NCBI RefSeq assembly: GCF_900239935.1 | Contig: NZ_LT965928.1 | Location: 2,435,520 to 2,499,519 of the forward strand | Source of the DNA: Pseudoalteromonas carrageenovora IAM 12662 | Lineage (GTDB): Bacteria; Pseudomonadota; Gammaproteobacteria; Enterobacterales; Alteromonadaceae | DNA: 64,000 nucleotides | Reading direction: 5' to 3' | Shown: piece after piece, positions 1 through 64,000 of the stretch | Numbering within the stretch: position 1 is the stretch's first letter | Layout: each line of letters starts with the position of its first letter | Translations under genes and position numbers: made by a program | The notes under the pieces: generated by a model | Databases searched by the model: none | Told to the model about the DNA's origin: nothing | What the model saw: only the letters and a program-made list of their open reading frames with translations

Positions 1-920
1 AAATCAATCTGCATCTGCGAATCGGTTTGAGCATTAATAGCTTGGTTTATTATTTGCGACAACTGTTTTTGCGAGGGCATAATTTGAGTAAATAACTCAA
101 GCCAAGCACGAACAACATTTGCCATTCGCACCTCGCTATAGTGAATTATTTGGCTAATACACAATGCTTGCTGGTCATTTAAACTTTGGCTTAAATCAAT
201 TTGAGTGTATTCATCAAGAAGCGCTTGCTGCTTTTGCAATAAGCTTATACTTCGCCCTGCACAGTGCTCAAAACCATTAAAGCGCTCTGCAAGTATGGGC
301 ACTACACTTGCGCGTAAAAAATTACGTTCAAAGCGCTCATCCGTATTTGAGTCATCAGTAATATGGCTAATATTAAACTCGGCGGCAAAGGCTTCAATAT
401 TACTACGCGTTACATTTATAAGCGGCCTAAAACATACACGTCCACTATTAAGAGTGCGAGTTTGCTGCATAGCACCTAAGCCTTTTAGGCCCGAGCCACG
501 CTTTAAGCGCAGTAAAAACGTTTCTATTTGATCGTTTAAATGCTGGCCTAATAAAATAACACTTTCAGGTGCGCTTAGTTCATCAAGTGCTTTATAACGC
601 TCATCGCGAGCCTGCGCTTCAAGGCTTGTACGTGTTTTTTGCTCTATATGCACGGCAGCTGCGTTAAAAGGTACGTTAAGTTTGGTACACACTGTTTGGC
701 AAAACTGTTGCCAGTCTTGTGCGTATTGGCTTAAACCATGATTTACATATATAGCACTTACATTTAATGTTGGTATTTCTTGCCTTAGCAAGTGCATTAC
801 ATGCAGCAATACAACAGAATCAACCCCACCCGAAAGCGCCACAGTAAAATTATACTGTTGTTGCTTAAAAAAGTGCTCAAGTGAATGTTTAACTTGTTGA
901 TAAATGGCTGATGATTGCAT
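1..920 (-). CDS. tilS: tRNA(Ile)-lysidine synthase TilS (partial, C-terminus outside window)
   Basis: Modifies C34 of the CAU-anticodon tRNA-Ile to lysidine in the cytoplasm, using ATP and lysine, so that it reads AUA. Translating the minus strand from the ATG at 920 gives an open frame of about 306 residues that runs off the left edge. The PP-loop ATP-binding motif SGGVDS lies about 30 residues in, followed by YVNHGLS and RDERY blocks typical of TilS. The missing end is the C-terminal tRNA-binding part. It is the last gene of the accA side of the cluster but is separated from accA by a strong hairpin terminator, so it probably has its own promoter. Confidence 0.9.
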   Translation of the reverse strand, partial: MQSSAIYQQVKHSLEHFFKQQQYNFTVALSGGVDSVVLLHVMHLLRQEIPTLNVSAIYVNHGLSQYAQDWQQFCQTVCTKLNVPFNAAAVHIEQKTRTSLEAQARDERYKALDELSAPESVILLGQHLNDQIETFLLRLKRGSGLKGLGAMQQTRTLNSGRVCFRPLINVTRSNIEAFAAEFNISHITDDSNTDERFERNFLRASVVPILAERFNGFEHCAGRSISLLQKQQALLDEYTQIDLSQSLNDQQALCISQIIHYSEVRMANVVRAWLELFTQIMPSQKQLSQIINQAINAQTDSQMQID

Positions 921-960
921 GCAATACGCTATAAAATTTGTGTTGGTAGTATTTTAAAAC

Positions 961-986
961 AAAAAAGCCGCATAAGCGGCTTTTTT
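961..986 (-). terminator. Rho-independent terminator after accA
   Basis: An 11-bp perfect stem (AAAAAAGCCGC with GCGGCTTTTTT) closes a 4-nt ATAA loop. It lies just downstream of the accA stop on the minus strand and gives a U-tract on that strand. The A/T flanks are symmetric, so it could also work on the plus strand. Confidence 0.88.
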
Positions 987-1012
987 TAACATTTAATGTA
1001 ATAGCTACTTTA

Positions 1013-1969
1013 TTAGCAGTAACCAAACGACATTAAACGTTTGTAACGTTGATCAAGCATGTCTTCAAGAGAAAGCGCTTGTAAGTCTGCTAAATCACGT
1101 TTTAAACGCGTTTTTAAGTTACGCGCCATAGCATCGTAATTACGATGTGCGCCACCTAAAGGCTCGTCAACTAAGTTGCTGATCAAATCAAGCTCTTTAA
1201 CACGCTCTGCCGTTACACCCATAGCTTCTGCTGCTAGTGGTGCTTTGTCTGCGCTTTTCCATAAAATAGATGCACAGCCTTCAGGCGAAATTACCGAGTA
1301 AGTGCTGTATTGCAACATGTTAACTCTGTCGCCAACACCAATCGCTAATGCACCACCTGAACCGCCTTCACCAATAACCGTACAAATAGTGGGCACTTTA
1401 AGCGCCGCCATTACTTTTAGGTTACGTGCAATTGCTTCAGACTGACCGCGCTCTTCAGCGCCAACACCAGGATAAGCACCAGGCGTGTCGATAAAGGTCA
1501 TAATTGGCATTTTAAAACGCTCAGCCATTTCCATTAAGCGTAATGCTTTACGGTAACCTTCAGGCTTTGGCATACCAAAGTTGCGCTTAATTTTTTCAGC
1601 TGTATCGCGACCTTTTTGTTGGCCAATAACCATTACTGGTTCGCCATCTAAACGTGCAACACCGCCTAAAATAGCCGGATCGTTAGCAAAAGTACGATCG
1701 CCTGCAAACTCGTCAAATTCCGTGAAAATGCGCTCGATATAATCTCGAGTGTAAGGACGCAACGGATGACGCGCTAACTGCGATACTTGCCAAGCGCCTA
1801 AATTTGAGAATATTTCCTCTTTTTGCTTAGCACTTTTTTCTTTTAATTTGCTGACTTCCTCTTCTAACTCAAGGTCTAATTCGCCAGCGCGGCTTATACT
1901 TTGTAATTCTTCAATTTTTGCTTCTAATTCTGCAATCGGAAGCTCAAAATCAAGATAATTGAGGCTCAT
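1013..1969 (-). CDS. accA: Acetyl-CoA carboxylase carboxyltransferase subunit alpha
   Basis: The alpha half of the carboxyltransferase, which with AccD moves the carboxyl group from biotin on AccB to acetyl-CoA to make malonyl-CoA, the first committed step of fatty-acid synthesis. At 318 residues it matches the usual length (319 in E. coli). A coiled N-terminal region (about 10-55) is followed by the crotonase-like fold with DTPGAYPG at 161-168 and GEGGSGGA at 200-207, which shape the active site. It starts 16 bp after the dnaE stop, the conserved dnaE-accA arrangement. A terminator follows the stop. Confidence 0.97.
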
Positions 1970-1985
1970 GCTCTAAACTACCTAA

Positions 1986-4900
1986 TCAGTTAAATTCTAG
2001 TTCTACATCTTGTGCCGCCATGAGTGATAACTTATGAATTAAGTCGTCGCTCGGCGTAACACACCATTCGATCCCTAGGGTTAATTGCGCCAACGCATCG
2101 GGGCGTTGGTAATAAACCTTGATCGGACACGTTCCCATTTTATAAGGTTCGAGTACTTTTTGTAATTTATCGAAGAAACCTGCCTCGATTTGCACCATGT
2201 TCAGCGTCATTTTAATCGCCTTAATACGTTTTTCACGCGCTTGAGCAATGGTGTTTATTTCTCTGGCGGTCATTGTAATGCCACCGGAGAAGTTATCAAA
2301 GCTGACCTGTCCAGATATTACCAAGATATTGTTAACTTGAAGCATTTCTTGGTACATTTCGAACTGTTCTGGAAACAAGCGTACATCAATACGGGCGCTC
2401 TTGTCATCTAAAGTTATTAACCCCCAACGATTTCCTTTTTTATTAATTAAGGTTCTCGCTGAAATAACTAAACCAGCCGCTGTAGAGAGTACATCACGAT
2501 TAGTTGGCTGTAAATCCACCAGCTTACCGCTGGTATAATACCTAAGTTCTTTTCGGTACTGATTTATCGGATGCCCTGTTAAATAAAGGCCTAGTGTATC
2601 CTTTTCACCTTCAAGCCATTGATTATCTGTAAGACCCGTGGCTTTAATAAAGGCTTGTTCTACTTCATCAGGCTCGGTGGCTAATAAACCAAATAAATCG
2701 CTTTGCCCAAGCTGCTCTGCCTTGTTGTGCTGATCGGCTGCACGCATGGCATCTTTTAAACTTGCCAGTAAAGTGGCACGCCCTGCTTGGGTTTTTTCTG
2801 GACCGAGCTGATCAAGTGCACCGGCATAAATTAATTTTTCGGTAACACGTTTATTTAAGCGTTTTAAATCTACACGGGCACAAAAATCAAATAAGTCTTT
2901 AAATGGGCCGCCTTTTGCGCGTGCTTCTAAAATAGCATCTACCGGCGCTTCACCTACGCCTTTAATTGCGCCTATACCGTAAACAATTTCGCCTCGCAGG
3001 TTTACCGTAAACTTAAACTCACCAGCGTTTACATCTGGCGGTAATAAGGTAAGTTTCATGTTTTCACATTCATCTACCAAAATTACTATTTTGTCGGTGT
3101 TATCCATATCGGCCGACATTACCGCAGCCATAAACTCAGCTGGGTGGTGCGTTTTCATCCACAGCGTTTGATACGATACTAATGCGTATGCCGCTGAGTG
3201 AGATTTATTAAAACCATAACCTGCGAACTTTTCTACCAAGTCGAAGATTTTAATGGCTAGCTCGCCGTCAATGCCGTTATTTCGGGCGCCATCTTCAAAC
3301 GTTGAACGCTGTTTTGCCATCTCTTCGGGTTTTTTCTTACCCATTGCACGGCGTAACATATCGGCGCCACCAAGCGTATAGCCTGCTAGTACCTGCGCTA
3401 TTTGCATTACTTGTTCTTGATACAAAATAATGCCGTAAGTAGGATCGAGTATTGGTTTTAAGCTTTCGTGCTGATACTGCGCATCGGGGTATGAGATTTC
3501 TTCTCGGCCGAGTTTTCGGTCGATAAAGTTATCTACCATGCCTGATTGCAGTGGACCTGGACGAAACAAGGCCACGAGTGCAATCATATCTTCAAAACAA
3601 TCGGGCTTAAGGCGACGTACTAAGTCTTTCATGCCGCGCGACTCTAGCTGAAACACTGCCGTTGTTTCGGCGCGCAGTAATAGCTCTATACTTTTTTTAT
3701 CATCCAGTGGGATGGTATTTATATCAACTGGGTCCTTACCTTCGCGCTGCATTCGCACGTTGGTCATATCCACAGCCCACTGCAAAATGGTCAAGGTACG
3801 TAAACCCAAGAAATCGAACTTAACAAGGCCTGCGGTTTCTACGTCGTTTTTATCAAACTGGGTAACCGGAAATTTACCTTCGTCATCGCAATAAAGTGCA
3901 GCAAAGTCGGTAATAGTGGTTGGCGATATTACTACGCCACCCGCATGTTTACCTGCGTTACGTGTACACCCTTCGAGGATGCGGCACATGTCGATTAAAT
4001 CTTTTACCTCAGAGTCGCCATCGTATGCTTCTTGCAAGCGCGGCTCTACTTCAAAGGCTTTGGCAAGGGTCATACCTGGATCGCCTGGGATCATCTTCGA
4101 AATACGATCAACAAACCCATACGGATGACCAAGTACACGCCCTACATCGCGAATTACCGCTTTTGCCGCCATGGTACCAAAGGTGATAATTTGCGATACC
4201 GCATCACGGCCATACAATGCCGATACGTGATCAATTACTTCATCGCGCCTGTCCATACAAAAATCGACGTCGAAATCGGGCATTGATACACGTTCAGGGT
4301 TTAAGAATCGCTCAAAGAGTAAATCAAATTCAAGCGGGTCGAGGTCGGTAATTTTAAGTGCGTATGCTACTAACGAGCCTGCACCTGAACCACGCCCAGG
4401 GCCTACCGGTATATTGTTATCTTTACTCCACTGAATGAACTCCATTACGATTAAGAAGTAACCCGGAAAACCCATTTGGTTAATTACGCCAAGCTCTATT
4501 GCTAAACGTTCGTCGTATTCAACGCGTTTTACTTTTCTATCTTCTTCATCTGGGAATAAAAACTGTAGTCGCTCTTCAAGGCCGTCTTCTGAAACTTTAA
4601 CTAAAAAGTCTTCAATTTTTAGTGAACCAGTAGGGTAATCTGGTAAAAAGTAAGTCCCTAATTGCACCGTTACATTACAGCGCTTGGCTATTTCTACGGT
4701 ATTTTGTAGCGCCTCTGGAATATCGCTAAAAAGCTCAGCCATTTGCTCAGGCGTTTTTAGGTATTGTTCTTGTGAAAATCGTTTAGGGCGGCGTTTATCA
4801 TCAAGGGTGTAGCCATCAAAAATGGCCACTCGGATTTCGTGCGCTTCAAAGTTCTCAGGCTTTAAAAATACCACTTCGTTAGTGGCTACAACCGGTAACT

Positions 4901-5477
4901 GTTCTTTAGCGACAAGCTCTACTGCCATGTGCAGGTAGTCTTCTTCGAGCGGGCGGTTAGTTCGTACAAGCTCTAAATAGTAATGATCACTAAAGTGCTG
5001 CTTGTAAAAGCTAACAACAGATTCAATAACGCCCGGGTTGCCTTTTAAAAGCGCTTTACCTAAATCGCCATCTTTAGCGCCCGAGAGAATAATTAATCCT
5101 TCTTTGTGATTTACTAGCCATTCACGGTCAATCACCGGGCGATGAAATACATGCCCCCGCTGATACGCTTCAGATATTAATAAAGTTATATTTTTATAAC
5201 CGTCGTTGTCTTTCGCTAAAATAGTTATACGACATGGTTCATCTGAAAATTCAGGGCTACGTAGCCAAAAATCAGCACCCACAATCGGCTTTATACCCGC
5301 ATTGTGCGTGGCGCCATAAAACCGCACTAAACCACAAAAGTTCATTTGGTCGGTAATAGCAAGCGCTGGCATCTCAAGCTCTTGCGCTTTAGCGACTATT
5401 AGCTTGGTTTTGGCCAGGCCATCAACCATCGAAAAGTCTGAGTGAACCCTTAAATGTACAAACTCTGGTGCAGCCAT
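1986..5477 (-). CDS. dnaE: DNA polymerase III subunit alpha
   Basis: Catalytic subunit of the replicative DNA polymerase III holoenzyme. The 1163 residues match the proteobacterial DnaE1 length (1160 in E. coli). In order: PHP domain (about 5-210, beginning [10 protein letters not shown]), C-family polymerase palm and fingers, helix-hairpin-helix region, OB fold (about 985-1060) and C-terminal tau-binding region. The catalytic acidic residues fall at D401 and D403 in PDFDVDF and at D555 in KFDFLGL, the same positions as in E. coli. It starts 3 bp after the rnhB stop, so it is probably translated from the same lpxB-rnhB-dnaE-accA message. Confidence 0.98.
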
Positions 5478-5480
5478 GGT

Positions 5481-6083
5481 TTACGCCTCACCCTTAGCTT
5501 GCATTAATACGCGCTGCACAGGTTTAAAGCTTTTACGGTGCTCATCTATTGCGCCATATTGCTCAAGTGCTGCAAAGTGCGCTTTCGTTGGGTAACCTTT
5601 GTGCCCTGCAAATCCATATTGTGGATAGCGTGCATCGAGTTCAATCATTTCATCATCACGCGCTACTTTAGCTAAAATAGACGCCGCTGATATTTCGGCC
5701 ACTAGGCTATCGCCCTTAACAACAGCTTGCGCGGGCATAGTTAACTTAGGTAAACGATTACCATCTATAAATACAAATTCAGGCTGTGTGCTTAGCCCCT
5801 CAACCGCGCGACTCATAGCAAGCATGGTGGCCTGTAAAATATTTAACTCGTCAATTTCAGTTGGGCTACAACGGCCATATGCGTAACACAGTGCTTTTTC
5901 TTTTATTTCTAAAGCAAGTGCTTGGCGCTTTTTGTCTGTTAGCTTTTTAGAGTCAGCTAAACCTGCAATAGGTTTAGTAGGGTCGAGTATTACCGCAGCG
6001 GTAACAACATCACCTACAAGCGGGCCGCGCCCTACTTCGTCTACACCGGCAATTAAGGTTACGTTAGGTCGTTCAATTTGCAT
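5481..6083 (-). CDS. rnhB: Ribonuclease HII
   Basis: Cuts RNA in RNA-DNA hybrids and removes single ribonucleotides misincorporated in DNA. The 200-residue protein has the RNase HII signature [10 protein letters not shown] with D15 and E16, and [10 protein letters not shown] with D107 as the third acidic residue; ARDDEM near 141-146 supplies another conserved aspartate. Its start overlaps the lpxB 3' end by 11 bp and its stop is 3 bp before dnaE, so it is translationally coupled in the cluster. Confidence 0.96.
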
Positions 6084-7230
6084 TTATTAACTCCGCCACA
6101 GCATTAGCTGCTTGTTTGCTGGCATTTAATCTAATTTTTTCGTGAATAGCTAAAAAGCGTGCTTTTAATTCTTTGTTATCGGTATTTAGCATAGGCGTAA
6201 GTGCACCTGTTAAATTGGCTACGTTACATTCGCTTTGTAAAAATTCAGGCACAAGCTCTTCATCGGCTAATAAGTTAGGCAGTGAAAAATACTTAATATT
6301 AAAGGTAAATAAGGTTTTAAAAATCCAATAACTCATCGGCTTTATTTTATAACCCACCACCATTGGCTTTTTATAGAGCATGCCTTCAAGTGTCGCGGTG
6401 CCCGATGCAAGTAATATGGCGTCTGCCGCTTGCATAGCGAGTTTTGATTGCCCATCTAGCAAACTAATATTAAGGCTAGGTGCTGTGGCATTTAAAATAT
6501 CAGTAAACTGCGCTTTGCGCTTTTCGTTTACCAGTGGCACCACAATTTTAAGGTCTGGGTTTTGCGCTTGTAACTGCGCAGCTGTTTTTATATAGGTTTC
6601 GCTTAATAAGCCTACTTCAGAGCCTCGGCTACCTGGTAGTAACGCAAGTACTTTGTCATCAAGGCTTAAACCTAGTTCTGCACGTGCTTGGCTGTCGTCG
6701 TGCTCAAGGGCTATATCGTCAGCTAATGTGTGCCCTACAAATGTACAAGGTACTTGGTGCTTATCGTAGAATTCTTTTTCAAACGGTAATAATGCAAGCA
6801 CTAAGTTAGTAGCAGCACTTATTGTATGAATGCGTTTTTCACGCCATGCCCACACTGATGGGCTCACGTATTGAATAGTTTTAATGCCTGCCTCTTTTAA
6901 TGGTTTTTCAACGCGTAGGTTAAAATCGGGGGCGTCTATTCCAATAAATACATCGGGTGGGTTATCAACAAAATGCTGTACGAGCTGTTTGCGTATTTTA
7001 AGTAATCGAGGCAGGCGTCCTAATACTTCAACAAGCCCCATTACCGATAGCTCATCCATATCGTAAAGTGTTTTACAGCCTTGCGCCTGCATTTTTGGCC
7101 CAGCAATCCCTTCAAAAATAGCATCAGGGAAATGTACTTTAAGCGCTTTAATTAAGCCTTCACCTAAAATATCGCCCGACAGTTCACCTGCCACAATACC
7201 AATACGTAGTTGTTTTTTCTCTTTATTCAT
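6073..7230 (-). CDS. lpxB: Lipid-A-disaccharide synthase
   Basis: A GT19 glycosyltransferase at the inner-membrane surface. It joins UDP-diacylglucosamine to lipid X to form the tetraacyl disaccharide of lipid A. At 385 residues it is close to E. coli LpxB (382). The family blocks [14 protein letters not shown] near residue 12, [26 protein letters not shown] and [10 protein letters not shown] are all present. In most gammaproteobacteria it directly follows lpxA. Here it starts a separate transcription unit, because the cyd operon lies between them. Confidence 0.97.
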
Positions 7231-7407
7231 TTGATTTTATTTCACAAGTAAACCAGGCGTTCATAAGGGTTAGTTTACCGTGTTTTAGTGTTTGGTTAAA
7301 CGCTTTAAATTAACCACCTTTTATAGCTTAAATTACACCTAAACATTGTTTGTTTTTAATACTGATGTAGCATGTGTAATATATATTAACTTTTCCTAAT
7401 ATATATA

Positions 7408-7436
7408 TTGACAAAAATTGTACAAGCGTAAATAAT
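7408..7436 (+). promoter_or_regulatory. Sigma-70 promoter of the cyd operon
   Basis: A -35 hexamer TTGACA (7408-7413) and a -10 hexamer AATAAT (7431-7436) are separated by an optimal 17-bp spacer. Transcription would start near 7443, about 90 nt before the cydA ATG. The SD sequence AAGGAG lies just before cydA. The rest of the 7231-7530 intergenic region is AT-rich and should also hold the promoter of the divergent lpxB; no convincing lpxB promoter could be picked out. Confidence 0.75.
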
Positions 7437-7441
7437 ATTAC

Positions 7442-7467
7442 GAACTTTCAGTAATTACTGAAAGTTC
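7442..7467. promoter_or_regulatory. Perfect 26-bp palindrome at the cydA transcription start (putative operator)
   Basis: Two 13-nt arms, GAACTTTCAGTAA and its exact reverse complement, abut with no spacer. The palindrome begins at about +1 of the predicted cydA promoter, where a bound dimeric repressor would block initiation. It could also fold as a hairpin in the leader RNA. It does not resemble the FNR motif (TTGAT-N4-ATCAA) or the NsrR motif I know. The regulator is unknown. Confidence 0.6.
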
Positions 7468-7530
7468 ATTAAGTCTAACTTTGCCAATTTTGTATTGCCT
7501 TGTTAACCCGTCACCCTCAAGGAGCTAAAA

Positions 7531-9114
7531 ATGATAGATGAAACCTTTGTGGATCTATCGCGATTACAGTTTGCTGTTACCGCACTCTTCCATTTCTTAT
7601 TCGTACCTTTAACCATAGGTATGACCTGGATCTTAGTCATTATGGAATCGGTTTATGTTATGACCGGCCGCGAAATATACCGCGATATGACTAAGTTTTG
7701 GGGTAAGTTGTTTGGTATTAACTTTGCAATTGGTGTGGCAACGGGCCTAACCATGGAGTTTGAGTTTGGTACTAACTGGTCTTATTACTCACATTATGTG
7801 GGTGATGTTTTTGGTGCGCCGCTCGCTATTGAAGGCTTAATGGCATTCTTTTTAGAATCGACCTTTGTGGGTATGTTCTTTTTAGGCTGGGACAGGTTAA
7901 CTAAACGCCAACACTTAGGCGCAACATTTTTAATGGCGCTGGGTACAAATATGTCGGCGCTTTGGATTTTGATTGCTAATGGTTGGATGCAAAATCCGGT
8001 AGGGGCAGAATTTAACTATCAAACTATGCGTATGGAAATGACTAGCTTTGCAGAGCTTGTATTTAACCCTGTAGCACAAGTTAAGTTTATTCATACTGTA
8101 TCGGCAGGTTATGTAGCAGCCTCTATGTTTGTGTTGGGTATTAGTAGCTGGTACATATTAAAAGGCCGCGATTTAGCCTTTGCTAAGCGCTCGTTCTCGG
8201 TGGCATCGGGCTTTGGTTTGGCTTCAATATTGTGTGTAATTTTATTAGGTGACGAGTCAGGCTACGAAGTCGGCGAAGTTCAAAAAGTAAAACTAGCAAC
8301 AATAGAAGCTGAGTGGCATACAGAAGAGGCCCCTGCTGCATTTACAGCTATTGGTTTTCCTGATTCGGACGAACAAGTAACCCACGCGGCGGTAAAAATC
8401 CCTTACGCACTGGGTTTAATTGCGACACGCTCTTTAGATGAGCAAGTAATTGGTATTTCTGATTTAGAGAAAAAACACGAAGTGCGTATTCGTAACGGCA
8501 TGATTGCATACGAGTACCTTGAAAAACTAAGAAGCGGTGACGATACCCCACAAAATATTGCTAAATTTGACACCTTAAAAGCCGATTTAGGCTATGGCTT
8601 ATTACTTAAGCGCTACACACCTAATGTGGTAGATGCGACAGAAGAGCACATTCAAAAAGCCGTTAAAGACTCCTTCCCTAAAGTAGGCCCTATGTTTTGG
8701 TCGTTTAGGATAATGGTCGCCTGTGGCGTAGCTATGCTTGGTGTATTTATATTAGCGTTTTACTACAATGCACACCGTATTATTGAGCAAAAACGTTGGT
8801 TACTGTGGGCTGCGGTATTGAGTATTCCACTCCCTTGGATTGCCATTGAATTTGGTTGGATAGTTGCTGAATATGGTCGCCAGCCTTGGGCAATATCTGA
8901 AATTTTACCAACCTTTTTAGCGACCTCGTCACTAACGGTAAACGATATTTTAATTAGCTTAACTGGATTCATTATTTTTTACACTGGCTTGGCTATTGTT
9001 GAAGGTTGGTTGATGGTTCGCTTTATTAAACAAGGACCAAGCTCATTACATACTGGTAAATACCACTTTGAGTTACCAAACAAAGCAGATAAAGATGCAG
9101 GAGAGCAATTATGA
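7531..9114 (+). CDS. cydA: Cytochrome bd ubiquinol oxidase subunit I
   Basis: Haem-bearing subunit of the high-affinity terminal oxidase in the inner membrane. It oxidises quinol and reduces O2 to water. The 527-residue protein has the multi-helix CydA fold. Haem ligands are H21 (LFHFLFVP), H188 (KFIHTV) and M395 (SFRIMV), aligned with E. coli H19, H186 and M393. E101 and E109 match the conserved acidic pair near haem d. The quinol loop with an insert at about 320-385 marks the long-Q-loop (E. coli-type) enzyme rather than a short CioA type. It is the first gene of cydABXDC and its stop overlaps cydB by 4 bp. Confidence 0.97.
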   Translation: MIDETFVDLSRLQFAVTALFHFLFVPLTIGMTWILVIMESVYVMTGREIYRDMTKFWGKLFGINFAIGVATGLTMEFEFGTNWSYYSHYVGDVFGAPLAIEGLMAFFLESTFVGMFFLGWDRLTKRQHLGATFLMALGTNMSALWILIANGWMQNPVGAEFNYQTMRMEMTSFAELVFNPVAQVKFIHTVSAGYVAASMFVLGISSWYILKGRDLAFAKRSFSVASGFGLASILCVILLGDESGYEVGEVQKVKLATIEAEWHTEEAPAAFTAIGFPDSDEQVTHAAVKIPYALGLIATRSLDEQVIGISDLEKKHEVRIRNGMIAYEYLEKLRSGDDTPQNIAKFDTLKADLGYGLLLKRYTPNVVDATEEHIQKAVKDSFPKVGPMFWSFRIMVACGVAMLGVFILAFYYNAHRIIEQKRWLLWAAVLSIPLPWIAIEFGWIVAEYGRQPWAISEILPTFLATSSLTVNDILISLTGFIIFYTGLAIVEGWLMVRFIKQGPSSLHTGKYHFELPNKADKDAGEQL

Positions 9115-10250
9115 TTTTTGATTATGAAACATTAAAAATGCTGTGGTGGTTGCTCATTGGTGTGTTGCTTATTGGCTTTGCTATTACCGATGGTATGGAT
9201 ATGGGCGTGGCTATGCTGCTACGCCTAGTAGGTAAAACAGACTCAGAACGTCGCACAGTAATTAATACCATTGGCGCACACTGGGATGGTAACCAAGTGT
9301 GGTTTATTACCGCTGGCGGTGCTTTATTTGCAGCGTGGCCTATGGTGTATGCAGCCGCATTTTCGGGTTTTTATTTTGCTATGATGCTGGTGCTATTTGC
9401 ATTATTTTTTAGACCTCTTGGTTTTGATTACCGCTCTAAAATAGATTCTAAACGCTGGCGCAACAACTGGGATTGGGGCTTGTTTGCAGGCAGTGCAATT
9501 CCGGCTTTAGTATTTGGTGTGGCGTTTGGTAACTTATTTTTAGGCGTGCCGTTTAATATTGATAACTTACTACGTGTAAGTTATCAAGGCTCGTTTTTTG
9601 GTTTATTAAACCCATTTGCATTGCTTGCAGGTTTAATTAGTGTGGCTATGTTAATTGCTCATGCTGGTATGTGGTTACAACTTCGTACCGCTGATGCAGT
9701 AGCTGAACGTTCAGGGCAGTATGGCCGCTATGCACTGATGGTATTTATTGTGCTTTTTGCTGGAGCTGGTGTTTGGGTGGCTAATATCAATGGCTATCAA
9801 ATTATCTCTATGCCAGACACGCAAAGCCATGCTGACCCTTTAGCTAAAGTGGTAACTACAGCAAAAGGTGCTTGGCTTAATAACTACAGTGAACGACCAT
9901 GGACAATGACCTTCCCTATTTTAGGGTTTGTAATGGCACTAAGCGCATTGTTTTTCTCAAAAATTAATAAACCTGCGCTTGGCCTTATTTCTACAAGTAT
10001 AATGTTAATAGGCATTATTATGACGGCGGGCGTATCACTATTCCCATTCATTATGCCTTCAATTAATAATCCTGATATTAGCTTAACTATTTGGGATGCC
10101 GTATCTAGTCATAAAACGCTAAATATTATGTTTGTTGCCGTAGTTATTTTTATACCGCTTATACTGGCCTACACCACGTGGTGTTACGTAAAAATGTGGC
10201 GCAGAGTAACGGTAGATGAAATTGAAAACAACACTCACGGTAGCTACTAA
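9111..10250 (+). CDS. cydB: Cytochrome bd ubiquinol oxidase subunit II
   Basis: Structural partner of CydA. The 379 residues match E. coli CydB exactly in length. It starts MIFDYETLKMLWWLLIGVLL and includes the family block FAITDGMDMGV; several hydrophobic helices follow. The start overlaps the cydA stop (ATGA), which indicates coupled translation. Its stop is 12 bp before cydX, with an AAGGAG ribosome site in the gap. Confidence 0.97.
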   Translation: MIFDYETLKMLWWLLIGVLLIGFAITDGMDMGVAMLLRLVGKTDSERRTVINTIGAHWDGNQVWFITAGGALFAAWPMVYAAAFSGFYFAMMLVLFALFFRPLGFDYRSKIDSKRWRNNWDWGLFAGSAIPALVFGVAFGNLFLGVPFNIDNLLRVSYQGSFFGLLNPFALLAGLISVAMLIAHAGMWLQLRTADAVAERSGQYGRYALMVFIVLFAGAGVWVANINGYQIISMPDTQSHADPLAKVVTTAKGAWLNNYSERPWTMTFPILGFVMALSALFFSKINKPALGLISTSIMLIGIIMTAGVSLFPFIMPSINNPDISLTIWDAVSSHKTLNIMFVAVVIFIPLILAYTTWCYVKMWRRVTVDEIENNTHGSY

Positions 10251-10262
10251 GGAGAATAAATT

Positions 10263-10427
10263 ATGTGGTATTTTGCTTGGATTTTAGGTGTACTTTTAGC
10301 CTGTACCTTAGGTGTAATAAACGTAATGTGGTACGAGTTTCACCAAAATAAAAACAGCATAGCTGATGATGAACAACCTATGCATGATTTATTAAACGAG
10401 AAAAACTCAGCTAAAAATGACGACTAA
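10263..10427 (+). CDS. cydX: Cytochrome bd small subunit CydX
   Basis: A 54-residue single-pass membrane protein that binds the CydAB oxidase and stabilises its haems. The N-terminus MWYFAWILG is the CydX signature; one hydrophobic helix (about 3-22) is followed by a polar, acidic tail. The tail is longer than in E. coli CydX (37 residues). An AAGGAG site sits 9 nt upstream of the ATG. The last 11 bp overlap the start of cydD, linking oxidase assembly genes to the exporter genes in one message. No ybgE-like gene follows. Confidence 0.93.
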   Translation: MWYFAWILGVLLACTLGVINVMWYEFHQNKNSIADDEQPMHDLLNEKNSAKNDD

Positions 10428-12189
10428 CCCTCGATTAGATCGCGCGCAGCAGCAGTCTCTGCGCGCTTTTTTAAAGCTACAAAGTAAACCCGCTGCAATG
10501 TGGTTAAAGTTAAGCATTGCACTGGGTACTTTTAACGCTATTTTAATGATTGCAGGGGCTTACTTACTCGCCCAAACTATTCATAATGTAATGTTTGAAG
10601 GTGAAAGCCTTGCTCAAGTAACACATTTACTTTGGCCACTTGCAGGCATTATTTTACTACGAGCGCTTTTTTTAGCGCTAAGTGAAAGGCTAAGTGCCTT
10701 TGCTGCACTTAAAATCAAATCGGCTATGCGCCAAACCTTATTAACCAAATTAACCCAATTAGGGCCTAGCTACATTGAACAACATGGTCAAGGAGCAACG
10801 CTTAACACTTTGCACGATGGCGTTGAAGCATTGCACGACTATTACGCTAAATACTTGCCTGGTGTTGCTTACAGTGCCCTTATTCCTATAGCAATTTTGG
10901 TGGTGATTTTTCCAACCGACTATAAAGCGGGTTTAATATTTTTACTAACCGCTCCGCTTATTCCCTTTTTTATGATTTTAGTTGGATCTAAAGCTGAAGA
11001 TTTAAATCAAAAACGTTGGAAACAACTTGCCGTTTTAGGTAACTACTTTTTTGACCGCATACAAGGTTTAACGCAACTAAAACTATTTAATGCCACCCGC
11101 ACTGAGCTTAAACATATTGCTAAAATTTCTGATGATTTTAGACACGCCACACTCGATGTATTAAAAATTGCTTTTTTATCGTCATTTGCGCTGGAATTTT
11201 TAGCCACTATTAGCGTGGCACTCGTTGCGGTAATAATTGGCTTTAGGCTATTTTTTGGCACGCTAGATTTTGCAACCGGTTTTGTAGTGCTGCTACTTGC
11301 ACCTGAATTTTATTTACCACTTCGCCAATTAGGTAGCCACTACCACGCTCGCTTGCAAGGTATTAGCGCTGCAGCCGACATGGTAACTATTTTAAATGCG
11401 CCGCTTCCTGAACAATCACAGCAAAACAACGCCCACGTTAGCGAGCCTATAAATACAATAAGCATTAACAACTTAAATTTTACATACCCAAACAGTAATG
11501 AAGGTATAAAAAATATAAACTTAGCCCTACCCAATAAAGGCCTAGTAGCTTTAGTTGGGGCGAGTGGCTCAGGTAAAAGCACTTTATTTGATTGCATATT
11601 AGGGTTTCACCCTCAGGTGGTTGGGCAAATCAGTATTAATGACAAGCCACTAGATGCAACTAATATTAATACGCTACAAAATAAAATTGCCTGGATCCCG
11701 CAAACGCCAACGCTATTTTATCAAAGCATTAGCGATAACATCAAAATAGCAAAACCAGACGCTTCACAATTAGAGCTTGAGCAAGCAGCACACCAAGCTG
11801 GCGCTTTAGATTTTATAAACACGTTGCCTAATGGCTTTATTACATTGATAGGCGAGCAAGGCGAAGGGCTTTCTGGCGGACAAAAGCAACGTATCGCCCT
11901 TGCTCGTGCATTTTTAAAACAAGCGCCTATTTTAGTACTCGATGAACCAACGGCACACCTTGATAGCCAAACAGAGCAGCTTATTCAGCGTGCAATAAAC
12001 GATTATGCAAAAACACATTTGGTACTGGTTATAGCTCATAGACTCAATACAGTAAAAAATGCCAACAATATTATTGTTATGCAAAATGGTGAGGTAGCAC
12101 AGCAAGGCACATACTCACACCTTGCTAAGCAAAATGGTGCGTTTAAAACACTGCTAAGCACTCAAGTGCAAGGAGCTAATAATGACTAA
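10417..12189 (+). CDS. cydD: Heterodimeric thiol/haem ABC exporter subunit CydD
   Basis: One half of the CydDC transporter, an inner-membrane ABC exporter needed for cytochrome bd assembly and linked to glutathione/cysteine and haem handling in the periplasm. The 590 residues hold an N-terminal six-helix membrane domain (about 30-320) and a C-terminal ATPase with Walker A GASGSGKST, signature LSGGQKQRIALARA and Walker B ILVLDEPTAHLD. Its start lies inside the 3' end of cydX and its stop overlaps cydC by 8 bp. Confidence 0.95.
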   Translation: MTTNPRLDRAQQQSLRAFLKLQSKPAAMWLKLSIALGTFNAILMIAGAYLLAQTIHNVMFEGESLAQVTHLLWPLAGIILLRALFLALSERLSAFAALKIKSAMRQTLLTKLTQLGPSYIEQHGQGATLNTLHDGVEALHDYYAKYLPGVAYSALIPIAILVVIFPTDYKAGLIFLLTAPLIPFFMILVGSKAEDLNQKRWKQLAVLGNYFFDRIQGLTQLKLFNATRTELKHIAKISDDFRHATLDVLKIAFLSSFALEFLATISVALVAVIIGFRLFFGTLDFATGFVVLLLAPEFYLPLRQLGSHYHARLQGISAAADMVTILNAPLPEQSQQNNAHVSEPINTISINNLNFTYPNSNEGIKNINLALPNKGLVALVGASGSGKSTLFDCILGFHPQVVGQISINDKPLDATNINTLQNKIAWIPQTPTLFYQSISDNIKIAKPDASQLELEQAAHQAGALDFINTLPNGFITLIGEQGEGLSGGQKQRIALARAFLKQAPILVLDEPTAHLDSQTEQLIQRAINDYAKTHLVLVIAHRLNTVKNANNIIVMQNGEVAQQGTYSHLAKQNGAFKTLLSTQVQGANND

Positions 12190-13924
12190 TTTTATTAGGC
12201 TATTAAAGCTTTGCCGCCCGCACTATAAAGCTATGTTGCTGGGTACTTTTTTAGCCACTTTAACTGTACTTGCAAACGTGGGCTTACTCGCTATATCGGG
12301 TTGGTTTTTAGCTTCAATGGCAGCTGCAGGTATTGCTGGCGTGCAAATGAACTACTTTACACCCGCAGGGACTATTCGATTTTTAGCGATTGTTCGAACC
12401 GCATCACGCTATGGTGAGCGTTTAGTAACACATAACGCGACGTTTTTATTGCTTAGTGAAATTCGCGTAAATATGTTTGCAACACTAAGTAAGCTAAACA
12501 ATGTAGATTTAGCAATGAGCCGCAGCGCCGATTTAGTAAACCGCTTACAGAACGATGTTGATGCCCTAGATAAATTTTACTTAAACATATTACTGCCTAT
12601 GCTAGTAGCGCTATTAAGCATACCTATTATTATGGTGTTTATGGCGGCCTATAATGCAAACGTTGCACTTATTTGTTTTACTGGCATTTTATTAATTGGT
12701 GTTGTTTTACCAGCTCTATTAAGTGCTAAATTAAACAAAAATAGCCACAAAGAAACACAACTAAGCGCTCAACTTAGAGCCGAACTTTCTGACACACTAA
12801 CAGGCCTTAGAGAGCTTAGTATTTATCAAGCAGGTGGCGATCAAATTTCAAAATGTGATGATTTGAATGAACAGTACAACCAGCAACTTTATAGTCGCCA
12901 TAAAGCACTGGCAAATAGTGATGGCTTAAGCTTGCTGGTAGTGCAATTAGCCATGCTAGGCGCCATTGTTACTATTGTGCCATTAGTTTACAGCGGGGCC
13001 ATGGTAAATGTAGAGCTTGCTATGCTAAGCCTATTTGTATTGGCAAGCTTTGAAAGTGTATTGCTCCTCCCTAATGCCTTTATAGAGTTACCTAATGTGC
13101 TAAAAGCCGCAGAGCGACTATTTACACTTCAAGATAAAGTATCTGCTCAGAGCAACAATCACAGCGCTTTAATTGATACTCAGTTTGATAAAAATAATAC
13201 CGCACTAACACTTAATAACATTAGCTATAAATACGATGAGCATAATGCATTAACTGATGTGAGCTTTATGCTAAAAGCGCAACAAAAAGTAGCCATTGTA
13301 GGTAGAAGTGGGAGCGGTAAAACCACGCTTGTAAATTTGCTAACTGGGCTATGGCCACTTCAGCAAGGCAGCATTACGTTGGGTGATCAAAATAACTCGC
13401 AAGAACTACACTCACTAAGCAATGACACCCGCGCAAGCTTTATAAATATATTAGCGCAGCAGCATCATATTTTTGATGGCACCCTAAGTGAAAATTTACG
13501 CTATGCTGCACCAAGTGCTACAAAAGAAGAAATGCTTGAAGCCATTAAACTTGCGCAGCTAGAGCCTTGGTTTAATGATTTACAAAAGGGTTTAAAAACA
13601 CGTTTAGGTATCGGTGGGCGAAGCGTATCCCAAGGGCAATCAAGGCGTATAGCCATTGCTCAGGCTTTATTACAAAACCCCGCTATTTTAGTACTTGATG
13701 AGCCTACCGAAGGACTAGATAACCAATCTAAGCAAACCGTAATGAACGCCATTATGCAGGTAATGGGTAACGCAAGCGTACTTACAATTACCCACGACCC
13801 AGCTCTTCTTACTCAAATGAATAATGTTATATGGTTAGAAGACGGTAAAGTGGTTGCACAAGGCTCTCATAAAGAGCTCAGTAGCGCTTATCCAGATTAT
13901 GTGGCACTAACTACCCGGTTTTAA
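12182..13924 (+). CDS. cydC: Heterodimeric thiol/haem ABC exporter subunit CydC
   Basis: Second half of the CydDC exporter (580 residues). The N-terminal membrane domain (about 15-310) is followed by an ATPase with Walker A GRSGSGKTT and Walker B ILVLDEPTEGLD. The ABC signature reads VSQGQSRR in place of LSGGQ; unequal nucleotide sites are common in heterodimeric exporters, so this is probably functional asymmetry. It is the last gene of the operon. Its final 18 bp overlap the 3' end of the convergent rlpA-like gene and no terminator separates the two. Confidence 0.94.
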   Translation: MTNFIRLLKLCRPHYKAMLLGTFLATLTVLANVGLLAISGWFLASMAAAGIAGVQMNYFTPAGTIRFLAIVRTASRYGERLVTHNATFLLLSEIRVNMFATLSKLNNVDLAMSRSADLVNRLQNDVDALDKFYLNILLPMLVALLSIPIIMVFMAAYNANVALICFTGILLIGVVLPALLSAKLNKNSHKETQLSAQLRAELSDTLTGLRELSIYQAGGDQISKCDDLNEQYNQQLYSRHKALANSDGLSLLVVQLAMLGAIVTIVPLVYSGAMVNVELAMLSLFVLASFESVLLLPNAFIELPNVLKAAERLFTLQDKVSAQSNNHSALIDTQFDKNNTALTLNNISYKYDEHNALTDVSFMLKAQQKVAIVGRSGSGKTTLVNLLTGLWPLQQGSITLGDQNNSQELHSLSNDTRASFINILAQQHHIFDGTLSENLRYAAPSATKEEMLEAIKLAQLEPWFNDLQKGLKTRLGIGGRSVSQGQSRRIAIAQALLQNPAILVLDEPTEGLDNQSKQTVMNAIMQVMGNASVLTITHDPALLTQMNNVIWLEDGKVVAQGSHKELSSAYPDYVALTTRF

Positions 13925-14299
13925 TACCTTTACAGACACGTCAATAACGCCGACTTTAGGGTCGGCTATCTTTTTAAACATGCTTTTTGATAAATCGATA
14001 ATACGGCCACGTACATAAGGGCCTCTGTCATTTATCCTTACTATTACTGATTTATTATTAGCGAGGTTAGTAACAACCACCTTAGTACCAAAATCGAATT
14101 CTAAATGAGCAGCTGTTGCAGCTTGCTGGCTAAAGCGCTCTCCATTAGCAGTTGTTCTTCCGTGGTATTTATCAGCATAAAAAGATGCTTTTCCTACTTG
14201 AGTTATTTCTCCTGTAGATGACTTAATGAGTGGCTGGCTACTACAAGCGGCTAAAACTGAAGTAATAAAAAGAGTGACAACTAACTTAGGTAAACGCAT
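13907..14299 (-). CDS. RlpA-family double-psi beta-barrel lipoprotein
   Basis: A 130-residue exported protein. Residues 1-19 form a signal peptide ending in a lipobox (VLAACSS, Cys19), so it is probably an outer-membrane lipoprotein. The rest is one RlpA-type double-psi beta-barrel: GKASFYADKYHGRTTANGE, then TKVVVTNLANNKS, VRINDRGPYV and GRIIDLSK. RlpA proteins bind or cut peptidoglycan lacking stem peptides. The C-terminal SPOR domain of full-length RlpA is absent, so it is a minimal family member and may not act at the septum. It converges on cydC with an 18-bp overlap. Confidence 0.8.
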   Translation of the reverse strand: MRLPKLVVTLFITSVLAACSSQPLIKSSTGEITQVGKASFYADKYHGRTTANGERFSQQAATAAHLEFDFGTKVVVTNLANNKSVIVRINDRGPYVRGRIIDLSKSMFKKIADPKVGVIDVSVKVLKPGS

Positions 14300-14384
14300 A
14301 GAATGGCTTTTATTATAAAAATTAAGCGCATACTAACTTGAGTACCCTGAGTATTAACTGAATTGGCTTTAAACTCTGGGCAAT

Positions 14385-14422
14385 AAAAAACCACCTTCGA
14401 TTTATCATCTAGGGTGGTTTTT
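14385..14422 (-). terminator. Terminator after lpxA
   Basis: AAAACCACC (left arm) and GGTGGTTTT (right arm) pair around a loop of about 17 nt, and the minus strand gives a U-run. It sits 24 bp past the lpxA stop and closes the long rpsB-to-lpxA side of the cluster. Confidence 0.75.
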
Positions 14423-14445
14423 AATGCTCGAAGCAAAGCTTGTAA

Positions 14446-15216
14446 TTATCTTACAATGCCGCGCTCAGAGCCTTTAACAAAATCTATCATGGTTTGCACT
14501 GCAGGATGCTTTGCAGCGTCTTCACTTAGTGATGAAATTGCTTCATCAACACCTAAGCTCTTACGATAAAATGCTTTATAAGCACGGCGTACTGCCATTA
14601 TTTCATCGCTTTCAAAGCCACGGCGTTTCATACCTTCTTTATTGATTGCTGCAGGGCCTGCAGGCATACCAATAGTAGTAACAAACGGAGGTACGTCTTT
14701 ATTAACACCCGAGTACATGCCAATAAATGCGTGATCACCAATTTTACAAAATTGATGCACTCCTGAGTTACCACCTAAGATAACCCAGTCACCTACGTGC
14801 ACATGCCCTGCTACACTTGCGTTGTTAGCAAAAATAACGTTATCGCCAATTACTGCATCGTGAGCCACGTGGGTATAAGCCATAAATAAGTTATTGCTAC
14901 CAATTTTAGTAACACCTTGGTCCTGAATAGTACCTCGGTGAATGGTTGCACACTCACGAATAACGTTGTTATCGCCCATAATTAGCGTAGTAGGCTCGTT
15001 GTTGTATTTTTTGTCTTGGCAGGCTTCACCTACAGACGCAAATTGAAAAATATGATTTCCAGAGCCAATGGTAGACGGCCCTTTAACAACAACGTGAGAC
15101 TCAATAATACAGTCATCACCGATCACAACATCATTGCCAATATAACTATACGGACCAACTGAGACATTGTTGCCTAGTTTAGCGCCAGGTTCGATTATTG
15201 CTGTAGAATGGATCAC
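14446..15216 (-). CDS. lpxA: Acyl-ACP--UDP-N-acetylglucosamine O-acyltransferase
   Basis: First enzyme of lipid A synthesis. It transfers 3-hydroxyacyl from ACP to UDP-GlcNAc in the cytoplasm. The protein is a left-handed beta-helix of hexapeptide repeats followed by a C-terminal helical part (GMKRRGFESDEI). The catalytic-histidine block reads AYTHVAHDAVIGD. I place the start at the GTG at 15216 (MIHSTAIIEPGA, 256 residues), which matches other LpxA N-termini and has an AGAGAG site upstream. The longer GTG start at 15240 would add 8 atypical residues and overlap fabZ. It starts 2 bp after the fabZ stop. Confidence 0.95.
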   Translation of the reverse strand: MIHSTAIIEPGAKLGNNVSVGPYSYIGNDVVIGDDCIIESHVVVKGPSTIGSGNHIFQFASVGEACQDKKYNNEPTTLIMGDNNVIRECATIHRGTIQDQGVTKIGSNNLFMAYTHVAHDAVIGDNVIFANNASVAGHVHVGDWVILGGNSGVHQFCKIGDHAFIGMYSGVNKDVPPFVTTIGMPAGPAAINKEGMKRRGFESDEIMAVRRAYKAFYRKSLGVDEAISSLSEDAAKHPAVQTMIDFVKGSERGIVR

Positions 15217-15218
15217 TA

Positions 15219-15695
15219 TTAAAACTCTCTTCTCGCACACATAATTTCGGCACTACATACTACTTTGCCATCGACTCTTGCTTCAGCAGCAAATTTCCAT
15301 ATATTGCGGCGTTCTTTTAAAAACTCTACATGAAGATGCATAGTATCGCCAGGAATTACCGGCTGCTTAAAACGAGCATTATCAACCGCTGCAAACAAAT
15401 ATAATTCGTTCTCGCTGCGATTCTCTACTGTTTTAAAACCTAGTAAACCCGTTGCTTGCGCCATGGCTTCTAATATTAGCACACCAGGAAAAATTGGCTG
15501 ATTTGGGAAATGACCAGTAAAAATAGGTTCGTTTATAGAAACATTTTTAATAGCATGTAAAGACTCGCCAGGTGTAAAATCAATAACACGATCAATTAGT
15601 AGCATCGGGTAACGGTGCGGTAATAAACTTAAAATCTCTTGAATATCAAGGCTATTTAATTCGTTTGCCAAAATAGCATCCTTATTAGTGTTCAA
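15219..15695 (-). CDS. fabZ: 3-hydroxyacyl-ACP dehydratase FabZ
   Basis: Dehydrates 3-hydroxyacyl-ACP in the fatty-acid elongation cycle. The 158-residue hot-dog fold protein has the family segment [14 protein letters not shown] near residue 24 and [11 protein letters not shown] with the catalytic His, followed by EAMAQ with the catalytic Glu. It lies between lpxD and lpxA, where it competes with LpxA for 3-hydroxyacyl-ACP, and it is 2 bp from both neighbours. Confidence 0.97.
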
Positions 15696-15697
15696 CG

Positions 15698-16720
15698 TTA
15701 TGACTTAGCCAATGCTTCAAGCGCTTTAAGACGAGATTTCATGTCCGAAAGGTTACGCAAGTGAGCAATGGATTTACGCCATTCTTTGTTAGTTGTATGG
15801 GGCATACCTGATGAGTAAATACCCGGTTCGGTGATTGATTTAGTCACCATACTCATACCGGTAATTATAACACCATCACATACAGACATGTGACCATTAA
15901 TTGCAGTCATGCCGCCTATTTGGCAGTTTTTGCCAATGGTAACGCTTCCTGCAAGTACGGTGCAGCCAGCAATTGCTGTGCCCGAGTTAACTTCAACGTT
16001 GTGTGCTATTTGACACTGGTTATCAATAATAACATTGCTATGAATAATCGTGTTATCTAGTGCGCCGCGGTCAATAGTGGTACTTGCCCCTATTTCTACC
16101 TTGTCGCCTATGATCACTGAGCCAAGTTGCGGTATTTTCACCCACTGCCCGCGCTCATTGGCATAGCCAAACCCATCACTTCCTACAACACTATTTGCTT
16201 GAAACAAACAATCTGCGCCAATCTCAACATCGTGATAAATAGTCACACTAGGCCAAAGCTTAGTGCCAGAGCCTATTTTAACACGTTCTCCGATAAAACT
16301 GTTCGGACCAATTTGCGCGTTATCACCAATCACTGCATCAGCTTCAATTACTGCATTAGCGCCTATAGCGGCACTGTCGCTAACAATAGCTGATGAATGA
16401 ATAGTTGCACTTGGATGAATGCCTGTAGAAGCAGAGCGAGGTGTGGTATCCATAAATTGCGCTAGTTTTGCGTAACTCACATATGGATTGCCAACAATAA
16501 CTTTACTGCCTTGAAAAAATTCAGCATCAGCTTGGCTAACTATTACAGCACTGGCTTGAGTGGTTTCAAGCTGCGTACGATATTTTGAGTTCGCTAAAAA
16601 TGCAATATGCCCAGAACGGGCATTTGCAAGTGTCGCTATTTTTTTTATTTCTAAAGCGCCATCACCTTGAAGCTCGGCGCCTAGAAGTTCCGCAATTTGC
16701 GAAAGCGTATAATTTTGCAT
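15698..16720 (-). CDS. lpxD: UDP-3-O-(3-hydroxyacyl)glucosamine N-acyltransferase
   Basis: Third enzyme of lipid A synthesis; it adds the N-linked 3-hydroxyacyl chain. At 340 residues it matches the E. coli length (341). The N-terminal uridine-binding domain (about 1-100, with [12 protein letters not shown]) is followed by hexapeptide-repeat beta-helix coils, with the catalytic histidine in [10 protein letters not shown], and a C-terminal helix. It begins 7 bp after the skp stop, in the bamA-skp-lpxD-fabZ-lpxA order. Confidence 0.97.
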
Positions 16721-16727
16721 AGATAGA

Positions 16728-17246
16728 TTATTTCTTGCTAACAGCTGCTACAACTTTAGATGAAAGATCAGTTACTTCTTTAGGGTTAAAGTAAATAGTT
16801 GTGTCTTTAACTTTAACTTCATCGAAGTCGCCATCTTTAGCAATTTCTTCAATTGTTTTGATGATCACACCTTGAACTTTAGCAAGTTCTTGGTTTTGGC
16901 GTGCTTTAATCTCTTGCTCTAAAGGACGGCCCTGTTCAGCAAGATTTTTTTGCATGCCCTGAATTTTGTCACGTAGTGCATCTTTTTGAGCTTGGCTCAT
17001 GGTTGTGCTTTCACGCTTAAATTTTTCTGCTTCAAAACGAATATCGCCTTGTAACTTCTCAAGCTCTTGGCGACGCTCTGCAAACTCAGTTTGTAAAGAC
17101 TGTTCAATTTTAGCCATTTGAGGAATTTGCTTGTAGATTTCTTGCATATCAACGATACCTACTTTGTGTGCAAATGCACTCGCTGAAGTACCCATCATTA
17201 ATGTTGCTAAAACTGCTACTGCTGTTGATTTAAATAATGTTTTCAC
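16728..17246 (-). CDS. skp: Periplasmic chaperone Skp/OmpH
   Basis: Trimeric periplasmic chaperone that holds unfolded outer-membrane proteins on the way to the BAM complex. The 172 residues begin with a signal peptide (MKTLFKSTAVAVLATLMMG, cleavage near SAFA-HKVG) followed by the OmpH domain, which is mostly a long charged coiled coil (about 50-130) as in the tentacles of Skp. It lies between bamA (11 bp upstream) and lpxD, its usual place. Confidence 0.95.
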   Translation of the reverse strand: MKTLFKSTAVAVLATLMMGTSASAFAHKVGIVDMQEIYKQIPQMAKIEQSLQTEFAERRQELEKLQGDIRFEAEKFKRESTTMSQAQKDALRDKIQGMQKNLAEQGRPLEQEIKARQNQELAKVQGVIIKTIEEIAKDGDFDEVKVKDTTIYFNPKEVTDLSSKVVAAVSKK

Positions 17247-17257
17247 AAAAAACTCCT

Positions 17258-19729
17258 TTAGAAAGTGTTACTAATGTTAAAGCTGATCGTTTTCGTATCG
17301 TCATCTTCTTCTTTTTGCAATGGATACGCAAAACTAATCAACATTGGACCCATCGGAGAGATCCATTGTAATGAAAGACCGGTTGAAACCCTAAAGCGCA
17401 TTGGGTCTGAATAGTCATCTAATTTAGCACGCTCATCTGGCGCTAAGTTTTGATAGCGGTCTACGCTAAATTCAGTATCCCATACGTTCGCAGCATCTAC
17501 AAAGAAGCTGGTACGTACAGAACTGGTATTTTCTTCATCTAAGAACGGTGTAGGAACAATTAGCTCCATACCTGCAACCGCTTTAGCGTTACCACCAATA
17601 CGGCCTTGTGGGATTAACACATCAAATTCGTCTGCCCCACCAATACTACCTGTAGTTGTACCATCTGCGCCTGGTGTACCAGGAATAGACTGCGGTATAC
17701 GTGATACAGCACGAGGTAATATTGTATTACGGTCAAAGCCACGTAGTTCCATTTCCGTTATACGGAAGAACTCTTGGAATGGTAATGTTTGCTCATAACC
17801 ATTTGTTGACCCATAACCATTACCGTAACCAAGCGCTGCACGCGTTGAGAACACCCAACGGTGATCATTTGAGATTGGCCAGTAAAAACGCGAATCATAG
17901 TTCAGTTTAAAGTATTGAAGGTCTGAGTTAGGCGTAGTTGCTGTTAAATTTAATGTTTGGCGCGAACCCGCTGTTGGGAATAAGCCACGGTTAACCGTAA
18001 CACGTGACCAACCTGCACTTAGCTCATATTTGGTAAAGTCAAAGCCAGCATCTGGGTTTTCTGGATCTAAGAAAGTCTCACGAAGTACACGAGTTTGTTC
18101 GTACTCAGCTATATCTGAAAGCTCTTCTTTTATCCAACGAACACCAAAGTTAACACGATTTACAGCATCAATTGGGAAGCCAATATTAGTGCCTAAACCA
18201 TAACTTTTCGATTTGTAATCTACTAAGCTAAACTTACTTGCATCATAGTTAGTGTAAAAAATACTGCTACCTTGCGATACACCATCAGGTGTGAAGTAAG
18301 GGTCGGTGTAAGATAAGCTAATGCTTTCAGAACCTGTTGAAGTATTTAGATTTAAACCAATTTGATTACCCGTACCTAAAAAGTTAGATTCGGTCACACC
18401 AATATTAAACTGCAAACCAAGGTAAGAGCCATATGCAAGGCCTGCATTAAAGCTACCTGCTGATTGCTCTTTAACTGTAAAGTCTACATCTACTTGGTCA
18501 TCAACACCTGGGACTGGTACTACGTTAAAATCAACACTTTCCATGTATGCTAAACGCTGTATTTGTAGTTTTGAACGTTCAAGGTTTTGATTAGATAACC
18601 ATGCACCTTCTAGCTGTGTCATCTCACGGCGAAGTACTTCATCAGCGGTGTTTTGGTTACCACCAACAATAATACGACGAACGTATACACGTTTACCCGG
18701 ATTTACCGAAAGCGTTAACTGAACTTCTTGCTTTTCGTCGTCAATTTCAGGAATTGTACGTACTTCAGCATTTGCATAACCAAAACGTGCTAAGTAGCTT
18801 TTAATAAATTCTTCAGAAGAAGTGACTACTGAACCGTTATATAACTCGCCTGCACGAAGTGGAATAACACTTTTGATTAACTCTTCACGGCCAAGTAAAT
18901 CACCAATAAAGTCAAAGCCTTTAACGGTATATTTAACGCCTTCTGTTAAGTTAGCGGTAACGTAAACAGATTCACGTTCAGGGCTTACAGATACTTGAGT
19001 TGAATCGATATTAAAGCGTAAATAACCACGGTCTAAGTAGTAGCTACGGATTTTTTCTAAATCGCCTTCAATGGTCTGCTTTTGGTAGCGATCGCTACCC
19101 ATAAACTGCCACCAAGGTAAATCTTGTTGCGATTCAGCAAGCTTTAAAAGCTCTTCATTAGAAAAAAGCTCATTACCTACTAAGTTAATTTGACGAATTG
19201 ACGCGGCATCACCTTCATCAAACTCTAATTTAAGTTTAACGCGGTTACGAGGTAACTTAGTTACACTGATATCTACTTTAGCGTTGTATTTACCAATACT
19301 GTGGAAAAACTCAACTAGGCCCTTTTCGATATTATCGATAACGGTTTTATCAAGTGGCTCACCTTGGCGAATATCTTGCTGATCTAGAGATTCATTAAGC
19401 TGTTCGTCTTTTATATCTTTATTGCCTTCAAACTCAATAAAGCTAATGGTAGGACGTTCAGTTACTTTAAAAATAACGTTATTGCCATCGCGAAGCGCTT
19501 TTATGTTGTCAAAGTGCCCAGAACGATAAAGTGACTTTATTGTTTTTGAAATCGTGTAGTCATCTACGTTATCGCCTACGTTAATAGGAATATGCGTAAG
19601 CGCTGCACCAAGTGCTACACGCTGCAAACCTTCAACTTTTAGGTCTTCAACAATAAAGGAGTTTTGGCCTAGGGCTGCAAAGCTTGCACCCAATAAACTT
19701 GTTACTGCCAAATGTTTTTTTATAGCCAT
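17258..19729 (-). CDS. bamA: Outer membrane protein assembly factor BamA
   Basis: Central channel of the BAM complex, which folds beta-barrel proteins into the outer membrane. The protein has a signal peptide (MAIKKHLAVTSLLGASFA), five POTRA domains (about 22-425) and a 16-strand barrel ending in an aromatic residue (NISNTF). The L6 lock motif appears as LRGFDRN. I chose the ATG at 19729 (823 residues), because MAIKK matches other BamA starts; the longer ORF start at 19774 adds 15 residues ahead of the signal peptide. The barrel has a Gly/Thr-rich extracellular insertion (around PGTPGADGTTTGSIGG). Confidence 0.96.
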   Translation of the reverse strand: MAIKKHLAVTSLLGASFAALGQNSFIVEDLKVEGLQRVALGAALTHIPINVGDNVDDYTISKTIKSLYRSGHFDNIKALRDGNNVIFKVTERPTISFIEFEGNKDIKDEQLNESLDQQDIRQGEPLDKTVIDNIEKGLVEFFHSIGKYNAKVDISVTKLPRNRVKLKLEFDEGDAASIRQINLVGNELFSNEELLKLAESQQDLPWWQFMGSDRYQKQTIEGDLEKIRSYYLDRGYLRFNIDSTQVSVSPERESVYVTANLTEGVKYTVKGFDFIGDLLGREELIKSVIPLRAGELYNGSVVTSSEEFIKSYLARFGYANAEVRTIPEIDDEKQEVQLTLSVNPGKRVYVRRIIVGGNQNTADEVLRREMTQLEGAWLSNQNLERSKLQIQRLAYMESVDFNVVPVPGVDDQVDVDFTVKEQSAGSFNAGLAYGSYLGLQFNIGVTESNFLGTGNQIGLNLNTSTGSESISLSYTDPYFTPDGVSQGSSIFYTNYDASKFSLVDYKSKSYGLGTNIGFPIDAVNRVNFGVRWIKEELSDIAEYEQTRVLRETFLDPENPDAGFDFTKYELSAGWSRVTVNRGLFPTAGSRQTLNLTATTPNSDLQYFKLNYDSRFYWPISNDHRWVFSTRAALGYGNGYGSTNGYEQTLPFQEFFRITEMELRGFDRNTILPRAVSRIPQSIPGTPGADGTTTGSIGGADEFDVLIPQGRIGGNAKAVAGMELIVPTPFLDEENTSSVRTSFFVDAANVWDTEFSVDRYQNLAPDERAKLDDYSDPMRFRVSTGLSLQWISPMGPMLISFAYPLQKEEDDDTKTISFNISNTF

Positions 19730-19824
19730 TTTATTATCTTTATCCTTTACAACTGTATTACCGCATAGCATCAATTTAATGATGCTTTACAATCGTGTTC
19801 TAATTAGTAATTGTCACGCTGTAA

Positions 19825-21177
19825 CTACAAACGCGATACATCATTGAACAAAGCGAAACAAGTTAGAAAAATGAGCAGCAAGGCGCCCACTTTAAAACCA
19901 AACTCTTGTGTCTTTTCAGAGACCGGCTTTTTACGAAAAAGTTCAATTATGTAATACATTAAGTGTCCGCCATCAAGCACTGGTAAGGGTAATAAATTAA
20001 ATACACCCAAGTTCACGCTTATTAAGGCTAAAAAGCTTAAAAAGGCCACTAAGCCATAGCTTACGCTAGTTCCAGCGCCGACTGCAATGCCAACCGGACC
20101 ACTTAAATTTTTAACCGAAACCTGGCCTGTAATTAAATTACCAATCATGTCAAAACTTAGGGTAATTAAGCGCCATGTTTCTTTTGTGCCTCGCACGATA
20201 CTATCGAGCGGGCCGTAATGTCTAGTCTCAACGTAGCCATCTGGCCACTGTTGTACAACAGGGGCAACACCTAAAAAGCCTTGCTCAATACCATTATTAT
20301 CAACGCGCCCTTTCGGGGTCACTGTAATGGTTTTTATACTATCCTGTCTTTTTACACTAAATTGTAAAGATTTGTTAGCCGATTGCGTAATAAGATTAAC
20401 TAATTGCTGCCAATTGCTTATAGTTTCACCGTTTACAGCCAATATAATGTCTTTAGCTTGTAAATTTGCCTGTTCTGCTGCTGAATTTTTAGTCACAGCT
20501 GCGATTGTGAGTGTAGCTTGAGGCCTAAATGGCACGATACCGAGAGAGCTAAGCGGTGGGACATCTTGCTGATCAAGCTTCCAGCCATCTAAATTAAGCG
20601 TTTTAACACGCGTCTGAAGATTTTCATCACGCACAGTAACATCAACACTTTGCTCACCTAAACTAGACATAAGTGAAAATGTAGCATCTTGCCATGTAGC
20701 AACATCGTCATCGCCAATTTTTATAATATGTTGTGATGGCATAATACCCGCTTGCTCGGCTCGGCTGCCCTCAGTAATACTGCCAACCACAGGCTTAACC
20801 GATTGCACACCCACCATGTACATTGCAGCGAGTGCCACAATAGCAAACAAAAAGTTTGCCACTGGTCCTGCAGCTACAATGGCAATGCGTGCTTGAACCG
20901 ATTTAGCATTAAACGATAAGTGACGCTCGTTTGCAGGTACTTCATCAACACGCTCATCGAGCATTTTTACATAACCACCAAGCGGAATCGCAGCAATTAC
21001 GTATTCGGTTTTGTATTTATCGTGCCACTTTAAAAGCGGCTTACCAAAACCAATTGAAAAACGCAGCACTTTAACACCCATCTTTCGGGCAACCCAAAAG
21101 TGACCATATTCATGTATAGCGACTAAAATCCCTAGTGCTAAAATAAACGAGCCAAGATTCCAAAAAAAATCAAACAT
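19825..21177 (-). CDS. rseP: RIP metalloprotease RseP (site-2 protease)
   Basis: Inner-membrane zinc protease that cuts the RseA anti-sigma factor within the membrane during the sigma-E envelope stress response. The 450 residues match the E. coli length. The zinc motif HEYGH is at 22-26 in the first helix, two periplasmic PDZ domains lie at about 115-310, and the third metal ligand is in NLLPLPVLDGGH near the C-terminus. It is 1 bp downstream of dxr and 95 bp upstream of bamA, itself a sigma-E target in related bacteria. Confidence 0.97.
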   Translation of the reverse strand: MFDFFWNLGSFILALGILVAIHEYGHFWVARKMGVKVLRFSIGFGKPLLKWHDKYKTEYVIAAIPLGGYVKMLDERVDEVPANERHLSFNAKSVQARIAIVAAGPVANFLFAIVALAAMYMVGVQSVKPVVGSITEGSRAEQAGIMPSQHIIKIGDDDVATWQDATFSLMSSLGEQSVDVTVRDENLQTRVKTLNLDGWKLDQQDVPPLSSLGIVPFRPQATLTIAAVTKNSAAEQANLQAKDIILAVNGETISNWQQLVNLITQSANKSLQFSVKRQDSIKTITVTPKGRVDNNGIEQGFLGVAPVVQQWPDGYVETRHYGPLDSIVRGTKETWRLITLSFDMIGNLITGQVSVKNLSGPVGIAVGAGTSVSYGLVAFLSFLALISVNLGVFNLLPLPVLDGGHLMYYIIELFRKKPVSEKTQEFGFKVGALLLIFLTCFALFNDVSRL

Positions 21178-21178
21178 A

Positions 21179-22384
21179 TTAGTGAGTCACTTTTGTTATA
21201 AATTGCGAAGCGCTAATTCGCGCTAATTTATCGCACTCAAGTATTTCTTCTAGGCTTTTAACATTGCTAAATGTTGCGGCTTCAAGTGTTTGCGCATTAA
21301 TTTTATAAATATCAGTAAAGCCAATCTGGCCTTTTAAAAATGCTGCAACAGCAATTTCATTTGCTGCATTAACCGTTGTTGTAGCGCCTTGCCCTGCACT
21401 ACACGCATCTATAGCAAGCTGTAAGTTAGGGTAGCGAGCAAAATCAGGCTTAGTAAACGAAAAATCACATATATCAGAGAAATTTAACGGTTTAACGCCT
21501 GCATTTATTCGCTCAGGATATGCAAGTGCATGTGCAATAGGCGTGCGCATATCTGGGTTACCCATTTGCGCTAAAATAGACCCATCATGGTATTGCACCA
21601 TTGAGTGAATAATACTTTGCGGATGGATAACAACGTCAATGTCGCTGGTATCGCAATTAAATAGCCATTTAGCTTCAATAAACTCAAGGCCTTTGTTCAT
21701 CATTGTTGCAGAGTCTACCGATATTTTTTGCCCCATAGACCAATTAGGATGCGCTACGGCTTCGCTAACTGTTACATTTTTTAAGGTATTTATATCACGC
21801 GTTAAAAATGGTCCGCCAGAACCCGTAAGAAGAATTTTACTTACACCGTTATCTTGCAGGTTTTTATCGCTTTGTGCATTTTGTAATGAATGAGGTAGGC
21901 ATTGAAAAATAGCGTTGTGTTCACTATCAATCGGCAATAAGGTCGCTTTGTGTTGTTTTACTTTATCAATAAACAACTGACCTGACATTACTAACGATTC
22001 TTTATTGGCAAGCAATACTTTTTTACCGGCTTCTACAGCACTAAGCGTAGGTAGTAAACCAGCAGCACCCACAATAGCCGACATCACAGTGTCTACATCA
22101 GGATGAGCACATAAATCGCTCATAGCTTGCACTGAGTGCATAACTAGAGTTTGGCAAGGCGTATTATTTAAATGAGAACTAAGTTCCTCTGCGGCTACCT
22201 GAGTGGCCATAACAGCATAAAGCGGCTCGTGTTCGATACACAGTTCAGCCATTTTTTTAGCATTTTGGCCGGCTGTTAATGCAAATACATCAAATAATTC
22301 TTTATTTCGCGCTACTACATCCAATGTACTTAAACCAATAGACCCCGTAGCGCCTAAAATAACCAGTTGTTGCTTTTGGTTCAT
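21179..22384 (-). CDS. dxr: 1-deoxy-D-xylulose 5-phosphate reductoisomerase
   Basis: Second enzyme of the MEP isoprenoid pathway. It converts DXP to MEP with NADPH. The nucleotide-binding motif GATGSIG is at 11-17 and the metal/substrate region includes LLPIDSEHNA and HPNWSMGQKISVDSATMMN. I chose the ATG at 22384 (401 residues; E. coli 398), which overlaps the cdsA stop as ATGA. The longer start at 22408 adds eight unconserved residues. It supplies precursors that UppS, encoded upstream, uses. Confidence 0.96.
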   Translation of the reverse strand: MNQKQQLVILGATGSIGLSTLDVVARNKELFDVFALTAGQNAKKMAELCIEHEPLYAVMATQVAAEELSSHLNNTPCQTLVMHSVQAMSDLCAHPDVDTVMSAIVGAAGLLPTLSAVEAGKKVLLANKESLVMSGQLFIDKVKQHKATLLPIDSEHNAIFQCLPHSLQNAQSDKNLQDNGVSKILLTGSGGPFLTRDINTLKNVTVSEAVAHPNWSMGQKISVDSATMMNKGLEFIEAKWLFNCDTSDIDVVIHPQSIIHSMVQYHDGSILAQMGNPDMRTPIAHALAYPERINAGVKPLNFSDICDFSFTKPDFARYPNLQLAIDACSAGQGATTTVNAANEIAVAAFLKGQIGFTDIYKINAQTLEAATFSNVKSLEEILECDKLARISASQFITKVTH

Positions 22385-23247
22385 AAACTCAAGGTCCATG
22401 CATAACACATAACAAACATTGGCGCTGCTGCAGTTAAGCTATCAATTCTGTCTAAAATACCACCATGTCCTGGTAAGCAACTACCGCTATCTTTTAAGCC
22501 GGCTTCGCGCTTAAACATACTTTCAAGTAAATCGCCAACAGCAGAAAACAAGGCAATAAATGCAGTCATCACAGCGTAAATAGGCCAAACGACTAAATCA
22601 ACATCGGTAAAGTGGCAAAAAGCTAAAACAAAAACAATTGAAGCAACAACACCACCGGCTAGCCCTTCAATGGTTTTATTAGGGCTCACCTTTGGCATTA
22701 GTTTGTGTTTACCAAAGCTTTTACCTGAAAAATAAGCGCCTACGTCAGCACTCCACACTATGCCTAGCACCACTAAAATTAGTACAGAGCCAAAGTGGGC
22801 CGATTCAGCATATTGCGCACTACGTAAGGTATTAAGAGCAAGCCATAACGGTACAAGCGTTAGGAGCCCGGCAATACCACGCATAACTAACCCTTCGTTC
22901 CACGCTTTAGCCATGGCTGGATAACGCCAAATTAAGTAACTGGCTACAATCCACCATGCAAAGGACAGTGTAAATAAGTAATTTGCATCCCCGGCTAACT
23001 TGCCATTTACCCATAACGATTCGATTGGCCAATGTAAATTAAGTAAGCCAAGCAAAGCCGCTATTAATACCACAAAAGCGCCACGTTTAAGCTTTCCACA
23101 TAAGCCCATAAATGCTGACCACTCCCACGCACCCAGCATAACAATTGCACCTGCAAAGTAGCTAAATAACGTAAGTGGTGTGTAAAAAACCAGCGCCAGT
23201 GCAGATGGTGCTAGCACTAGAGAGGTTAAAATGCGTTGTTTTAACAA
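22381..23247 (-). CDS. cdsA: Phosphatidate cytidylyltransferase
   Basis: Inner-membrane enzyme that makes CDP-diacylglycerol from phosphatidate and CTP for all phospholipids. It has multiple hydrophobic helices and the C-terminal CDP-DAG signature (GDLLESMFKREAGLKDSG, then HGGILDRIDS). The ORF is open up to an ATG at 23340 inside uppS, but the first 31 residues of that version are not membrane-like. I chose a TTG at 23247 (MLKQRILTS, 288 residues; E. coli 285), with an AAGGG site 8 nt upstream. The start choice is less certain than the identity. Confidence 0.9.
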   Translation of the reverse strand: MLKQRILTSLVLAPSALALVFYTPLTLFSYFAGAIVMLGAWEWSAFMGLCGKLKRGAFVVLIAALLGLLNLHWPIESLWVNGKLAGDANYLFTLSFAWWIVASYLIWRYPAMAKAWNEGLVMRGIAGLLTLVPLWLALNTLRSAQYAESAHFGSVLILVVLGIVWSADVGAYFSGKSFGKHKLMPKVSPNKTIEGLAGGVVASIVFVLAFCHFTDVDLVVWPIYAVMTAFIALFSAVGDLLESMFKREAGLKDSGSCLPGHGGILDRIDSLTAAAPMFVMCYAWTLSL

Positions 23248-23267
23248 AATTGTGACCCTTATTCTAT

Positions 23268-24029
23268 TTAGGTTTGAGCGAGTAATTGTTTTATTTGTTC
23301 GCCCGTACAACCAAAACGTCGCTCTCTGGCAACGTAACACGCAATGGCCTCAGCAAAAGCTGCTTCATTAAAATCAGGCCAAAGTGTCTCGGTAAAGTAA
23401 AGCTCTGCATAAGCAGCTTGCCATAGTAAAAAGTTACTAATACGAACATCGCCACCTGTGCGAATGAGTAAATCAGGTTCTGCCTGATCTGCCATGCTCA
23501 TATGCTGCGCTAAGCGCTCTTCTGTAATATCTTCTGCGTTGAGTGAGCCCTGCGCCACTTGCAAAGCAAGCTGTTTAGCCGCATTAGCCATATCCCAACG
23601 ACCACCATAGTTTGCTGCAACATTTAAACACAGCCCGGTGTTATTTTCAGTTAACTTATGTGCAGCGTCTACTTTGCTGCGCAAGCTTTCTGAAAACCGT
23701 GATAAATCTCCAATAATGGTCAGTTTTACATTATTTTTATAAAGCTTTTTTACTTCTTTTGTTAAAACAAATAAGAAAAGCTCCATTAAAGTGTTTACTT
23801 CGTCTTCTGGGCGGCGCCAGTTCTCACTACTAAAAGCAAATAAGGTTAACGACTGTATCCCTAATTTAGTACAAAACTGAACTGATTGACGAACAGCGTC
23901 CACGCCTTTTTTATGCCCGAACACACGAGGTCTATTTCTAGCTTGAGCCCAACGTCCATTCCCATCCATGATGATGGCAACATGCTTAGGTAAACTTTGC
24001 TGTGAAATTGTGTCAGCGTCTAGAACCAT
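23268..24029 (-). CDS. uppS: Isoprenyl transferase (undecaprenyl diphosphate synthase)
   Basis: Cis-prenyltransferase that extends farnesyl-PP with isopentenyl-PP to C55-PP, the lipid carrier for peptidoglycan and O-antigen. The 253-residue protein matches the E. coli length. Motifs: [10 protein letters not shown] with catalytic D22, the SSENWRRP block, and the C-terminal [19 protein letters not shown] region. It is the first gene after the frr terminator and runs into cdsA and dxr. Confidence 0.97.
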
Positions 24030-24051
24030 AAATATTGACTATTCCATAAAA

Positions 24052-24083
24052 AAACGCCGCCTAGTATACCCCAGACGGCGTTT
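24052..24083 (-). terminator. Terminator after frr
   Basis: AAACGCCG and CGGCGTTT pair around a 16-nt loop. It sits 23 bp past the frr stop on the minus strand, so uppS downstream depends on read-through or its own promoter. Confidence 0.78.
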
Positions 24084-24105
24084 CAAAACTAATAAAATTA
24101 GCTGT

Positions 24106-24663
24106 TTAGATTTCCATCAATTCTGTTTCTTTGGCTGCTAATTGAGCATCCATTTCTTTGATAAACTTATCTGTAAGCTTTTGAATTGCATCTTCGGCTT
24201 GACGCGCTTCATCTTCAGAAATATCTTTTTCTTTAAGTAGAGATTTAACATCACCATTTGCATCACGACGAATGTTACGAACAGCAACACGGCCGCCTTC
24301 TACTTCACCGCGTACAATTTTAATTAAATCTTTACGACGTTCTTCCGTAAGCGGAGGAAGAGGTACACGAATAACGGTACCTGCTGACATAGGGTTTAAG
24401 CCTAAGTCAGACGCCATAATTGCTTTTTCAACAGCTTGCGCTAAAGACTTATCGAATACGCCAATGGCAAGTGTACGTGAATCTTCAATCGTCACGTTAG
24501 CTACTTGGTTAAGTGGAGTATCTGCACCGTAGTACGACACCATGATGCCGTCTAAAATTGCAGGGTGAGCACGACCAGTACGGATTTTAGATAATTGGCT
24601 ACCTAGTGCTGCTACACTCTTTTGCATGCGCTCTTGCGCATCTTTTTGAATATCGTTAATCAC
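24106..24663 (-). CDS. frr: Ribosome recycling factor
   Basis: Splits post-termination ribosomes with EF-G. The 185-residue protein has the typical length and the tRNA-mimicking three-helix arrangement; the segment [17 protein letters not shown] near residue 25 is the RRF signature. The start is GTG ([13 protein letters not shown]). It lies 13 bp after the pyrH stop, the conserved pyrH-frr pair. Confidence 0.97.
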
Positions 24664-24676
24664 GGTTTAATCCTAA

Positions 24677-25426
24677 TTATTTGATTACTTCATCTGAGGC
24701 TTGTGAAGAGATAAGTGTTCCTTCTTCTTCACCCATAATTACGCGTTTTAACGCGCCTGATTTATTCATGTTAAATACGCTCAATGGCATATTATGATCG
24801 CGGGCTAATGTAAACGCCGCTAAATCCATAACTTTTAATTCTTTATCAATGATTTCATTGTAGCTTAAGTGACGGTAAAGCGTCGCTTCTGGGTTTTTAA
24901 CAGGATCATCACTGTAAACGCCATCAACTTTTGTTGCTTTAATTACTGTGTCAGCTTCAATTTCGATACCGCGTAAACACGCTGCAGAATCGGTAGTAAA
25001 GAAAGGGTTACCTGTACCGGCTGCAAAAATAACAACACGGCCAGATTTTAATAAACTAATTGCTTCAGCCCAGTTGTAAGCGTCACATACACCGTTTAGT
25101 GGGATTGCCGACATTAAACGACAGTTTACAAATGCACGGTGCAGCGCATCACGCATTGCAAGGCCATTCATAACGGTTGCAAGCATGCCCATGTGATCGC
25201 CTACTACGCGGTTCATACCTGCTTCAGCAAGCGATCCGCCTCGTAAAAAGTTACCGCCGCCGATAACCAAACCCACTTCTACGTCGAGTTCTACCAGCTC
25301 TTTAATCTCTTGAGCCATACGATCTAATACTTTTGGGTCAATGCCGAAGCCTTCGTCTCCCATTAAAGCTTCACCACTTAATTTGAGAAGAACACGTCTA
25401 AAAATAGGTTTACGATTGATAGTCAT
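24677..25426 (-). CDS. pyrH: UMP kinase
   Basis: Hexameric amino-acid-kinase-fold enzyme that phosphorylates UMP to UDP. The 249 residues carry the N-terminal phosphate-binding [11 protein letters not shown], the GGGNFLRG loop and the [12 protein letters not shown] region. It is separated from tsf by a strong terminator, so pyrH-frr is likely a separate unit with some read-through. Confidence 0.97.
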
Positions 25427-25460
25427 AGTATTGGGGCCAACTTTTATTAAAATATGGGTA

Positions 25461-25504
25461 AAAAATAACCGCGCTTATGATAAACATAAAAGCGCGGTTA
25501 TTTT
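25461..25504 (-). terminator. Terminator between tsf and pyrH
   Basis: TAACCGCGCTT (25466-25476) and AAGCGCGGTTA (25490-25500) form an 11-bp stem around a 13-nt loop, with a U-run on the minus strand (AAAAAT on the plus strand). It closes the rpsB-tsf message about 85 bp after tsf. The symmetric A/T flanks could serve both strands. Confidence 0.85.
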
Positions 25505-25584
25505 AAAGAATTTCTATGCGTGACGCAAAACCAAATAGTACTTTAATTGCATCTAATTTCCTTATGCATCACAAATAGTTAATC

Positions 25585-26436
25585 TTACTGACCTTTAGCG
25601 GCTGCAATTTGAGCAGCAACTTCAGCAGCAAAATCTTCTTCTTTCTTCTCGATACCTTCACCAACTTCTACACGTACAAAGCCAGTAACTGTTGCGTTTT
25701 TCTCGTTAAGAACTTCGCCAACAGATTTTTTAGGTTCCATGATGAAAGCTTGACCAGTAAGAGAAACCTCACCAGTGAATTTTTTCATGCGTCCAACAAC
25801 CATCTTCTCAGCGATTTCAGCAGGCTTGCCTTCGTTCATCGCGATGTCGATTTGAACTTGCTTTTCTTTTTCTACAACGTCTGCAGGAACATCAGCAGGC
25901 GTTAAGTACTCAGGGCTTGAAGCAGCAACGTGCATTGCAACGTGCTTAAGTGTTTCTTCGTCAGCAACACCAGCAACAACAACACCAATACGCTCACCGT
26001 GACGGTACTCAACTAGGTTTTCACCAGCGATGTACTGTAAACGACGTACGTTGATGTTTTCGCCAATCTTAGTAACTAGCTCAACACGGTCTTCTTCAAA
26101 CTTAGCTTGTAAGTCTTCGATAGAGATTGTTTCTGCGATTGCAGCGTCAGCAACTTTGTTAGCAAATGCTAAGAAGCTTACGTCTTTTGCAACGAAGTCT
26201 GTTTGACAGTTAACTTCAACAAGTACAGCAACACCAGCATTTTGCTTGATGATGATAGTACCTTCAGCAGCAATGTTACCTGCTTTTTTAGCAGCTTTAG
26301 CAGCGCCACTTTTACGCATGTTTTCAATCGCTAACTCGATGTCGCCATCAGTTTCAGTTAACGCTTTTTTACAATCCATCATGCCAGCGCCAGTACGCTC
26401 GCGTAATTCTTTAACTAGGGCAGTAGTTACAGCCAT
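25585..26436 (-). CDS. tsf: Translation elongation factor Ts
   Basis: Nucleotide exchange factor for EF-Tu. The 283 residues match the E. coli length. The N-terminal UBA-like domain holds the signature [16 protein letters not shown] (about 11-26), and the core has the NCQTDFVAK motif that touches EF-Tu. It follows rpsB by 103 bp, with two hairpins in the gap. Confidence 0.98.
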
Positions 26437-26470
26437 TAGTAAATCCTCAAATCTGAAATCAGGTTAGATA

Positions 26471-26527
26471 AGCGGGTTACCCGCTCGACAAGAATAGCAA
26501 GTCTTCACCTTAAAAAGATGAAGACTT
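26471..26527 (-). promoter_or_regulatory. Tandem hairpins between rpsB and tsf (possible attenuator)
   Basis: Two stems lie in the intercistronic gap. One is AGCGGG/CCCGCT with a 3-nt loop (26471-26485). The other is AAGTCTTCA/TGAAGACTT with an 11-nt loop (26499-26527). Neither is followed by a strong U-run on the minus strand. They probably set the ratio of S2 to EF-Ts by partial termination or RNA processing. Confidence 0.6.
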
Positions 26528-26539
26528 GATGACAGCTAA

Positions 26540-27268
26540 TTACTCAGCTTCTACGAAGTCGTCTTTCTCAGCTTGAGCAACAATGTTGTTCTCACGACCT
26601 TCAGTGATAGCAGTAGCTACAGCACTTGTGTAAAGGTTGATTGCACGGATAGCATCATCGTTACCAGGTACGATGTAATCAACACCGTCTGGGTTAGAGT
26701 TAGTATCAACGATTGCAACAACTGGAATACCTAGGTTGTTTGCTTCACGGATAGCAATGTGCTCGTGGTCAGCATCGATAACGAAAAGCGCGTCTGGAAG
26801 ACCGCCCATGTTTTTGATACCACCAAGGCTCTTTTCAAGCTTTTCCATTTCGCGGTTAAGCATTAACGTTTCTTTCTTAGTTAATTTCTCGAAAGTACCG
26901 TCTTGGCTTTGTACTTCAAGGTCTTTAAGACGCTTGATTGATTGACGTACAGTTTTCCAGTTAGTCAACATACCACCTAACCAACGGTGATTTACGAAGA
27001 ACTGGTCGCTTTGTAAAGCGGCTTCTTTAACTGCGTCGCTTGCTGCGCGCTTAGTACCAACGAAAAGAACTTTACCTTTGTTTGCAGCAGCACTTGATAA
27101 AAACTTAAGTGCGTCGTTGAACATTGGTACTGTTTGCTCAAGGTTGATGATATGTACACGGTTACGTGCGCCGAAGATGAAAGGCTTCATCTTAGGGTTC
27201 CAGTAACGTGCTTGGTGACCAAAGTGAACACCAGCTTGAAGCATATCGCGCATTGAAACGTTTGCCAT
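26540..27268 (-). CDS. rpsB: 30S ribosomal protein S2
   Basis: Small-subunit ribosomal protein. The 242 residues match the usual length (241 in E. coli). It begins [19 protein letters not shown] and contains [10 protein letters not shown], the [13 protein letters not shown] block and the [14 protein letters not shown] signature. It is first in the rpsB-tsf operon, divergent from map, with a promoter and a leader of about 180 nt upstream. Confidence 0.98.
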
Positions 27269-27446
27269 TTTATAGATCCTCTATAGTTGTTTAGGGTTAG
27301 GCCTCCACATATCCCATAGCACCAACACCGAAGTATTTAAACTTCAAATGCACCCAAGTGTATGTGACGATACGTGTGTGTGTTAAAATAAAATTGTGTT
27401 TGTCTTAAATACAAAAAATCATTTAAGAATTTATTTGTAAAAAGAC
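27269..27446 (-). promoter_or_regulatory. rpsB 5' leader, possible S2 autoregulatory RNA
   Basis: The predicted transcript runs about 178 nt before the rpsB ATG. The part nearest the gene is G-rich and structured: a small GAAGT...ACTTC stem is followed by GGTGTTGGTGC and a GGGATATGTGGAGGCC segment. S2 represses its own operon through such a leader in gammaproteobacteria. The function here is inferred from position and structure, not from a covariance search. Confidence 0.5.
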
Positions 27447-27453
27447 GGCGCGC

Positions 27454-27482
27454 TTTATACCATATTAAAATTAAATACTCAA
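27454..27482 (-). promoter_or_regulatory. Sigma-70 promoter of rpsB-tsf
   Basis: On the minus strand, -35 TTGAGT (27482-27477) and -10 TATAAA (27459-27454) are 17 bp apart and are followed by a GC-rich discriminator (GCGCGCC). That discriminator type is typical of stringently controlled ribosomal promoters. No other good promoter is seen between rpsB and map. Confidence 0.78.
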
Positions 27483-27540
27483 CGTCGCGTGCAAAATTTG
27501 TGCGACGATAAATGTTAAAAAACGCAACTTTGGAGCCTCA

Positions 27541-28326
27541 ATGAGCGCTGTGATCAAGACCCCTGAAGAAATTGAAAAAATGCGTATAGCCGGGCGTTTA
27601 GCGGCAGACGTGCTAGAAATGATTGGACCACATGTAGTGCCAGGTGTGACTACTGATGAGTTAAATACAATTTGTCATGATTATATTGTAAATGTGCAAG
27701 AAGCGATTCCTGCTCCGCTAAATTACCATGGTTTCCCTAAGTCGGTTTGTACCTCTGTAAATCATGTAATTTGTCACGGAATTCCAAACGACAAAGCTTT
27801 AAAAGATGGCGACAGTGTAAATATTGACGTTACCGTTATCAAAGATGGTTACCACGGCGACACCTCAAAAATGTTTCACGTAGGTACACCAAATATTCAA
27901 GGAAAGCGCCTTGCAGAAGTAACACAAGAAAGCTTATACCTTGCTATTAAAATGGTAAAACCAGGTGTACGTTTAGGTGATATTGGCGAAGCTATTCAAA
28001 AATATGCAGAAAGCTTTAACTACTCAATTGTTCGCGAATACTGCGGCCATGGTATCGGTAGCGAATTTCACGAAGAGCCACAAGTGATGCATTACGGTAA
28101 AGCGGGTACGGGTGAAACGCTAAAAGCGGGTATGTGTTTAACTATTGAGCCAATGGTTAATGCGGGTAAGCGCCAATGTAAGCTGCTTAAAGATGACTGG
28201 ACTGTTGTTACACGTGACCGTAGCTTGTCTGCGCAGTGGGAACACACATTATTAGTGACTGAAAATGGAGTTGAAATTTTAACGCTTCGATCAGATGATA
28301 CTATCGAGCGGATCATAGAACACTAA
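27541..28326 (+). CDS. map: Type I methionine aminopeptidase
   Basis: Removes N-terminal methionine from new proteins. The 261-residue pita-bread-fold enzyme has the metal ligands of the family: the two aspartates in NIDVTVIKDGYHGDTSK, His in YCGHGIGSEFHEEP, Glu in TIEPMVNAG and Glu in SAQWEHTLLV. No N-terminal zinc extension is present, as expected for the bacterial form. It is divergent from rpsB, the conserved arrangement, and 66 bp upstream of glnD. Confidence 0.97.
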   Translation: MSAVIKTPEEIEKMRIAGRLAADVLEMIGPHVVPGVTTDELNTICHDYIVNVQEAIPAPLNYHGFPKSVCTSVNHVICHGIPNDKALKDGDSVNIDVTVIKDGYHGDTSKMFHVGTPNIQGKRLAEVTQESLYLAIKMVKPGVRLGDIGEAIQKYAESFNYSIVREYCGHGIGSEFHEEPQVMHYGKAGTGETLKAGMCLTIEPMVNAGKRQCKLLKDDWTVVTRDRSLSAQWEHTLLVTENGVEILTLRSDDTIERIIEH

Positions 28327-28392
28327 TAAAACCAAAGCACTTGATAAGAAAAACCTTATCCGTGTGAAAGGTTCAACAAGGAGCCAGCCCAC

Positions 28393-31011
28393 GTGGCATT
28401 ACCCAACAAAGTAAAAAAGTTGCTTAGCGATGCTGAGCAACTTACTGATTATCGCGATTGTTCTAGCTATTTTTATAAATGGTTACATAACGAATTTTCT
28501 AAACAACCGGTTGGTAATTTAATTAATGCCCGGGCTGAGTTTATTGACCGCCTACTAATAAAGTTATTTCATGTTTACGATTTAGCGCGCGAACCTGATT
28601 TAGCGCTTATCGCTGTAGGCGGGTACGGCCGTGGTGAATTACACCCCTACTCCGACATCGACTTTTTATTGCTAGTAACTCAACAACCTAGCGAAGAAAT
28701 ATGCGAAAAAATTGGCCAATTTGTTACCATGCTTTGGGATCTCAATTTAGAGATAGGCCACAGTGTGCGCACCATTGAGCAAGCCATTGAGCAAAAACGT
28801 GAAGACGTTACATTTGCCACCAGCTTGCTTGAAAGCCGCCTAATTTTTGGTAACCACATTGAGTTTGAAAAACTCAAAACGCATATTATCGAAACCCCAG
28901 TTTGGCGCTCAGGTGAGTTTTTTGTTGCTAAAGTGCAAGAGCAAAATCTTCGCCACAAAAAATGCCACGGCACAGCGTATAACCTAGAGCCAAATATAAA
29001 AGAAAACCCAGGTGGCCTGCGCGACTTACAAACTATAATTTGGGTTGCTAAAAAGCACTTTAGAGCCGAAACACTGCAAGAGCTAATAAGCCACGGCTAT
29101 TTAACTCATGAAGAGTTTCAGGAGCTTTCAGAGTGCTTAGAGAACTTATGGAATATTCGCTTTGCGCTACATTTAGCTGCGGGTCGCTCAGAAAACCGAT
29201 TATTGTTTGATCACCAACCCAATGCTGCAGAAATTTTAGGTTTTGGTAGTGATGGTAAATCGTCGGTTGAGCGCATGATGAAGCGCTTATTTAGAATAAT
29301 GAGCCGCGTGCGCGAGCTTAATCAAATGCTACTTTCGTACTTTGAACAAAGCATTATTCCAGAAACCATAGAAGCGCCAGTTGTAGAACTTGATAGAAAT
29401 TTTGAACGCGTTGGCCATCAAATAAGAGTAAAAAATCCATCTGTATTTTTTAGGCGCGACCAGCTGTTTGTTTTATTTGAACACATAGCCGACAACCCTG
29501 AGATCACTCATATTTACCCAAGCACCATACGCACCATTCGCCAAGTTCGTAGGCGCCTATTGGGCGATTTACAAGATTACGCTGCGTGTCGCGAAGCATT
29601 CTTACGCCTGGTAAAACACCCTAATGGCATGGGCCGCGCGTTTACGCTTATGCATAAACACGGCATGTTAGCCGCATATTTACCACAGTGGCGTAATATA
29701 TTTGGGCAAATGCAGTTTGATTTATTTCATGCCTACACAGTAGATGAGCATACCCATAAGCTTATTAAAAATATTTACCAATTTTTTGATAAAACCGGTA
29801 TCAGTGAGTTTCCTATTTGTAGTGAAATAGTGACCCGTATGGATAAGCCCGAGCTACTTTATTTAGCCGGAATATTTCATGATATTGCTAAAGGCCGTGG
29901 TGGAGATCATTCAGAGCTTGGCTCAGTGGATGCCATTGCTTTTTCTAAATTACATGGCTTCCCATCGTCAGACGGCAAGCTGATATCTTGGCTTGTTGGT
30001 AACCACTTACTAATGTCGGTAACCGCACAGCGTAAAGATATAAACGACCCAGGTGTAATTAAAGACTTTGCATCACGCGTAAAAACAGAACGCCAGCTCG
30101 ATTACCTATATTGTTTAACCGTTGCCGATATTCGCGCAACCAACGACAACTTATGGAACGACTGGAAAAACACTTTACTGCGCGAACTCTACTTACATAC
30201 TCAACGTGCGCTACGCCTAGGGCTTGAAAACCCAATGGATCAACGCGACCAAATTCGCGATAAAAAGCACCAAGCTAAACAGCGCTTACTTAATTTAGGT
30301 CATTTTGAAGAACAAATAGACTTAATTTGGAGCCGTTTTAAAGCAAATTACTTTACCGCTTTTAGTGAGCAACAAATATCGTGGCACAGCGAACATCTGC
30401 TTAAATGCACCGATTTAAGCCAGCCAAGTGTCGTTGTATCAGATAAAGCCATGCACGGTGGAACACAAGTCTTCGTATACAGCCCCTATTCTGGGCCGTT
30501 GTTTGCTCGCCTAGTGAGTGTAATTGGTACTAAAAAAGCACAAATACAACATGCTCAAGTACTTACCACCAAAGACGGTTACGTACTATTTAACTTTGTA
30601 ATACTTGAAGTAAATGGTGAGCCTATCGCAAGCAGCCGCGCGCAATCTATTAAACGCGGCCTTGAACAAGCACTTAGCGATCCACGTAAAAAGATTCGAT
30701 TTAAAAAGAATCGCTCACAACGATTTAAAGACTTTAATATCAAACCGAAAATTGTGCTGCGCCCTCATGCACGCAAAGACCGCAGTTTAATAGAAATACA
30801 GGCCGTAGATATACCTGGCTTATTAACCAAAATTGCCGAAGTTTTCCAAGCGCATTTATTACACATTCATGCTGCCCGCATTACAACGGTAGGTGAACGT
30901 GCTGAGGATTTCTTTGTTGTATCAAATAACGAATATCAAGCGCTGACTGATGAAGAGCAAGTTAAAATTCATCAGGCATTACGTAAAAAATTCAACGCCG
31001 AAACAGAATAA
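28393..31011 (+). CDS. glnD: Bifunctional uridylyltransferase/uridylyl-removing enzyme GlnD
   Basis: Nitrogen sensor that adds UMP to PII proteins when glutamine is low and removes it when glutamine is high. The 872 residues include the nucleotidyltransferase domain (GGYGRGELHPYSDIDF, about 77-92), the HD hydrolase domain (FHDIAKGRGGDHSELG, about residues 495-512) and two C-terminal ACT domains that bind glutamine (last about 170 residues). The start is GTG at 28393, with AAGGAG about 9 nt upstream. It is followed by dapD after 9 bp, the usual map-glnD-dapD order. Confidence 0.97.
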   Translation: MALPNKVKKLLSDAEQLTDYRDCSSYFYKWLHNEFSKQPVGNLINARAEFIDRLLIKLFHVYDLAREPDLALIAVGGYGRGELHPYSDIDFLLLVTQQPSEEICEKIGQFVTMLWDLNLEIGHSVRTIEQAIEQKREDVTFATSLLESRLIFGNHIEFEKLKTHIIETPVWRSGEFFVAKVQEQNLRHKKCHGTAYNLEPNIKENPGGLRDLQTIIWVAKKHFRAETLQELISHGYLTHEEFQELSECLENLWNIRFALHLAAGRSENRLLFDHQPNAAEILGFGSDGKSSVERMMKRLFRIMSRVRELNQMLLSYFEQSIIPETIEAPVVELDRNFERVGHQIRVKNPSVFFRRDQLFVLFEHIADNPEITHIYPSTIRTIRQVRRRLLGDLQDYAACREAFLRLVKHPNGMGRAFTLMHKHGMLAAYLPQWRNIFGQMQFDLFHAYTVDEHTHKLIKNIYQFFDKTGISEFPICSEIVTRMDKPELLYLAGIFHDIAKGRGGDHSELGSVDAIAFSKLHGFPSSDGKLISWLVGNHLLMSVTAQRKDINDPGVIKDFASRVKTERQLDYLYCLTVADIRATNDNLWNDWKNTLLRELYLHTQRALRLGLENPMDQRDQIRDKKHQAKQRLLNLGHFEEQIDLIWSRFKANYFTAFSEQQISWHSEHLLKCTDLSQPSVVVSDKAMHGGTQVFVYSPYSGPLFARLVSVIGTKKAQIQHAQVLTTKDGYVLFNFVILEVNGEPIASSRAQSIKRGLEQALSDPRKKIRFKKNRSQRFKDFNIKPKIVLRPHARKDRSLIEIQAVDIPGLLTKIAEVFQAHLLHIHAARITTVGERAEDFFVVSNNEYQALTDEEQVKIHQALRKKFNAETE

Positions 31012-31020
31012 GGACACACC

Positions 31021-31848
31021 ATGTCAGATTTAAAAACCATGATAGAAAACGCGTGGGACAACCGCGACAGCATTAGCCCAAGCACCGTATCTAGCGATGT
31101 TAAACAAGCTATTATCGACGCACTAGAACTACTTGATAGCGGCGCTGCCCGCGTTGCAGAAAAAATATCAGGCGAATGGGTTGTACACCAATGGCTTAAA
31201 AAAGCCGTATTACTGTCGTTTCGTATTCGCGACAATCAACCACTGAACGACGGCGTAAACCAATTTTACGACAAAGTACCGCTTAAATTTAGCGACTACA
31301 CGCCGGAGCAATTTCAGCAAGGCGGCATGCGCGTAGTACCAAATGCGGTTGCCCGCAAAGGCAGCTTTGTAGGTAAAAACGTCGTACTTATGCCATCGTA
31401 CGTAAACATTGGCGCATACGTTGACGAAGGCACCATGGTTGATACATGGGCCACTGTAGGCTCATGTGCACAAATTGGTAAGAACGTACATTTATCTGGC
31501 GGCGTTGGCATAGGCGGCGTTTTAGAGCCACTACAAGCTAACCCAACCATCATTGAAGACAATTGTTTTATTGGCGCACGTTCTGAAATTGTTGAAGGCG
31601 TAGTAGTAGAAGAAGGCGCTGTAATTTCAATGGGCGTTTACATCAGCCAAAGCACCCGTATTTACGACCGTGAAACCGGCGAAATTCACTACGGCCGCGT
31701 ACCAGCAGGCGCCGTAGTTGTACCAGGTGCACTACCGTCAAAAGATGGCACTCACAGCCTTTATGCTGCAATCATCGTGAAAAAAGTAGATAAGCAAACA
31801 CGTGAAAAAGTAGGCATAAACGCCCTACTACGCTCGATTGATGATTAA
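31021..31848 (+). CDS. dapD: 2,3,4,5-tetrahydropyridine-2,6-dicarboxylate N-succinyltransferase
   Basis: Succinylates tetrahydrodipicolinate in the lysine/diaminopimelate pathway. The 275 residues match the E. coli length (274). An N-terminal helical region (about 1-100) is followed by a left-handed beta-helix of hexapeptide repeats ([19 protein letters not shown] is the family signature) and a short C-terminal part. It starts 9 bp after glnD with an AAGGA site. Confidence 0.97.
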
Positions 31849-31968
31849 AAAGAAGCGATAAACTTTCAGCTGTAAGCCCTAAGCTGATTGGTGTTAAACG
31901 TAGGTTGGGTTTCGTTTCACTCAACCTATGTTGAAGTTAAGTGTTTTAGCTAAACTTTAATTGTATAT

Positions 31969-32004
31969 AAAAAAGCTCTAAACCCTTTGGTTTGGAGCTT
32001 TTTT
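31969..32004 (+). terminator. Bidirectional terminator between dapD and the downstream convergent gene
   Basis: AAAAAGCTC-t-AAACC and GGTTT-g-GAGCTTTTT pair around a 4-nt loop (CTTT), with one T-G mismatch in the stem. The A-run and T-run flank it symmetrically. It sits 120 bp after dapD and 19 bp past the end of the minus-strand gene, so it can serve both. Confidence 0.85.
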
Positions 32005-32022
32005 GCTTATGACAATAAACTC

Positions 32023-32367
32023 TCAATCAAGTAGCATTATTTTTGTCTTAATCAATAACGTATTAACTGGATCTTCTATCTTGAAGTCATACATGTAGTC
32101 TGTTTCTGTATTGAATCTTTTTAAATAATAACTAACTAATGGATCATAGCCACTCTCATGTAGCCAACTGTAAAACTTCCCTAACTCATAACTTAGCTTT
32201 TGACTTAAGTCTGATTTAGGTTCAAGAAGCCCGTCATTATCTAAATCTTTAATATTCATCAATTGAAGGTTTATTTTTATTTCATCAATTAATGGCTCTA
32301 GCGACCTTCTATAATTAGTAGCTTTAATTTCAAGGTCTGGCTCTAAAGGCTCGGCTTCGTAAACCAT
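32023..32367 (-). CDS. Hypothetical protein, 3' piece of the frameshifted gene
   Basis: 114 residues from the first ATG (MVYEAEPLEPDLEIK). The frame is open for about 70 more codons upstream without any ATG, GTG or TTG, which argues that this is the tail of a longer protein rather than a separate gene. Confidence 0.35.
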   Translation of the reverse strand: MVYEAEPLEPDLEIKATNYRRSLEPLIDEIKINLQLMNIKDLDNDGLLEPKSDLSQKLSYELGKFYSWLHESGYDPLVSYYLKRFNTETDYMYDFKIEDPVNTLLIKTKIMLLD

Positions 32368-32516
32368 AATTAAATTATCAATTACATCATTATAGTAATC
32401 ATTGTTTAATCTTACCTTAGACTCATCTTTTAAAATATATAACTGATCTAAAGTAGATGCTTTAGTCTGTATAGGCTGCTTAGTTAAATTCAGCTTAAAA
32501 TCGTTAAATAATTTTG

Positions 32517-33107
32517 TTATTGCTTGAGATAGAACATCAAGATAGTTGTATCTCTTAAGAAGGAAAAAAATAGTTCGTGAGAGTTAAGAACCATCACAAG
32601 ATCACTTTCATCCACTTTATTACTATATAAGTTAACAGTAAGCTCATCATTATCCATGTGGTCATCATAAGGCCAACTAGCAAACCTTTTACAGTCTGAA
32701 TGATTCAAATTTACGGGATGAGCACCAAATGAAGCTCTTATTGATTTAAAGTAGCTGTTGTCGTCCTCATCAAATAAACGATTTGTAAAACACTCCTTTT
32801 CGCCGGAGAAAGGTAAAGTCCTCGGGTTTATAAACACTCGGTGTAGTTGGGTTATTGCTTCTGAAACGAGATCTATTGCAGAAATTAAAGAAAACATCTG
32901 CATTACACGCACATCAATATTTTCCTCAAACCCTGAGGTATGTTGTAAATACCTAATCGATACAGTGATCCAGTCCATACAAGAACAAATTAGATTCCAT
33001 TGGTTTTTGCCATTTTTATTATGATAAGTGTTATAAATAAAACTAGAATTTGAATTAACGAGATCTCTAAAACCTGAAATTTTTTCATCCCTAATTGTTC
33101 TTTCCAT
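32517..33107 (-). CDS. Hypothetical protein, 5' piece of the frameshifted gene
   Basis: This is what would be translated if the frameshift is real: 196 residues beginning MERTIRDEKISGF. The last about 15 residues (from the T-run to FYLKQ) are out of frame with the likely parental protein. There is no signal peptide or membrane helix. The function is unknown. Confidence 0.5.
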   Translation of the reverse strand: MERTIRDEKISGFRDLVNSNSSFIYNTYHNKNGKNQWNLICSCMDWITVSIRYLQHTSGFEENIDVRVMQMFSLISAIDLVSEAITQLHRVFINPRTLPFSGEKECFTNRLFDEDDNSYFKSIRASFGAHPVNLNHSDCKRFASWPYDDHMDNDELTVNLYSNKVDESDLVMVLNSHELFFSFLRDTTILMFYLKQ

Positions 33108-33319
33108 TAAGATTCACTCACAGATCATAATAAGATTTAAAATATCATCGTAAACATAACTTTATAAAGTAAAAGTGGGTGTTTAATCAAAATAATAAAA
33201 AACACTTGCTTTAAAGCAACACACATATACAAACAAATGACTGAATTAGCCAACTCACTCAAGATATAATAAGGTAGTAAAGCATAATTGAAAGTTAGCA
33301 ATTAATATTAAGGATTAAT

Positions 33320-35350
33320 ATGACAAAAACTGCTTTACGCTCAACTATTTTGCTACCGGTATTTTTGCCTGCAGTGTTTATTATTCTGCTCTTGGTAATT
33401 GGTACAAGTAGCAATCCTGAACTTGCAGGGCAAGCATTTAGTGTCACCCTCAAGTGGATAACAGAAACCTTTGGCTGGTTTTATATGTTATCAGTCGCGA
33501 TTTTCTTAGTTTTCATCGTTTGTGTTGCAACCTCCAGCTGGGGCAATATTAAGCTGGGCCCTGATCATGCGCAGCCGCAATATAGCTTCGGTGAATGGTT
33601 TGCCATGCTATTTTCGGCCGGCTACGGAGTCGCATTACTATATTTTGGTGTAGCAGAGCCCGTACTCCATTATGCATCTCCGCCCGCGGGCGCAGCAGAA
33701 ACCGTCGATGCTGCCAAGCAAGCTATGCAAATTGCATTTTTTCATTGGGGTTTTCACATATGGGCAATCTATGGGATTGTCGGCTTAGTCCTTGCTTATT
33801 TTGCATTTCGCCATGGCCTTCCACTGTCGATTCGCTCAGCGTTGTATCCACTTATTGGTGATAAAATATATGGCCCTATTGGTCACACTGTTGATGTGTT
33901 TGCCATATTAGGCACGCTATTTGGCATTGCTACAACACTAGGACTTTCCGTTACCCAAATTAATGCTGGGCTGCATTATTTATGGCCGAGTATTCCTATT
34001 AATACCACAGTACAAATTACTGCTATTGCCATTATTACCGCAGCGGCTACGCTCTCTGTAGTGGCAGGTATGGATAAAGGTGTAAAACGCTTATCTATTG
34101 TAAACATGACACTTGCAGTGTCGTTAATGGCTTTTGTATTTTTTATTGGCCCTACTATTCATATTCTTGAATCGTTTTTACAAAATACCGGCAGCTACCT
34201 TAGCGGTATTGTTGAGCGTACTTTTAATTTACAGGCGTATAGCCGTAGTGATTGGATTGGTAACTGGACACTATTTATATTTGGCTGGACTATTGCTTGG
34301 GCGCCATTTGTTGGTATGTTTATCGCTAAAATTAGCCGCGGCAGAACCATCAGGCAATTTGTTGTTGGCGTGATGCTAGTCCCAACTATTTTTACCTTTT
34401 TGTGGTTTTCTGTGTTTGGTGATACCGCGTTAAATCTAATAATGAATGAAGGGTTCAATACTTTAATTACTGATGTTCAAGCAAACCAAGCTGTTGCATT
34501 GTTTCAGTTATTTGAGGTGTTACCGTTATCATTTATTATTTCGCTACTGACGGTTATTTTAATCATTACCTTTTTTGTTACTTCGTCTGACTCAGGATCA
34601 TTAGTTATTGATTCCCTCGCCTCTGGCGGGAGTATTAATACGCCTGCATGGCAACGCGTATTTTGGGCTGTGCTAGAGGGCGCTGTGGCTGCTGTTTTAT
34701 TAGTAGCAGGTGGGTTAAGTGCGCTACAAACTATGACTATAGCCAGTGCCTTACCCTTTGCGATTATTATGCTTATTGCAACCGCCGGGCTTTGGCGAGC
34801 ACTCACCATTGAAGGCCATCGCGATACTAGCTTACAAGCACATGCGCTTAATGGCCGTAATGTTAACTTATCTCATTGGAAGCGCCGTTTAGCCGCCATG
34901 GTTAATTACCCTAATAGAGAAAAAGTACACACCTTCATTAGTAGTGTGGTGGTACAAGCAATGCAAGCCGTTCAGGCTGAATTAAAAGCACGACAATGGC
35001 ATGCAGAGGTTGATTTTGATACCGACTTAGGCCGTGCTCATTTAACTGTGCTACGCCATGAGCATGTTGATTTTGTATATGACATTCGTCTAACCGAACA
35101 CCCTATGCCAAGCTTTGCCTATTCAGAGCTGAAACCTGAGATTGATAACACCGAAATGTATTACAAGGCTGATGTTTTCTTACGTCGTGGTGGGCAATCT
35201 TACGATGTGTATGGTTACAGTGAAGATGATATTGTGAAAGATATTCTTGATCAATTTGAGAATTACTTACACTTTTTAGGTAACAGCCCAGGTGAGCTAC
35301 CTTGGGATATGGCCGAGCACGATGACATGTTAAATAGCGATAAATCTTAA
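33320..35350 (+). CDS. BCCT-family transporter, BetT-like
   Basis: A secondary transporter for choline, betaine or carnitine-type quaternary amines. The 676 residues match the long BetT type (677 in E. coli): about twelve membrane helices (13-500) followed by a cytoplasmic C-terminal domain of about 170 residues. Family signatures are FSAGYGVALLYFGVAEP (98-114) and GWTIAWAPFVGMFIAKISRG. The first reads GYGVAL where sodium-coupled BetP has GMGIG, so proton coupling as in BetT is more likely. No choline dehydrogenase genes are adjacent, so the substrate is an inference. A terminator follows. Confidence 0.85.
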   Translation: MTKTALRSTILLPVFLPAVFIILLLVIGTSSNPELAGQAFSVTLKWITETFGWFYMLSVAIFLVFIVCVATSSWGNIKLGPDHAQPQYSFGEWFAMLFSAGYGVALLYFGVAEPVLHYASPPAGAAETVDAAKQAMQIAFFHWGFHIWAIYGIVGLVLAYFAFRHGLPLSIRSALYPLIGDKIYGPIGHTVDVFAILGTLFGIATTLGLSVTQINAGLHYLWPSIPINTTVQITAIAIITAAATLSVVAGMDKGVKRLSIVNMTLAVSLMAFVFFIGPTIHILESFLQNTGSYLSGIVERTFNLQAYSRSDWIGNWTLFIFGWTIAWAPFVGMFIAKISRGRTIRQFVVGVMLVPTIFTFLWFSVFGDTALNLIMNEGFNTLITDVQANQAVALFQLFEVLPLSFIISLLTVILIITFFVTSSDSGSLVIDSLASGGSINTPAWQRVFWAVLEGAVAAVLLVAGGLSALQTMTIASALPFAIIMLIATAGLWRALTIEGHRDTSLQAHALNGRNVNLSHWKRRLAAMVNYPNREKVHTFISSVVVQAMQAVQAELKARQWHAEVDFDTDLGRAHLTVLRHEHVDFVYDIRLTEHPMPSFAYSELKPEIDNTEMYYKADVFLRRGGQSYDVYGYSEDDIVKDILDQFENYLHFLGNSPGELPWDMAEHDDMLNSDKS

Positions 35351-35384
35351 ATAAGCATCGTATTTAATACACAATTAATGCAAT

Positions 35385-35411
35385 AAAAAAGGCACTGAAA
35401 AGTGCCTTTTT
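35385..35411 (+). terminator. Terminator after the BCCT transporter
   Basis: GGCACT and AGTGCC pair around a GAAA tetraloop, with an A6 run on the left and T5 on the right. It sits 35 bp past the transporter stop. Confidence 0.88.
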
Positions 35412-35440
35412 AGTTTGCTCAATTAATTTTTAATTACAGT

Positions 35441-35518
35441 GCGTTAAATATGTCGTCTGTTTTAGCTGCGCAAATAAAGTCGTTTTTGTATAGCAACATA
35501 ATAGTTTCTCTACCCCAC
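35441..35518 (-). pseudogene. Decayed 3' remnant of phhB
   Basis: Positions 35441-35493 match the 3' end of the intact phhB (40549-40601) in the same orientation: 49 of 53 bases by my alignment, 37 of them contiguous. Translated, it still reads [18 protein letters not shown] followed by a stop. Then about 30 bp seem deleted, and 35503-35518 resumes similarity (13 of 16) to 40632-40647. The rest of the gene is gone. The remainder of the 35351-35756 gap holds the BCCT terminator and AT-rich sequence with no clear promoter or small gene. Confidence 0.85.
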
Positions 35519-35756
35519 ATCATCAGAAGTAAAATAATTAAATTTCTATTGCCCTAAGTTACATTAAAATAAAATTTACATCGTTAACTTAGTGGTGATA
35601 TAACTGAGTGTGTTTTGGGGACGAGTTGATGTATATTCAGACTGTTAGCTGCTAGATATTAACCTCACATCCTTTTTATAAGGAAAGTGAAAACTCTAAC
35701 TTAAATAACGTTTAGCCTATTTTTAAAATAATAAAAGCACTTAGCAGGTTGTACTA

Positions 35757-36995
35757 ATGGAAGAGTATTTAATCGTAAAACAAAAAAAGAAAGCTCCATT
35801 CATAATTGGGACTTTATTGTTGTTAATAGCTCTTGGCTATTTAATTAAATTAGCACTATTCTCTGATGGCATACCTGCTCGTTATTTGAAACCAATACTT
35901 GTTACTAAAATATCCTCACCTAATGTATTAAAAGGGATTGGTACAATAGAGCCTACACAAAGAGAGCTTTTGTCTGCGCCGCTAAAAGGCAATATAAAAG
36001 CACTTACAATTCGTGAAGGGCAAGCTATAAAAAAAGGCCAAGTATTGGCAAAGCTAACTAACTACGAGTTGGAACAAGATATACATAATGCGAGCTATGA
36101 GCAGCTTAATTTAGAATCTCAGGTGGCTATTGATAAAAGCAATTTAACAATCAAGCTCTCGCAAATCAAAGTAGACTTATCTAAAGCCCAAATGGCATTA
36201 CAGCAGCAATCGCTTGAATTAAATGCTAATAAAGTTTTATTGGAACAAGGTATTATTTCTGCAATTCGCTTTAAACAAAGCGAAATGCTTTACAAGCAAA
36301 GTGAACTTGAAGTTAATGCTAAAAATGATGAACTTGGCCTATTTAAAGATGCATTTGATCAGCAATTAATTGCGCTTGATAACAAAGTAAACATCGCCAA
36401 AAACAAACTTAGTTATTTACAAAGGCGCCAAGAGCAATTAACACTCACAGCAAACTTTGACGGTACCGTAAGCCAAAACTTAGCTAAATTAGGTCAAGCG
36501 GTCACACAAGGGCAATCGTTGTTTGAGTTAATAGAGACCGACAACTTACTCGCTAAAATACAAGTTCCTCAATATTCATCTACTCAGTTAAAGATAGGCC
36601 AAAAAGCAGACATAGTTACGCCCAGTGGCACAATTGCAGCTAAGGTTGATTATATTGATACGGTAATAAGAAATGGTGCTATTAACGTATTTTTAGTATT
36701 AAACGCCCCCCCACCATCATGGCTTAGAAGCAGCCAAGCAATAGAAGCTCATATTTATTTAGAGAAATCTCTACTCGTTCAAAATATTCCAAAACCGAAT
36801 GACTTTGATAGTCATAGCCAGTGGAAGATTTATGAAGTAACACCATCAAGTAAAGCTATTCTTACTCATATAAATTACAAATCGAGCGAGCGAGATACGT
36901 TAAGCTTCAACGAACCATTAAAAAGTAACTATGTGTTGTTACTGCCTGCTGATTACGCCACTGAAAATAACTTTGACTTGATAGGTGCTTTTTGA
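35757..36995 (+). CDS. HlyD/MacA-type membrane-fusion protein of an ABC exporter
   Basis: Periplasmic adaptor that would link an inner-membrane ABC pump to an outer-membrane channel. The 412 residues have a short cytoplasmic start, one membrane anchor (about 15-35), a lipoyl-like half (LKGNIKALTIREGQAIKKGQ), a long alpha-helical hairpin (about 105-225), the second lipoyl half (TANFDGTVSQNLAKLGQ) and a beta-barrel. The ATG follows AGG with an 8-nt spacing. Its stop overlaps the ATPase gene by 4 bp. It is the first gene of a four-gene plus-strand cassette. The substrate is unknown and no outer-membrane channel gene is present. Confidence 0.82.
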   Translation: MEEYLIVKQKKKAPFIIGTLLLLIALGYLIKLALFSDGIPARYLKPILVTKISSPNVLKGIGTIEPTQRELLSAPLKGNIKALTIREGQAIKKGQVLAKLTNYELEQDIHNASYEQLNLESQVAIDKSNLTIKLSQIKVDLSKAQMALQQQSLELNANKVLLEQGIISAIRFKQSEMLYKQSELEVNAKNDELGLFKDAFDQQLIALDNKVNIAKNKLSYLQRRQEQLTLTANFDGTVSQNLAKLGQAVTQGQSLFELIETDNLLAKIQVPQYSSTQLKIGQKADIVTPSGTIAAKVDYIDTVIRNGAINVFLVLNAPPPSWLRSSQAIEAHIYLEKSLLVQNIPKPNDFDSHSQWKIYEVTPSSKAILTHINYKSSERDTLSFNEPLKSNYVLLLPADYATENNFDLIGAF

Positions 36996-37675
36996 TGAGT
37001 TATCCGCTGATAGAGTTTAATAATGTTTTTTATCAATATCCTAATACCAAAGTGAATACACTTAAAGCTATAAACTTTAAAATAAACAGTGGCGATTATA
37101 TTGCAATTACGGGCACCTCAGGCAGTGGTAAAAGTACCCTACTTTCTATTTTAGGTTTGTTAAATTTACCCAGCCAAGGGCAATACACTATTTTAGGCAC
37201 TAACACAGCAGACTTAACACCCGATGCTATTGCAGCTATTAAAAACAGAGAGCTTGGCTTTATATTTCAAAACTTTAATTTGTTAAATCATTTAAGCGTA
37301 TTTGATAACGTTGCTTTACCACTGAGTTACAACAAATCAGTGCCTAGAAAGGACTACCTAAATAAAGTTAAAGCTGCACTTAATAAAGTAAGCATGCTTG
37401 AGTTTATTGATAGAAAACCAAGCCAATTGTCTGGCGGGCAACAACAAAGAGTTGCTATTGCTAGAGCATTAATAAATGATCCCTTTGTTATTTTAGCCGA
37501 CGAGCCAACCGGTAATTTGGATTCGAGAAATAGCGAGCAAATATATCAGTTACTCAATAAGCTAAACGACGAAGGTAAAACAATTTGTTTAATTACCCAT
37601 GATGAAAACCATGCTAAAACAGCAAAAACGCGTTTGTATATTCAAGACGGACAGCTAAGTGCGCAAGGTTTTTAA
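36992..37675 (+). CDS. ABC transporter ATP-binding protein, MacB/LolD class
   Basis: Powers the adjacent permease. The 227-residue cytoplasmic ATPase has Walker [10 protein letters not shown] near residue 39, Q-loop FIFQNFNLL, signature [15 protein letters not shown] and Walker [13 protein letters not shown]; the [10 protein letters not shown] form is typical of the MacB/LolD/FtsE group. The stop overlaps the permease start by 1 bp (TAATG), so the two are coupled. Confidence 0.92.
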
Positions 37676-40035
37676 TGCTGAACTTTATTACTGATCTGAC
37701 CTTTAACTGGCTAAAATATGCTAAGCAAAATACTAAATTATGGCTTAGCTGTTTGTTGCTTAGTATTCCTTTATGTTTAATTTTAAATATAAGTAACATT
37801 CATAGTCAGTTTTTATCAGCCGATTACACTGCAATAAATAACATTCATAACATTAAACAAGTTTACTTAAGTGACACTCAAAATGACTTACCCGTTGATG
37901 AATACATTTTTGATGAAATAACCGTATTGCACCCAGATTTAGTCGGCGTTTTTGAACGCTCTATCGATTTATCATTAAAGCTTTCGGTTAATCATGATAG
38001 TGAGGCCGTTAAGGTAAGCTTTATATCGGGGGGTTATAAACAATTAGGTATCATTCCTGCTTTAGGCAGCTTTGAACAATTAGATTACCCAAAACAAGGC
38101 AGCGCAATAAGTGCCGCTATTAGCTATTCGTTTTGGCATACTCATTTTAAAGGTGTCACTGATATTATTGGCAAACAGCTTGTGGTTAATAATAAAAGCA
38201 TAAACATTGTTGCTGTAATGCCAAAAGAGTTTAAAAGCTTTAAACGCGCCTATGAACCTAAACTTGTTATTCCTTACTCGCAACTCAAGCGTATTTTGCC
38301 TCAAGAAAGTAACCTGACCCCAGATACATTTACGTATATTCTAGGAAACGTTAAAAATAAAACACTTTTCTTAAACTTGCTAAATAAGCACTTACAAAAC
38401 GAAATGTTTATATTTGATAACACCGAACTTAAGTTTAGTGATGGTATTGGCGTCAACCCAACTCACTTTAATAAAATAATAAAGCGCCTAAACTTATTGC
38501 AGTTACTATATTATATTTTACTCTCATTTAGCTTTATTGCCTTTTGTGCATTTTACTGTGCAGAGTCAATTAAAAAGCAACAAGAAGAAACTATACGCAA
38601 ATTATGCGGAGCCAATAACACTCACATTTTTGTGCAGCAAATTATTGATATCGTACTCACAAGCCTACTGCTTATTATTGTAATGTGCGTTTTTTATCCA
38701 CTGAGCGACAGTATCAGCGCAATTTTATTACCAAGCCTGAACCAGCAAAGCAGCTCTTTTTCATTATTTACGCTGGCGGTATTTTACATCGTTATTATTA
38801 CTTGTTTATCGGCGCTTAATTACTTTCAAAGAAAGTGGATACACAGCAGTGTTGGACGCGGTCAAAGCGCAACAACAAGCGAAAAAATACAAGTGTTCTC
38901 ATTACTTTCGTTACTTACTAGCCTTGCCATCACAAGTGTTTACATTAGTAGTTTAGTTATTTACAGCCAGATTAATTTAAATAATAAAAACGTGGGATTT
39001 GTTGCTGATAATATTTTAATAGCTAGTTTTAGCTTCCCGCAATCACCTAGCGAGGCCTTTAATGCAAATAACTCTGCTCAACAATTAATTCAGCAATTAA
39101 ATTCACTGCCCATTATTGAAGAAGTATCACTTAGTTCGGCCCCACCACTATCAAAACGAAGTGGTTTTAGTTCATGGTACACCGTTACCGGACAAGCTAT
39201 AAGCGCAGGTAAAAATGCCAGTACTGCAAGCCATCGAGTAAGCCCTCAATATTTTAAAACTATTGGCGCTAAGCTTATCTCAGGCCAAAGTGTTCAGTGG
39301 CAGCAATATCAAAAAGTTGTGGTTAACAAAGCCTTATGGGATCAATACTTTGCAAGCACAGAACTAAGCCAAGCTTATTTATTAGCCCAATTTGATACTG
39401 GCAAAGTAAAACATAAAGTAGTTGGCGTTGTTAATGATATTTATAATGAAGGGGCCGATACACCTGTTCAGCCCACTGTGTATAGTGTAATAAGTGCTCT
39501 GACAGGTTTTGAAACAATTATAATTAAAACTCATGCGCCCATCACACAAGTTGAAAAGGAACTCCAAAAGGCAGTAAAAGCATTAAGTGTAAACTTTAAC
39601 GATTTATCACTTACCCCCCTTTCGTCTTTAGTAAAAAATGAGCAAGCCCCTAGAAATGCATTACTTGTAATTACCGTTGTGTGCTCCTCAATTCTTCTAC
39701 TCTCTGCGTTTTTATACAACTACAGTAGTATCAAACAGCTTACTGCTAAGTCATCCACAGAGCTTGCATTAAGACGTGCTATGGGCGCTCGCAGCTACCA
39801 AATATGTTATTTATTTTTAAAGCTCTTTTTTACTGCATTTGTGATAACTCATATAGCTATTATTGCGTTATTTTTCACCCAACATAAAAAACTACAAACT
39901 TTTTTATTTCATCAATCCGTTTTTGACCTAAGCACGATACTTACAGTGCATTTAGTCATTTTGTTAGTGGTTGTATGTATTATTGCTATAGAGATTAAAA
40001 AAACACTGAGTAACTCTTGGAACAACTTAACTTAA
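37675..40035 (+). CDS. ABC transporter permease, FtsX/MacB type with duplicated domains
   Basis: A 786-residue inner-membrane protein built as two MacB-like halves. Each half has a membrane helix (about 20-40 and 420-440), a large periplasmic domain and an FtsX bundle of three helices (about 275-380 and 660-775). PALGSFEQLDYPKQGSA in the first half and GAKLISGQSVQWQQYQKVVV in the second are the equivalent MacB periplasmic segments. Such transporters export or extract peptides, lipoproteins or antibiotics by mechanotransmission rather than through a channel. The substrate here is unknown. It starts 1 bp inside the ATPase gene. Confidence 0.85.
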   Translation: MLNFITDLTFNWLKYAKQNTKLWLSCLLLSIPLCLILNISNIHSQFLSADYTAINNIHNIKQVYLSDTQNDLPVDEYIFDEITVLHPDLVGVFERSIDLSLKLSVNHDSEAVKVSFISGGYKQLGIIPALGSFEQLDYPKQGSAISAAISYSFWHTHFKGVTDIIGKQLVVNNKSINIVAVMPKEFKSFKRAYEPKLVIPYSQLKRILPQESNLTPDTFTYILGNVKNKTLFLNLLNKHLQNEMFIFDNTELKFSDGIGVNPTHFNKIIKRLNLLQLLYYILLSFSFIAFCAFYCAESIKKQQEETIRKLCGANNTHIFVQQIIDIVLTSLLLIIVMCVFYPLSDSISAILLPSLNQQSSSFSLFTLAVFYIVIITCLSALNYFQRKWIHSSVGRGQSATTSEKIQVFSLLSLLTSLAITSVYISSLVIYSQINLNNKNVGFVADNILIASFSFPQSPSEAFNANNSAQQLIQQLNSLPIIEEVSLSSAPPLSKRSGFSSWYTVTGQAISAGKNASTASHRVSPQYFKTIGAKLISGQSVQWQQYQKVVVNKALWDQYFASTELSQAYLLAQFDTGKVKHKVVGVVNDIYNEGADTPVQPTVYSVISALTGFETIIIKTHAPITQVEKELQKAVKALSVNFNDLSLTPLSSLVKNEQAPRNALLVITVVCSSILLLSAFLYNYSSIKQLTAKSSTELALRRAMGARSYQICYLFLKLFFTAFVITHIAIIALFFTQHKKLQTFLFHQSVFDLSTILTVHLVILLVVVCIIAIEIKKTLSNSWNNLT

Positions 40036-40043
40036 GGATAAAC

Positions 40044-40481
40044 ATGTACAAATCAATTATAGCCTTACTACTTTTGTATAGCGGTAACACGTACGCCGAG
40101 AATTATAGCTTCTCGCATTATCAGATAGTTAAGTCACCCATTAATAATACCGCTCCGCAAATGTTTTTATTTAACAGCAAAGGCGAGTTAATGCATTACT
40201 CAGATAAATATTTACCAAATATTTTATCTATTTTTAAAAATAAACAAATCCATCCTGATTCTGATTTACTTAAAAGTAATCTAGAGCAACTATTAATAAC
40301 ATTACCCGATTTTACTCAGCAAAAGTATACGTTAATTTACACTTCGATAGATGAAGATGTAGGCCCTTGTCCACCTTGTAGGCAGCAAGAAAAAACTATC
40401 GGCATTCTCAAAAATAAGTTTTCTGATAAACAGCTAAAGGTTCATTCAATTTCTATCAATGCTAGTGACGATGGCGTATAA
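40044..40481 (+). CDS. Small exported CPPC-motif protein, thioredoxin-like
   Basis: 145 residues from the ATG at 40044, which has an AAGGA site 7-8 nt upstream. An alternative ATG at 40017 lies inside the permease gene and would spoil the signal peptide. Residues 1-18 form a signal peptide (cleavage near TYA-EN). The C-terminal part reads TLIYTSIDEDVGPCPPCRQQ, a CxxC redox motif in a thioredoxin-like setting, but only about 35 residues follow it, fewer than a full thioredoxin fold needs. It is the last gene of the cassette, which suggests a redox role in substrate maturation or pump function. The function is unproven. Confidence 0.72.
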   Translation: MYKSIIALLLLYSGNTYAENYSFSHYQIVKSPINNTAPQMFLFNSKGELMHYSDKYLPNILSIFKNKQIHPDSDLLKSNLEQLLITLPDFTQQKYTLIYTSIDEDVGPCPPCRQQEKTIGILKNKFSDKQLKVHSISINASDDGV

Positions 40482-40516
40482 AAAAGCCCGCTAAAGTTAA
40501 TTTAGCGGGCTTTTTA
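40480..40516 (+). terminator. Terminator at the end of the ABC cassette
   Basis: An AAAAAAGCCCGCTAAA arm pairs with TTTAGCGGGCTTTTT around a 5-nt loop and starts at the stop of the CPPC gene. The arms are symmetric, so it can also end the convergent phhB message. Confidence 0.9.
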
Positions 40517-40541
40517 TTGCGAAGACTAACCTGAAGTAACC

Positions 40542-40886
40542 TTAAAGCGCGTTAAACACATCGTCTGTTTTAGCTGCGCAAATAAAGTCGTTTTTGTGTA
40601 GGCCTTTAATTGAATGGCTCCACCACGTTACAGTTACTTTGCCCCACTCGGTTAATAAACCAGGGTGATGGCCTTCATCTTCTGCCATGTCGCCCACTTT
40701 GTTAGTAAATGCGATAGCTTGTTTAAAGTTTTTAAATTTATAAACACGTTCAAGCTGCATAATGCCGTCGCGTACTTCGGGTACCCAGTCTGGGATTTTA
40801 GTAATTAATTGTGCAAGCTCTTCGTCAGATACTTTTGGTGCATCTACGTGGCAAGCTTCGCATTTTTGTTCACTTAATGAAGACAT
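40542..40886 (-). CDS. phhB: 4a-hydroxytetrahydrobiopterin dehydratase
   Basis: Pterin-4a-carbinolamine dehydratase, which regenerates the pterin cofactor after phenylalanine hydroxylation. The 114 residues include the active-site region [20 protein letters not shown] and end in the conserved tail [17 protein letters not shown]. It follows phhA by 37 bp. Its last 53 bases are repeated at 35441-35493 on the other side of the ABC cassette. Confidence 0.95.
40549..40601 (-). repeat. Intact partner of the phhB 3'-end direct repeat
   Basis: This 53-bp stretch of the phhB coding end is the second copy of the repeat at 35441-35493, in the same orientation. Four mismatches were counted. The two copies bracket about 5.05 kb that holds the four-gene ABC cassette. 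Confidence 0.85.
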
Positions 40887-40923
40887 CTTAAATCCTTACT
40901 TTAGCGTTTCTTTTAAATTAAAG

Positions 40924-41721
40924 TTAACTAGCTAATTTTTCTTTTGGTGGAAATTTTGGGTCATGCAAGCCAAGCTCTTTAGCTTGCTCAACCAAAGTCA
41001 TAATGTCCATTTGCGATATATCAAACAGATCATGAATCGAATTAATGGTGTAGTACTGTGGTTGCATAATATCAATACGGTACGGCGTACGCAGCACATC
41101 AATTACGCTCATAGGCGTTATTTCTGGTGTGTCTGAATACACGTATTGCGTTTCACCCGGGCTTGATAAAATACCGCCGCCGTAAATACGCAGGCCGTTT
41201 TCGGTTTGCATTAAACCAAACTCAACCGTAAACCAATACATACGTGCAAGGTACACGCGATCTTTTTTCTGTGCTGCGTAACCTAGTTGGCCGTATTTAT
41301 GTGTAAATTCGGCAAAGTCAGGGTTAGTTAGCATGGCGCAGTGGCCAAATATTTCATGGAAAATGTCAGGTTCTTGAAGGTAGTCAAACTCTTCACGGCT
41401 ACGAATAAACGTGGCTACCGGAAATTGTTTGTTTGCCAATAACCTAAAAAACTCATCAAAATCGATAAGCGCAGGTACAGGCGCTACTTGCCAACCAGTG
41501 GAGGCAAGAAGCACTTCATTAAGCTCGCTTAACTGCGGAATACGATCGTGTGGTAGGTTTATTTTTTTAAGCCCCTCCATGTACTCATCGCACGCCTTGC
41601 CTTCTATGCACGCAAGTTGGCGTGCTACAAGCTCAGACCAAATTTTATTTTCTTCTTCGCTCCAGTGTATAACACCATTTTCGTCTGGTGTTTTAGAGGT
41701 GTATTTACTTGCTTTAGCCAT
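40924..41721 (-). CDS. phhA: Phenylalanine-4-hydroxylase
   Basis: Pterin- and iron-dependent monooxygenase that converts phenylalanine to tyrosine. The 265 residues match bacterial PhhA (262 in P. aeruginosa). The iron ligands are in DIFHEIFGHCAML (two His) plus a Glu in the following YWFTVEFGLM segment. It is paired with phhB for cofactor recycling. The 237-bp gap upstream to megL shows no clear promoter, terminator or small gene. Confidence 0.96.
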   Translation of the reverse strand: MAKASKYTSKTPDENGVIHWSEEENKIWSELVARQLACIEGKACDEYMEGLKKINLPHDRIPQLSELNEVLLASTGWQVAPVPALIDFDEFFRLLANKQFPVATFIRSREEFDYLQEPDIFHEIFGHCAMLTNPDFAEFTHKYGQLGYAAQKKDRVYLARMYWFTVEFGLMQTENGLRIYGGGILSSPGETQYVYSDTPEITPMSVIDVLRTPYRIDIMQPQYYTINSIHDLFDISQMDIMTLVEQAKELGLHDPKFPPKEKLAS

Positions 41722-41958
41722 AATAACCTTCTTGGGGTTAAGCCCTAAATGTGTGTCAGTGTGATACTCAAGATTAGTGAATATCTAATGCAGCCATACT
41801 ATGCAAAAGTGAAGAAAAGTTTAATAGTTAGGCGGATATCTACATTTAGCACGATCCACTAAAGTGTATAGTTAAAATTACACCACCGACATTAATATTA
41901 TACAACCACTAAATCAAAGGCTCTAAGGACAAACCCAACTGTACATAAATAAATACAC

Positions 41959-43140
41959 CTAACAAATCAATGTAAAAGCTTGGTTTAAGTCGTCAATAAT
42001 ATCGTTAACATCTTCAAGCCCGACAGAGAGTCTTATTAAGCCATCACTTATGCCTGCAGCTGCTCGCTCCTGTGGTGTGTAAGGAGAGTGCGTCATTGAT
42101 GCGGGGTGCTGAATAAGCGTTTCGGCATCACCTAAACTTACAGCAAGTGTGCAAAGCTTCATGCTATCTATAAACTGCGCTCCTTGGGCAAGGGTGCCTT
42201 TAATTTCAAATGCAATAACGCCGCCTGCGGCTTTCATTTGATTGCCTATGTATTTATTACCTGGGTGCGATTTAAGCCCTGGGTAATAAACAATATTAAC
42301 TTGCGGATGCCCCTCTAAGTATTCAGCTACTGTTTGTGCGCTTTGGCAGTGACGCTCCATGCGTATAGCTAAAGTTTTCAAGCCGCGGTTTATTAGCCAA
42401 GCGTCGTGCGGGCTTATGGTTGCACCAATATCTTTAAGTACCGTCATTTTTATTAAGGTAATGTGCTCAAGCGACCCACACACAAGCCCTGCTACAACAT
42501 CACCATGGCCGTTTAAATATTTGGTGGCGCTGTGCATAATAATATCTATACCGTACTGCTTAGGTGATTGCAGTAACGGGGTTAAAAAGGTGTTGTCGAC
42601 CACACTAATTAAATTGTGTTGTTTAGCGAGCGCGCCAATTAAGGCTAAATCAATGACTGCCATTGTGGGGTTGATTGGCGTTTCTACAAATATCATTTTT
42701 GAATTAGGTTTTATAGCAGCGCGAAGCTCGCCCTCGTTGGTCATATCAACAAAAGTAACTTCAATTCCCCAGCGCGGTAACATGTGAGCAAAAAACGCAA
42801 AAGTACATCCATATAATGCACTTGATGCAATTAAATGATCGCCCTGCGATAAAAAGCTTAATACCGACGCCGATACAGCGCCCATACCTGTGGCGGTGGC
42901 AGCTGCAGCTTCGCAGCCTTCTAACTGTGCTACTTTTTGCTCAAGTTCGGTGGTGGTTGGATTACCTAGGCGGGTGTAAATATAACCTGGCTCTTCGCCT
43001 GCAAAACGTGCGGCGCCTTGTGCTGCATTTTCAAAATGAAAGGTAGAGGTTTGATACAAAGGCGACGTGAGTGCGCCGTGAGGATCGTTTGCTTTTTGTG
43101 GGCCATGGATACATTGGGTATTAATATGATGCTTGCTCAT
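41959..43140 (-). CDS. megL: Methionine gamma-lyase
   Basis: PLP enzyme that splits methionine to methanethiol, 2-oxobutyrate and ammonia. The 393-residue Cys/Met-metabolism-family protein has the Schiff-base lysine K207 in SATKYLNGHGD and the segment ALYGCTFAF with Y110 and C112. That cysteine is the hallmark of methionine gamma-lyase over cystathionine gamma-synthase or beta-lyase. The C-terminal SLGDAETLIQHPASMTHS region also fits. Methanethiol and DMS-type volatiles from such enzymes are common in marine bacteria. It is a single-gene unit. Confidence 0.88.
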   Translation of the reverse strand: MSKHHINTQCIHGPQKANDPHGALTSPLYQTSTFHFENAAQGAARFAGEEPGYIYTRLGNPTTTELEQKVAQLEGCEAAAATATGMGAVSASVLSFLSQGDHLIASSALYGCTFAFFAHMLPRWGIEVTFVDMTNEGELRAAIKPNSKMIFVETPINPTMAVIDLALIGALAKQHNLISVVDNTFLTPLLQSPKQYGIDIIMHSATKYLNGHGDVVAGLVCGSLEHITLIKMTVLKDIGATISPHDAWLINRGLKTLAIRMERHCQSAQTVAEYLEGHPQVNIVYYPGLKSHPGNKYIGNQMKAAGGVIAFEIKGTLAQGAQFIDSMKLCTLAVSLGDAETLIQHPASMTHSPYTPQERAAAGISDGLIRLSVGLEDVNDIIDDLNQAFTLIC

Positions 43141-43282
43141 TGTGTGATCTCGTTTTTATTATGTGTGTCAATTACATAAATAAAACGCACCGCACTTTAA
43201 ATCACAAGCATGCCGGATGCTCAGATGGCTATTTGTGCAAAAACCGTTCAGTACGATTTTGTACACAAATATTGCCACTTTT

Positions 43283-44311
43283 TTATTGCGTTGGCTCGCC
43301 CTTATTACGGTTCATAATTTTACTGGCAATACTTTGCACTGTACCTTTTAACAAGCTGCGTTTGTTTTCAAGCCTTGGCAGTGGGCGGCTAAGCTCCATT
43401 GCTTTGTAACCAATACGCGCTGTAAAAATACCCGCGCTTACGCCCTGTGCAGCCCGACCCGAAAGTTTACCTAAAAGCTCAGCACTGAGTGCTGTGGCTG
43501 CTAAATCAGATACAAGCTCAGCACTACCTACAAACATCACTTGTTTTATAAGCATACGGTAGAGCTTAATGCGGCTTGCGTAACCAAAACCAATGCCATA
43601 AATTTTACCAATTTGTTCTATTAACTTAGTACCGCGCCAAAGCACGGCCATCATATCCACCAGCGCAAGTGGGCTTAAGGCAACTAGCAATGCTGACTCT
43701 GTCGCAAAACGATTTATAAGCTTTTTAGCTTTGGTGTCTTGCGTTATGAGTAAGCTATTCGCGTAAAGGGTCATTATTTCTTTATCGCTATGATGGGTAG
43801 CTACTTGGTTTTTAAACGCTTCGAAGTTGTCGAGTTGTTGGTGCTTGTTTAGCTTTTCAAGCCACGGCAATGCGCCGCCTACTTGCTCACTATTTAAAAG
43901 CCTATCCGCTTCATGACGGTGTAACTGATTGCGCTTTAAACTGCGCAGCATTCTATATTCGCGCCAGAGCATGCGCCCAATTAATAGCACACCACTTACC
44001 ACGGCTGTTAAATATACGCCGCCTAAAATTACCGATTGCTGAAATGCAAATACTAGCGAATAAGCAAACTCAAGTAGCACCAGTACTAAAAAGCTGACAA
44101 CAAACACACCTTTAAGCGTTTGCCATTTTGACTTTTTATATACCGGCTCTAACTCTATTTCATCTTCAAGAAGCTCATCATCAGGCTCTTCAATGTATTC
44201 ACTTTGACCTTGAGCAACTATTTTTGCAGGGGCAAGTTTAGGCTCAATCTGCTCATCTGCTTGGGTATTAATACGCCTACCCGCTTGAAATGTTTGGTGT
44301 GTATCGTTCAT
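43283..44311 (-). CDS. ycjF: YcjF family (TIGR01620) inner-membrane protein
   Basis: 342 residues: a long acidic N-terminal region (about 1-70), two adjacent membrane helices (about 70-115), then a DUF697-type C-terminal domain (ALSPLALVDMMAVLWRG). It overlaps ycjX by 4 bp and belongs to the psp regulon in related bacteria. The molecular role is not established. Confidence 0.9.
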   Translation of the reverse strand: MNDTHQTFQAGRRINTQADEQIEPKLAPAKIVAQGQSEYIEEPDDELLEDEIELEPVYKKSKWQTLKGVFVVSFLVLVLLEFAYSLVFAFQQSVILGGVYLTAVVSGVLLIGRMLWREYRMLRSLKRNQLHRHEADRLLNSEQVGGALPWLEKLNKHQQLDNFEAFKNQVATHHSDKEIMTLYANSLLITQDTKAKKLINRFATESALLVALSPLALVDMMAVLWRGTKLIEQIGKIYGIGFGYASRIKLYRMLIKQVMFVGSAELVSDLAATALSAELLGKLSGRAAQGVSAGIFTARIGYKAMELSRPLPRLENKRSLLKGTVQSIASKIMNRNKGEPTQ

Positions 44312-45732
44312 GATAATTTGTCTCCTAACAGGTACTGCATCGCATGATCAAGGCGAATATGTTTAAGTTGCTTATCGGGGTTTGGCATAGGCGCAAACGA
44401 CAAAAACTCAAACCCCTGCGCTGGCCACTCATTTTTATTAAGCATGCGGTTAGGTGGCTGTGGTGGTAAGTAAGTTAGCCAGTCTTGCTCGTTAAGTGGT
44501 TTGCCATAAATGCAATCTAACGTTTGGCCTTTATCGGCAACTTGGCGCGGCTGCGTTGCAGTAATTGACGACATAGCCATGGTTTCTATTTGTACTCCAT
44601 CAAACTTTAAGTGATTGCTTTGCTCATGCACTAGCGAATCAAGCAGTAGTGCTAAGTCTTTGTGGTGCTTAGCACTTATATGATCTGACTTATTGGCAGC
44701 AAAGAGTATTTTATCTATGTTGGGTTTAAATAAGCGCTTAAAAAATCCCGACTCGCCGTAATTAAAGTGTGCGAGCAATTGATTAATTACACTACTTTGC
44801 TCTTGGAGTGTTTCGTGGCCTTCGTTTAAAGCGCTGAGTACATCTACTAGCACAATTTGACGGTCAAAGTGTTTAAAGTGCTCATTATAAAATGGCTTAA
44901 CTACTTCTTTTACATAGGCGTTAAAACGCTTAATTAAATGCGCTAAGTTAGAGCCAGGCACCACTTCATCGCTTTTTATATGCTGTGCATTTACCGGAAA
45001 AAATAATAAAAGCGGCGCACCTTGTAAGTCGCCAGGCATAAGCATTCGCCCAGGTTGTAACATGGCAAGCTTGGTGTCTTTTTTAAGGCCCACCAGCATA
45101 CTTTGATAAAGCGCTGCAATGTGCGCAAGCAACCCTTCATCTACGGGGGCATTTAAATCAAGCTGTTCAAGCGCGTTTAAAAATTCAGTAGAGGTGTTCA
45201 CACGCGGGTGCTGTAACAATAGCGGATATTGTTGCTCGCACCACAAGCTATAGCTTTGCTCAAGCATAGGTAAATCAAGTAGCCATTCACCTGGGTAGTC
45301 AATAATATCTAAATACAGCGTAGATTGCGGCGAAAAATGCCCACGTAACCCTGAGGCACTTTGGTATTTAATAGCCAAACGCAGGGTGTTAATACGCTCG
45401 GTTGATGCAGGCCATGTAGGCTCCCCATCGCTTGGGAGTAATGCGTTAAGTGCTCGTGGGTAGTCAAACGTAGGCACCTTTAACGCCTCTTGCGGAACAA
45501 CTTTAGTGGCAATGTGGCGGTGCTCTCGCATTACATCAAAAAAGGGTAAGTTTTTATCATCACTTTGTGTGGTTAAGTGTTTAACAAGCGCGGTAATAAA
45601 CGCCGTTTTACCACTACCACTTAAACCCGTTACGGCTAATTTTACGTGTTGATCTAAACTACGATGAAGGGCTTTTTGGGCTGAACCTTTAATGCTTTTA
45701 AAGGTTTTTTTGGCAAATGAAGTGCTACTCAT
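44308..45732 (-). CDS. ycjX: YcjX family GTP-binding protein (DUF463)
   Basis: A 474-residue P-loop protein with Walker A GLSGSGKTAF near residue 35, the DIIDYPGEWLLDLP switch region and a late NKSD-like FAANKSDH motif. It belongs to the stress-induced YcjX group associated with the phage-shock response. It follows pspC by 55 bp and overlaps ycjF (ATGA), so psp and ycjXF are probably co-transcribed. Confidence 0.93.
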   Translation of the reverse strand: MSSTSFAKKTFKSIKGSAQKALHRSLDQHVKLAVTGLSGSGKTAFITALVKHLTTQSDDKNLPFFDVMREHRHIATKVVPQEALKVPTFDYPRALNALLPSDGEPTWPASTERINTLRLAIKYQSASGLRGHFSPQSTLYLDIIDYPGEWLLDLPMLEQSYSLWCEQQYPLLLQHPRVNTSTEFLNALEQLDLNAPVDEGLLAHIAALYQSMLVGLKKDTKLAMLQPGRMLMPGDLQGAPLLLFFPVNAQHIKSDEVVPGSNLAHLIKRFNAYVKEVVKPFYNEHFKHFDRQIVLVDVLSALNEGHETLQEQSSVINQLLAHFNYGESGFFKRLFKPNIDKILFAANKSDHISAKHHKDLALLLDSLVHEQSNHLKFDGVQIETMAMSSITATQPRQVADKGQTLDCIYGKPLNEQDWLTYLPPQPPNRMLNKNEWPAQGFEFLSFAPMPNPDKQLKHIRLDHAMQYLLGDKLS

Positions 45733-45787
45733 AATGGGCTAGCACTTCATTGATGCTTAATCACCGAACAAAGTGCTATTAAATCCT

Positions 45788-46189
45788 TTAAAGTTTGTTG
45801 ATTTCACGGCTAACCGTAAACTCGCTTGAAGTAACATGGCGTTCCATATCTTGAAGGCGCGAATCTACTCGCCCTAAACGCTCTTTTAAGTCTTGCAATG
45901 CGCGGCGCGGAGGCTCGCCTTTTTGCCATACTTTAAATTTAACTTCTAGCGGATCGTCAGTTTTAGTTGCGCTGCTTGTATGTGTAGTTGTGGGGTCTTT
46001 TTTATCTAAAATAAACCACGCTGCAATATACGCTACCACAAATAATGGGCCACCTGTTAGCAGTACCGCACTAACAAATATAATGCGAACTAACCATAAC
46101 TCCATATTAAAGTAGTCACTTAATCCCGCACATACACCTGCTATTTTACCGCGTTGTGGGTCTCTTAATAATTCGCGTTTGGCACTCAT
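45788..46189 (-). CDS. pspC: Envelope stress response membrane protein PspC
   Basis: Inner-membrane partner of PspB that senses membrane damage and recruits PspA away from PspF. From the ATG at 46189 (133 residues) it has the PspC domain RDPQRGKIAGVCAGLSDYF, a hydrophobic segment (about 33-60) and a C-terminal leucine-zipper-like helix. I prefer this start, since it overlaps the pspB stop (ATGA) and has GGAGA 8 nt upstream; the ORF extends to an ATG at 46204. Confidence 0.94.
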   Translation of the reverse strand: MSAKRELLRDPQRGKIAGVCAGLSDYFNMELWLVRIIFVSAVLLTGGPLFVVAYIAAWFILDKKDPTTTHTSSATKTDDPLEVKFKVWQKGEPPRRALQDLKERLGRVDSRLQDMERHVTSSEFTVSREINKL

Positions 46190-46419
46190 ACTTTGCGTCT
46201 CCATTGTGGTGACTCTTGATCAAGTAATGCTTCAAGGGTTTCTACTCGGTCAGCCATTTTTTCGGCTTTTTGAGCAAGCTCAAGTAATTGGCGGTGTTCA
46301 TGCTCACTTAAACCTTGGCTTACTTGTTTTTTGCTACGGTAGTGTAAAATTAACCACAGTGGCGCAACAAAAATCATAAACAAGATAAATGGTGCAACTA
46401 GTATCTCTGGATCAAACAT
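46186..46419 (-). CDS. pspB: Envelope stress response membrane protein PspB
   Basis: A 77-residue inner-membrane protein with an N-terminal helix (about 8-28) and a cytoplasmic coiled coil, ending in ESPQWRRKV, a tail conserved in PspB. It works with PspC as the sensor. It lies between pspA (67 bp) and pspC (overlap). Confidence 0.95.
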   Translation of the reverse strand: MFDPEILVAPFILFMIFVAPLWLILHYRSKKQVSQGLSEHEHRQLLELAQKAEKMADRVETLEALLDQESPQWRRKV

Positions 46420-46486
46420 AATCCTCTCCTGACAATCCGTATTCGATGTTTTAAGCAGTGGGGCACTTTAAGTGCCCCTTTATAAG

Positions 46487-47146
46487 TTATTTATCAGCTA
46501 GCTTCTTTTTAAGTTCGGCTAACTCATCATCTATCTTTTCATTTTTTTGTAAGTCTGCAATTTCGTCTGCTAATGTTTTCTTACCTAAGTCGTACGACTC
46601 TATTTGAGATTCTAGTCCATCAATTTTAGTTTCGTAGCGTTCAAAGCGATTAAGTGCATCTTCTACTTTAGAGCTATCAAGCGCTTTTTTCACTTCAAGG
46701 CGCGACTCAGCCGAGCGTTGACGTAAAATAATTGCCTTTTGACGTGACTTAGCATCAGCTAGCTTTTCTTGCAGCGTGGTGACTTCTTGCTGAAGTTTCT
46801 CAATATGAGACTCTACATGCTCAAGCTCACCTTCTACAGCAGCTGCGGCTTCAGCCGACTTTTGCTTTTCAAGCAATGCTGAGCGTGCTAAATCGTCGCG
46901 ATCTTTGCTAAGAGCTAGCTCGGCTTTATCTTGCCAATCACTTACTTGCGCCTTTAATGCTTCTGCACGACGTACAATTTCTTTTTTCTCAGCGAGTGTT
47001 TTAGCTGACGTAGAGCGTACCTCTACTAATGTGTCTTCCATCTCTTGGATAATAAGACGAACCATTTTTTCTGGGTCTTCTGCTTTATCTAAAATGGCAT
47101 TGATATTAGAATTAACAATGTCTGCAAAACGTGAAAAAATTCCCAT
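46487..47146 (-). CDS. pspA: Phage shock protein PspA
   Basis: Peripheral membrane protein of the ESCRT-III/Vipp1 family. It inhibits PspF in normal growth and builds scaffolds on damaged membrane under stress. The 219 residues are almost entirely coiled coil, with N-terminal MGIFSRFADIVNSNINAILDK forming the amphipathic helix and RLIIQEMEDTLVEVRS the family signature. It is first in pspABC-ycjXF, with a sigma-54-type promoter upstream and pspF divergent. Confidence 0.97.
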   Translation of the reverse strand: MGIFSRFADIVNSNINAILDKAEDPEKMVRLIIQEMEDTLVEVRSTSAKTLAEKKEIVRRAEALKAQVSDWQDKAELALSKDRDDLARSALLEKQKSAEAAAAVEGELEHVESHIEKLQQEVTTLQEKLADAKSRQKAIILRQRSAESRLEVKKALDSSKVEDALNRFERYETKIDGLESQIESYDLGKKTLADEIADLQKNEKIDDELAELKKKLADK

Positions 47147-47193
47147 AACATTTACCTCTGTAATTTAAACTTAGTTAGTCTGCTGTAACTAGT

Positions 47194-47209
47194 ATCAATA
47201 TGCTTGCCA
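47194..47209 (-). promoter_or_regulatory. Sigma-54-type promoter of the psp operon
   Basis: On the minus strand TGGCAAG-CATA-TTGAT matches the sigma-54 consensus TGGCAYG-N4-TTGCW, with GG and the -12 element correctly spaced; the -12 pair is GA rather than GC. It lies about 50 bp upstream of pspA and within the pspA/pspF intergenic region, where PspF would bind further upstream. Confidence 0.7.
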
Positions 47210-47332
47210 ACTTTTTAAAAACTAAAATACACTTTATTTTCATTAAGTTAAACTAAATATACAAATTCCTTTAGTTATCCTTAATTATGAAATACACTAA
47301 CTGTTAGTAAAAATGACCAAGAGTTAGGATAT

Positions 47333-48397
47333 ATGAGCCAATATCGCCAACAGGATAATTTACTCGGCCAATCTGATAGCTTTTTAGCTGTACTTGATCA
47401 GGTATCGCAGTTAGCTAATTTAGATAAACCGGTATTAATTATTGGTGAACGCGGTACGGGTAAAGAGCTCATCGCTGCGCGTTTACACTTTTTATCTAAA
47501 CGTTGGGATCAAAACTACGTAAAACTAAATTGTGCAGCCCTTAACGAAAACCTCCTCGAAAGCGAATTGTTTGGTCATGAAAGCGGTGCTTTTACCGGTG
47601 CAAGCAAACGCCATGAAGGCCGCTTTGAACGTGCCAATAGTGGCACTTTATTTTTAGATGAGCTGGCAAACACATCACCTATGGTACAAGAAAAGCTCCT
47701 ACGTGTAATAGAGTATGGCGAATTTGAACGTGTGGGCGGTAAGCAAACCGTAAAAGTTGATACCCGTTTAGTGTGTGCAACTAACGAAGATTTACCGCAC
47801 CTTGCACAGCAAGGTGAATTTAGAAGCGACTTACTTGACCGCTTAGCTTTTGATGTAATTACTCTGCCGCCACTGCGCGAACGTCAAGACGATATTATGT
47901 TACTTGCCGAGCAATTTGCGATGAACATGGCCCGCGACCTAGAGTGGGAGTTATTTAGTGGCTTTACCCGAAGCGCGACCGAAACCCTGTTAAGTTACGA
48001 TTGGCCAGGTAATATACGTGAGCTTAAAAATGTAGTTGAGCGCAGCTTATATCGCCATGGCAGCGAACATATTCCCGTTCATCAGATTATTTTAGACCCA
48101 TTTGAAAGCCGCTTTAGACCAAAAGCGCGTATTAAAGCCCCTATCCCAGCGCAAGTTGTTGCACAAGAGCCCGCTTTGGCTCCTGCGCCGAGTGCTTTAC
48201 CTAAAGCAGAGCCCGGGGAAGAAATACAGTTTCCGTGTAGCTTAAAAGAGCGTTCTAACGAGTTTGAAATAAATATGATTAATAAAGCACTCGAACATAG
48301 CCAATTTAATCAAAAGAAAACTGCAGAAGTACTTGGTTTAACGTATCATCAATTACGTGGTTATCTTAAAAAATACAACTTGTTGGATCAACAATAG
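47333..48397 (+). CDS. pspF: Phage shock operon transcriptional activator PspF
   Basis: A sigma-54 enhancer-binding protein. The 354 residues lack an N-terminal sensing domain, as in known PspF, and start directly with the AAA+ domain: Walker A GERGTGKE, the GAFTGA loop and the DLLDRLAFDVITLPPLRER region. A C-terminal Fis-type helix-turn-helix ends the protein. A Pro/Ala-rich linker (about 265-295) precedes it, which makes it longer than the E. coli protein (325). It is divergent from pspA and precedes sapA. Confidence 0.95.
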   Translation: MSQYRQQDNLLGQSDSFLAVLDQVSQLANLDKPVLIIGERGTGKELIAARLHFLSKRWDQNYVKLNCAALNENLLESELFGHESGAFTGASKRHEGRFERANSGTLFLDELANTSPMVQEKLLRVIEYGEFERVGGKQTVKVDTRLVCATNEDLPHLAQQGEFRSDLLDRLAFDVITLPPLRERQDDIMLLAEQFAMNMARDLEWELFSGFTRSATETLLSYDWPGNIRELKNVVERSLYRHGSEHIPVHQIILDPFESRFRPKARIKAPIPAQVVAQEPALAPAPSALPKAEPGEEIQFPCSLKERSNEFEINMINKALEHSQFNQKKTAEVLGLTYHQLRGYLKKYNLLDQQ

Positions 48398-48406
48398 TTA
48401 GAGGTT

Positions 48407-50020
48407 ATGCGGGTGCATAAATTATTACTTGTTTTGCTTGCCACCACTTTAGTTGGTTGCCTTGATAGCAAAGAAGAAATCATAGAAGAAAAAAACCAAG
48501 GGCTAGTTTATTGCGCTGAAGCTAACCCTGTGTCGTTTAACCCTCAAGTAACGACTACAGGTTCAACTATTGATATTATTGCCAATCAATTATACGACCG
48601 CTTAATTAGCATTGACCCCGTCACGGCCGAATTTAAAAGCGAGCTCGCTACCGATTGGAAAATTAGTAAAGATGGAAAGTCGGTAACCTTTACCCTTCGT
48701 AAAGACGTAAAGTTTCATACTACGTCGTATTTTACCCCATCGCGGGACTTTAATGCCGACGATATTATATTTACCTTCAGTCGATTATTTGACGTATATA
48801 ACCCATATCACTTTGTGGGCGATGCTAATTATCCGTATTTTCAAAGTGTGGGGATTGATCAGCTAATTCGTAAAATTGTTCGCGTGTCGGATTATCAAGT
48901 GCGTTTTGAACTGTTTAACCCTGAGAGCAGCTTTTTAGCGAATATGGCTACCGATTTTGCCGTGGTGCTTTCAGAAGAATACGCCATGCAGCTTAAAAAA
49001 AATAACCAAGAAAACTTATTCGATCAATACCCTATAGGCACTGGCCCTTATATTTATAAAGAGTACCGCCGCGACCATTTAGTGCGTTTTTACCGTAATC
49101 CGCTGTATTGGAAGCACGATGTAGCCCTTGAGCAATTGGTTTACGATATAACACCTAATGGCACCACCCGCATTGCAAAAATGCTAACTAAAGAATGTGA
49201 TATAACCGCTCACCCAAGTAGCGCACAACTCAGTATTTTGGCTCAGCGCGATGACATAAACGTAGAAAAAGAAACCAATTTAAATGTAGGTTATTGGGCT
49301 TTTAATACTGAACGAGCGCCATTTGACGATATTCGCGTACGCCAAGCACTGGCGCATGCTATAGACACCGATAAAATAATGCAGGCTGTTTATTACGGAA
49401 ATGGCACACGTGCACAATCTATTTTACCGCCAACATCGTGGGCATTTGAGCCACAAGAAGATATGCCTAGGTTTGACCCCGAACTTGCTAAAAAACTACT
49501 CATAGAAGCAGGCCTACCTAATGGCTTTGATATGACCATTTGGGCAATGCCAGTGAGCCGAATTTATAACCCTAATGCACGTAAAATGGCTGAGCTAATG
49601 CAAAGTGATTTACGAAAAGTAGGTGTTAACGTAAGTATTGTAGAGTACGAATGGAACACCTTTATTCAGCGCATTGGTGAACATCGCCACGACAGCGTAT
49701 TACTTGGTTGGGCCGCTGATACACCCGACCCAGATAACTTTTTTAGCCCACTATTAAGCTGCACCGCTACATTTAGCGGTAAAAACCCTGCAAATTGGTG
49801 TAATCCGCAATTTGATTTAATGCTTACACAAGCACTCGACACCACAGATTTAAACAAACGTAAAAAATACTACGAAGATGCACAAAGCTTAATAATTAAA
49901 GAGCTGCCATTACTGCCTTTAGCTCATGGTCTGCGTTTTCAAGCCAGTAGTGCCGATGTAGAGGGCATAACGCTTGGCCCATTTGGTGCTATTTCTCTTG
50001 CCAATGCGAGGAAAAAATAA
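48407..50020 (+). CDS. sapA: Peptide-type ABC transporter substrate-binding protein SapA
   Basis: Periplasmic family-5 extracellular solute-binding protein for the Sap transporter, linked in related bacteria to antimicrobial-peptide resistance and polyamine/potassium handling. The 537 residues carry a lipobox (LVGC, Cys18), so this version is probably membrane-anchored. FTFSRLFDVYNPYH and the late TPDPDNFFSPLLSCTA block are family segments. It starts 10 bp after pspF, so both may share a message, and its stop overlaps sapB (TAATG). Confidence 0.9.
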   Translation: MRVHKLLLVLLATTLVGCLDSKEEIIEEKNQGLVYCAEANPVSFNPQVTTTGSTIDIIANQLYDRLISIDPVTAEFKSELATDWKISKDGKSVTFTLRKDVKFHTTSYFTPSRDFNADDIIFTFSRLFDVYNPYHFVGDANYPYFQSVGIDQLIRKIVRVSDYQVRFELFNPESSFLANMATDFAVVLSEEYAMQLKKNNQENLFDQYPIGTGPYIYKEYRRDHLVRFYRNPLYWKHDVALEQLVYDITPNGTTRIAKMLTKECDITAHPSSAQLSILAQRDDINVEKETNLNVGYWAFNTERAPFDDIRVRQALAHAIDTDKIMQAVYYGNGTRAQSILPPTSWAFEPQEDMPRFDPELAKKLLIEAGLPNGFDMTIWAMPVSRIYNPNARKMAELMQSDLRKVGVNVSIVEYEWNTFIQRIGEHRHDSVLLGWAADTPDPDNFFSPLLSCTATFSGKNPANWCNPQFDLMLTQALDTTDLNKRKKYYEDAQSLIIKELPLLPLAHGLRFQASSADVEGITLGPFGAISLANARKK

Positions 50021-51054
50021 TGATCGTAGATTATATTTTACGTCGCCTTGGCTTATTGTTTTTTATGATTTTAATGCTCAGCGTTTTTACTTTTTCTCTC
50101 GCTTATTTGTTCCCTGGCGATCCATTAAGTAATTTAAGTGGTGTACCTAGCAGCAACTTCGCTCAGCATAGCGAACTTGAAGACAAATATTTATACAACA
50201 GCAATTACTTTATGCAGTACATTGCTTTTTTAGGGCGAATATTTCAAGGTGATTGGGGGCTGTCGTTTGCCTCTGGTGGCAGTGTATTTAGTCATATTTT
50301 TGATTTATTACCAGCAACGCTTGAACTTAGCTTATATGCACTTATTGTATCAATTGTGGTTGGTGTACCAGCAGGTATTTTAGGCTCTGGCTATCATAAA
50401 CGCTGGCCCGATAAACTCATAAACTCAACCACTATGGTGGGTTATTCTATTCCGGTATTTTGGCTTGCACTATTATTAATAATGATTTTTTCATTAAAGC
50501 TTGGCTGGTTTCCTATGTCGGGAAGAATGGGCTTACTTTATGAAATACCAGCAAGTACTGGGTTTATTTTAATTGATATTGCTTTAGCGGGCTTCCCCTA
50601 TAAAGGCATGGCTTTTGTAGATGCCCTGCGCCATTTAACACTCCCCACTATTGTACTGGCAATGTACCCTACAACGGTATTGGTGCGCTTTACACGTGAG
50701 TCTATGCTTAAAATAATGGATCAAAACTTTATTAAGACAGCCAGGGCAAAAGGCCTTAACCGGCGTCAACTTATCATGCACCATGCGCTTCGTAATGCAT
50801 TATTACCGGTTATAAAACAAATAGGTTTGCAATTTAGCACGCTAATTACCCTTGCCATGATCACCGAAGTTATTTTCTCGTGGCCAGGTATAGGCCGCTG
50901 GTTAATTGACAGTATTTATCAGCGCGACTTCCCGGCTATTCAAGGTGGTTTAATGGCAGTGTCTTTATTTGTTATATTAGCCACTATTATAGCTGAGCTT
51001 ACTTACACATTATTCGACCCACTCTCGCGGAACCAGGCCCATGGCAAAGTTTAA
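50020..51054 (+). CDS. sapB: Sap ABC transporter permease SapB
   Basis: Inner-membrane permease of the binding-protein-dependent type. The 344 residues have about six helices and the EAA motif with ARAKGLNRRQLIMHHALRN near residue 240, followed by TEVIFSWPGIG. It overlaps sapA by 1 bp and sapC by 14 bp. Confidence 0.92.
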   Translation: MIVDYILRRLGLLFFMILMLSVFTFSLAYLFPGDPLSNLSGVPSSNFAQHSELEDKYLYNSNYFMQYIAFLGRIFQGDWGLSFASGGSVFSHIFDLLPATLELSLYALIVSIVVGVPAGILGSGYHKRWPDKLINSTTMVGYSIPVFWLALLLIMIFSLKLGWFPMSGRMGLLYEIPASTGFILIDIALAGFPYKGMAFVDALRHLTLPTIVLAMYPTTVLVRFTRESMLKIMDQNFIKTARAKGLNRRQLIMHHALRNALLPVIKQIGLQFSTLITLAMITEVIFSWPGIGRWLIDSIYQRDFPAIQGGLMAVSLFVILATIIAELTYTLFDPLSRNQAHGKV

Positions 51055-51934
51055 TTTATTTTCTGAAGAGTCGAATAAATCGCCACTTGCGCGATTTTGG
51101 CGAAAATTTAAAAATAACCACCCCGCTCTTGTGGGTTTATGGATTTTTATGGCGTTTGCTTTATTAGCAGCCAGTGCGCCATTTTTAGCGCCTTATGGTG
51201 TAAATCAACAACATAGCGATGCCTTACTCATTCCACCTTCGTGGCGTGAAATGGGCGATGTGCGCTTTATTTTAGGCACCGATGATTTAGGCCGAGATGT
51301 TCTCTCTCGTTTAATGAATGGCGCAACCTATACGTTTGGATTGTCTGTGGTCGCCGCCTTATTAACGACGATTATTGGTGTTTTAGTGGGTACTTTTGCA
51401 GGTATTAGCCGAGGCCTTCGTTCAAGCTTTTTAAACCATTTACTTGATATAACGCTCTCAATACCTTCTTTATTATTGGCAATAATTATAATAGCCATAC
51501 TTGGCCCAGGTTTAATGAATACCGTATGGGCAATTATATTAGCGCTACTGCCACAGTTTATTCACTCGGTTCGTAACTTAATTGTTGATGAGCTGAGTAA
51601 AGATTACATCACCGCGTTTAAGCTAGATGGCGCATCTAACTGGCATATTATATCGCGGGGAATTTTTCCAAATATTTACGAGCACATTGTGGTTATTTTC
51701 ACTATGGCGCTTTCTACCGCAATATTGGATATTTCTGCCCTTGGCTTTTTAAAGTTGGGTGCACAGCCTCCCACAACCGAATGGGGCGCAATTTTAGCTG
51801 AAAACTTAGGCCTGATTTATTTAGCACCTTGGACGGTAGCTTTGCCCGGTGTACTGTTATTTTTAGCCGTATTATCTACCAATTTAGTAGGTGATGGCCT
51901 GCGACAAGTGCTTAAAGCACGTAAGGCAGATTAA
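51041..51934 (+). CDS. sapC: Sap ABC transporter permease SapC
   Basis: Second permease (297 residues) of the DppC/OppC type, with an N-terminal cytoplasmic segment, about six helices and the LGTDDLGRDVLSRLMNGA signature. It overlaps the end of sapB and ends 1 bp before sapD. Confidence 0.92.
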   Translation: MAKFNLFSEESNKSPLARFWRKFKNNHPALVGLWIFMAFALLAASAPFLAPYGVNQQHSDALLIPPSWREMGDVRFILGTDDLGRDVLSRLMNGATYTFGLSVVAALLTTIIGVLVGTFAGISRGLRSSFLNHLLDITLSIPSLLLAIIIIAILGPGLMNTVWAIILALLPQFIHSVRNLIVDELSKDYITAFKLDGASNWHIISRGIFPNIYEHIVVIFTMALSTAILDISALGFLKLGAQPPTTEWGAILAENLGLIYLAPWTVALPGVLLFLAVLSTNLVGDGLRQVLKARKAD

Positions 51935-52927
51935 ATGCAATTACTTGATGTTCGTAACTTAACGATTGAACTACGCACCTCTGAGACGGTAATTAGAGCC
52001 GTAGACAGAGTGAGTTTTAGCCTAAAAGAAGGTGAAGTACATGCACTTGTAGGTGAGTCTGGTTCAGGTAAAAGCTTAATAGCAAAAGCTATTATTGGCG
52101 TATTAAACGAACGCTGGCATATAACAGCCGACCGTATACACTGGCGCGGTGTTGATTTAATGCGCTTAAGCCCAGAGCAGCGCCGTAAAATAGTAAGCCA
52201 AGACATCGCCATGATTTACCAAGATCCAAGTAGATGCCTTGACCCTACCGCAAAAATATTTGACCAAATAGCCGAAACACTGCCTGAAGTTGCTCGCAAA
52301 GGTTTCTTTTTAAAGCGCAACCGCGAGAGAAAAGACCGCGTAAAAGCACTTATTCATAAGGTCGGTATTAAAAATCACGAAGCTGTACTTAGTAGTTACC
52401 CGCATGAGCTCTCAGAGGGCGTGTGCCAAAAAGTAATGATTGCCATGGCCATTGCTCGTACGCCTAAGCTTTTAATTGCTGATGAGCCTACTACAGCGCT
52501 TGAAAGCACCACACGCGCGCAAGTTTTTAGATTACTAAAAAGCTTAAACCAACTTAAAAACATGTCTATTTTGATGATATCCCATGAACTTGAAGAAATT
52601 GCCCATTGGTCACACGGCATCCATGTTTTGTATTGCGGACAAATGGTAGAAGCAGGCCCTACTCATCAAATATTTAAACAACCTAGACATCCATATACAC
52701 AAGCGCTATTAAAAAGCTTGCCCGACTACGAGCAAGGCTTAGCCCATAAAGAGCCGTTTTATGCGCTTAAAGGTACTATTCCTACATTACAACATTTGCC
52801 TATTGGCTGCCGATTGGGGCCGCGTTGCCCACAAGCACAAAAAGCATGTGTCGTTACACCCGCTTTAACTAAGCATCATGGTCATAGTTATGCGTGTCAC
52901 TTTCCGCTAATTAAGGACATGAAGTAA
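51935..52927 (+). CDS. sapD: Sap ABC transporter ATPase SapD
   Basis: First ATPase (330 residues) of the Sap complex. Walker A GESGSGKS and Walker B LLIADEPTTALE are present; the signature reads LSEGVCQKVMIAMA, a deviation shared with E. coli SapD (LTEGECQ). The C-terminal oligopeptide/dipeptide transporter tail PIGCRLGPRCPQAQKAC has conserved cysteines, which hold a Fe-S cluster in related DppD. The stop overlaps sapF by 1 bp. Confidence 0.92.
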   Translation: MQLLDVRNLTIELRTSETVIRAVDRVSFSLKEGEVHALVGESGSGKSLIAKAIIGVLNERWHITADRIHWRGVDLMRLSPEQRRKIVSQDIAMIYQDPSRCLDPTAKIFDQIAETLPEVARKGFFLKRNRERKDRVKALIHKVGIKNHEAVLSSYPHELSEGVCQKVMIAMAIARTPKLLIADEPTTALESTTRAQVFRLLKSLNQLKNMSILMISHELEEIAHWSHGIHVLYCGQMVEAGPTHQIFKQPRHPYTQALLKSLPDYEQGLAHKEPFYALKGTIPTLQHLPIGCRLGPRCPQAQKACVVTPALTKHHGHSYACHFPLIKDMK

Positions 52928-53688
52928 TGCAGCCACTGTTAAAAGTACAAGCTCTTTGTAAAACCTTTAATGTACGCGCAGGGCTTTTTACTCGCAAAAA
53001 GTTTGAGGTACTTAAAAATATTTCATTTTGCGTAGGCAAAGGTGAAAGTATCGCCATAATTGGCGAAACCGGTGCAGGTAAAAGTACATTAGCTAAGCTG
53101 CTTTCGGGCGCTGATAACGCAGATAGCGGGCAAATTTTACTCGAAAATATTATTATTGAAGATAACGGCGTACGCGATAATCAATGTCGGCATATCCGCA
53201 TGATTTTTCAAGACTCAGGTGCCTCGCTTAATCCTGGTTTAACCATAGGTGAAATGCTTAACGATTGCCTGCAGTACAATACCGAATTTGATACAGCTCA
53301 GCGTGATGAAAAAATAGATGCCACGCTTTCTAAAGTAGGTTTATTAATCGATCATAAACATTATTACCCGCATATGTTTAGTGTGGGGCAATTACAGCGT
53401 GTAGCGTTTGCTAGAGCTTTAATTTTAGATCCGAAGGTAATTGTACTCGATGAAGCGGTTTCGTCTTTAGATCCTTCGATACGCGCTCAAATCGTAAATT
53501 TATTACTTAAACTACAGCGTGATACAGGCCTTACTTATGTCATGATCACCCATCATCTAAGTTTAGTTCGCCATATTAGCGATTTGGTAGTCGTGCTTGA
53601 TAAAGGTGAAGTGGTGGAATACGGCCGCACTAAAGAGGTATTTCAAAACCCACAATCAAAAGTTACACAACGTTTATTAAGCTGCTAA
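52927..53688 (+). CDS. sapF: Sap ABC transporter ATPase SapF
   Basis: Second ATPase (253 residues), with Walker A GETGAGKST, signature FSVGQLQRVAFARAL and Walker B VIVLDEAVSSLD. It is the last gene of sapABCDF. A long hairpin follows 33 bp downstream. Confidence 0.92.
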   Translation: MQPLLKVQALCKTFNVRAGLFTRKKFEVLKNISFCVGKGESIAIIGETGAGKSTLAKLLSGADNADSGQILLENIIIEDNGVRDNQCRHIRMIFQDSGASLNPGLTIGEMLNDCLQYNTEFDTAQRDEKIDATLSKVGLLIDHKHYYPHMFSVGQLQRVAFARALILDPKVIVLDEAVSSLDPSIRAQIVNLLLKLQRDTGLTYVMITHHLSLVRHISDLVVVLDKGEVVEYGRTKEVFQNPQSKVTQRLLSC

Positions 53689-53721
53689 TGCAGTTTTTTG
53701 TAATGTAAGCGCATTTTAGAA

Positions 53722-53756
53722 GGTCTTGTTATTAACTTTTACTTTTTAACAAGACC
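53722..53756 (+). terminator. Hairpin after sapF, directly before the VOC gene
   Basis: GGTCTTGTTA and TAACAAGACC form a perfect 10-bp stem with a 15-nt loop, followed by GTTT and, after one more base, the next gene's ATG at 53762. It could end the sap message or reduce translation of the next gene. The U-run is short, so it may be a weak terminator or attenuator. Confidence 0.55.
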
Positions 53757-53761
53757 GTTTC

Positions 53762-54244
53762 ATGCTCAAGCACACACTACTTTGTATTACTCCCTTACTG
53801 CTTTTATCTGCCTCTGCTATTGCCGATACCCCTAACAAAGTTAAAAACTGGGTTGGCGGAATCGATCATTTAGGTTTAACTGTTTCAGATTTAGATTCAT
53901 CTAAAGTGTTTTTTACTGATGTACTTGGTTTTAAAGTGCTGGGAAATGATCCGACTTATCCTGCTTACTTTTTATCTAACAAAAAAATAACCATTACATT
54001 GTGGCGAGTTAAGAATGATAAAAAACGTGTAGAGTTTAATCGAGCAAAGAATGTGGGCCTACACCATTTAGCACTCAGTGTTGAGAGTATTGAAAAGTTA
54101 AGCGAGCTGTATAAACACTTAAAAATGCAAAATAATATTACTATAGAATTTGCACCAGAGAATTTAGGTAAAGGCCCTACGCAGCACATGATGATAAGAG
54201 AGCCTAGCGGTAATCGGATTGAGTTTATTGCGAGGCCTATCTAG
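53762..54244 (+). CDS. Exported VOC (glyoxalase/bleomycin-resistance fold) protein
   Basis: 160 residues with a clear signal peptide (about 1-21, cleavage near IADTP) followed by one VOC domain: GGIDHLGLTVSDLDSSKVFF, NVGLHHLALSVESIEKL and REPSGNRIEFIARPI. The two histidines and the terminal glutamate match the metal-binding pattern of the fold. Most VOC proteins are cytoplasmic; an exported one is less common. The substrate is unknown. There is no recognisable ribosome site before the ATG; a hairpin occupies that place. Confidence 0.8.
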   Translation: MLKHTLLCITPLLLLSASAIADTPNKVKNWVGGIDHLGLTVSDLDSSKVFFTDVLGFKVLGNDPTYPAYFLSNKKITITLWRVKNDKKRVEFNRAKNVGLHHLALSVESIEKLSELYKHLKMQNNITIEFAPENLGKGPTQHMMIREPSGNRIEFIARPI

Positions 54245-54293
54245 CCCCGTAAAATGATTAGTATTATAGGCCCCCCTAATTCAAGACAATAAA

Positions 54294-54314
54294 AAAGGCG
54301 CTCAAGGCGCCTTT
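54294..54314 (-). terminator. Terminator after ppiD
   Basis: AAAGGCGC and GCGCCTTT pair around a 5-nt loop, with an extra A-run (T-run on the minus strand). It sits about 20 bp past the ppiD stop and between convergent genes. Confidence 0.85.
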
Positions 54315-54334
54315 AGTATGCTTGCTAAAACAAC

Positions 54335-56236
54335 TTATTCAGCCGCTTGCTCAACAAGTGGTAAGTTAAGCTCAGCTTGTGCTTTTAGCGCTTCAATAAA
54401 TACCATGTAGTTTTTATTAGCTTGCGCCATAGTAATTGTTTGCTTAGTTTGTGCATCAATGTTTTCTGCAACTTGTGCATCAGTCACCGATTTAAGCGCA
54501 ACAATTGCTGAGTCACCATTATTTAAATCAACAATATCAACCACTGCAGAATCTGCTGGGTGAGCCATTTTAAACGCTTGCGTTACAATAGCTGGCGATA
54601 CAGTGTAGCTTTGACGCGTTAATTGCCCTTCTTGGCGAACTGTTAAGCTTTGCTCTTGTGCAACTTCATTTAAACTCTTACCTGCTTGTACTTGAGCGAA
54701 TAATTCACGCGCTTTACTTTTAGCAAGCTCTGATGATTTTTCGTTAACTAAGCGAGTTTTAATTTGCTCACTTACCTCTGTAAGAGGTTTAGTTGCTGCA
54801 GGTTTGTGTTCGTTAATACGAACAACAACTGCGTGCTCATCACCAAGTTCAATAACCTCAGAGTTTACTTTATCTTCGAGTAAATCAACTGATGTTAGCG
54901 CTGTAATAACCGCAGGGTTATTTAATGGCTCAGGAAGTGCGTTAAGCGCTAAAAGCTCTGTAGATTTAACTTCAACGTCTGCAGCTTCTGCGGCATCATC
55001 TAAACGGTCTGAAATTTCGAACGCTAATGCGCCCATTTCAGTTTGCTTCTCGTAAAATGCATCTACTTTTTCAGTTTGCTCAAGCTCAGCACGTAAATCT
55101 GCTTTAACATCGTCATACGCTTTTACTTGTTGTGGCTGAAGATCTGTAAGCTTAATAATGTGATAACCAAACTCAGATGCAACAACCTCTGAAAAGTCAC
55201 CTTTATTTTCAAGTGCAAAAGCTGCCTCTTCAAATGCAGGGTCCATTACATCACGCTCAATCCACTCAAGGTCGCCGCCCATTTCAGCGCTTACAATATC
55301 ATCAGACGATGACTCAGCAAGCTCTGCAAAGTCTGCACCTTGCTCAAGTTGAGCGTGTAGTGCGTTAGCTTTTTCTTTAGCTGCATCGTCGTCTTCACTG
55401 TTATCAATTAAGATATGCGATACACGGCGTTTTTCAGGCTCGATGTACTGCGCTTTATTTTGCTCGTAATACGCTTTTACATCATCCTCAGTTACCGACT
55501 CAACGTTAATATCTGACGCATTTAATTCAATATAATTTACTGAAATTAGCTCTGGCGATAAAAACTGTGAAGAGTTTAGGTCATAGTAATCAGAAATTTC
55601 TTGCTCTGATACTTCAATGTCTTTTGCTAGTGCTTCTTTGTTAACGACTAAGTAGTCGATGCTACGCGTTTGTTGCTGTAGTGCAATCGCACTCTTAAGC
55701 TCGCTTTCTAATGCAAAGTCAGTACCTGCTACAGCTGATACTAATTGGCTGCGCGTCATATCTTTACGAAGATATTCACGAAATGCATCTGGTTGAAAGT
55801 TCATTTGACGAATTACTTGTAAGTAACGGTCGTTATTAAACTTTTCGCCAATTTGAAAGTAAGGTAGTTCTAAAATGGTTTTACGAACGCTGTCGTCGCT
55901 CACGCGAAGGCCTAAATCTGCCGCTAATTGTGATTGCAATTCTTGTTGTACTAAGCGGTCAATTACACCTTGACGTATTTGTGCCATATAATTTGGATCG
56001 GCTGCAATTTGTGTAAAGTATTCACCAAATTGTTGCTCTAAACGGCTACGTTCGTTTTGATAAGCACGATTAAATTCGGTTTGGCTAATTTTAATTCCAT
56101 TTACTTCAGCAACGGGTTGTTCTGTGGTTTGACCTAAGTAACTACCGATCCCTGCTAAGGCAAAAGATAAAATCACCGCGCCTAAAATTATTTTGGCTAC
56201 AGGGCCTTGTGAGCCCTCTCTGATTTTCTCAAGCAT
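54335..56236 (-). CDS. ppiD: Periplasmic folding chaperone PpiD
   Basis: Membrane-anchored periplasmic chaperone near the Sec translocon. The 633 residues (E. coli 623) have a short cytoplasmic start (MLEKIREGSQGPVAKI), one helix (about 14-34), a SurA_N-type chaperone domain, a parvulin PPIase-like domain at about 265-365 (RRVSHILIDNSED to FGYHIIKLTDLQP) and a C-terminal helical domain. It follows hupB, the conserved lon-hupB-ppiD order, but with a terminator between. Confidence 0.95.
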   Translation of the reverse strand: MLEKIREGSQGPVAKIILGAVILSFALAGIGSYLGQTTEQPVAEVNGIKISQTEFNRAYQNERSRLEQQFGEYFTQIAADPNYMAQIRQGVIDRLVQQELQSQLAADLGLRVSDDSVRKTILELPYFQIGEKFNNDRYLQVIRQMNFQPDAFREYLRKDMTRSQLVSAVAGTDFALESELKSAIALQQQTRSIDYLVVNKEALAKDIEVSEQEISDYYDLNSSQFLSPELISVNYIELNASDINVESVTEDDVKAYYEQNKAQYIEPEKRRVSHILIDNSEDDDAAKEKANALHAQLEQGADFAELAESSSDDIVSAEMGGDLEWIERDVMDPAFEEAAFALENKGDFSEVVASEFGYHIIKLTDLQPQQVKAYDDVKADLRAELEQTEKVDAFYEKQTEMGALAFEISDRLDDAAEAADVEVKSTELLALNALPEPLNNPAVITALTSVDLLEDKVNSEVIELGDEHAVVVRINEHKPAATKPLTEVSEQIKTRLVNEKSSELAKSKARELFAQVQAGKSLNEVAQEQSLTVRQEGQLTRQSYTVSPAIVTQAFKMAHPADSAVVDIVDLNNGDSAIVALKSVTDAQVAENIDAQTKQTITMAQANKNYMVFIEALKAQAELNLPLVEQAAE

Positions 56237-56282
56237 TTGTTTATCTCTTTTTGATCAAGGTATTTTACCTTGTCACATGTAA

Positions 56283-56312
56283 AAAAAGCGTATCTTACCA
56301 GATACGCTTTTT
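56283..56312 (-). terminator. Terminator between hupB and ppiD
   Basis: A 12-bp perfect stem (AAAAAGCGTATC with GATACGCTTTTT) has a 6-nt loop. It lies about 95 bp past the hupB stop, so ppiD needs its own promoter or read-through. Confidence 0.88.
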
Positions 56313-56407
56313 CACTTGAAGTAACTGGCGGTAAAGTTACTTAATTCATCTGTTGTGGTGAATCAGTATCTTTATACTCGCCATAACTAATGTGTGTAAA
56401 ACAGTGA

Positions 56408-56680
56408 TTAGTTTACTGCGTCTTTAAGCGCTTTACCGGCTTTGAAAGCTGGGATATTAGCTGCAGCAATTTGAATAGTTTCACCAGTTTGTGGGTTACG
56501 GCCTGAACGTGCAGCACGTTCACGTACTGAGAAAGTACCAAAACCTACAAGTGCAACTGAATCGCCATCTTTAAGCGCGCCAGATACAGATCCGATGAAT
56601 GAATCTAGTGCACGACCTGCAGCCGCTTTAGAAATGTCAGCGTCAGCTGCGATTTGATCGATTAATTGAGATTTATTCAC
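56408..56680 (-). CDS. hupB: DNA-binding protein HU-beta
   Basis: Nucleoid protein that bends DNA. From the GTG at 56680 it is 90 residues ([16 protein letters not shown]), the usual HU length, with the DNA-binding arm containing the family signature ([21 protein letters not shown]). The GTG has GAGGA 7-8 nt upstream. The ORF extends to an ATG at 56710, but the extra ten residues are not conserved in HU proteins. Confidence 0.96.
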
Positions 56681-56792
56681 AATATCATCCTCTTTCATTG
56701 TTATTATCAAGAGCGATGGTTTTTTAAACTAACATCACTTTTTTGAAAATTTTAGAGCAAACTTTTAATGCTCACATGATTATATTTTTCTT

Positions 56793-56820
56793 AAGCCTAG
56801 GCCCCATAAGGGCTAGGCTT
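56793..56820 (-). other. Hairpin in the lon-hupB intergenic region
   Basis: AAGCCTAG...CCC pairs with GGG...CTAGGCTT, with a bulged G, in the 210-bp gap between lon and hupB. Neither strand has a U-run after it, so it is not a standard terminator. It may be an mRNA processing or stability element. Confidence 0.5.
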
Positions 56821-56890
56821 GAAAACCAGTGCTTAACTTATCATACCGTTTAGATTTGAAAAGCCCTAAAAAGCACTTTTTTTGGGTTTT

Positions 56891-59251
56891 TTATTGGTTT
56901 TTCGGTGTTTCGGGCGAAAAACTCTCAACAGGATGCACTAAAGCAAGTTTTAACACCTCGTCAATCCACGTAACAGGGTGAACATCAAGACCTGCCAGCA
57001 CGTTGTCTGGGATCTCTTTTAGGTCACGTTCGTTAATTTTTGGAATGATGACTGTTTTAATTCCACCGCGATGCGCAGCCAATAACTTTTCTTTAAGGCC
57101 ACCAATTGGTAATACTTCACCACGTAGTGTTATTTCGCCTGTCATCGCCACGTCAGCTTTTACAGGGTTACCCGTTAAGCTAGACACTAAACCCGTTACC
57201 ATCGCAGCACCGGCACTTGGGCCATCTTTAGGTGTTGCACCTTCAGGTACGTGAACGTGTATGTCGCGTTTTTCGTAAAAATCGCTATTAATACGGAATG
57301 TATCAGCACGATTACGTACAACAGTCATCGCAGCCTGAATTGACTCTTGCATTACATCACCCAGTGAACCTGTGTAACTTAACTTGCCTTTACCTGGAAC
57401 AGCTGCACATTCAATAGTAAGTAAGTCGCCACCTACTTCTGTCCACGCTAAACCAGTTACTTGGCCAATACGGTTACCATCTTCGGCTTTACCATAATCA
57501 AAGCGCTGCACACCTAAAAAGTCTTCTAGGTTATCTTGATTGATAGTCACTGTTTTAGTGTCTTTTTCTAGCAAGATATTTTTAACGGCTTTACGGCACA
57601 GTTTAGATATTTCACGTTCAAGGTTACGCACACCCGCTTCACGCGTGTAGTAACGAATAATGCCAATAATAGCGCTATCTTCTATTACTACCTCGTTATC
57701 TTTTAAACCATTACGTTTAACTTGCTTAGTAATAAGGTGCTCTTTTGCAATGTTTAGCTTTTCATCTTCGGTGTAACCCGATAAACGAATAACTTCCATA
57801 CGGTCCAATAATGGACCCGGAATATTAAAGCTGTTTGATGTGGCTACAAACATAACGTCAGATAAATCGTAATCAACTTCAAGGTAATGATCGGCAAAAT
57901 GGCTGTTTTGCTCAGGATCTAATACTTCTAGAAGAGCTGATGCTGGGTCACCGCGCATATCTGATGACATTTTGTCAATTTCATCTAACAAGAATAATGG
58001 GTTTTTAACGCCCACTTTAGACATGTTTTGAATTAGCTTGCCTGGCATAGAACCAATGTAAGTACGACGATGGCCACGAATTTCAGCCTCGTCACGTACG
58101 CCACCTAAGGCCATACGCACATATTTACGGCCAGTAGAGCGCGCTATTGATTGCCCTAAAGATGTTTTACCAACACCTGGAGGACCCACTAAACATAAAA
58201 TAGGCCCTTTAAGCTTATTTGTACGCTGTTGCACTGCGAGGTATTCAATAATACGTTCTTTAACTTTATCTAAGCCGTGGTGATCGCTATCAAGGATTTT
58301 TTGCGCGCCCGCTAAATCTTTTTTCACTTTAGAGCGTTTTTTCCATGGCACGTTAATTAACGTATCAATGTAAGAGCGTACAACCGTGGCTTCAGCAGAC
58401 ATTGGCGACATCATTTTAAGCTTATTAAGCTCAGTAGTGGCCTTTTCTTTAGCTTCATCAGGCATGCCAGAGTCTTCAATACGCTTTTTAAGCGCTTCAA
58501 ATTCGTCAGGCACATCATCAAGCTCACCAAGCTCTTTTTGAATGGCTTTCATTTGCTCGTTGAGGTAATACTCGCGCTGAGATTTTTCCATCTGCTTTTT
58601 CACGCGGGTACGAATTTTCTTCTCAACTTGCAGTAAGTCTATTTCACCTTCCATCAACGCCATTAAATACTCTAAGCGTTCAGTCACACTTGAGATTTCT
58701 AGCACTTTTTGTTTTTCAGGCACTTTAAGCGGCATATGCGCTGCCATTGTGTCGGCAAGACGTGCTGGCTCATCAATACCCGACACAGAGGTTAATACTT
58801 CTGGTGGAATCTTTTTGTTTAGTTTTACATAGCCTTCAAACTGGCTAATAGCGCTGCGAATAAATATATCTTGCTCTTGCTCGTCTACCGAATCAGATTC
58901 AATAAATTGGGCGTTAGCAACAAAAAAGTCATCGTTATCTACAAATTCTTCAATTTGTGCGCGTTGTGTACCTTCAACTAAAACTTTCAGTGTACCGTCT
59001 GGTAATTTTAATAACTGAAGTACAGTGGCAATAGTACCAATACGGTAAATATCGTCTTGTTCTGGTTCATCTACAGTTGCATCTTTTTGTGCAACCAAGA
59101 AAATTTGTTTGTCTTTGTCCATTGCCGCTTCTAGGCATTTTATTGATTTTTCACGGCCAACAAAAAGCGGGATCACCATGTGTGGATATACCACAACATC
59201 GCGCAGTGCTAGGACTGGGATTTCGACTCGGTCGGTTCTCTCAAGCGTCAT
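56891..59251 (-). CDS. lon: ATP-dependent protease Lon
   Basis: Cytoplasmic AAA+ serine protease that degrades misfolded and regulatory proteins. From the ATG at 59251 it is 786 residues (E. coli 784), with the substrate-binding N domain (about 8-300), Walker A GPPGVGKTSLG, Walker B LFLLDEIDKMSSD and the protease domain with catalytic Ser in PKDGPSAGAAM and a catalytic Lys further on. The ORF's upstream ATG (59269) adds six residues absent from the family. A heat-shock promoter lies upstream. Confidence 0.97.
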   Translation of the reverse strand: MTLERTDRVEIPVLALRDVVVYPHMVIPLFVGREKSIKCLEAAMDKDKQIFLVAQKDATVDEPEQDDIYRIGTIATVLQLLKLPDGTLKVLVEGTQRAQIEEFVDNDDFFVANAQFIESDSVDEQEQDIFIRSAISQFEGYVKLNKKIPPEVLTSVSGIDEPARLADTMAAHMPLKVPEKQKVLEISSVTERLEYLMALMEGEIDLLQVEKKIRTRVKKQMEKSQREYYLNEQMKAIQKELGELDDVPDEFEALKKRIEDSGMPDEAKEKATTELNKLKMMSPMSAEATVVRSYIDTLINVPWKKRSKVKKDLAGAQKILDSDHHGLDKVKERIIEYLAVQQRTNKLKGPILCLVGPPGVGKTSLGQSIARSTGRKYVRMALGGVRDEAEIRGHRRTYIGSMPGKLIQNMSKVGVKNPLFLLDEIDKMSSDMRGDPASALLEVLDPEQNSHFADHYLEVDYDLSDVMFVATSNSFNIPGPLLDRMEVIRLSGYTEDEKLNIAKEHLITKQVKRNGLKDNEVVIEDSAIIGIIRYYTREAGVRNLEREISKLCRKAVKNILLEKDTKTVTINQDNLEDFLGVQRFDYGKAEDGNRIGQVTGLAWTEVGGDLLTIECAAVPGKGKLSYTGSLGDVMQESIQAAMTVVRNRADTFRINSDFYEKRDIHVHVPEGATPKDGPSAGAAMVTGLVSSLTGNPVKADVAMTGEITLRGEVLPIGGLKEKLLAAHRGGIKTVIIPKINERDLKEIPDNVLAGLDVHPVTWIDEVLKLALVHPVESFSPETPKNQ

Positions 59252-59295
59252 TATATTTTCTCTTCGCACTTTATTTATTTAAAAGATTACTCAAG

Positions 59296-59325
59296 TATAT
59301 GGGGATAAACTAATTAAAGTTCAAC
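59296..59325 (-). promoter_or_regulatory. Heat-shock (sigma-32) promoter of lon
   Basis: On the minus strand -10 CCCCATATA (59304-59296) matches the sigma-32 consensus CCCCATNTA, and -35 GTTGAA (59325-59320) matches five of six bases of CTTGAA. The spacer is 15 bp, within the sigma-32 range. The predicted start is about 40 nt before the lon ATG. Confidence 0.8.
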
Positions 59326-59356
59326 AATTTTCCCCTACTCGACTAAATTAATTATA

Positions 59357-59383
59357 AAAAAAGGAGCCTAAGGCTCCTTTTTT
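59357..59383 (-). terminator. Terminator after clpX
   Basis: A 12-bp perfect stem (AAAAAAGGAGCC with GGCTCCTTTTTT) closes a TAA loop, 18 bp past the clpX stop on the minus strand. It separates clpP-clpX from lon. Confidence 0.9.
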
Positions 59384-59401
59384 ATGCAAATAGCTTAAAA
59401 A

Positions 59402-60685
59402 CTACTCAGATGCAGCTTTGTCTTGTTTATTGTTTTCATAAATCAAGATTGGGTCTGACTCACCTTTAATAACGGTTTCATCAATAACCACTTTGCTTAC
59501 ATCGTCCATAGACGGTAGTTCGTACATGGTATCAAGTAATACACCTTCAACAATCGAACGAAGACCACGAGCACCTGTTTTGCGCTCCATTGCTTTGTGA
59601 GCAATTGCTGCTAAGGCGTCATCACGAAATTCAAGTTCAACATCTTCCATACCAAACAATACAGAGAATTGCTTAGTAATCGCGTTTTTAGGTTCACTTA
59701 AAATTTGCACAAGCGCTGCTTCGTCAAGTTCAGTTAACGTAGCAACAACCGGTAGACGACCAATAAACTCAGGGATTAAGCCGTATTTAACTAAATCTTC
59801 TGGCTCTACGTCTTTAAATGTATCACTTAAAGAACGGCTCGCCGCAGACTCTTTTACGTTAACGCCAAAACCAATACCAGTGTTTTTATGGCTACGCTGC
59901 TCAATTACTTTATCTAGGCCTGCAAATGCACCACCACAAATAAACAAAATCTTAGATGTGTCTACTTGTAAAAACTCTTGCTGTGGGTGCTTACGACCAC
60001 CTTGTGGTGGAACCGAAGCAACAGTACCCTCAATCAGTTTAAGTAGTGCTTGTTGCACACCTTCACCTGATACATCACGTGTAATTGATGGGTTATCTGA
60101 TTTGCGAGAAATTTTGTCAATTTCATCGATGTAAACAATACCGCGCTGGGCTTTTTCTACATCGTAATCGCATTTTTGCAATAGTTTTTGAATGATGTTT
60201 TCTACATCTTCACCTACATAACCGGCTTCGGTTAATGTTGTGGCATCAGCCATAGTAAACGGCACATCTAAAAGGCGTGCTAGCGTTTCTGCAAGTAATG
60301 TTTTACCACTACCTGTTGGGCCAATAAGTAGAATATTACTTTTACCTAGTTCAACTTCCTGCTTTGTAGATTGGTTACGCAAGCGTTTGTAGTGGTTGTA
60401 TACCGCTACTGATAATACTTTTTTAGCATGGTCTTGACCAATTACGTAGTCGTCTAGGTGATTACGAATTTCTTTTGGCACAGGTAGTTTATCAGACGCA
60501 TTATGCTTAGGAGCAATGTCTTTGATTTCTTCCCTGATGATATCGTTACACAGCTCTACACATTCATCACAAATGTATACTGAAGGACCTGCAATTAATT
60601 TACGAACTTCATGCTGGCTTTTGCCACAAAAAGAACAGTATAACAATTTATTACTTTTGTCGCCGTCTGTAGGAGTGTCAGACAT
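59402..60685 (-). CDS. clpX: ATP-dependent Clp protease ATP-binding subunit ClpX
   Basis: AAA+ unfoldase that feeds tagged substrates to ClpP. The 427 residues include the N-terminal zinc-binding domain ([11 protein letters not shown] and ICDECVELC, four Cys), Walker [16 protein letters not shown], the pore motif GYVG, Walker [11 protein letters not shown] and IGFG of the ClpP-docking loop. It follows clpP after 134 bp in the conserved tig-clpP-clpX-lon order. Confidence 0.98.
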
Positions 60686-60790
60686 TCAGCTACCTCATTT
60701 TATACGTTGGCTGCCAAACCGGTTGGCAACTATTCAAATTCGCTTTTAACTATACCAAAATTTACTGGTTTTCGCATAGTAACTCATAGT

Positions 60791-60812
60791 GGCAAGCAAT
60801 AGTTTGCTTGCC
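60791..60812 (-). other. Hairpin between clpP and clpX
   Basis: GGCAAGCAA and TTGCTTGCC form a perfect 9-bp stem with a TAGT loop, only 7 bp past the clpP stop. There is no U-run on the minus strand, so termination is unlikely. A role in mRNA processing or 3' protection of the clpP message is possible. Confidence 0.6.
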
Positions 60813-60819
60813 TACACGC

Positions 60820-61437
60820 TTACTTGCTATCGCGATTTGTAAATACTGAGTCTACAAGTCCGTAGTCTACAGCTTGTGATGCACTCATAAAGTTATCACG
60901 ATCTGTATCGCGTGAAATAACATCTAATGGTTGGCCTGTATGCTCAGCCATTAAGCGGTTAAGTTTGTCTTTAATAGACAGAATTTCTTTAGCGTGTATT
61001 TCAAAGTCAGACGCTTGACCTTGGAAACCACCTAATGGTTGGTGAATCATTACACGTGAGTTTGGTAGACAAAAACGCTTACCTTTAGCACCCGCTGTAA
61101 GTAAAAATGCGCCCATGCTTGCTGCTTGACCAACACAAATTGTGCTTACATCTGGTTTGATGAAGTTCATTGTATCGTAAATGGCCATGCCTGCAGTAAC
61201 TGAACCACCTGGTGAGTTGATATATAAAAAGATATCTTTGTCAGGATTTTCTGATTCTAAAAATAGCATTTGCGCTAAAATTAGATTTGCCATGTTGTCT
61301 TCAACTTGGCCTGTTAAAAAGATAATACGCTCTTTTAATAATCTCGAATAAATATCATACGAGCGCTCGCCTTTAGCCGTTTGTTCAACAACCATAGGGA
61401 CTAATGCGTTTAGGGGATCTGTAATACCAGTGTTCAT
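60820..61437 (-). CDS. clpP: ATP-dependent Clp protease proteolytic subunit ClpP
   Basis: Serine protease barrel of the ClpXP and ClpAP machines. The 205 residues have the catalytic Ser in [13 protein letters not shown] and the catalytic His in [13 protein letters not shown], with the Asp later. The N-terminus ([16 protein letters not shown]) looks like a short propeptide region. It lies 166 bp downstream of tig. No convincing sigma-32 site was found in that gap. Confidence 0.98.
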
Positions 61438-61603
61438 ACTTATTTAATTCCTTATGCGCTTATACTTATCCTTCACTATAAGAAAAGCATAGTTATCATT
61501 TTTCGCAAATTAAGAGCCACAAACTAAAATGGCCCGGGCACACTGCATAAACAGAGTAACACGAGCCATTTAATCGTTAGCGAGAGCTTAAGTCAATGAC
61601 TTA

Positions 61604-62908
61604 TTAAGCACCTTGCTGCGGATTCATGATGTCGTCAAATGCTTTTTCAACGTCAGAAACATTTGCTTTAGCTAAAATAGCTTCAACTGCTTGCTCTTCC
61701 ATTGCTACATTACGCATTTGCTGCATTAGTTGATCATTACCTTTGTAGTATTCTACTACTTCAGTTGGATCTTCGTATGCAGACGCTACTGTTGCGATAA
61801 GTGCTTCAACTTTAGCATCATCAACTTTGATGTCGTTAGCTTTGATCACTTCACCTAATAAAAGGCCAGTTTTAACGCGAGTTACAGCTTGCTCATGGAA
61901 CAATTCAGCTGGAAGCTCAGGCATGTTTTTAGCGTCGCCGCCAAAACGTTGAGCTGCTTGCTGACGTAGTGCGTCAACTTCTTGATCAACAAGTGCTTTT
62001 GGCACTTCAATTTCGTTGTTTTCTAAAAGACCTTTAATTGCTTGGTCTTTAACGTTAGCTTTAACTGCTTGGTCAAGCTCACGTGTCATGTTCTTTTTAA
62101 CTTCTTCTTTAAGCGCGTCTACGCCGCCTTCGGTAACACCGAATTTAGTTGCAAACTCTTCGCTTAATTCAGGTAACTCTTGCGCTTCAACTTTTTTCAC
62201 TGTGATAGTGAATTGAGCCGCTTTACCTTTAAGGTTTTCAGCGTGGTAGTCATCAGGGAAAGTTACATCAGCAACTACTTCTTCGCCTGCTTTTTTACCT
62301 ACGATGTTATCTTCAAAACCTGGGATCATACGACCTTGGCCAAGTTCTAATGGGAAGTCTTCAGCTTTACCGCCTTCAAATACTTCACCGTCGATAGTAC
62401 CTACGAAATCAACAGTTACACGGTCGTTTTCGCCAGCAGCTGTATCAACATCAGCCCAAGAAGCGTGCTGTTTACGAAGTGTTTCTAGCATGTTTGCTAA
62501 ATCTTCGTCAGTTACTGTAACTGCTGGTTTTTCTACAGCAATTTTATCTAAACCTTGAACTTCAACTTCAGGGTAAACTTCAAACGTAGCTGAGAATTCT
62601 AAATCTTTACCTGCTTCAAGAGATTTTGGAGCAAATGATGGTGCGCCAGCAGGGTTAATTTTTTCAGCAACGATTGCCTCAATGTAATTACGTTGCATTA
62701 CTTCGCCAGCAACTTCTTGACGAACTGCAGGACCAAAACGCTTGTTAATTACTGAAACTGGAACTTTACCAGCACGGAAACCATCAATACGCTGTGTTTT
62801 TGACAGTTGTTGTAAGCGTTTTTTTACTTCGGTCTCAACGTTCTCTGCAGGAACGGTGATGGTCAGACGGCGCTCAAGGCCTTGAGTCGTCTCAACAGAA
62901 ACTTGCAT
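61604..62908 (-). CDS. tig: Trigger factor
   Basis: Ribosome-bound chaperone with peptidyl-prolyl isomerase activity. At 434 residues it is close to E. coli (432). The ribosome-docking motif GFRAGKVP is at about 44-51 in the N-terminal domain, the FKBP-type domain at about 160-245 contains [19 protein letters not shown], and the helical C-terminal chaperone domain follows. It heads the tig-clpP-clpX-lon block. Confidence 0.98.
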
Positions 62909-63080
62909 GATTTACCTCAATATTCAATTTTGGCGACTGTTCGCCTTCCTTACAAACAAAGTACCTTCATGAGTCTTGATAAAATTTAAGCTAAATTTAA
63001 TGCTTAAATACATCCGTCGCTACCATGAGATATCATTGCTGCTCTGCCCTTCGGGCACTATGTTAAACAATAGACGCGGC

Positions 63081-63108
63081 ATTATAACCTAATAATCATG
63101 AGAGTCGA
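63081..63108 (-). promoter_or_regulatory. Sigma-70 promoter of tig
   Basis: On the minus strand -10 TATAAT (63086-63081) and -35 TCGACT (63108-63103, four of six consensus bases) are 16 bp apart, followed by a GC-rich discriminator (GCCGCG). It predicts a leader of about 165 nt that contains a small TGCCC/GGGCA hairpin (63045-63057). The rest of the 62909-63280 gap shows nothing further. Confidence 0.65.
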
Positions 63109-63256
63109 GTGTAGGGGGCAATTATTTAGGCTAGATCGGCACTGATCGCGCACAACCGAATAAAAAACAAACTAATTAGATTGTAAGTAATTAAAATTTT
63201 ATTAATGAATTTGAATATAAAGATAAGGTATGGAATATAGAGTATTAATTTTCACG

Positions 63257-63279
63257 TTTCATTATTTGATATAATGAAA
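63257..63279 (-). terminator. AT-rich hairpin after the last tRNA-Pro gene
   Basis: TTTCATTAT and ATAATGAAA form a perfect 9-bp stem with a 5-nt loop one base past the CCA end of the last tRNA. It is AT-rich with no strong U-run, so it may be a weak terminator or a 3'-processing signal for the tRNA operon. Confidence 0.5.
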
Positions 63280-63280
63280 G

Positions 63281-63357
63281 TGGTCGGCGATGCAGGATTT
63301 GAACCTGCGACCCCTTGGACCCAAACCAAGTGCGCTACCAAACTGCGCTAATCGCCG
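63281..63357 (-). tRNA. tRNA-Pro (UGG anticodon), copy 1
   Basis: A full 77-nt cloverleaf on the minus strand: acceptor 5' CGGCGAT, anticodon stem-loop CTTGG-TTTGGGT-CCAAG with TGG, T-arm GCAGG-TTTGAAT-CCTGC and encoded CCA. Last gene of the five-tRNA operon. It is identical to copies 2 and 3. Confidence 0.97.
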
Positions 63358-63408
63358 ATATATATTGTGAATACTTAAACTTTGAATTTAAGACCACTTA
63401 TAAGAAAG

Positions 63409-63485
63409 TGGTCGGCGATGCAGGATTTGAACCTGCGACCCCTTGGACCCAAACCAAGTGCGCTACCAAACTGCGCTAATCGCCG
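63409..63485 (-). tRNA. tRNA-Pro (UGG anticodon), copy 2
   Basis: 77 nt with encoded CCA; identical to the other two copies over its whole length. It is 15 bp downstream of tRNA-His and 51 bp upstream of copy 1, within one transcript. Confidence 0.97.
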
Positions 63486-63500
63486 ATACTCAATGTAAAT

Positions 63501-63577
63501 TGGGGTGACTGATGGGGCTCGAACCCACGACAACCGGAATCACAATCCGGGGCTCTACCAACTGAGCTACAATCACC
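63501..63577 (-). tRNA. tRNA-His (GUG anticodon)
   Basis: 77 nt including the extra 5' G (position -1) that pairs with C73, a tRNA-His hallmark, and encoded CCA. The anticodon loop is TTGTGAT with GTG, on a CCGGA/TCCGG stem. It follows tRNA-Arg by 23 bp. Confidence 0.97.
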
Positions 63578-63600
63578 GCTATATTTACACGTTTTCAACA

Positions 63601-63677
<77 letters not shown>

Positions 63678-63721
63678 ATCGAAAACTTCATAGCGTACAA
63701 ATAAGCTTACTTTTAAAAAAG

Positions 63722-63798
63722 TGGTCGGCGATGCAGGATTTGAACCTGCGACCCCTTGGACCCAAACCAAGTGCGCTACCAAACTGCGCTAATCGCCG
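63722..63798 (-). tRNA. tRNA-Pro (UGG anticodon), copy 3 (first in operon)
   Basis: 77 nt with encoded CCA, identical to copies 1 and 2. It is the first gene of the operon, about 40 nt after the predicted transcription start. Confidence 0.97.
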
Positions 63799-63842
63799 AT
63801 GCTTACTATTGTTAACGAATGACCTCGTTGACAACGGGGTGC

Positions 63843-63871
63843 ATAATAGTGATTTGACGGGGTTAGGTCAA
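63843..63871 (-). promoter_or_regulatory. Sigma-70 promoter of the tRNA operon
   Basis: On the minus strand -35 TTGACC (63871-63866) and -10 TATTAT (63848-63843) are 17 bp apart, followed by GCACCCCG, a GC-rich discriminator typical of stable-RNA promoters under stringent control. The remaining sequence to 64000 is AT-rich, and I see no gene in it. Confidence 0.8.
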
Positions 63872-64000
63872 ACGTTTTTTTAAGAAAACCAATCAACTGC
63901 TTATTTTTAGCTCACAATGGTTAAATATTGCAATGTAGGGTTTAAAATTTAAACTCTTTTTACGCTTCTTACGTTTTATAGCTTAAAAGCACCTTGGCGC

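Follow-up and report, generated by a model that had tools for sequence, protein, structure and literature searches.

The window analysed here is a stretch of 64,000 nucleotides from Pseudoalteromonas carrageenovora IAM 12662 (contig NZ_LT965928.1, positions 2,435,520 to 2,499,519 of the forward strand), and all coordinates below are counted from its first letter. Between dapD and phhA it holds a broken cargo gene (c2), a BCCT-family transporter gene, a short copy of the phhB 3' end, a four-gene ABC cassette and the intact phhB, in that order. Other genomes of the genus are designated by G numbers. The features are as follows:

31021..31848, plus strand: dapD, the conserved left flank; its 3' part drops in identity to the nearest relative, G007
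32023..33107, minus strand: broken c2 cargo gene, two open reading frames (32023-32367 and 32517-33107) where G079, G097 and G030 have a single one of 361 aa
33175..33230, no strand: seam between c2-upstream and BCCT-upstream sequence; left side homologous to G079, G097 and G030, right side to G080, G066 and G036
33320..35350, plus strand: BCCT-family transporter gene (Pfam PF02028; NCBIfam TIGR00842 above cut-off)
35386..35413, no strand: hairpin and T-run between BCCT and phhB; hairpin spotted by eye, kept as in G080
35434..35493, minus strand: phhB 3'-end remnant, the last 19 codons and the stop, 54/60 to 40542-40601
35494..35561, no strand: 68 bp of unrecognised origin at a non-homologous junction, with no significant match to phhB or the G079 left flank
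35562..35756, plus strand: cassette upstream region, common to G079 (74.5%)
35757..36995, plus strand: HlyD-family periplasmic adaptor (Pfam, NCBIfam)
36995..37675, plus strand: ABC transporter ATPase, MacB/LolD/FtsE-like (Pfam, NCBIfam)
37675..40035, plus strand: 786-aa permease with a MacB_PCD match; ranked first in NCBIfam is the model ADOP duplicated permease, whose cut-off it does not reach
40044..40481, plus strand: 145-aa protein without a family match; by eye, it shows a CPPC motif and probably a signal peptide
40542..40886, minus strand: the intact phhB gene for pterin-4a-carbinolamine dehydratase, bounding the locus on the right (PF01329; NCBIfam NF002016 above cut-off)
40887..43750, minus strand: phhA and a Cys/Met-metabolism PLP enzyme gene, a possible right homology arm; identity to G007 lowered to ~43.75 kb

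A copy of the phhB 3' end lies across an ABC cassette from the intact gene

The two copies of the phhB 3' end (35434-35493 and 40542-40601) are identical at 54 of 60 bases, run in the same orientation and include the stop codon, with a spacing of 5,108 bp from the remnant to the intact gene. The initial annotation had described a 53-bp repeat; the match of 35441-35493 to 40549-40601 at 49 of 53 bases in the same orientation was reproduced, and the full repeat is longer, at 60 bp. Its longest identical run covers 37 bp (35453-35489), and its alignment score of 90 is far above chance, none of 500 dinucleotide shuffles exceeding 34. Searching the window genome with phhB returned the intact gene and the remnant as the two matches at E 0.001.

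The four-gene ABC cassette reported between the copies was also present, with its HlyD-type adaptor, ABC ATPase, 786-aa permease and 145-aa protein. The three transporter proteins match NCBIfam models for multidrug adaptors, MacB, LolD, ADOP and darobactin export (for the ATPase, 25 of 188 matches are listed). Since all the listed matches fall below the curated cut-offs, we claim no specific function for the cassette transporter. Two database permeases, at 92% and 80% identity to the cassette permease, sit on contigs of ~5 kb. For the BCCT gene, the nearest NCBIfam model is BetT, whose cut-off it does not reach. The c2 family, scanned in its intact G097 relative, gave no Pfam or PADLOC match.

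A further decayed piece of phhB had been reported past position 35493, and this was not established. There, 15 of 30 bases match phhB, a count reached by base shuffling 47 times in 10,000 and thus nominally unlikely, but the alignment tests did not support it: the local alignment score was reached by 88/500 and 52/500 shuffles, and the score of the anchored extension by 83/200. Derivation of the 68 bp from DNA upstream of c2 in G079 was likewise rejected. A striking MAFFT alignment between the two did not hold up under shuffling, with the anchored extension reached by 30 of 200 shuffles and the local scores by 44 and 113 of 500. Across the 108 genus genomes searched, the 68 bp found short matches only, none covering the whole stretch. 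They could be cassette-side DNA.

dapD and phhB bracket a variable locus

phhB was present in 99/99 and 9/9 genus genomes. Outside the window genome, two phhB matches were seen in G066 only, both full length, in an assembly with 9% contamination. Neighbourhoods of phhB were fetched for 38 relatives, and the comparison below concerns these. In 26 of the 38 and in the window, dapD and phhB bracket 286 bp to 9.6 kb, giving 27 intervals; G079 is counted among them with its dapD end on another contig, and the interval of G007 is broken between contigs. In 11 genomes at a greater distance, the ~10 kb retrieved next to phhB did not include dapD. The two genes are convergent, and about 15 cargo modules occur across the 27 intervals, the cargo varying even among close relatives. 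BCCT is found in 12 of the 27. Other cargo includes the c2 361-aa gene, a DUF2971 protein with PDC-S31-like matches, DUF2804, a TPR protein, an AriA/AriB-like pair in G096 and an IS4/5-type transposase in G020; in a Pfam scan covering part of the cargo, three proteins had no match. The defence-like cargo (the AriA/AriB-like pair and the PDC-S31-like DUF2971) is assigned by profile match, and none of it lies in the window itself. The dapD-phhB interval is a variable locus flanked by core genes, with the same core flanks and different cargo in relatives. A literature search pairing dapD with phhB returned, among the records it reached, nothing beyond a proteome map.

According to the initial annotation, an empty site with a single phhB and no remnant would support an insertion. 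Such a site exists in eight relatives (G080, G066, G036, G020, G048, G045, G019 and G067), where BCCT adjoins phhB with neither cassette nor remnant; in G056, G088 and G107, BCCT and phhB are separated by other genes. The 25 cassette-less intervals hold no remnant. The cassette permease has one close relative among the 108 genomes, in G079 (93%), the next standing at 46%. G079 carries the cassette between c2 and phhB, without BCCT and without a remnant, and the remnant is accordingly absent from 26/26 other intervals, this cassette carrier included. A cassette free of any remnant throughout the relatives had been named as evidence against insertion, and G079, the only other close carrier, leans that way. 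The cassette allele is thus compared between two close carriers, the window and G079.

When the intervals were searched for remnants of their own genes, short weak matches (24-32 bp) appeared in G096, G030 and G045. A "dapD" match in G079 was discarded as an artefact of an interval cut from a contig without dapD.

The window holds two alleles end to end

By similarity to relatives, the locus divides into blocks. Up to ~33174, the c2 region is like that of G079, G097 and G030. From 33231 to 35493, BCCT and the cut-off phhB end (BCCT-phhB') are 96.4% identical to G080, and homology to G080 ends at 35493. From 35562 to 40987, the cassette and phhB are 90.3% identical to G079, and homology to G079 begins at 35562. 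Between 35493 and 35562 there is one junction without homology, whose 68 bp match neither side significantly. Since the two alleles are seen apart in relatives (BCCT-phhB in eight, cassette-phhB in G079), the window holds two alternative alleles end to end, BCCT-phhB' and cassette-phhB, with one non-homologous junction. The repeat is a mark of the seam at which two alleles of the variable locus meet.

The 83 bp between BCCT and the remnant (35351-35433) show 0/83 mismatches to G080, and the intact phhB is followed by cassette-type downstream sequence. The remnant is therefore the cut-off 3' end of a phhB that once belonged to the BCCT allele, and the intact phhB is that of the cassette allele. 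The remnant matches G080 phhB at 56 of 60 bases. We considered the four differences as a label of the donor and rejected them, because they do not decide the direction: two (bases 18 and 57) are unique among the 37 relatives lined up, and the other two are variants that occur widely (T at base 7 in 8/37, G at base 46 in 14/37).

BCCT is discordant with its flanks, and identity to G007 dips in the right flank

The BCCT gene beside the remnant is discordant with its flanking genes. Its DNA identity to G080 is 96.5%, and its third-position identity to G080 is 92%; averaged over the 29 genes for which a G080 value exists, BCCT among them, third-position identity is 72% (sd 8.8). One further gene attains 92%, but in its case every relative compared lies at 85-93%. 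The BCCT tree joins the window with G080 and G066 at 100/100. By contrast, in glnD+dapD the window groups with G007 (100/100), and a window+G080 pairing is rejected (AU p 3.5e-43); in phhB+phhA it groups with G097 (97/96), and pairings with G080 (p 1.4e-5) and with G079 (p 8.6e-4) are both rejected.

Compared with G007, the window is 98.6% identical at 26.0-31.0 kb and 96.6% within dapD, where identity falls from 97.6% (31021-31399) to 95.8% (31400-31848). From phhB to 43.75 kb identity is 92.5%; among the 13 bins of this tract the values lie at 90.0-97.5%, except for one at 77.2% and one at 98.0%. From ~43.75 kb it returns to 98.4% (43.75-46.0 kb), consistent with a crossover there, and similar dips exist elsewhere: 93.4% at 14-24 kb, 92.8% at 46-48 kb and 94.7% at 52-56 kb. 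The dip alone is therefore not specific, and recombination is not confined to dapD-phhB. In 6 of the 8 bins at 41.7-43.75 kb, the window resembles G036 more than G007 does, suggesting that the window was the recipient in that segment. In G007, whose interval is split between contigs, neither a close cassette nor a BCCT match at E 1e-200 was found.

Allele exchange with one illegitimate end as the probable origin

We infer that the two alleles were probably stacked by an allele exchange through flank homology in which one end was joined illegitimately, much as in homology-facilitated illegitimate recombination (HFIR). The dapD-phhB cargo would be swapped among Pseudoalteromonas lineages by recombination in the conserved flanks, with dapD on one side and phhB-phhA and beyond on the other as homology arms for a whole-allele swap. 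A linear fragment would enter by homologous recombination in one flank, its other end being joined illegitimately (HFIR), and in the window lineage this illegitimate end would have left the alleles stacked, not swapped. Several observations stand against this explanation: the predicted parent, c2-BCCT-phhB, is absent from the 27 intervals, the 68 bp fit neither parent, identity to G007 dips at other places as well, and a slight dip at the dapD end is also seen in G048/G067. HFIR was also rare where it was measured, in the work described in PMC3240628.

As to which half arrived last, we lean slightly towards a cassette-phhB-phhA fragment as the newcomer, which would have been anchored on the phhA side. 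An identity of 92.5% from phhB to 43.75 kb, with 98.6% and 98.4% just outside the locus, is what an imported tract would give. The divergent right tract and the 68 bp, possibly cassette-side, both speak for a newcomer on the cassette side. The initial annotation had proposed an insertion in which the incoming copy restores the gene. The location of the intact phhB on the cassette side agrees with this, as one of two fitting directions. The idea of the cassette as a simple unit that inserted at phhB and left a duplicated end is not supported, given that G079 lacks the remnant and that BCCT beside the remnant is discordant with its flanks.

Within the same explanation, the opposite direction is possible, if on the whole doubtful. 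Here a resident c2-cassette-phhB allele, as in G079, would have received, between c2 and the cassette, a BCCT-phhB' fragment from a G080-like donor. It accounts for BCCT-phhB' being the block most like another lineage (96.4% to G080), for the discordance of BCCT with its flanks and for a neighbouring c2 gene of the G079/G097 kind. Nevertheless, a donor lacking c2 would require two illegitimate junctions, the 68 bp cannot be recognised as sequence from upstream of c2 in G079 (30/200 shuffles reach the score), and ~3.2 kb of low-identity tract rightward from phhB would be left unexplained.

A circle carrying the cassette and a short phhB 3' end could also have entered by a single crossover into the phhB of a BCCT-phhB allele, leaving a partial copy on the far side. 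This would yield exactly the observed order, with the gene restored by the circle's copy, and in the E. coli assay reported in PMC3240628 the route through partial degradation, ligation and a single crossover occurred some ten times as often as HFIR. We regard it as unlikely, however: it does not explain the divergent tract through phhB and phhA to 43.75 kb, G079 carries the cassette without the remnant, and megablast matched no plasmid or phage record to the cassette, in collections that may omit records very near the own genome.

A site-specific element at the phhB 3' end, with the 60 bp as an att-like duplication, is very improbable. Such an element would give a repeat at the end of a gene that itself stays whole, as seen here, but no tRNA was found within 27-46 kb and the remnant is absent from the other intervals, including that of the other cassette carrier. 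In agreement with the initial annotation, a Pfam scan of six interval proteins (BCCT, the four cassette proteins and the larger broken-c2 piece) found no integrase or transposase family. We rejected this reading on account of the four cassette proteins without an integrase family and of G079, which lacks a direct repeat at both ends. Least probable of all is the earlier suggestion that the phhB end was first duplicated in tandem and that the cassette came in between afterwards. It fits the same-orientation repeat but is less economical, as the remnant and the intact phhB have different downstream contexts (BCCT-type, with 83 bp identical to G080, and cassette-type) and none of the 27 intervals holds an empty duplication.

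Recombination across the phhB repeat might excise the cassette. A wider reading, of which we are rather sceptical, is that the locus swaps small cargo between species without an integrase and can stack it, cut-off gene ends then supplying short direct repeats for the exact removal of one allele by RecA or slippage; gain would occur by imprecise joining and loss by precise excision.

Comparison with known systems

HFIR is described in PMC3240628 for S. pneumoniae, A. baylyi and P. stutzeri. The locus shares with the cases presented there a side joined without homology and the lack of a mobile-element gene, and would resemble them in having its other side homologous to the chromosome. It differs in that those cases arose in the laboratory, by transformation or conjugation, and involved inserts and deletions of ~1 kb. 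Most of them show 3-10 bp of microhomology at the joint. The window genome carries a ComEC-family gene, as do 10/14 control genomes, so this gene is no evidence of competence.

In the stacked effector-immunity arrays of the Vibrio cholerae T6SS, as set out in PMC5361080, cargo similarly lands beside a conserved anchor and displaces the old, older pieces staying behind, and a mechanism akin to HFIR has been proposed there for the leftover immunity genes. In that system the cargo's own upstream part acts as anchor, and immunity genes are left complete; at dapD-phhB a core gene would be the anchor, and what is left over is a 60-bp piece of that gene. The cDHS1/2 loci of P. aeruginosa, according to PMC10250203, share with dapD-phhB fixed core flanks, changing cargo that includes defence-like genes and the lack of a single mobilising element. 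cDHS1 is much larger (median 26 kb), whereas dapD-phhB holds mostly one to five genes, only partly defence-like, with no tRNA found at the flank. Many small variable segments have been attributed to illegitimate recombination in the account of PMC2884548.

For core defence hotspots, flank recombination is suggested in PMC10250203; it would leave no mobile-element scar, and that source leaves the question to future work. How cargo moves through core-flanked hotspots without mobile-element genes is an open question, and in the window the seam can be read. Its alleles are known apart in relatives, a cut-off core-gene end flags its single non-homologous join, and comparison with G007, the nearest relative, suggests how far imported DNA reaches into the flanks. 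We regard the finding as a telling scar left by DNA exchange of a familiar kind, and not as a new mobile element. Cut-off core-gene ends could serve as searchable footprints of allele stacking.

The dapD end was also compared in seven hand-chosen sister pairs. The last 400 bp of dapD had the lowest identity in G009/G080 and G020/G021 and, by a small margin, in G048/G067, whose cargo is similar; in G087/G096 identity at this end was reduced without being the minimum. There was no dip in G045/G019, G019/G081 and G037/G086, and we take the pattern as no more than suggestive.

Cargo of the dapD-phhB interval

The four-gene ABC cassette between the 3'-end remnant of phhB and the intact gene (35757-40481) matched the models of the darobactin-export components DarC, DarD and DarB, all of them below the cut-offs. 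The cassette also encodes a CPPC-containing protein of 145 aa, for which no family match was found in NCBIfam. At the same locus in G096, a related Pseudoalteromonas genome, the cargo between dapD and phhB consists of two genes with AriA- and AriB-like matches, a kind of pair known as PARIS. Another cargo gene of this variable interval, c2, is split into two ORFs in the window (32023-33107) and is a single 361-aa ORF in three relatives (G079, G097 and G030); the G097 copy had no family match in Pfam or PADLOC. In the contaminated genome G066 (9%), a piece of dapD is repeated in inverted orientation at the contig end, probably an assembly artefact.

Identity to related genomes

Compared with G007, the nearest relative, identity was lowered at 14000-24000 (93.4%), 46000-48000 (92.8%) and 52000-56000 (94.7%), against 97.6-98.7% in the adjoining stretches. 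In the stretches compared, the 160-aa ORF at 53762-54244 had no counterpart in G097, G069 or G036. Its third-position identity was 89% with G037, versus 65-70% with G080, G087 and G007.
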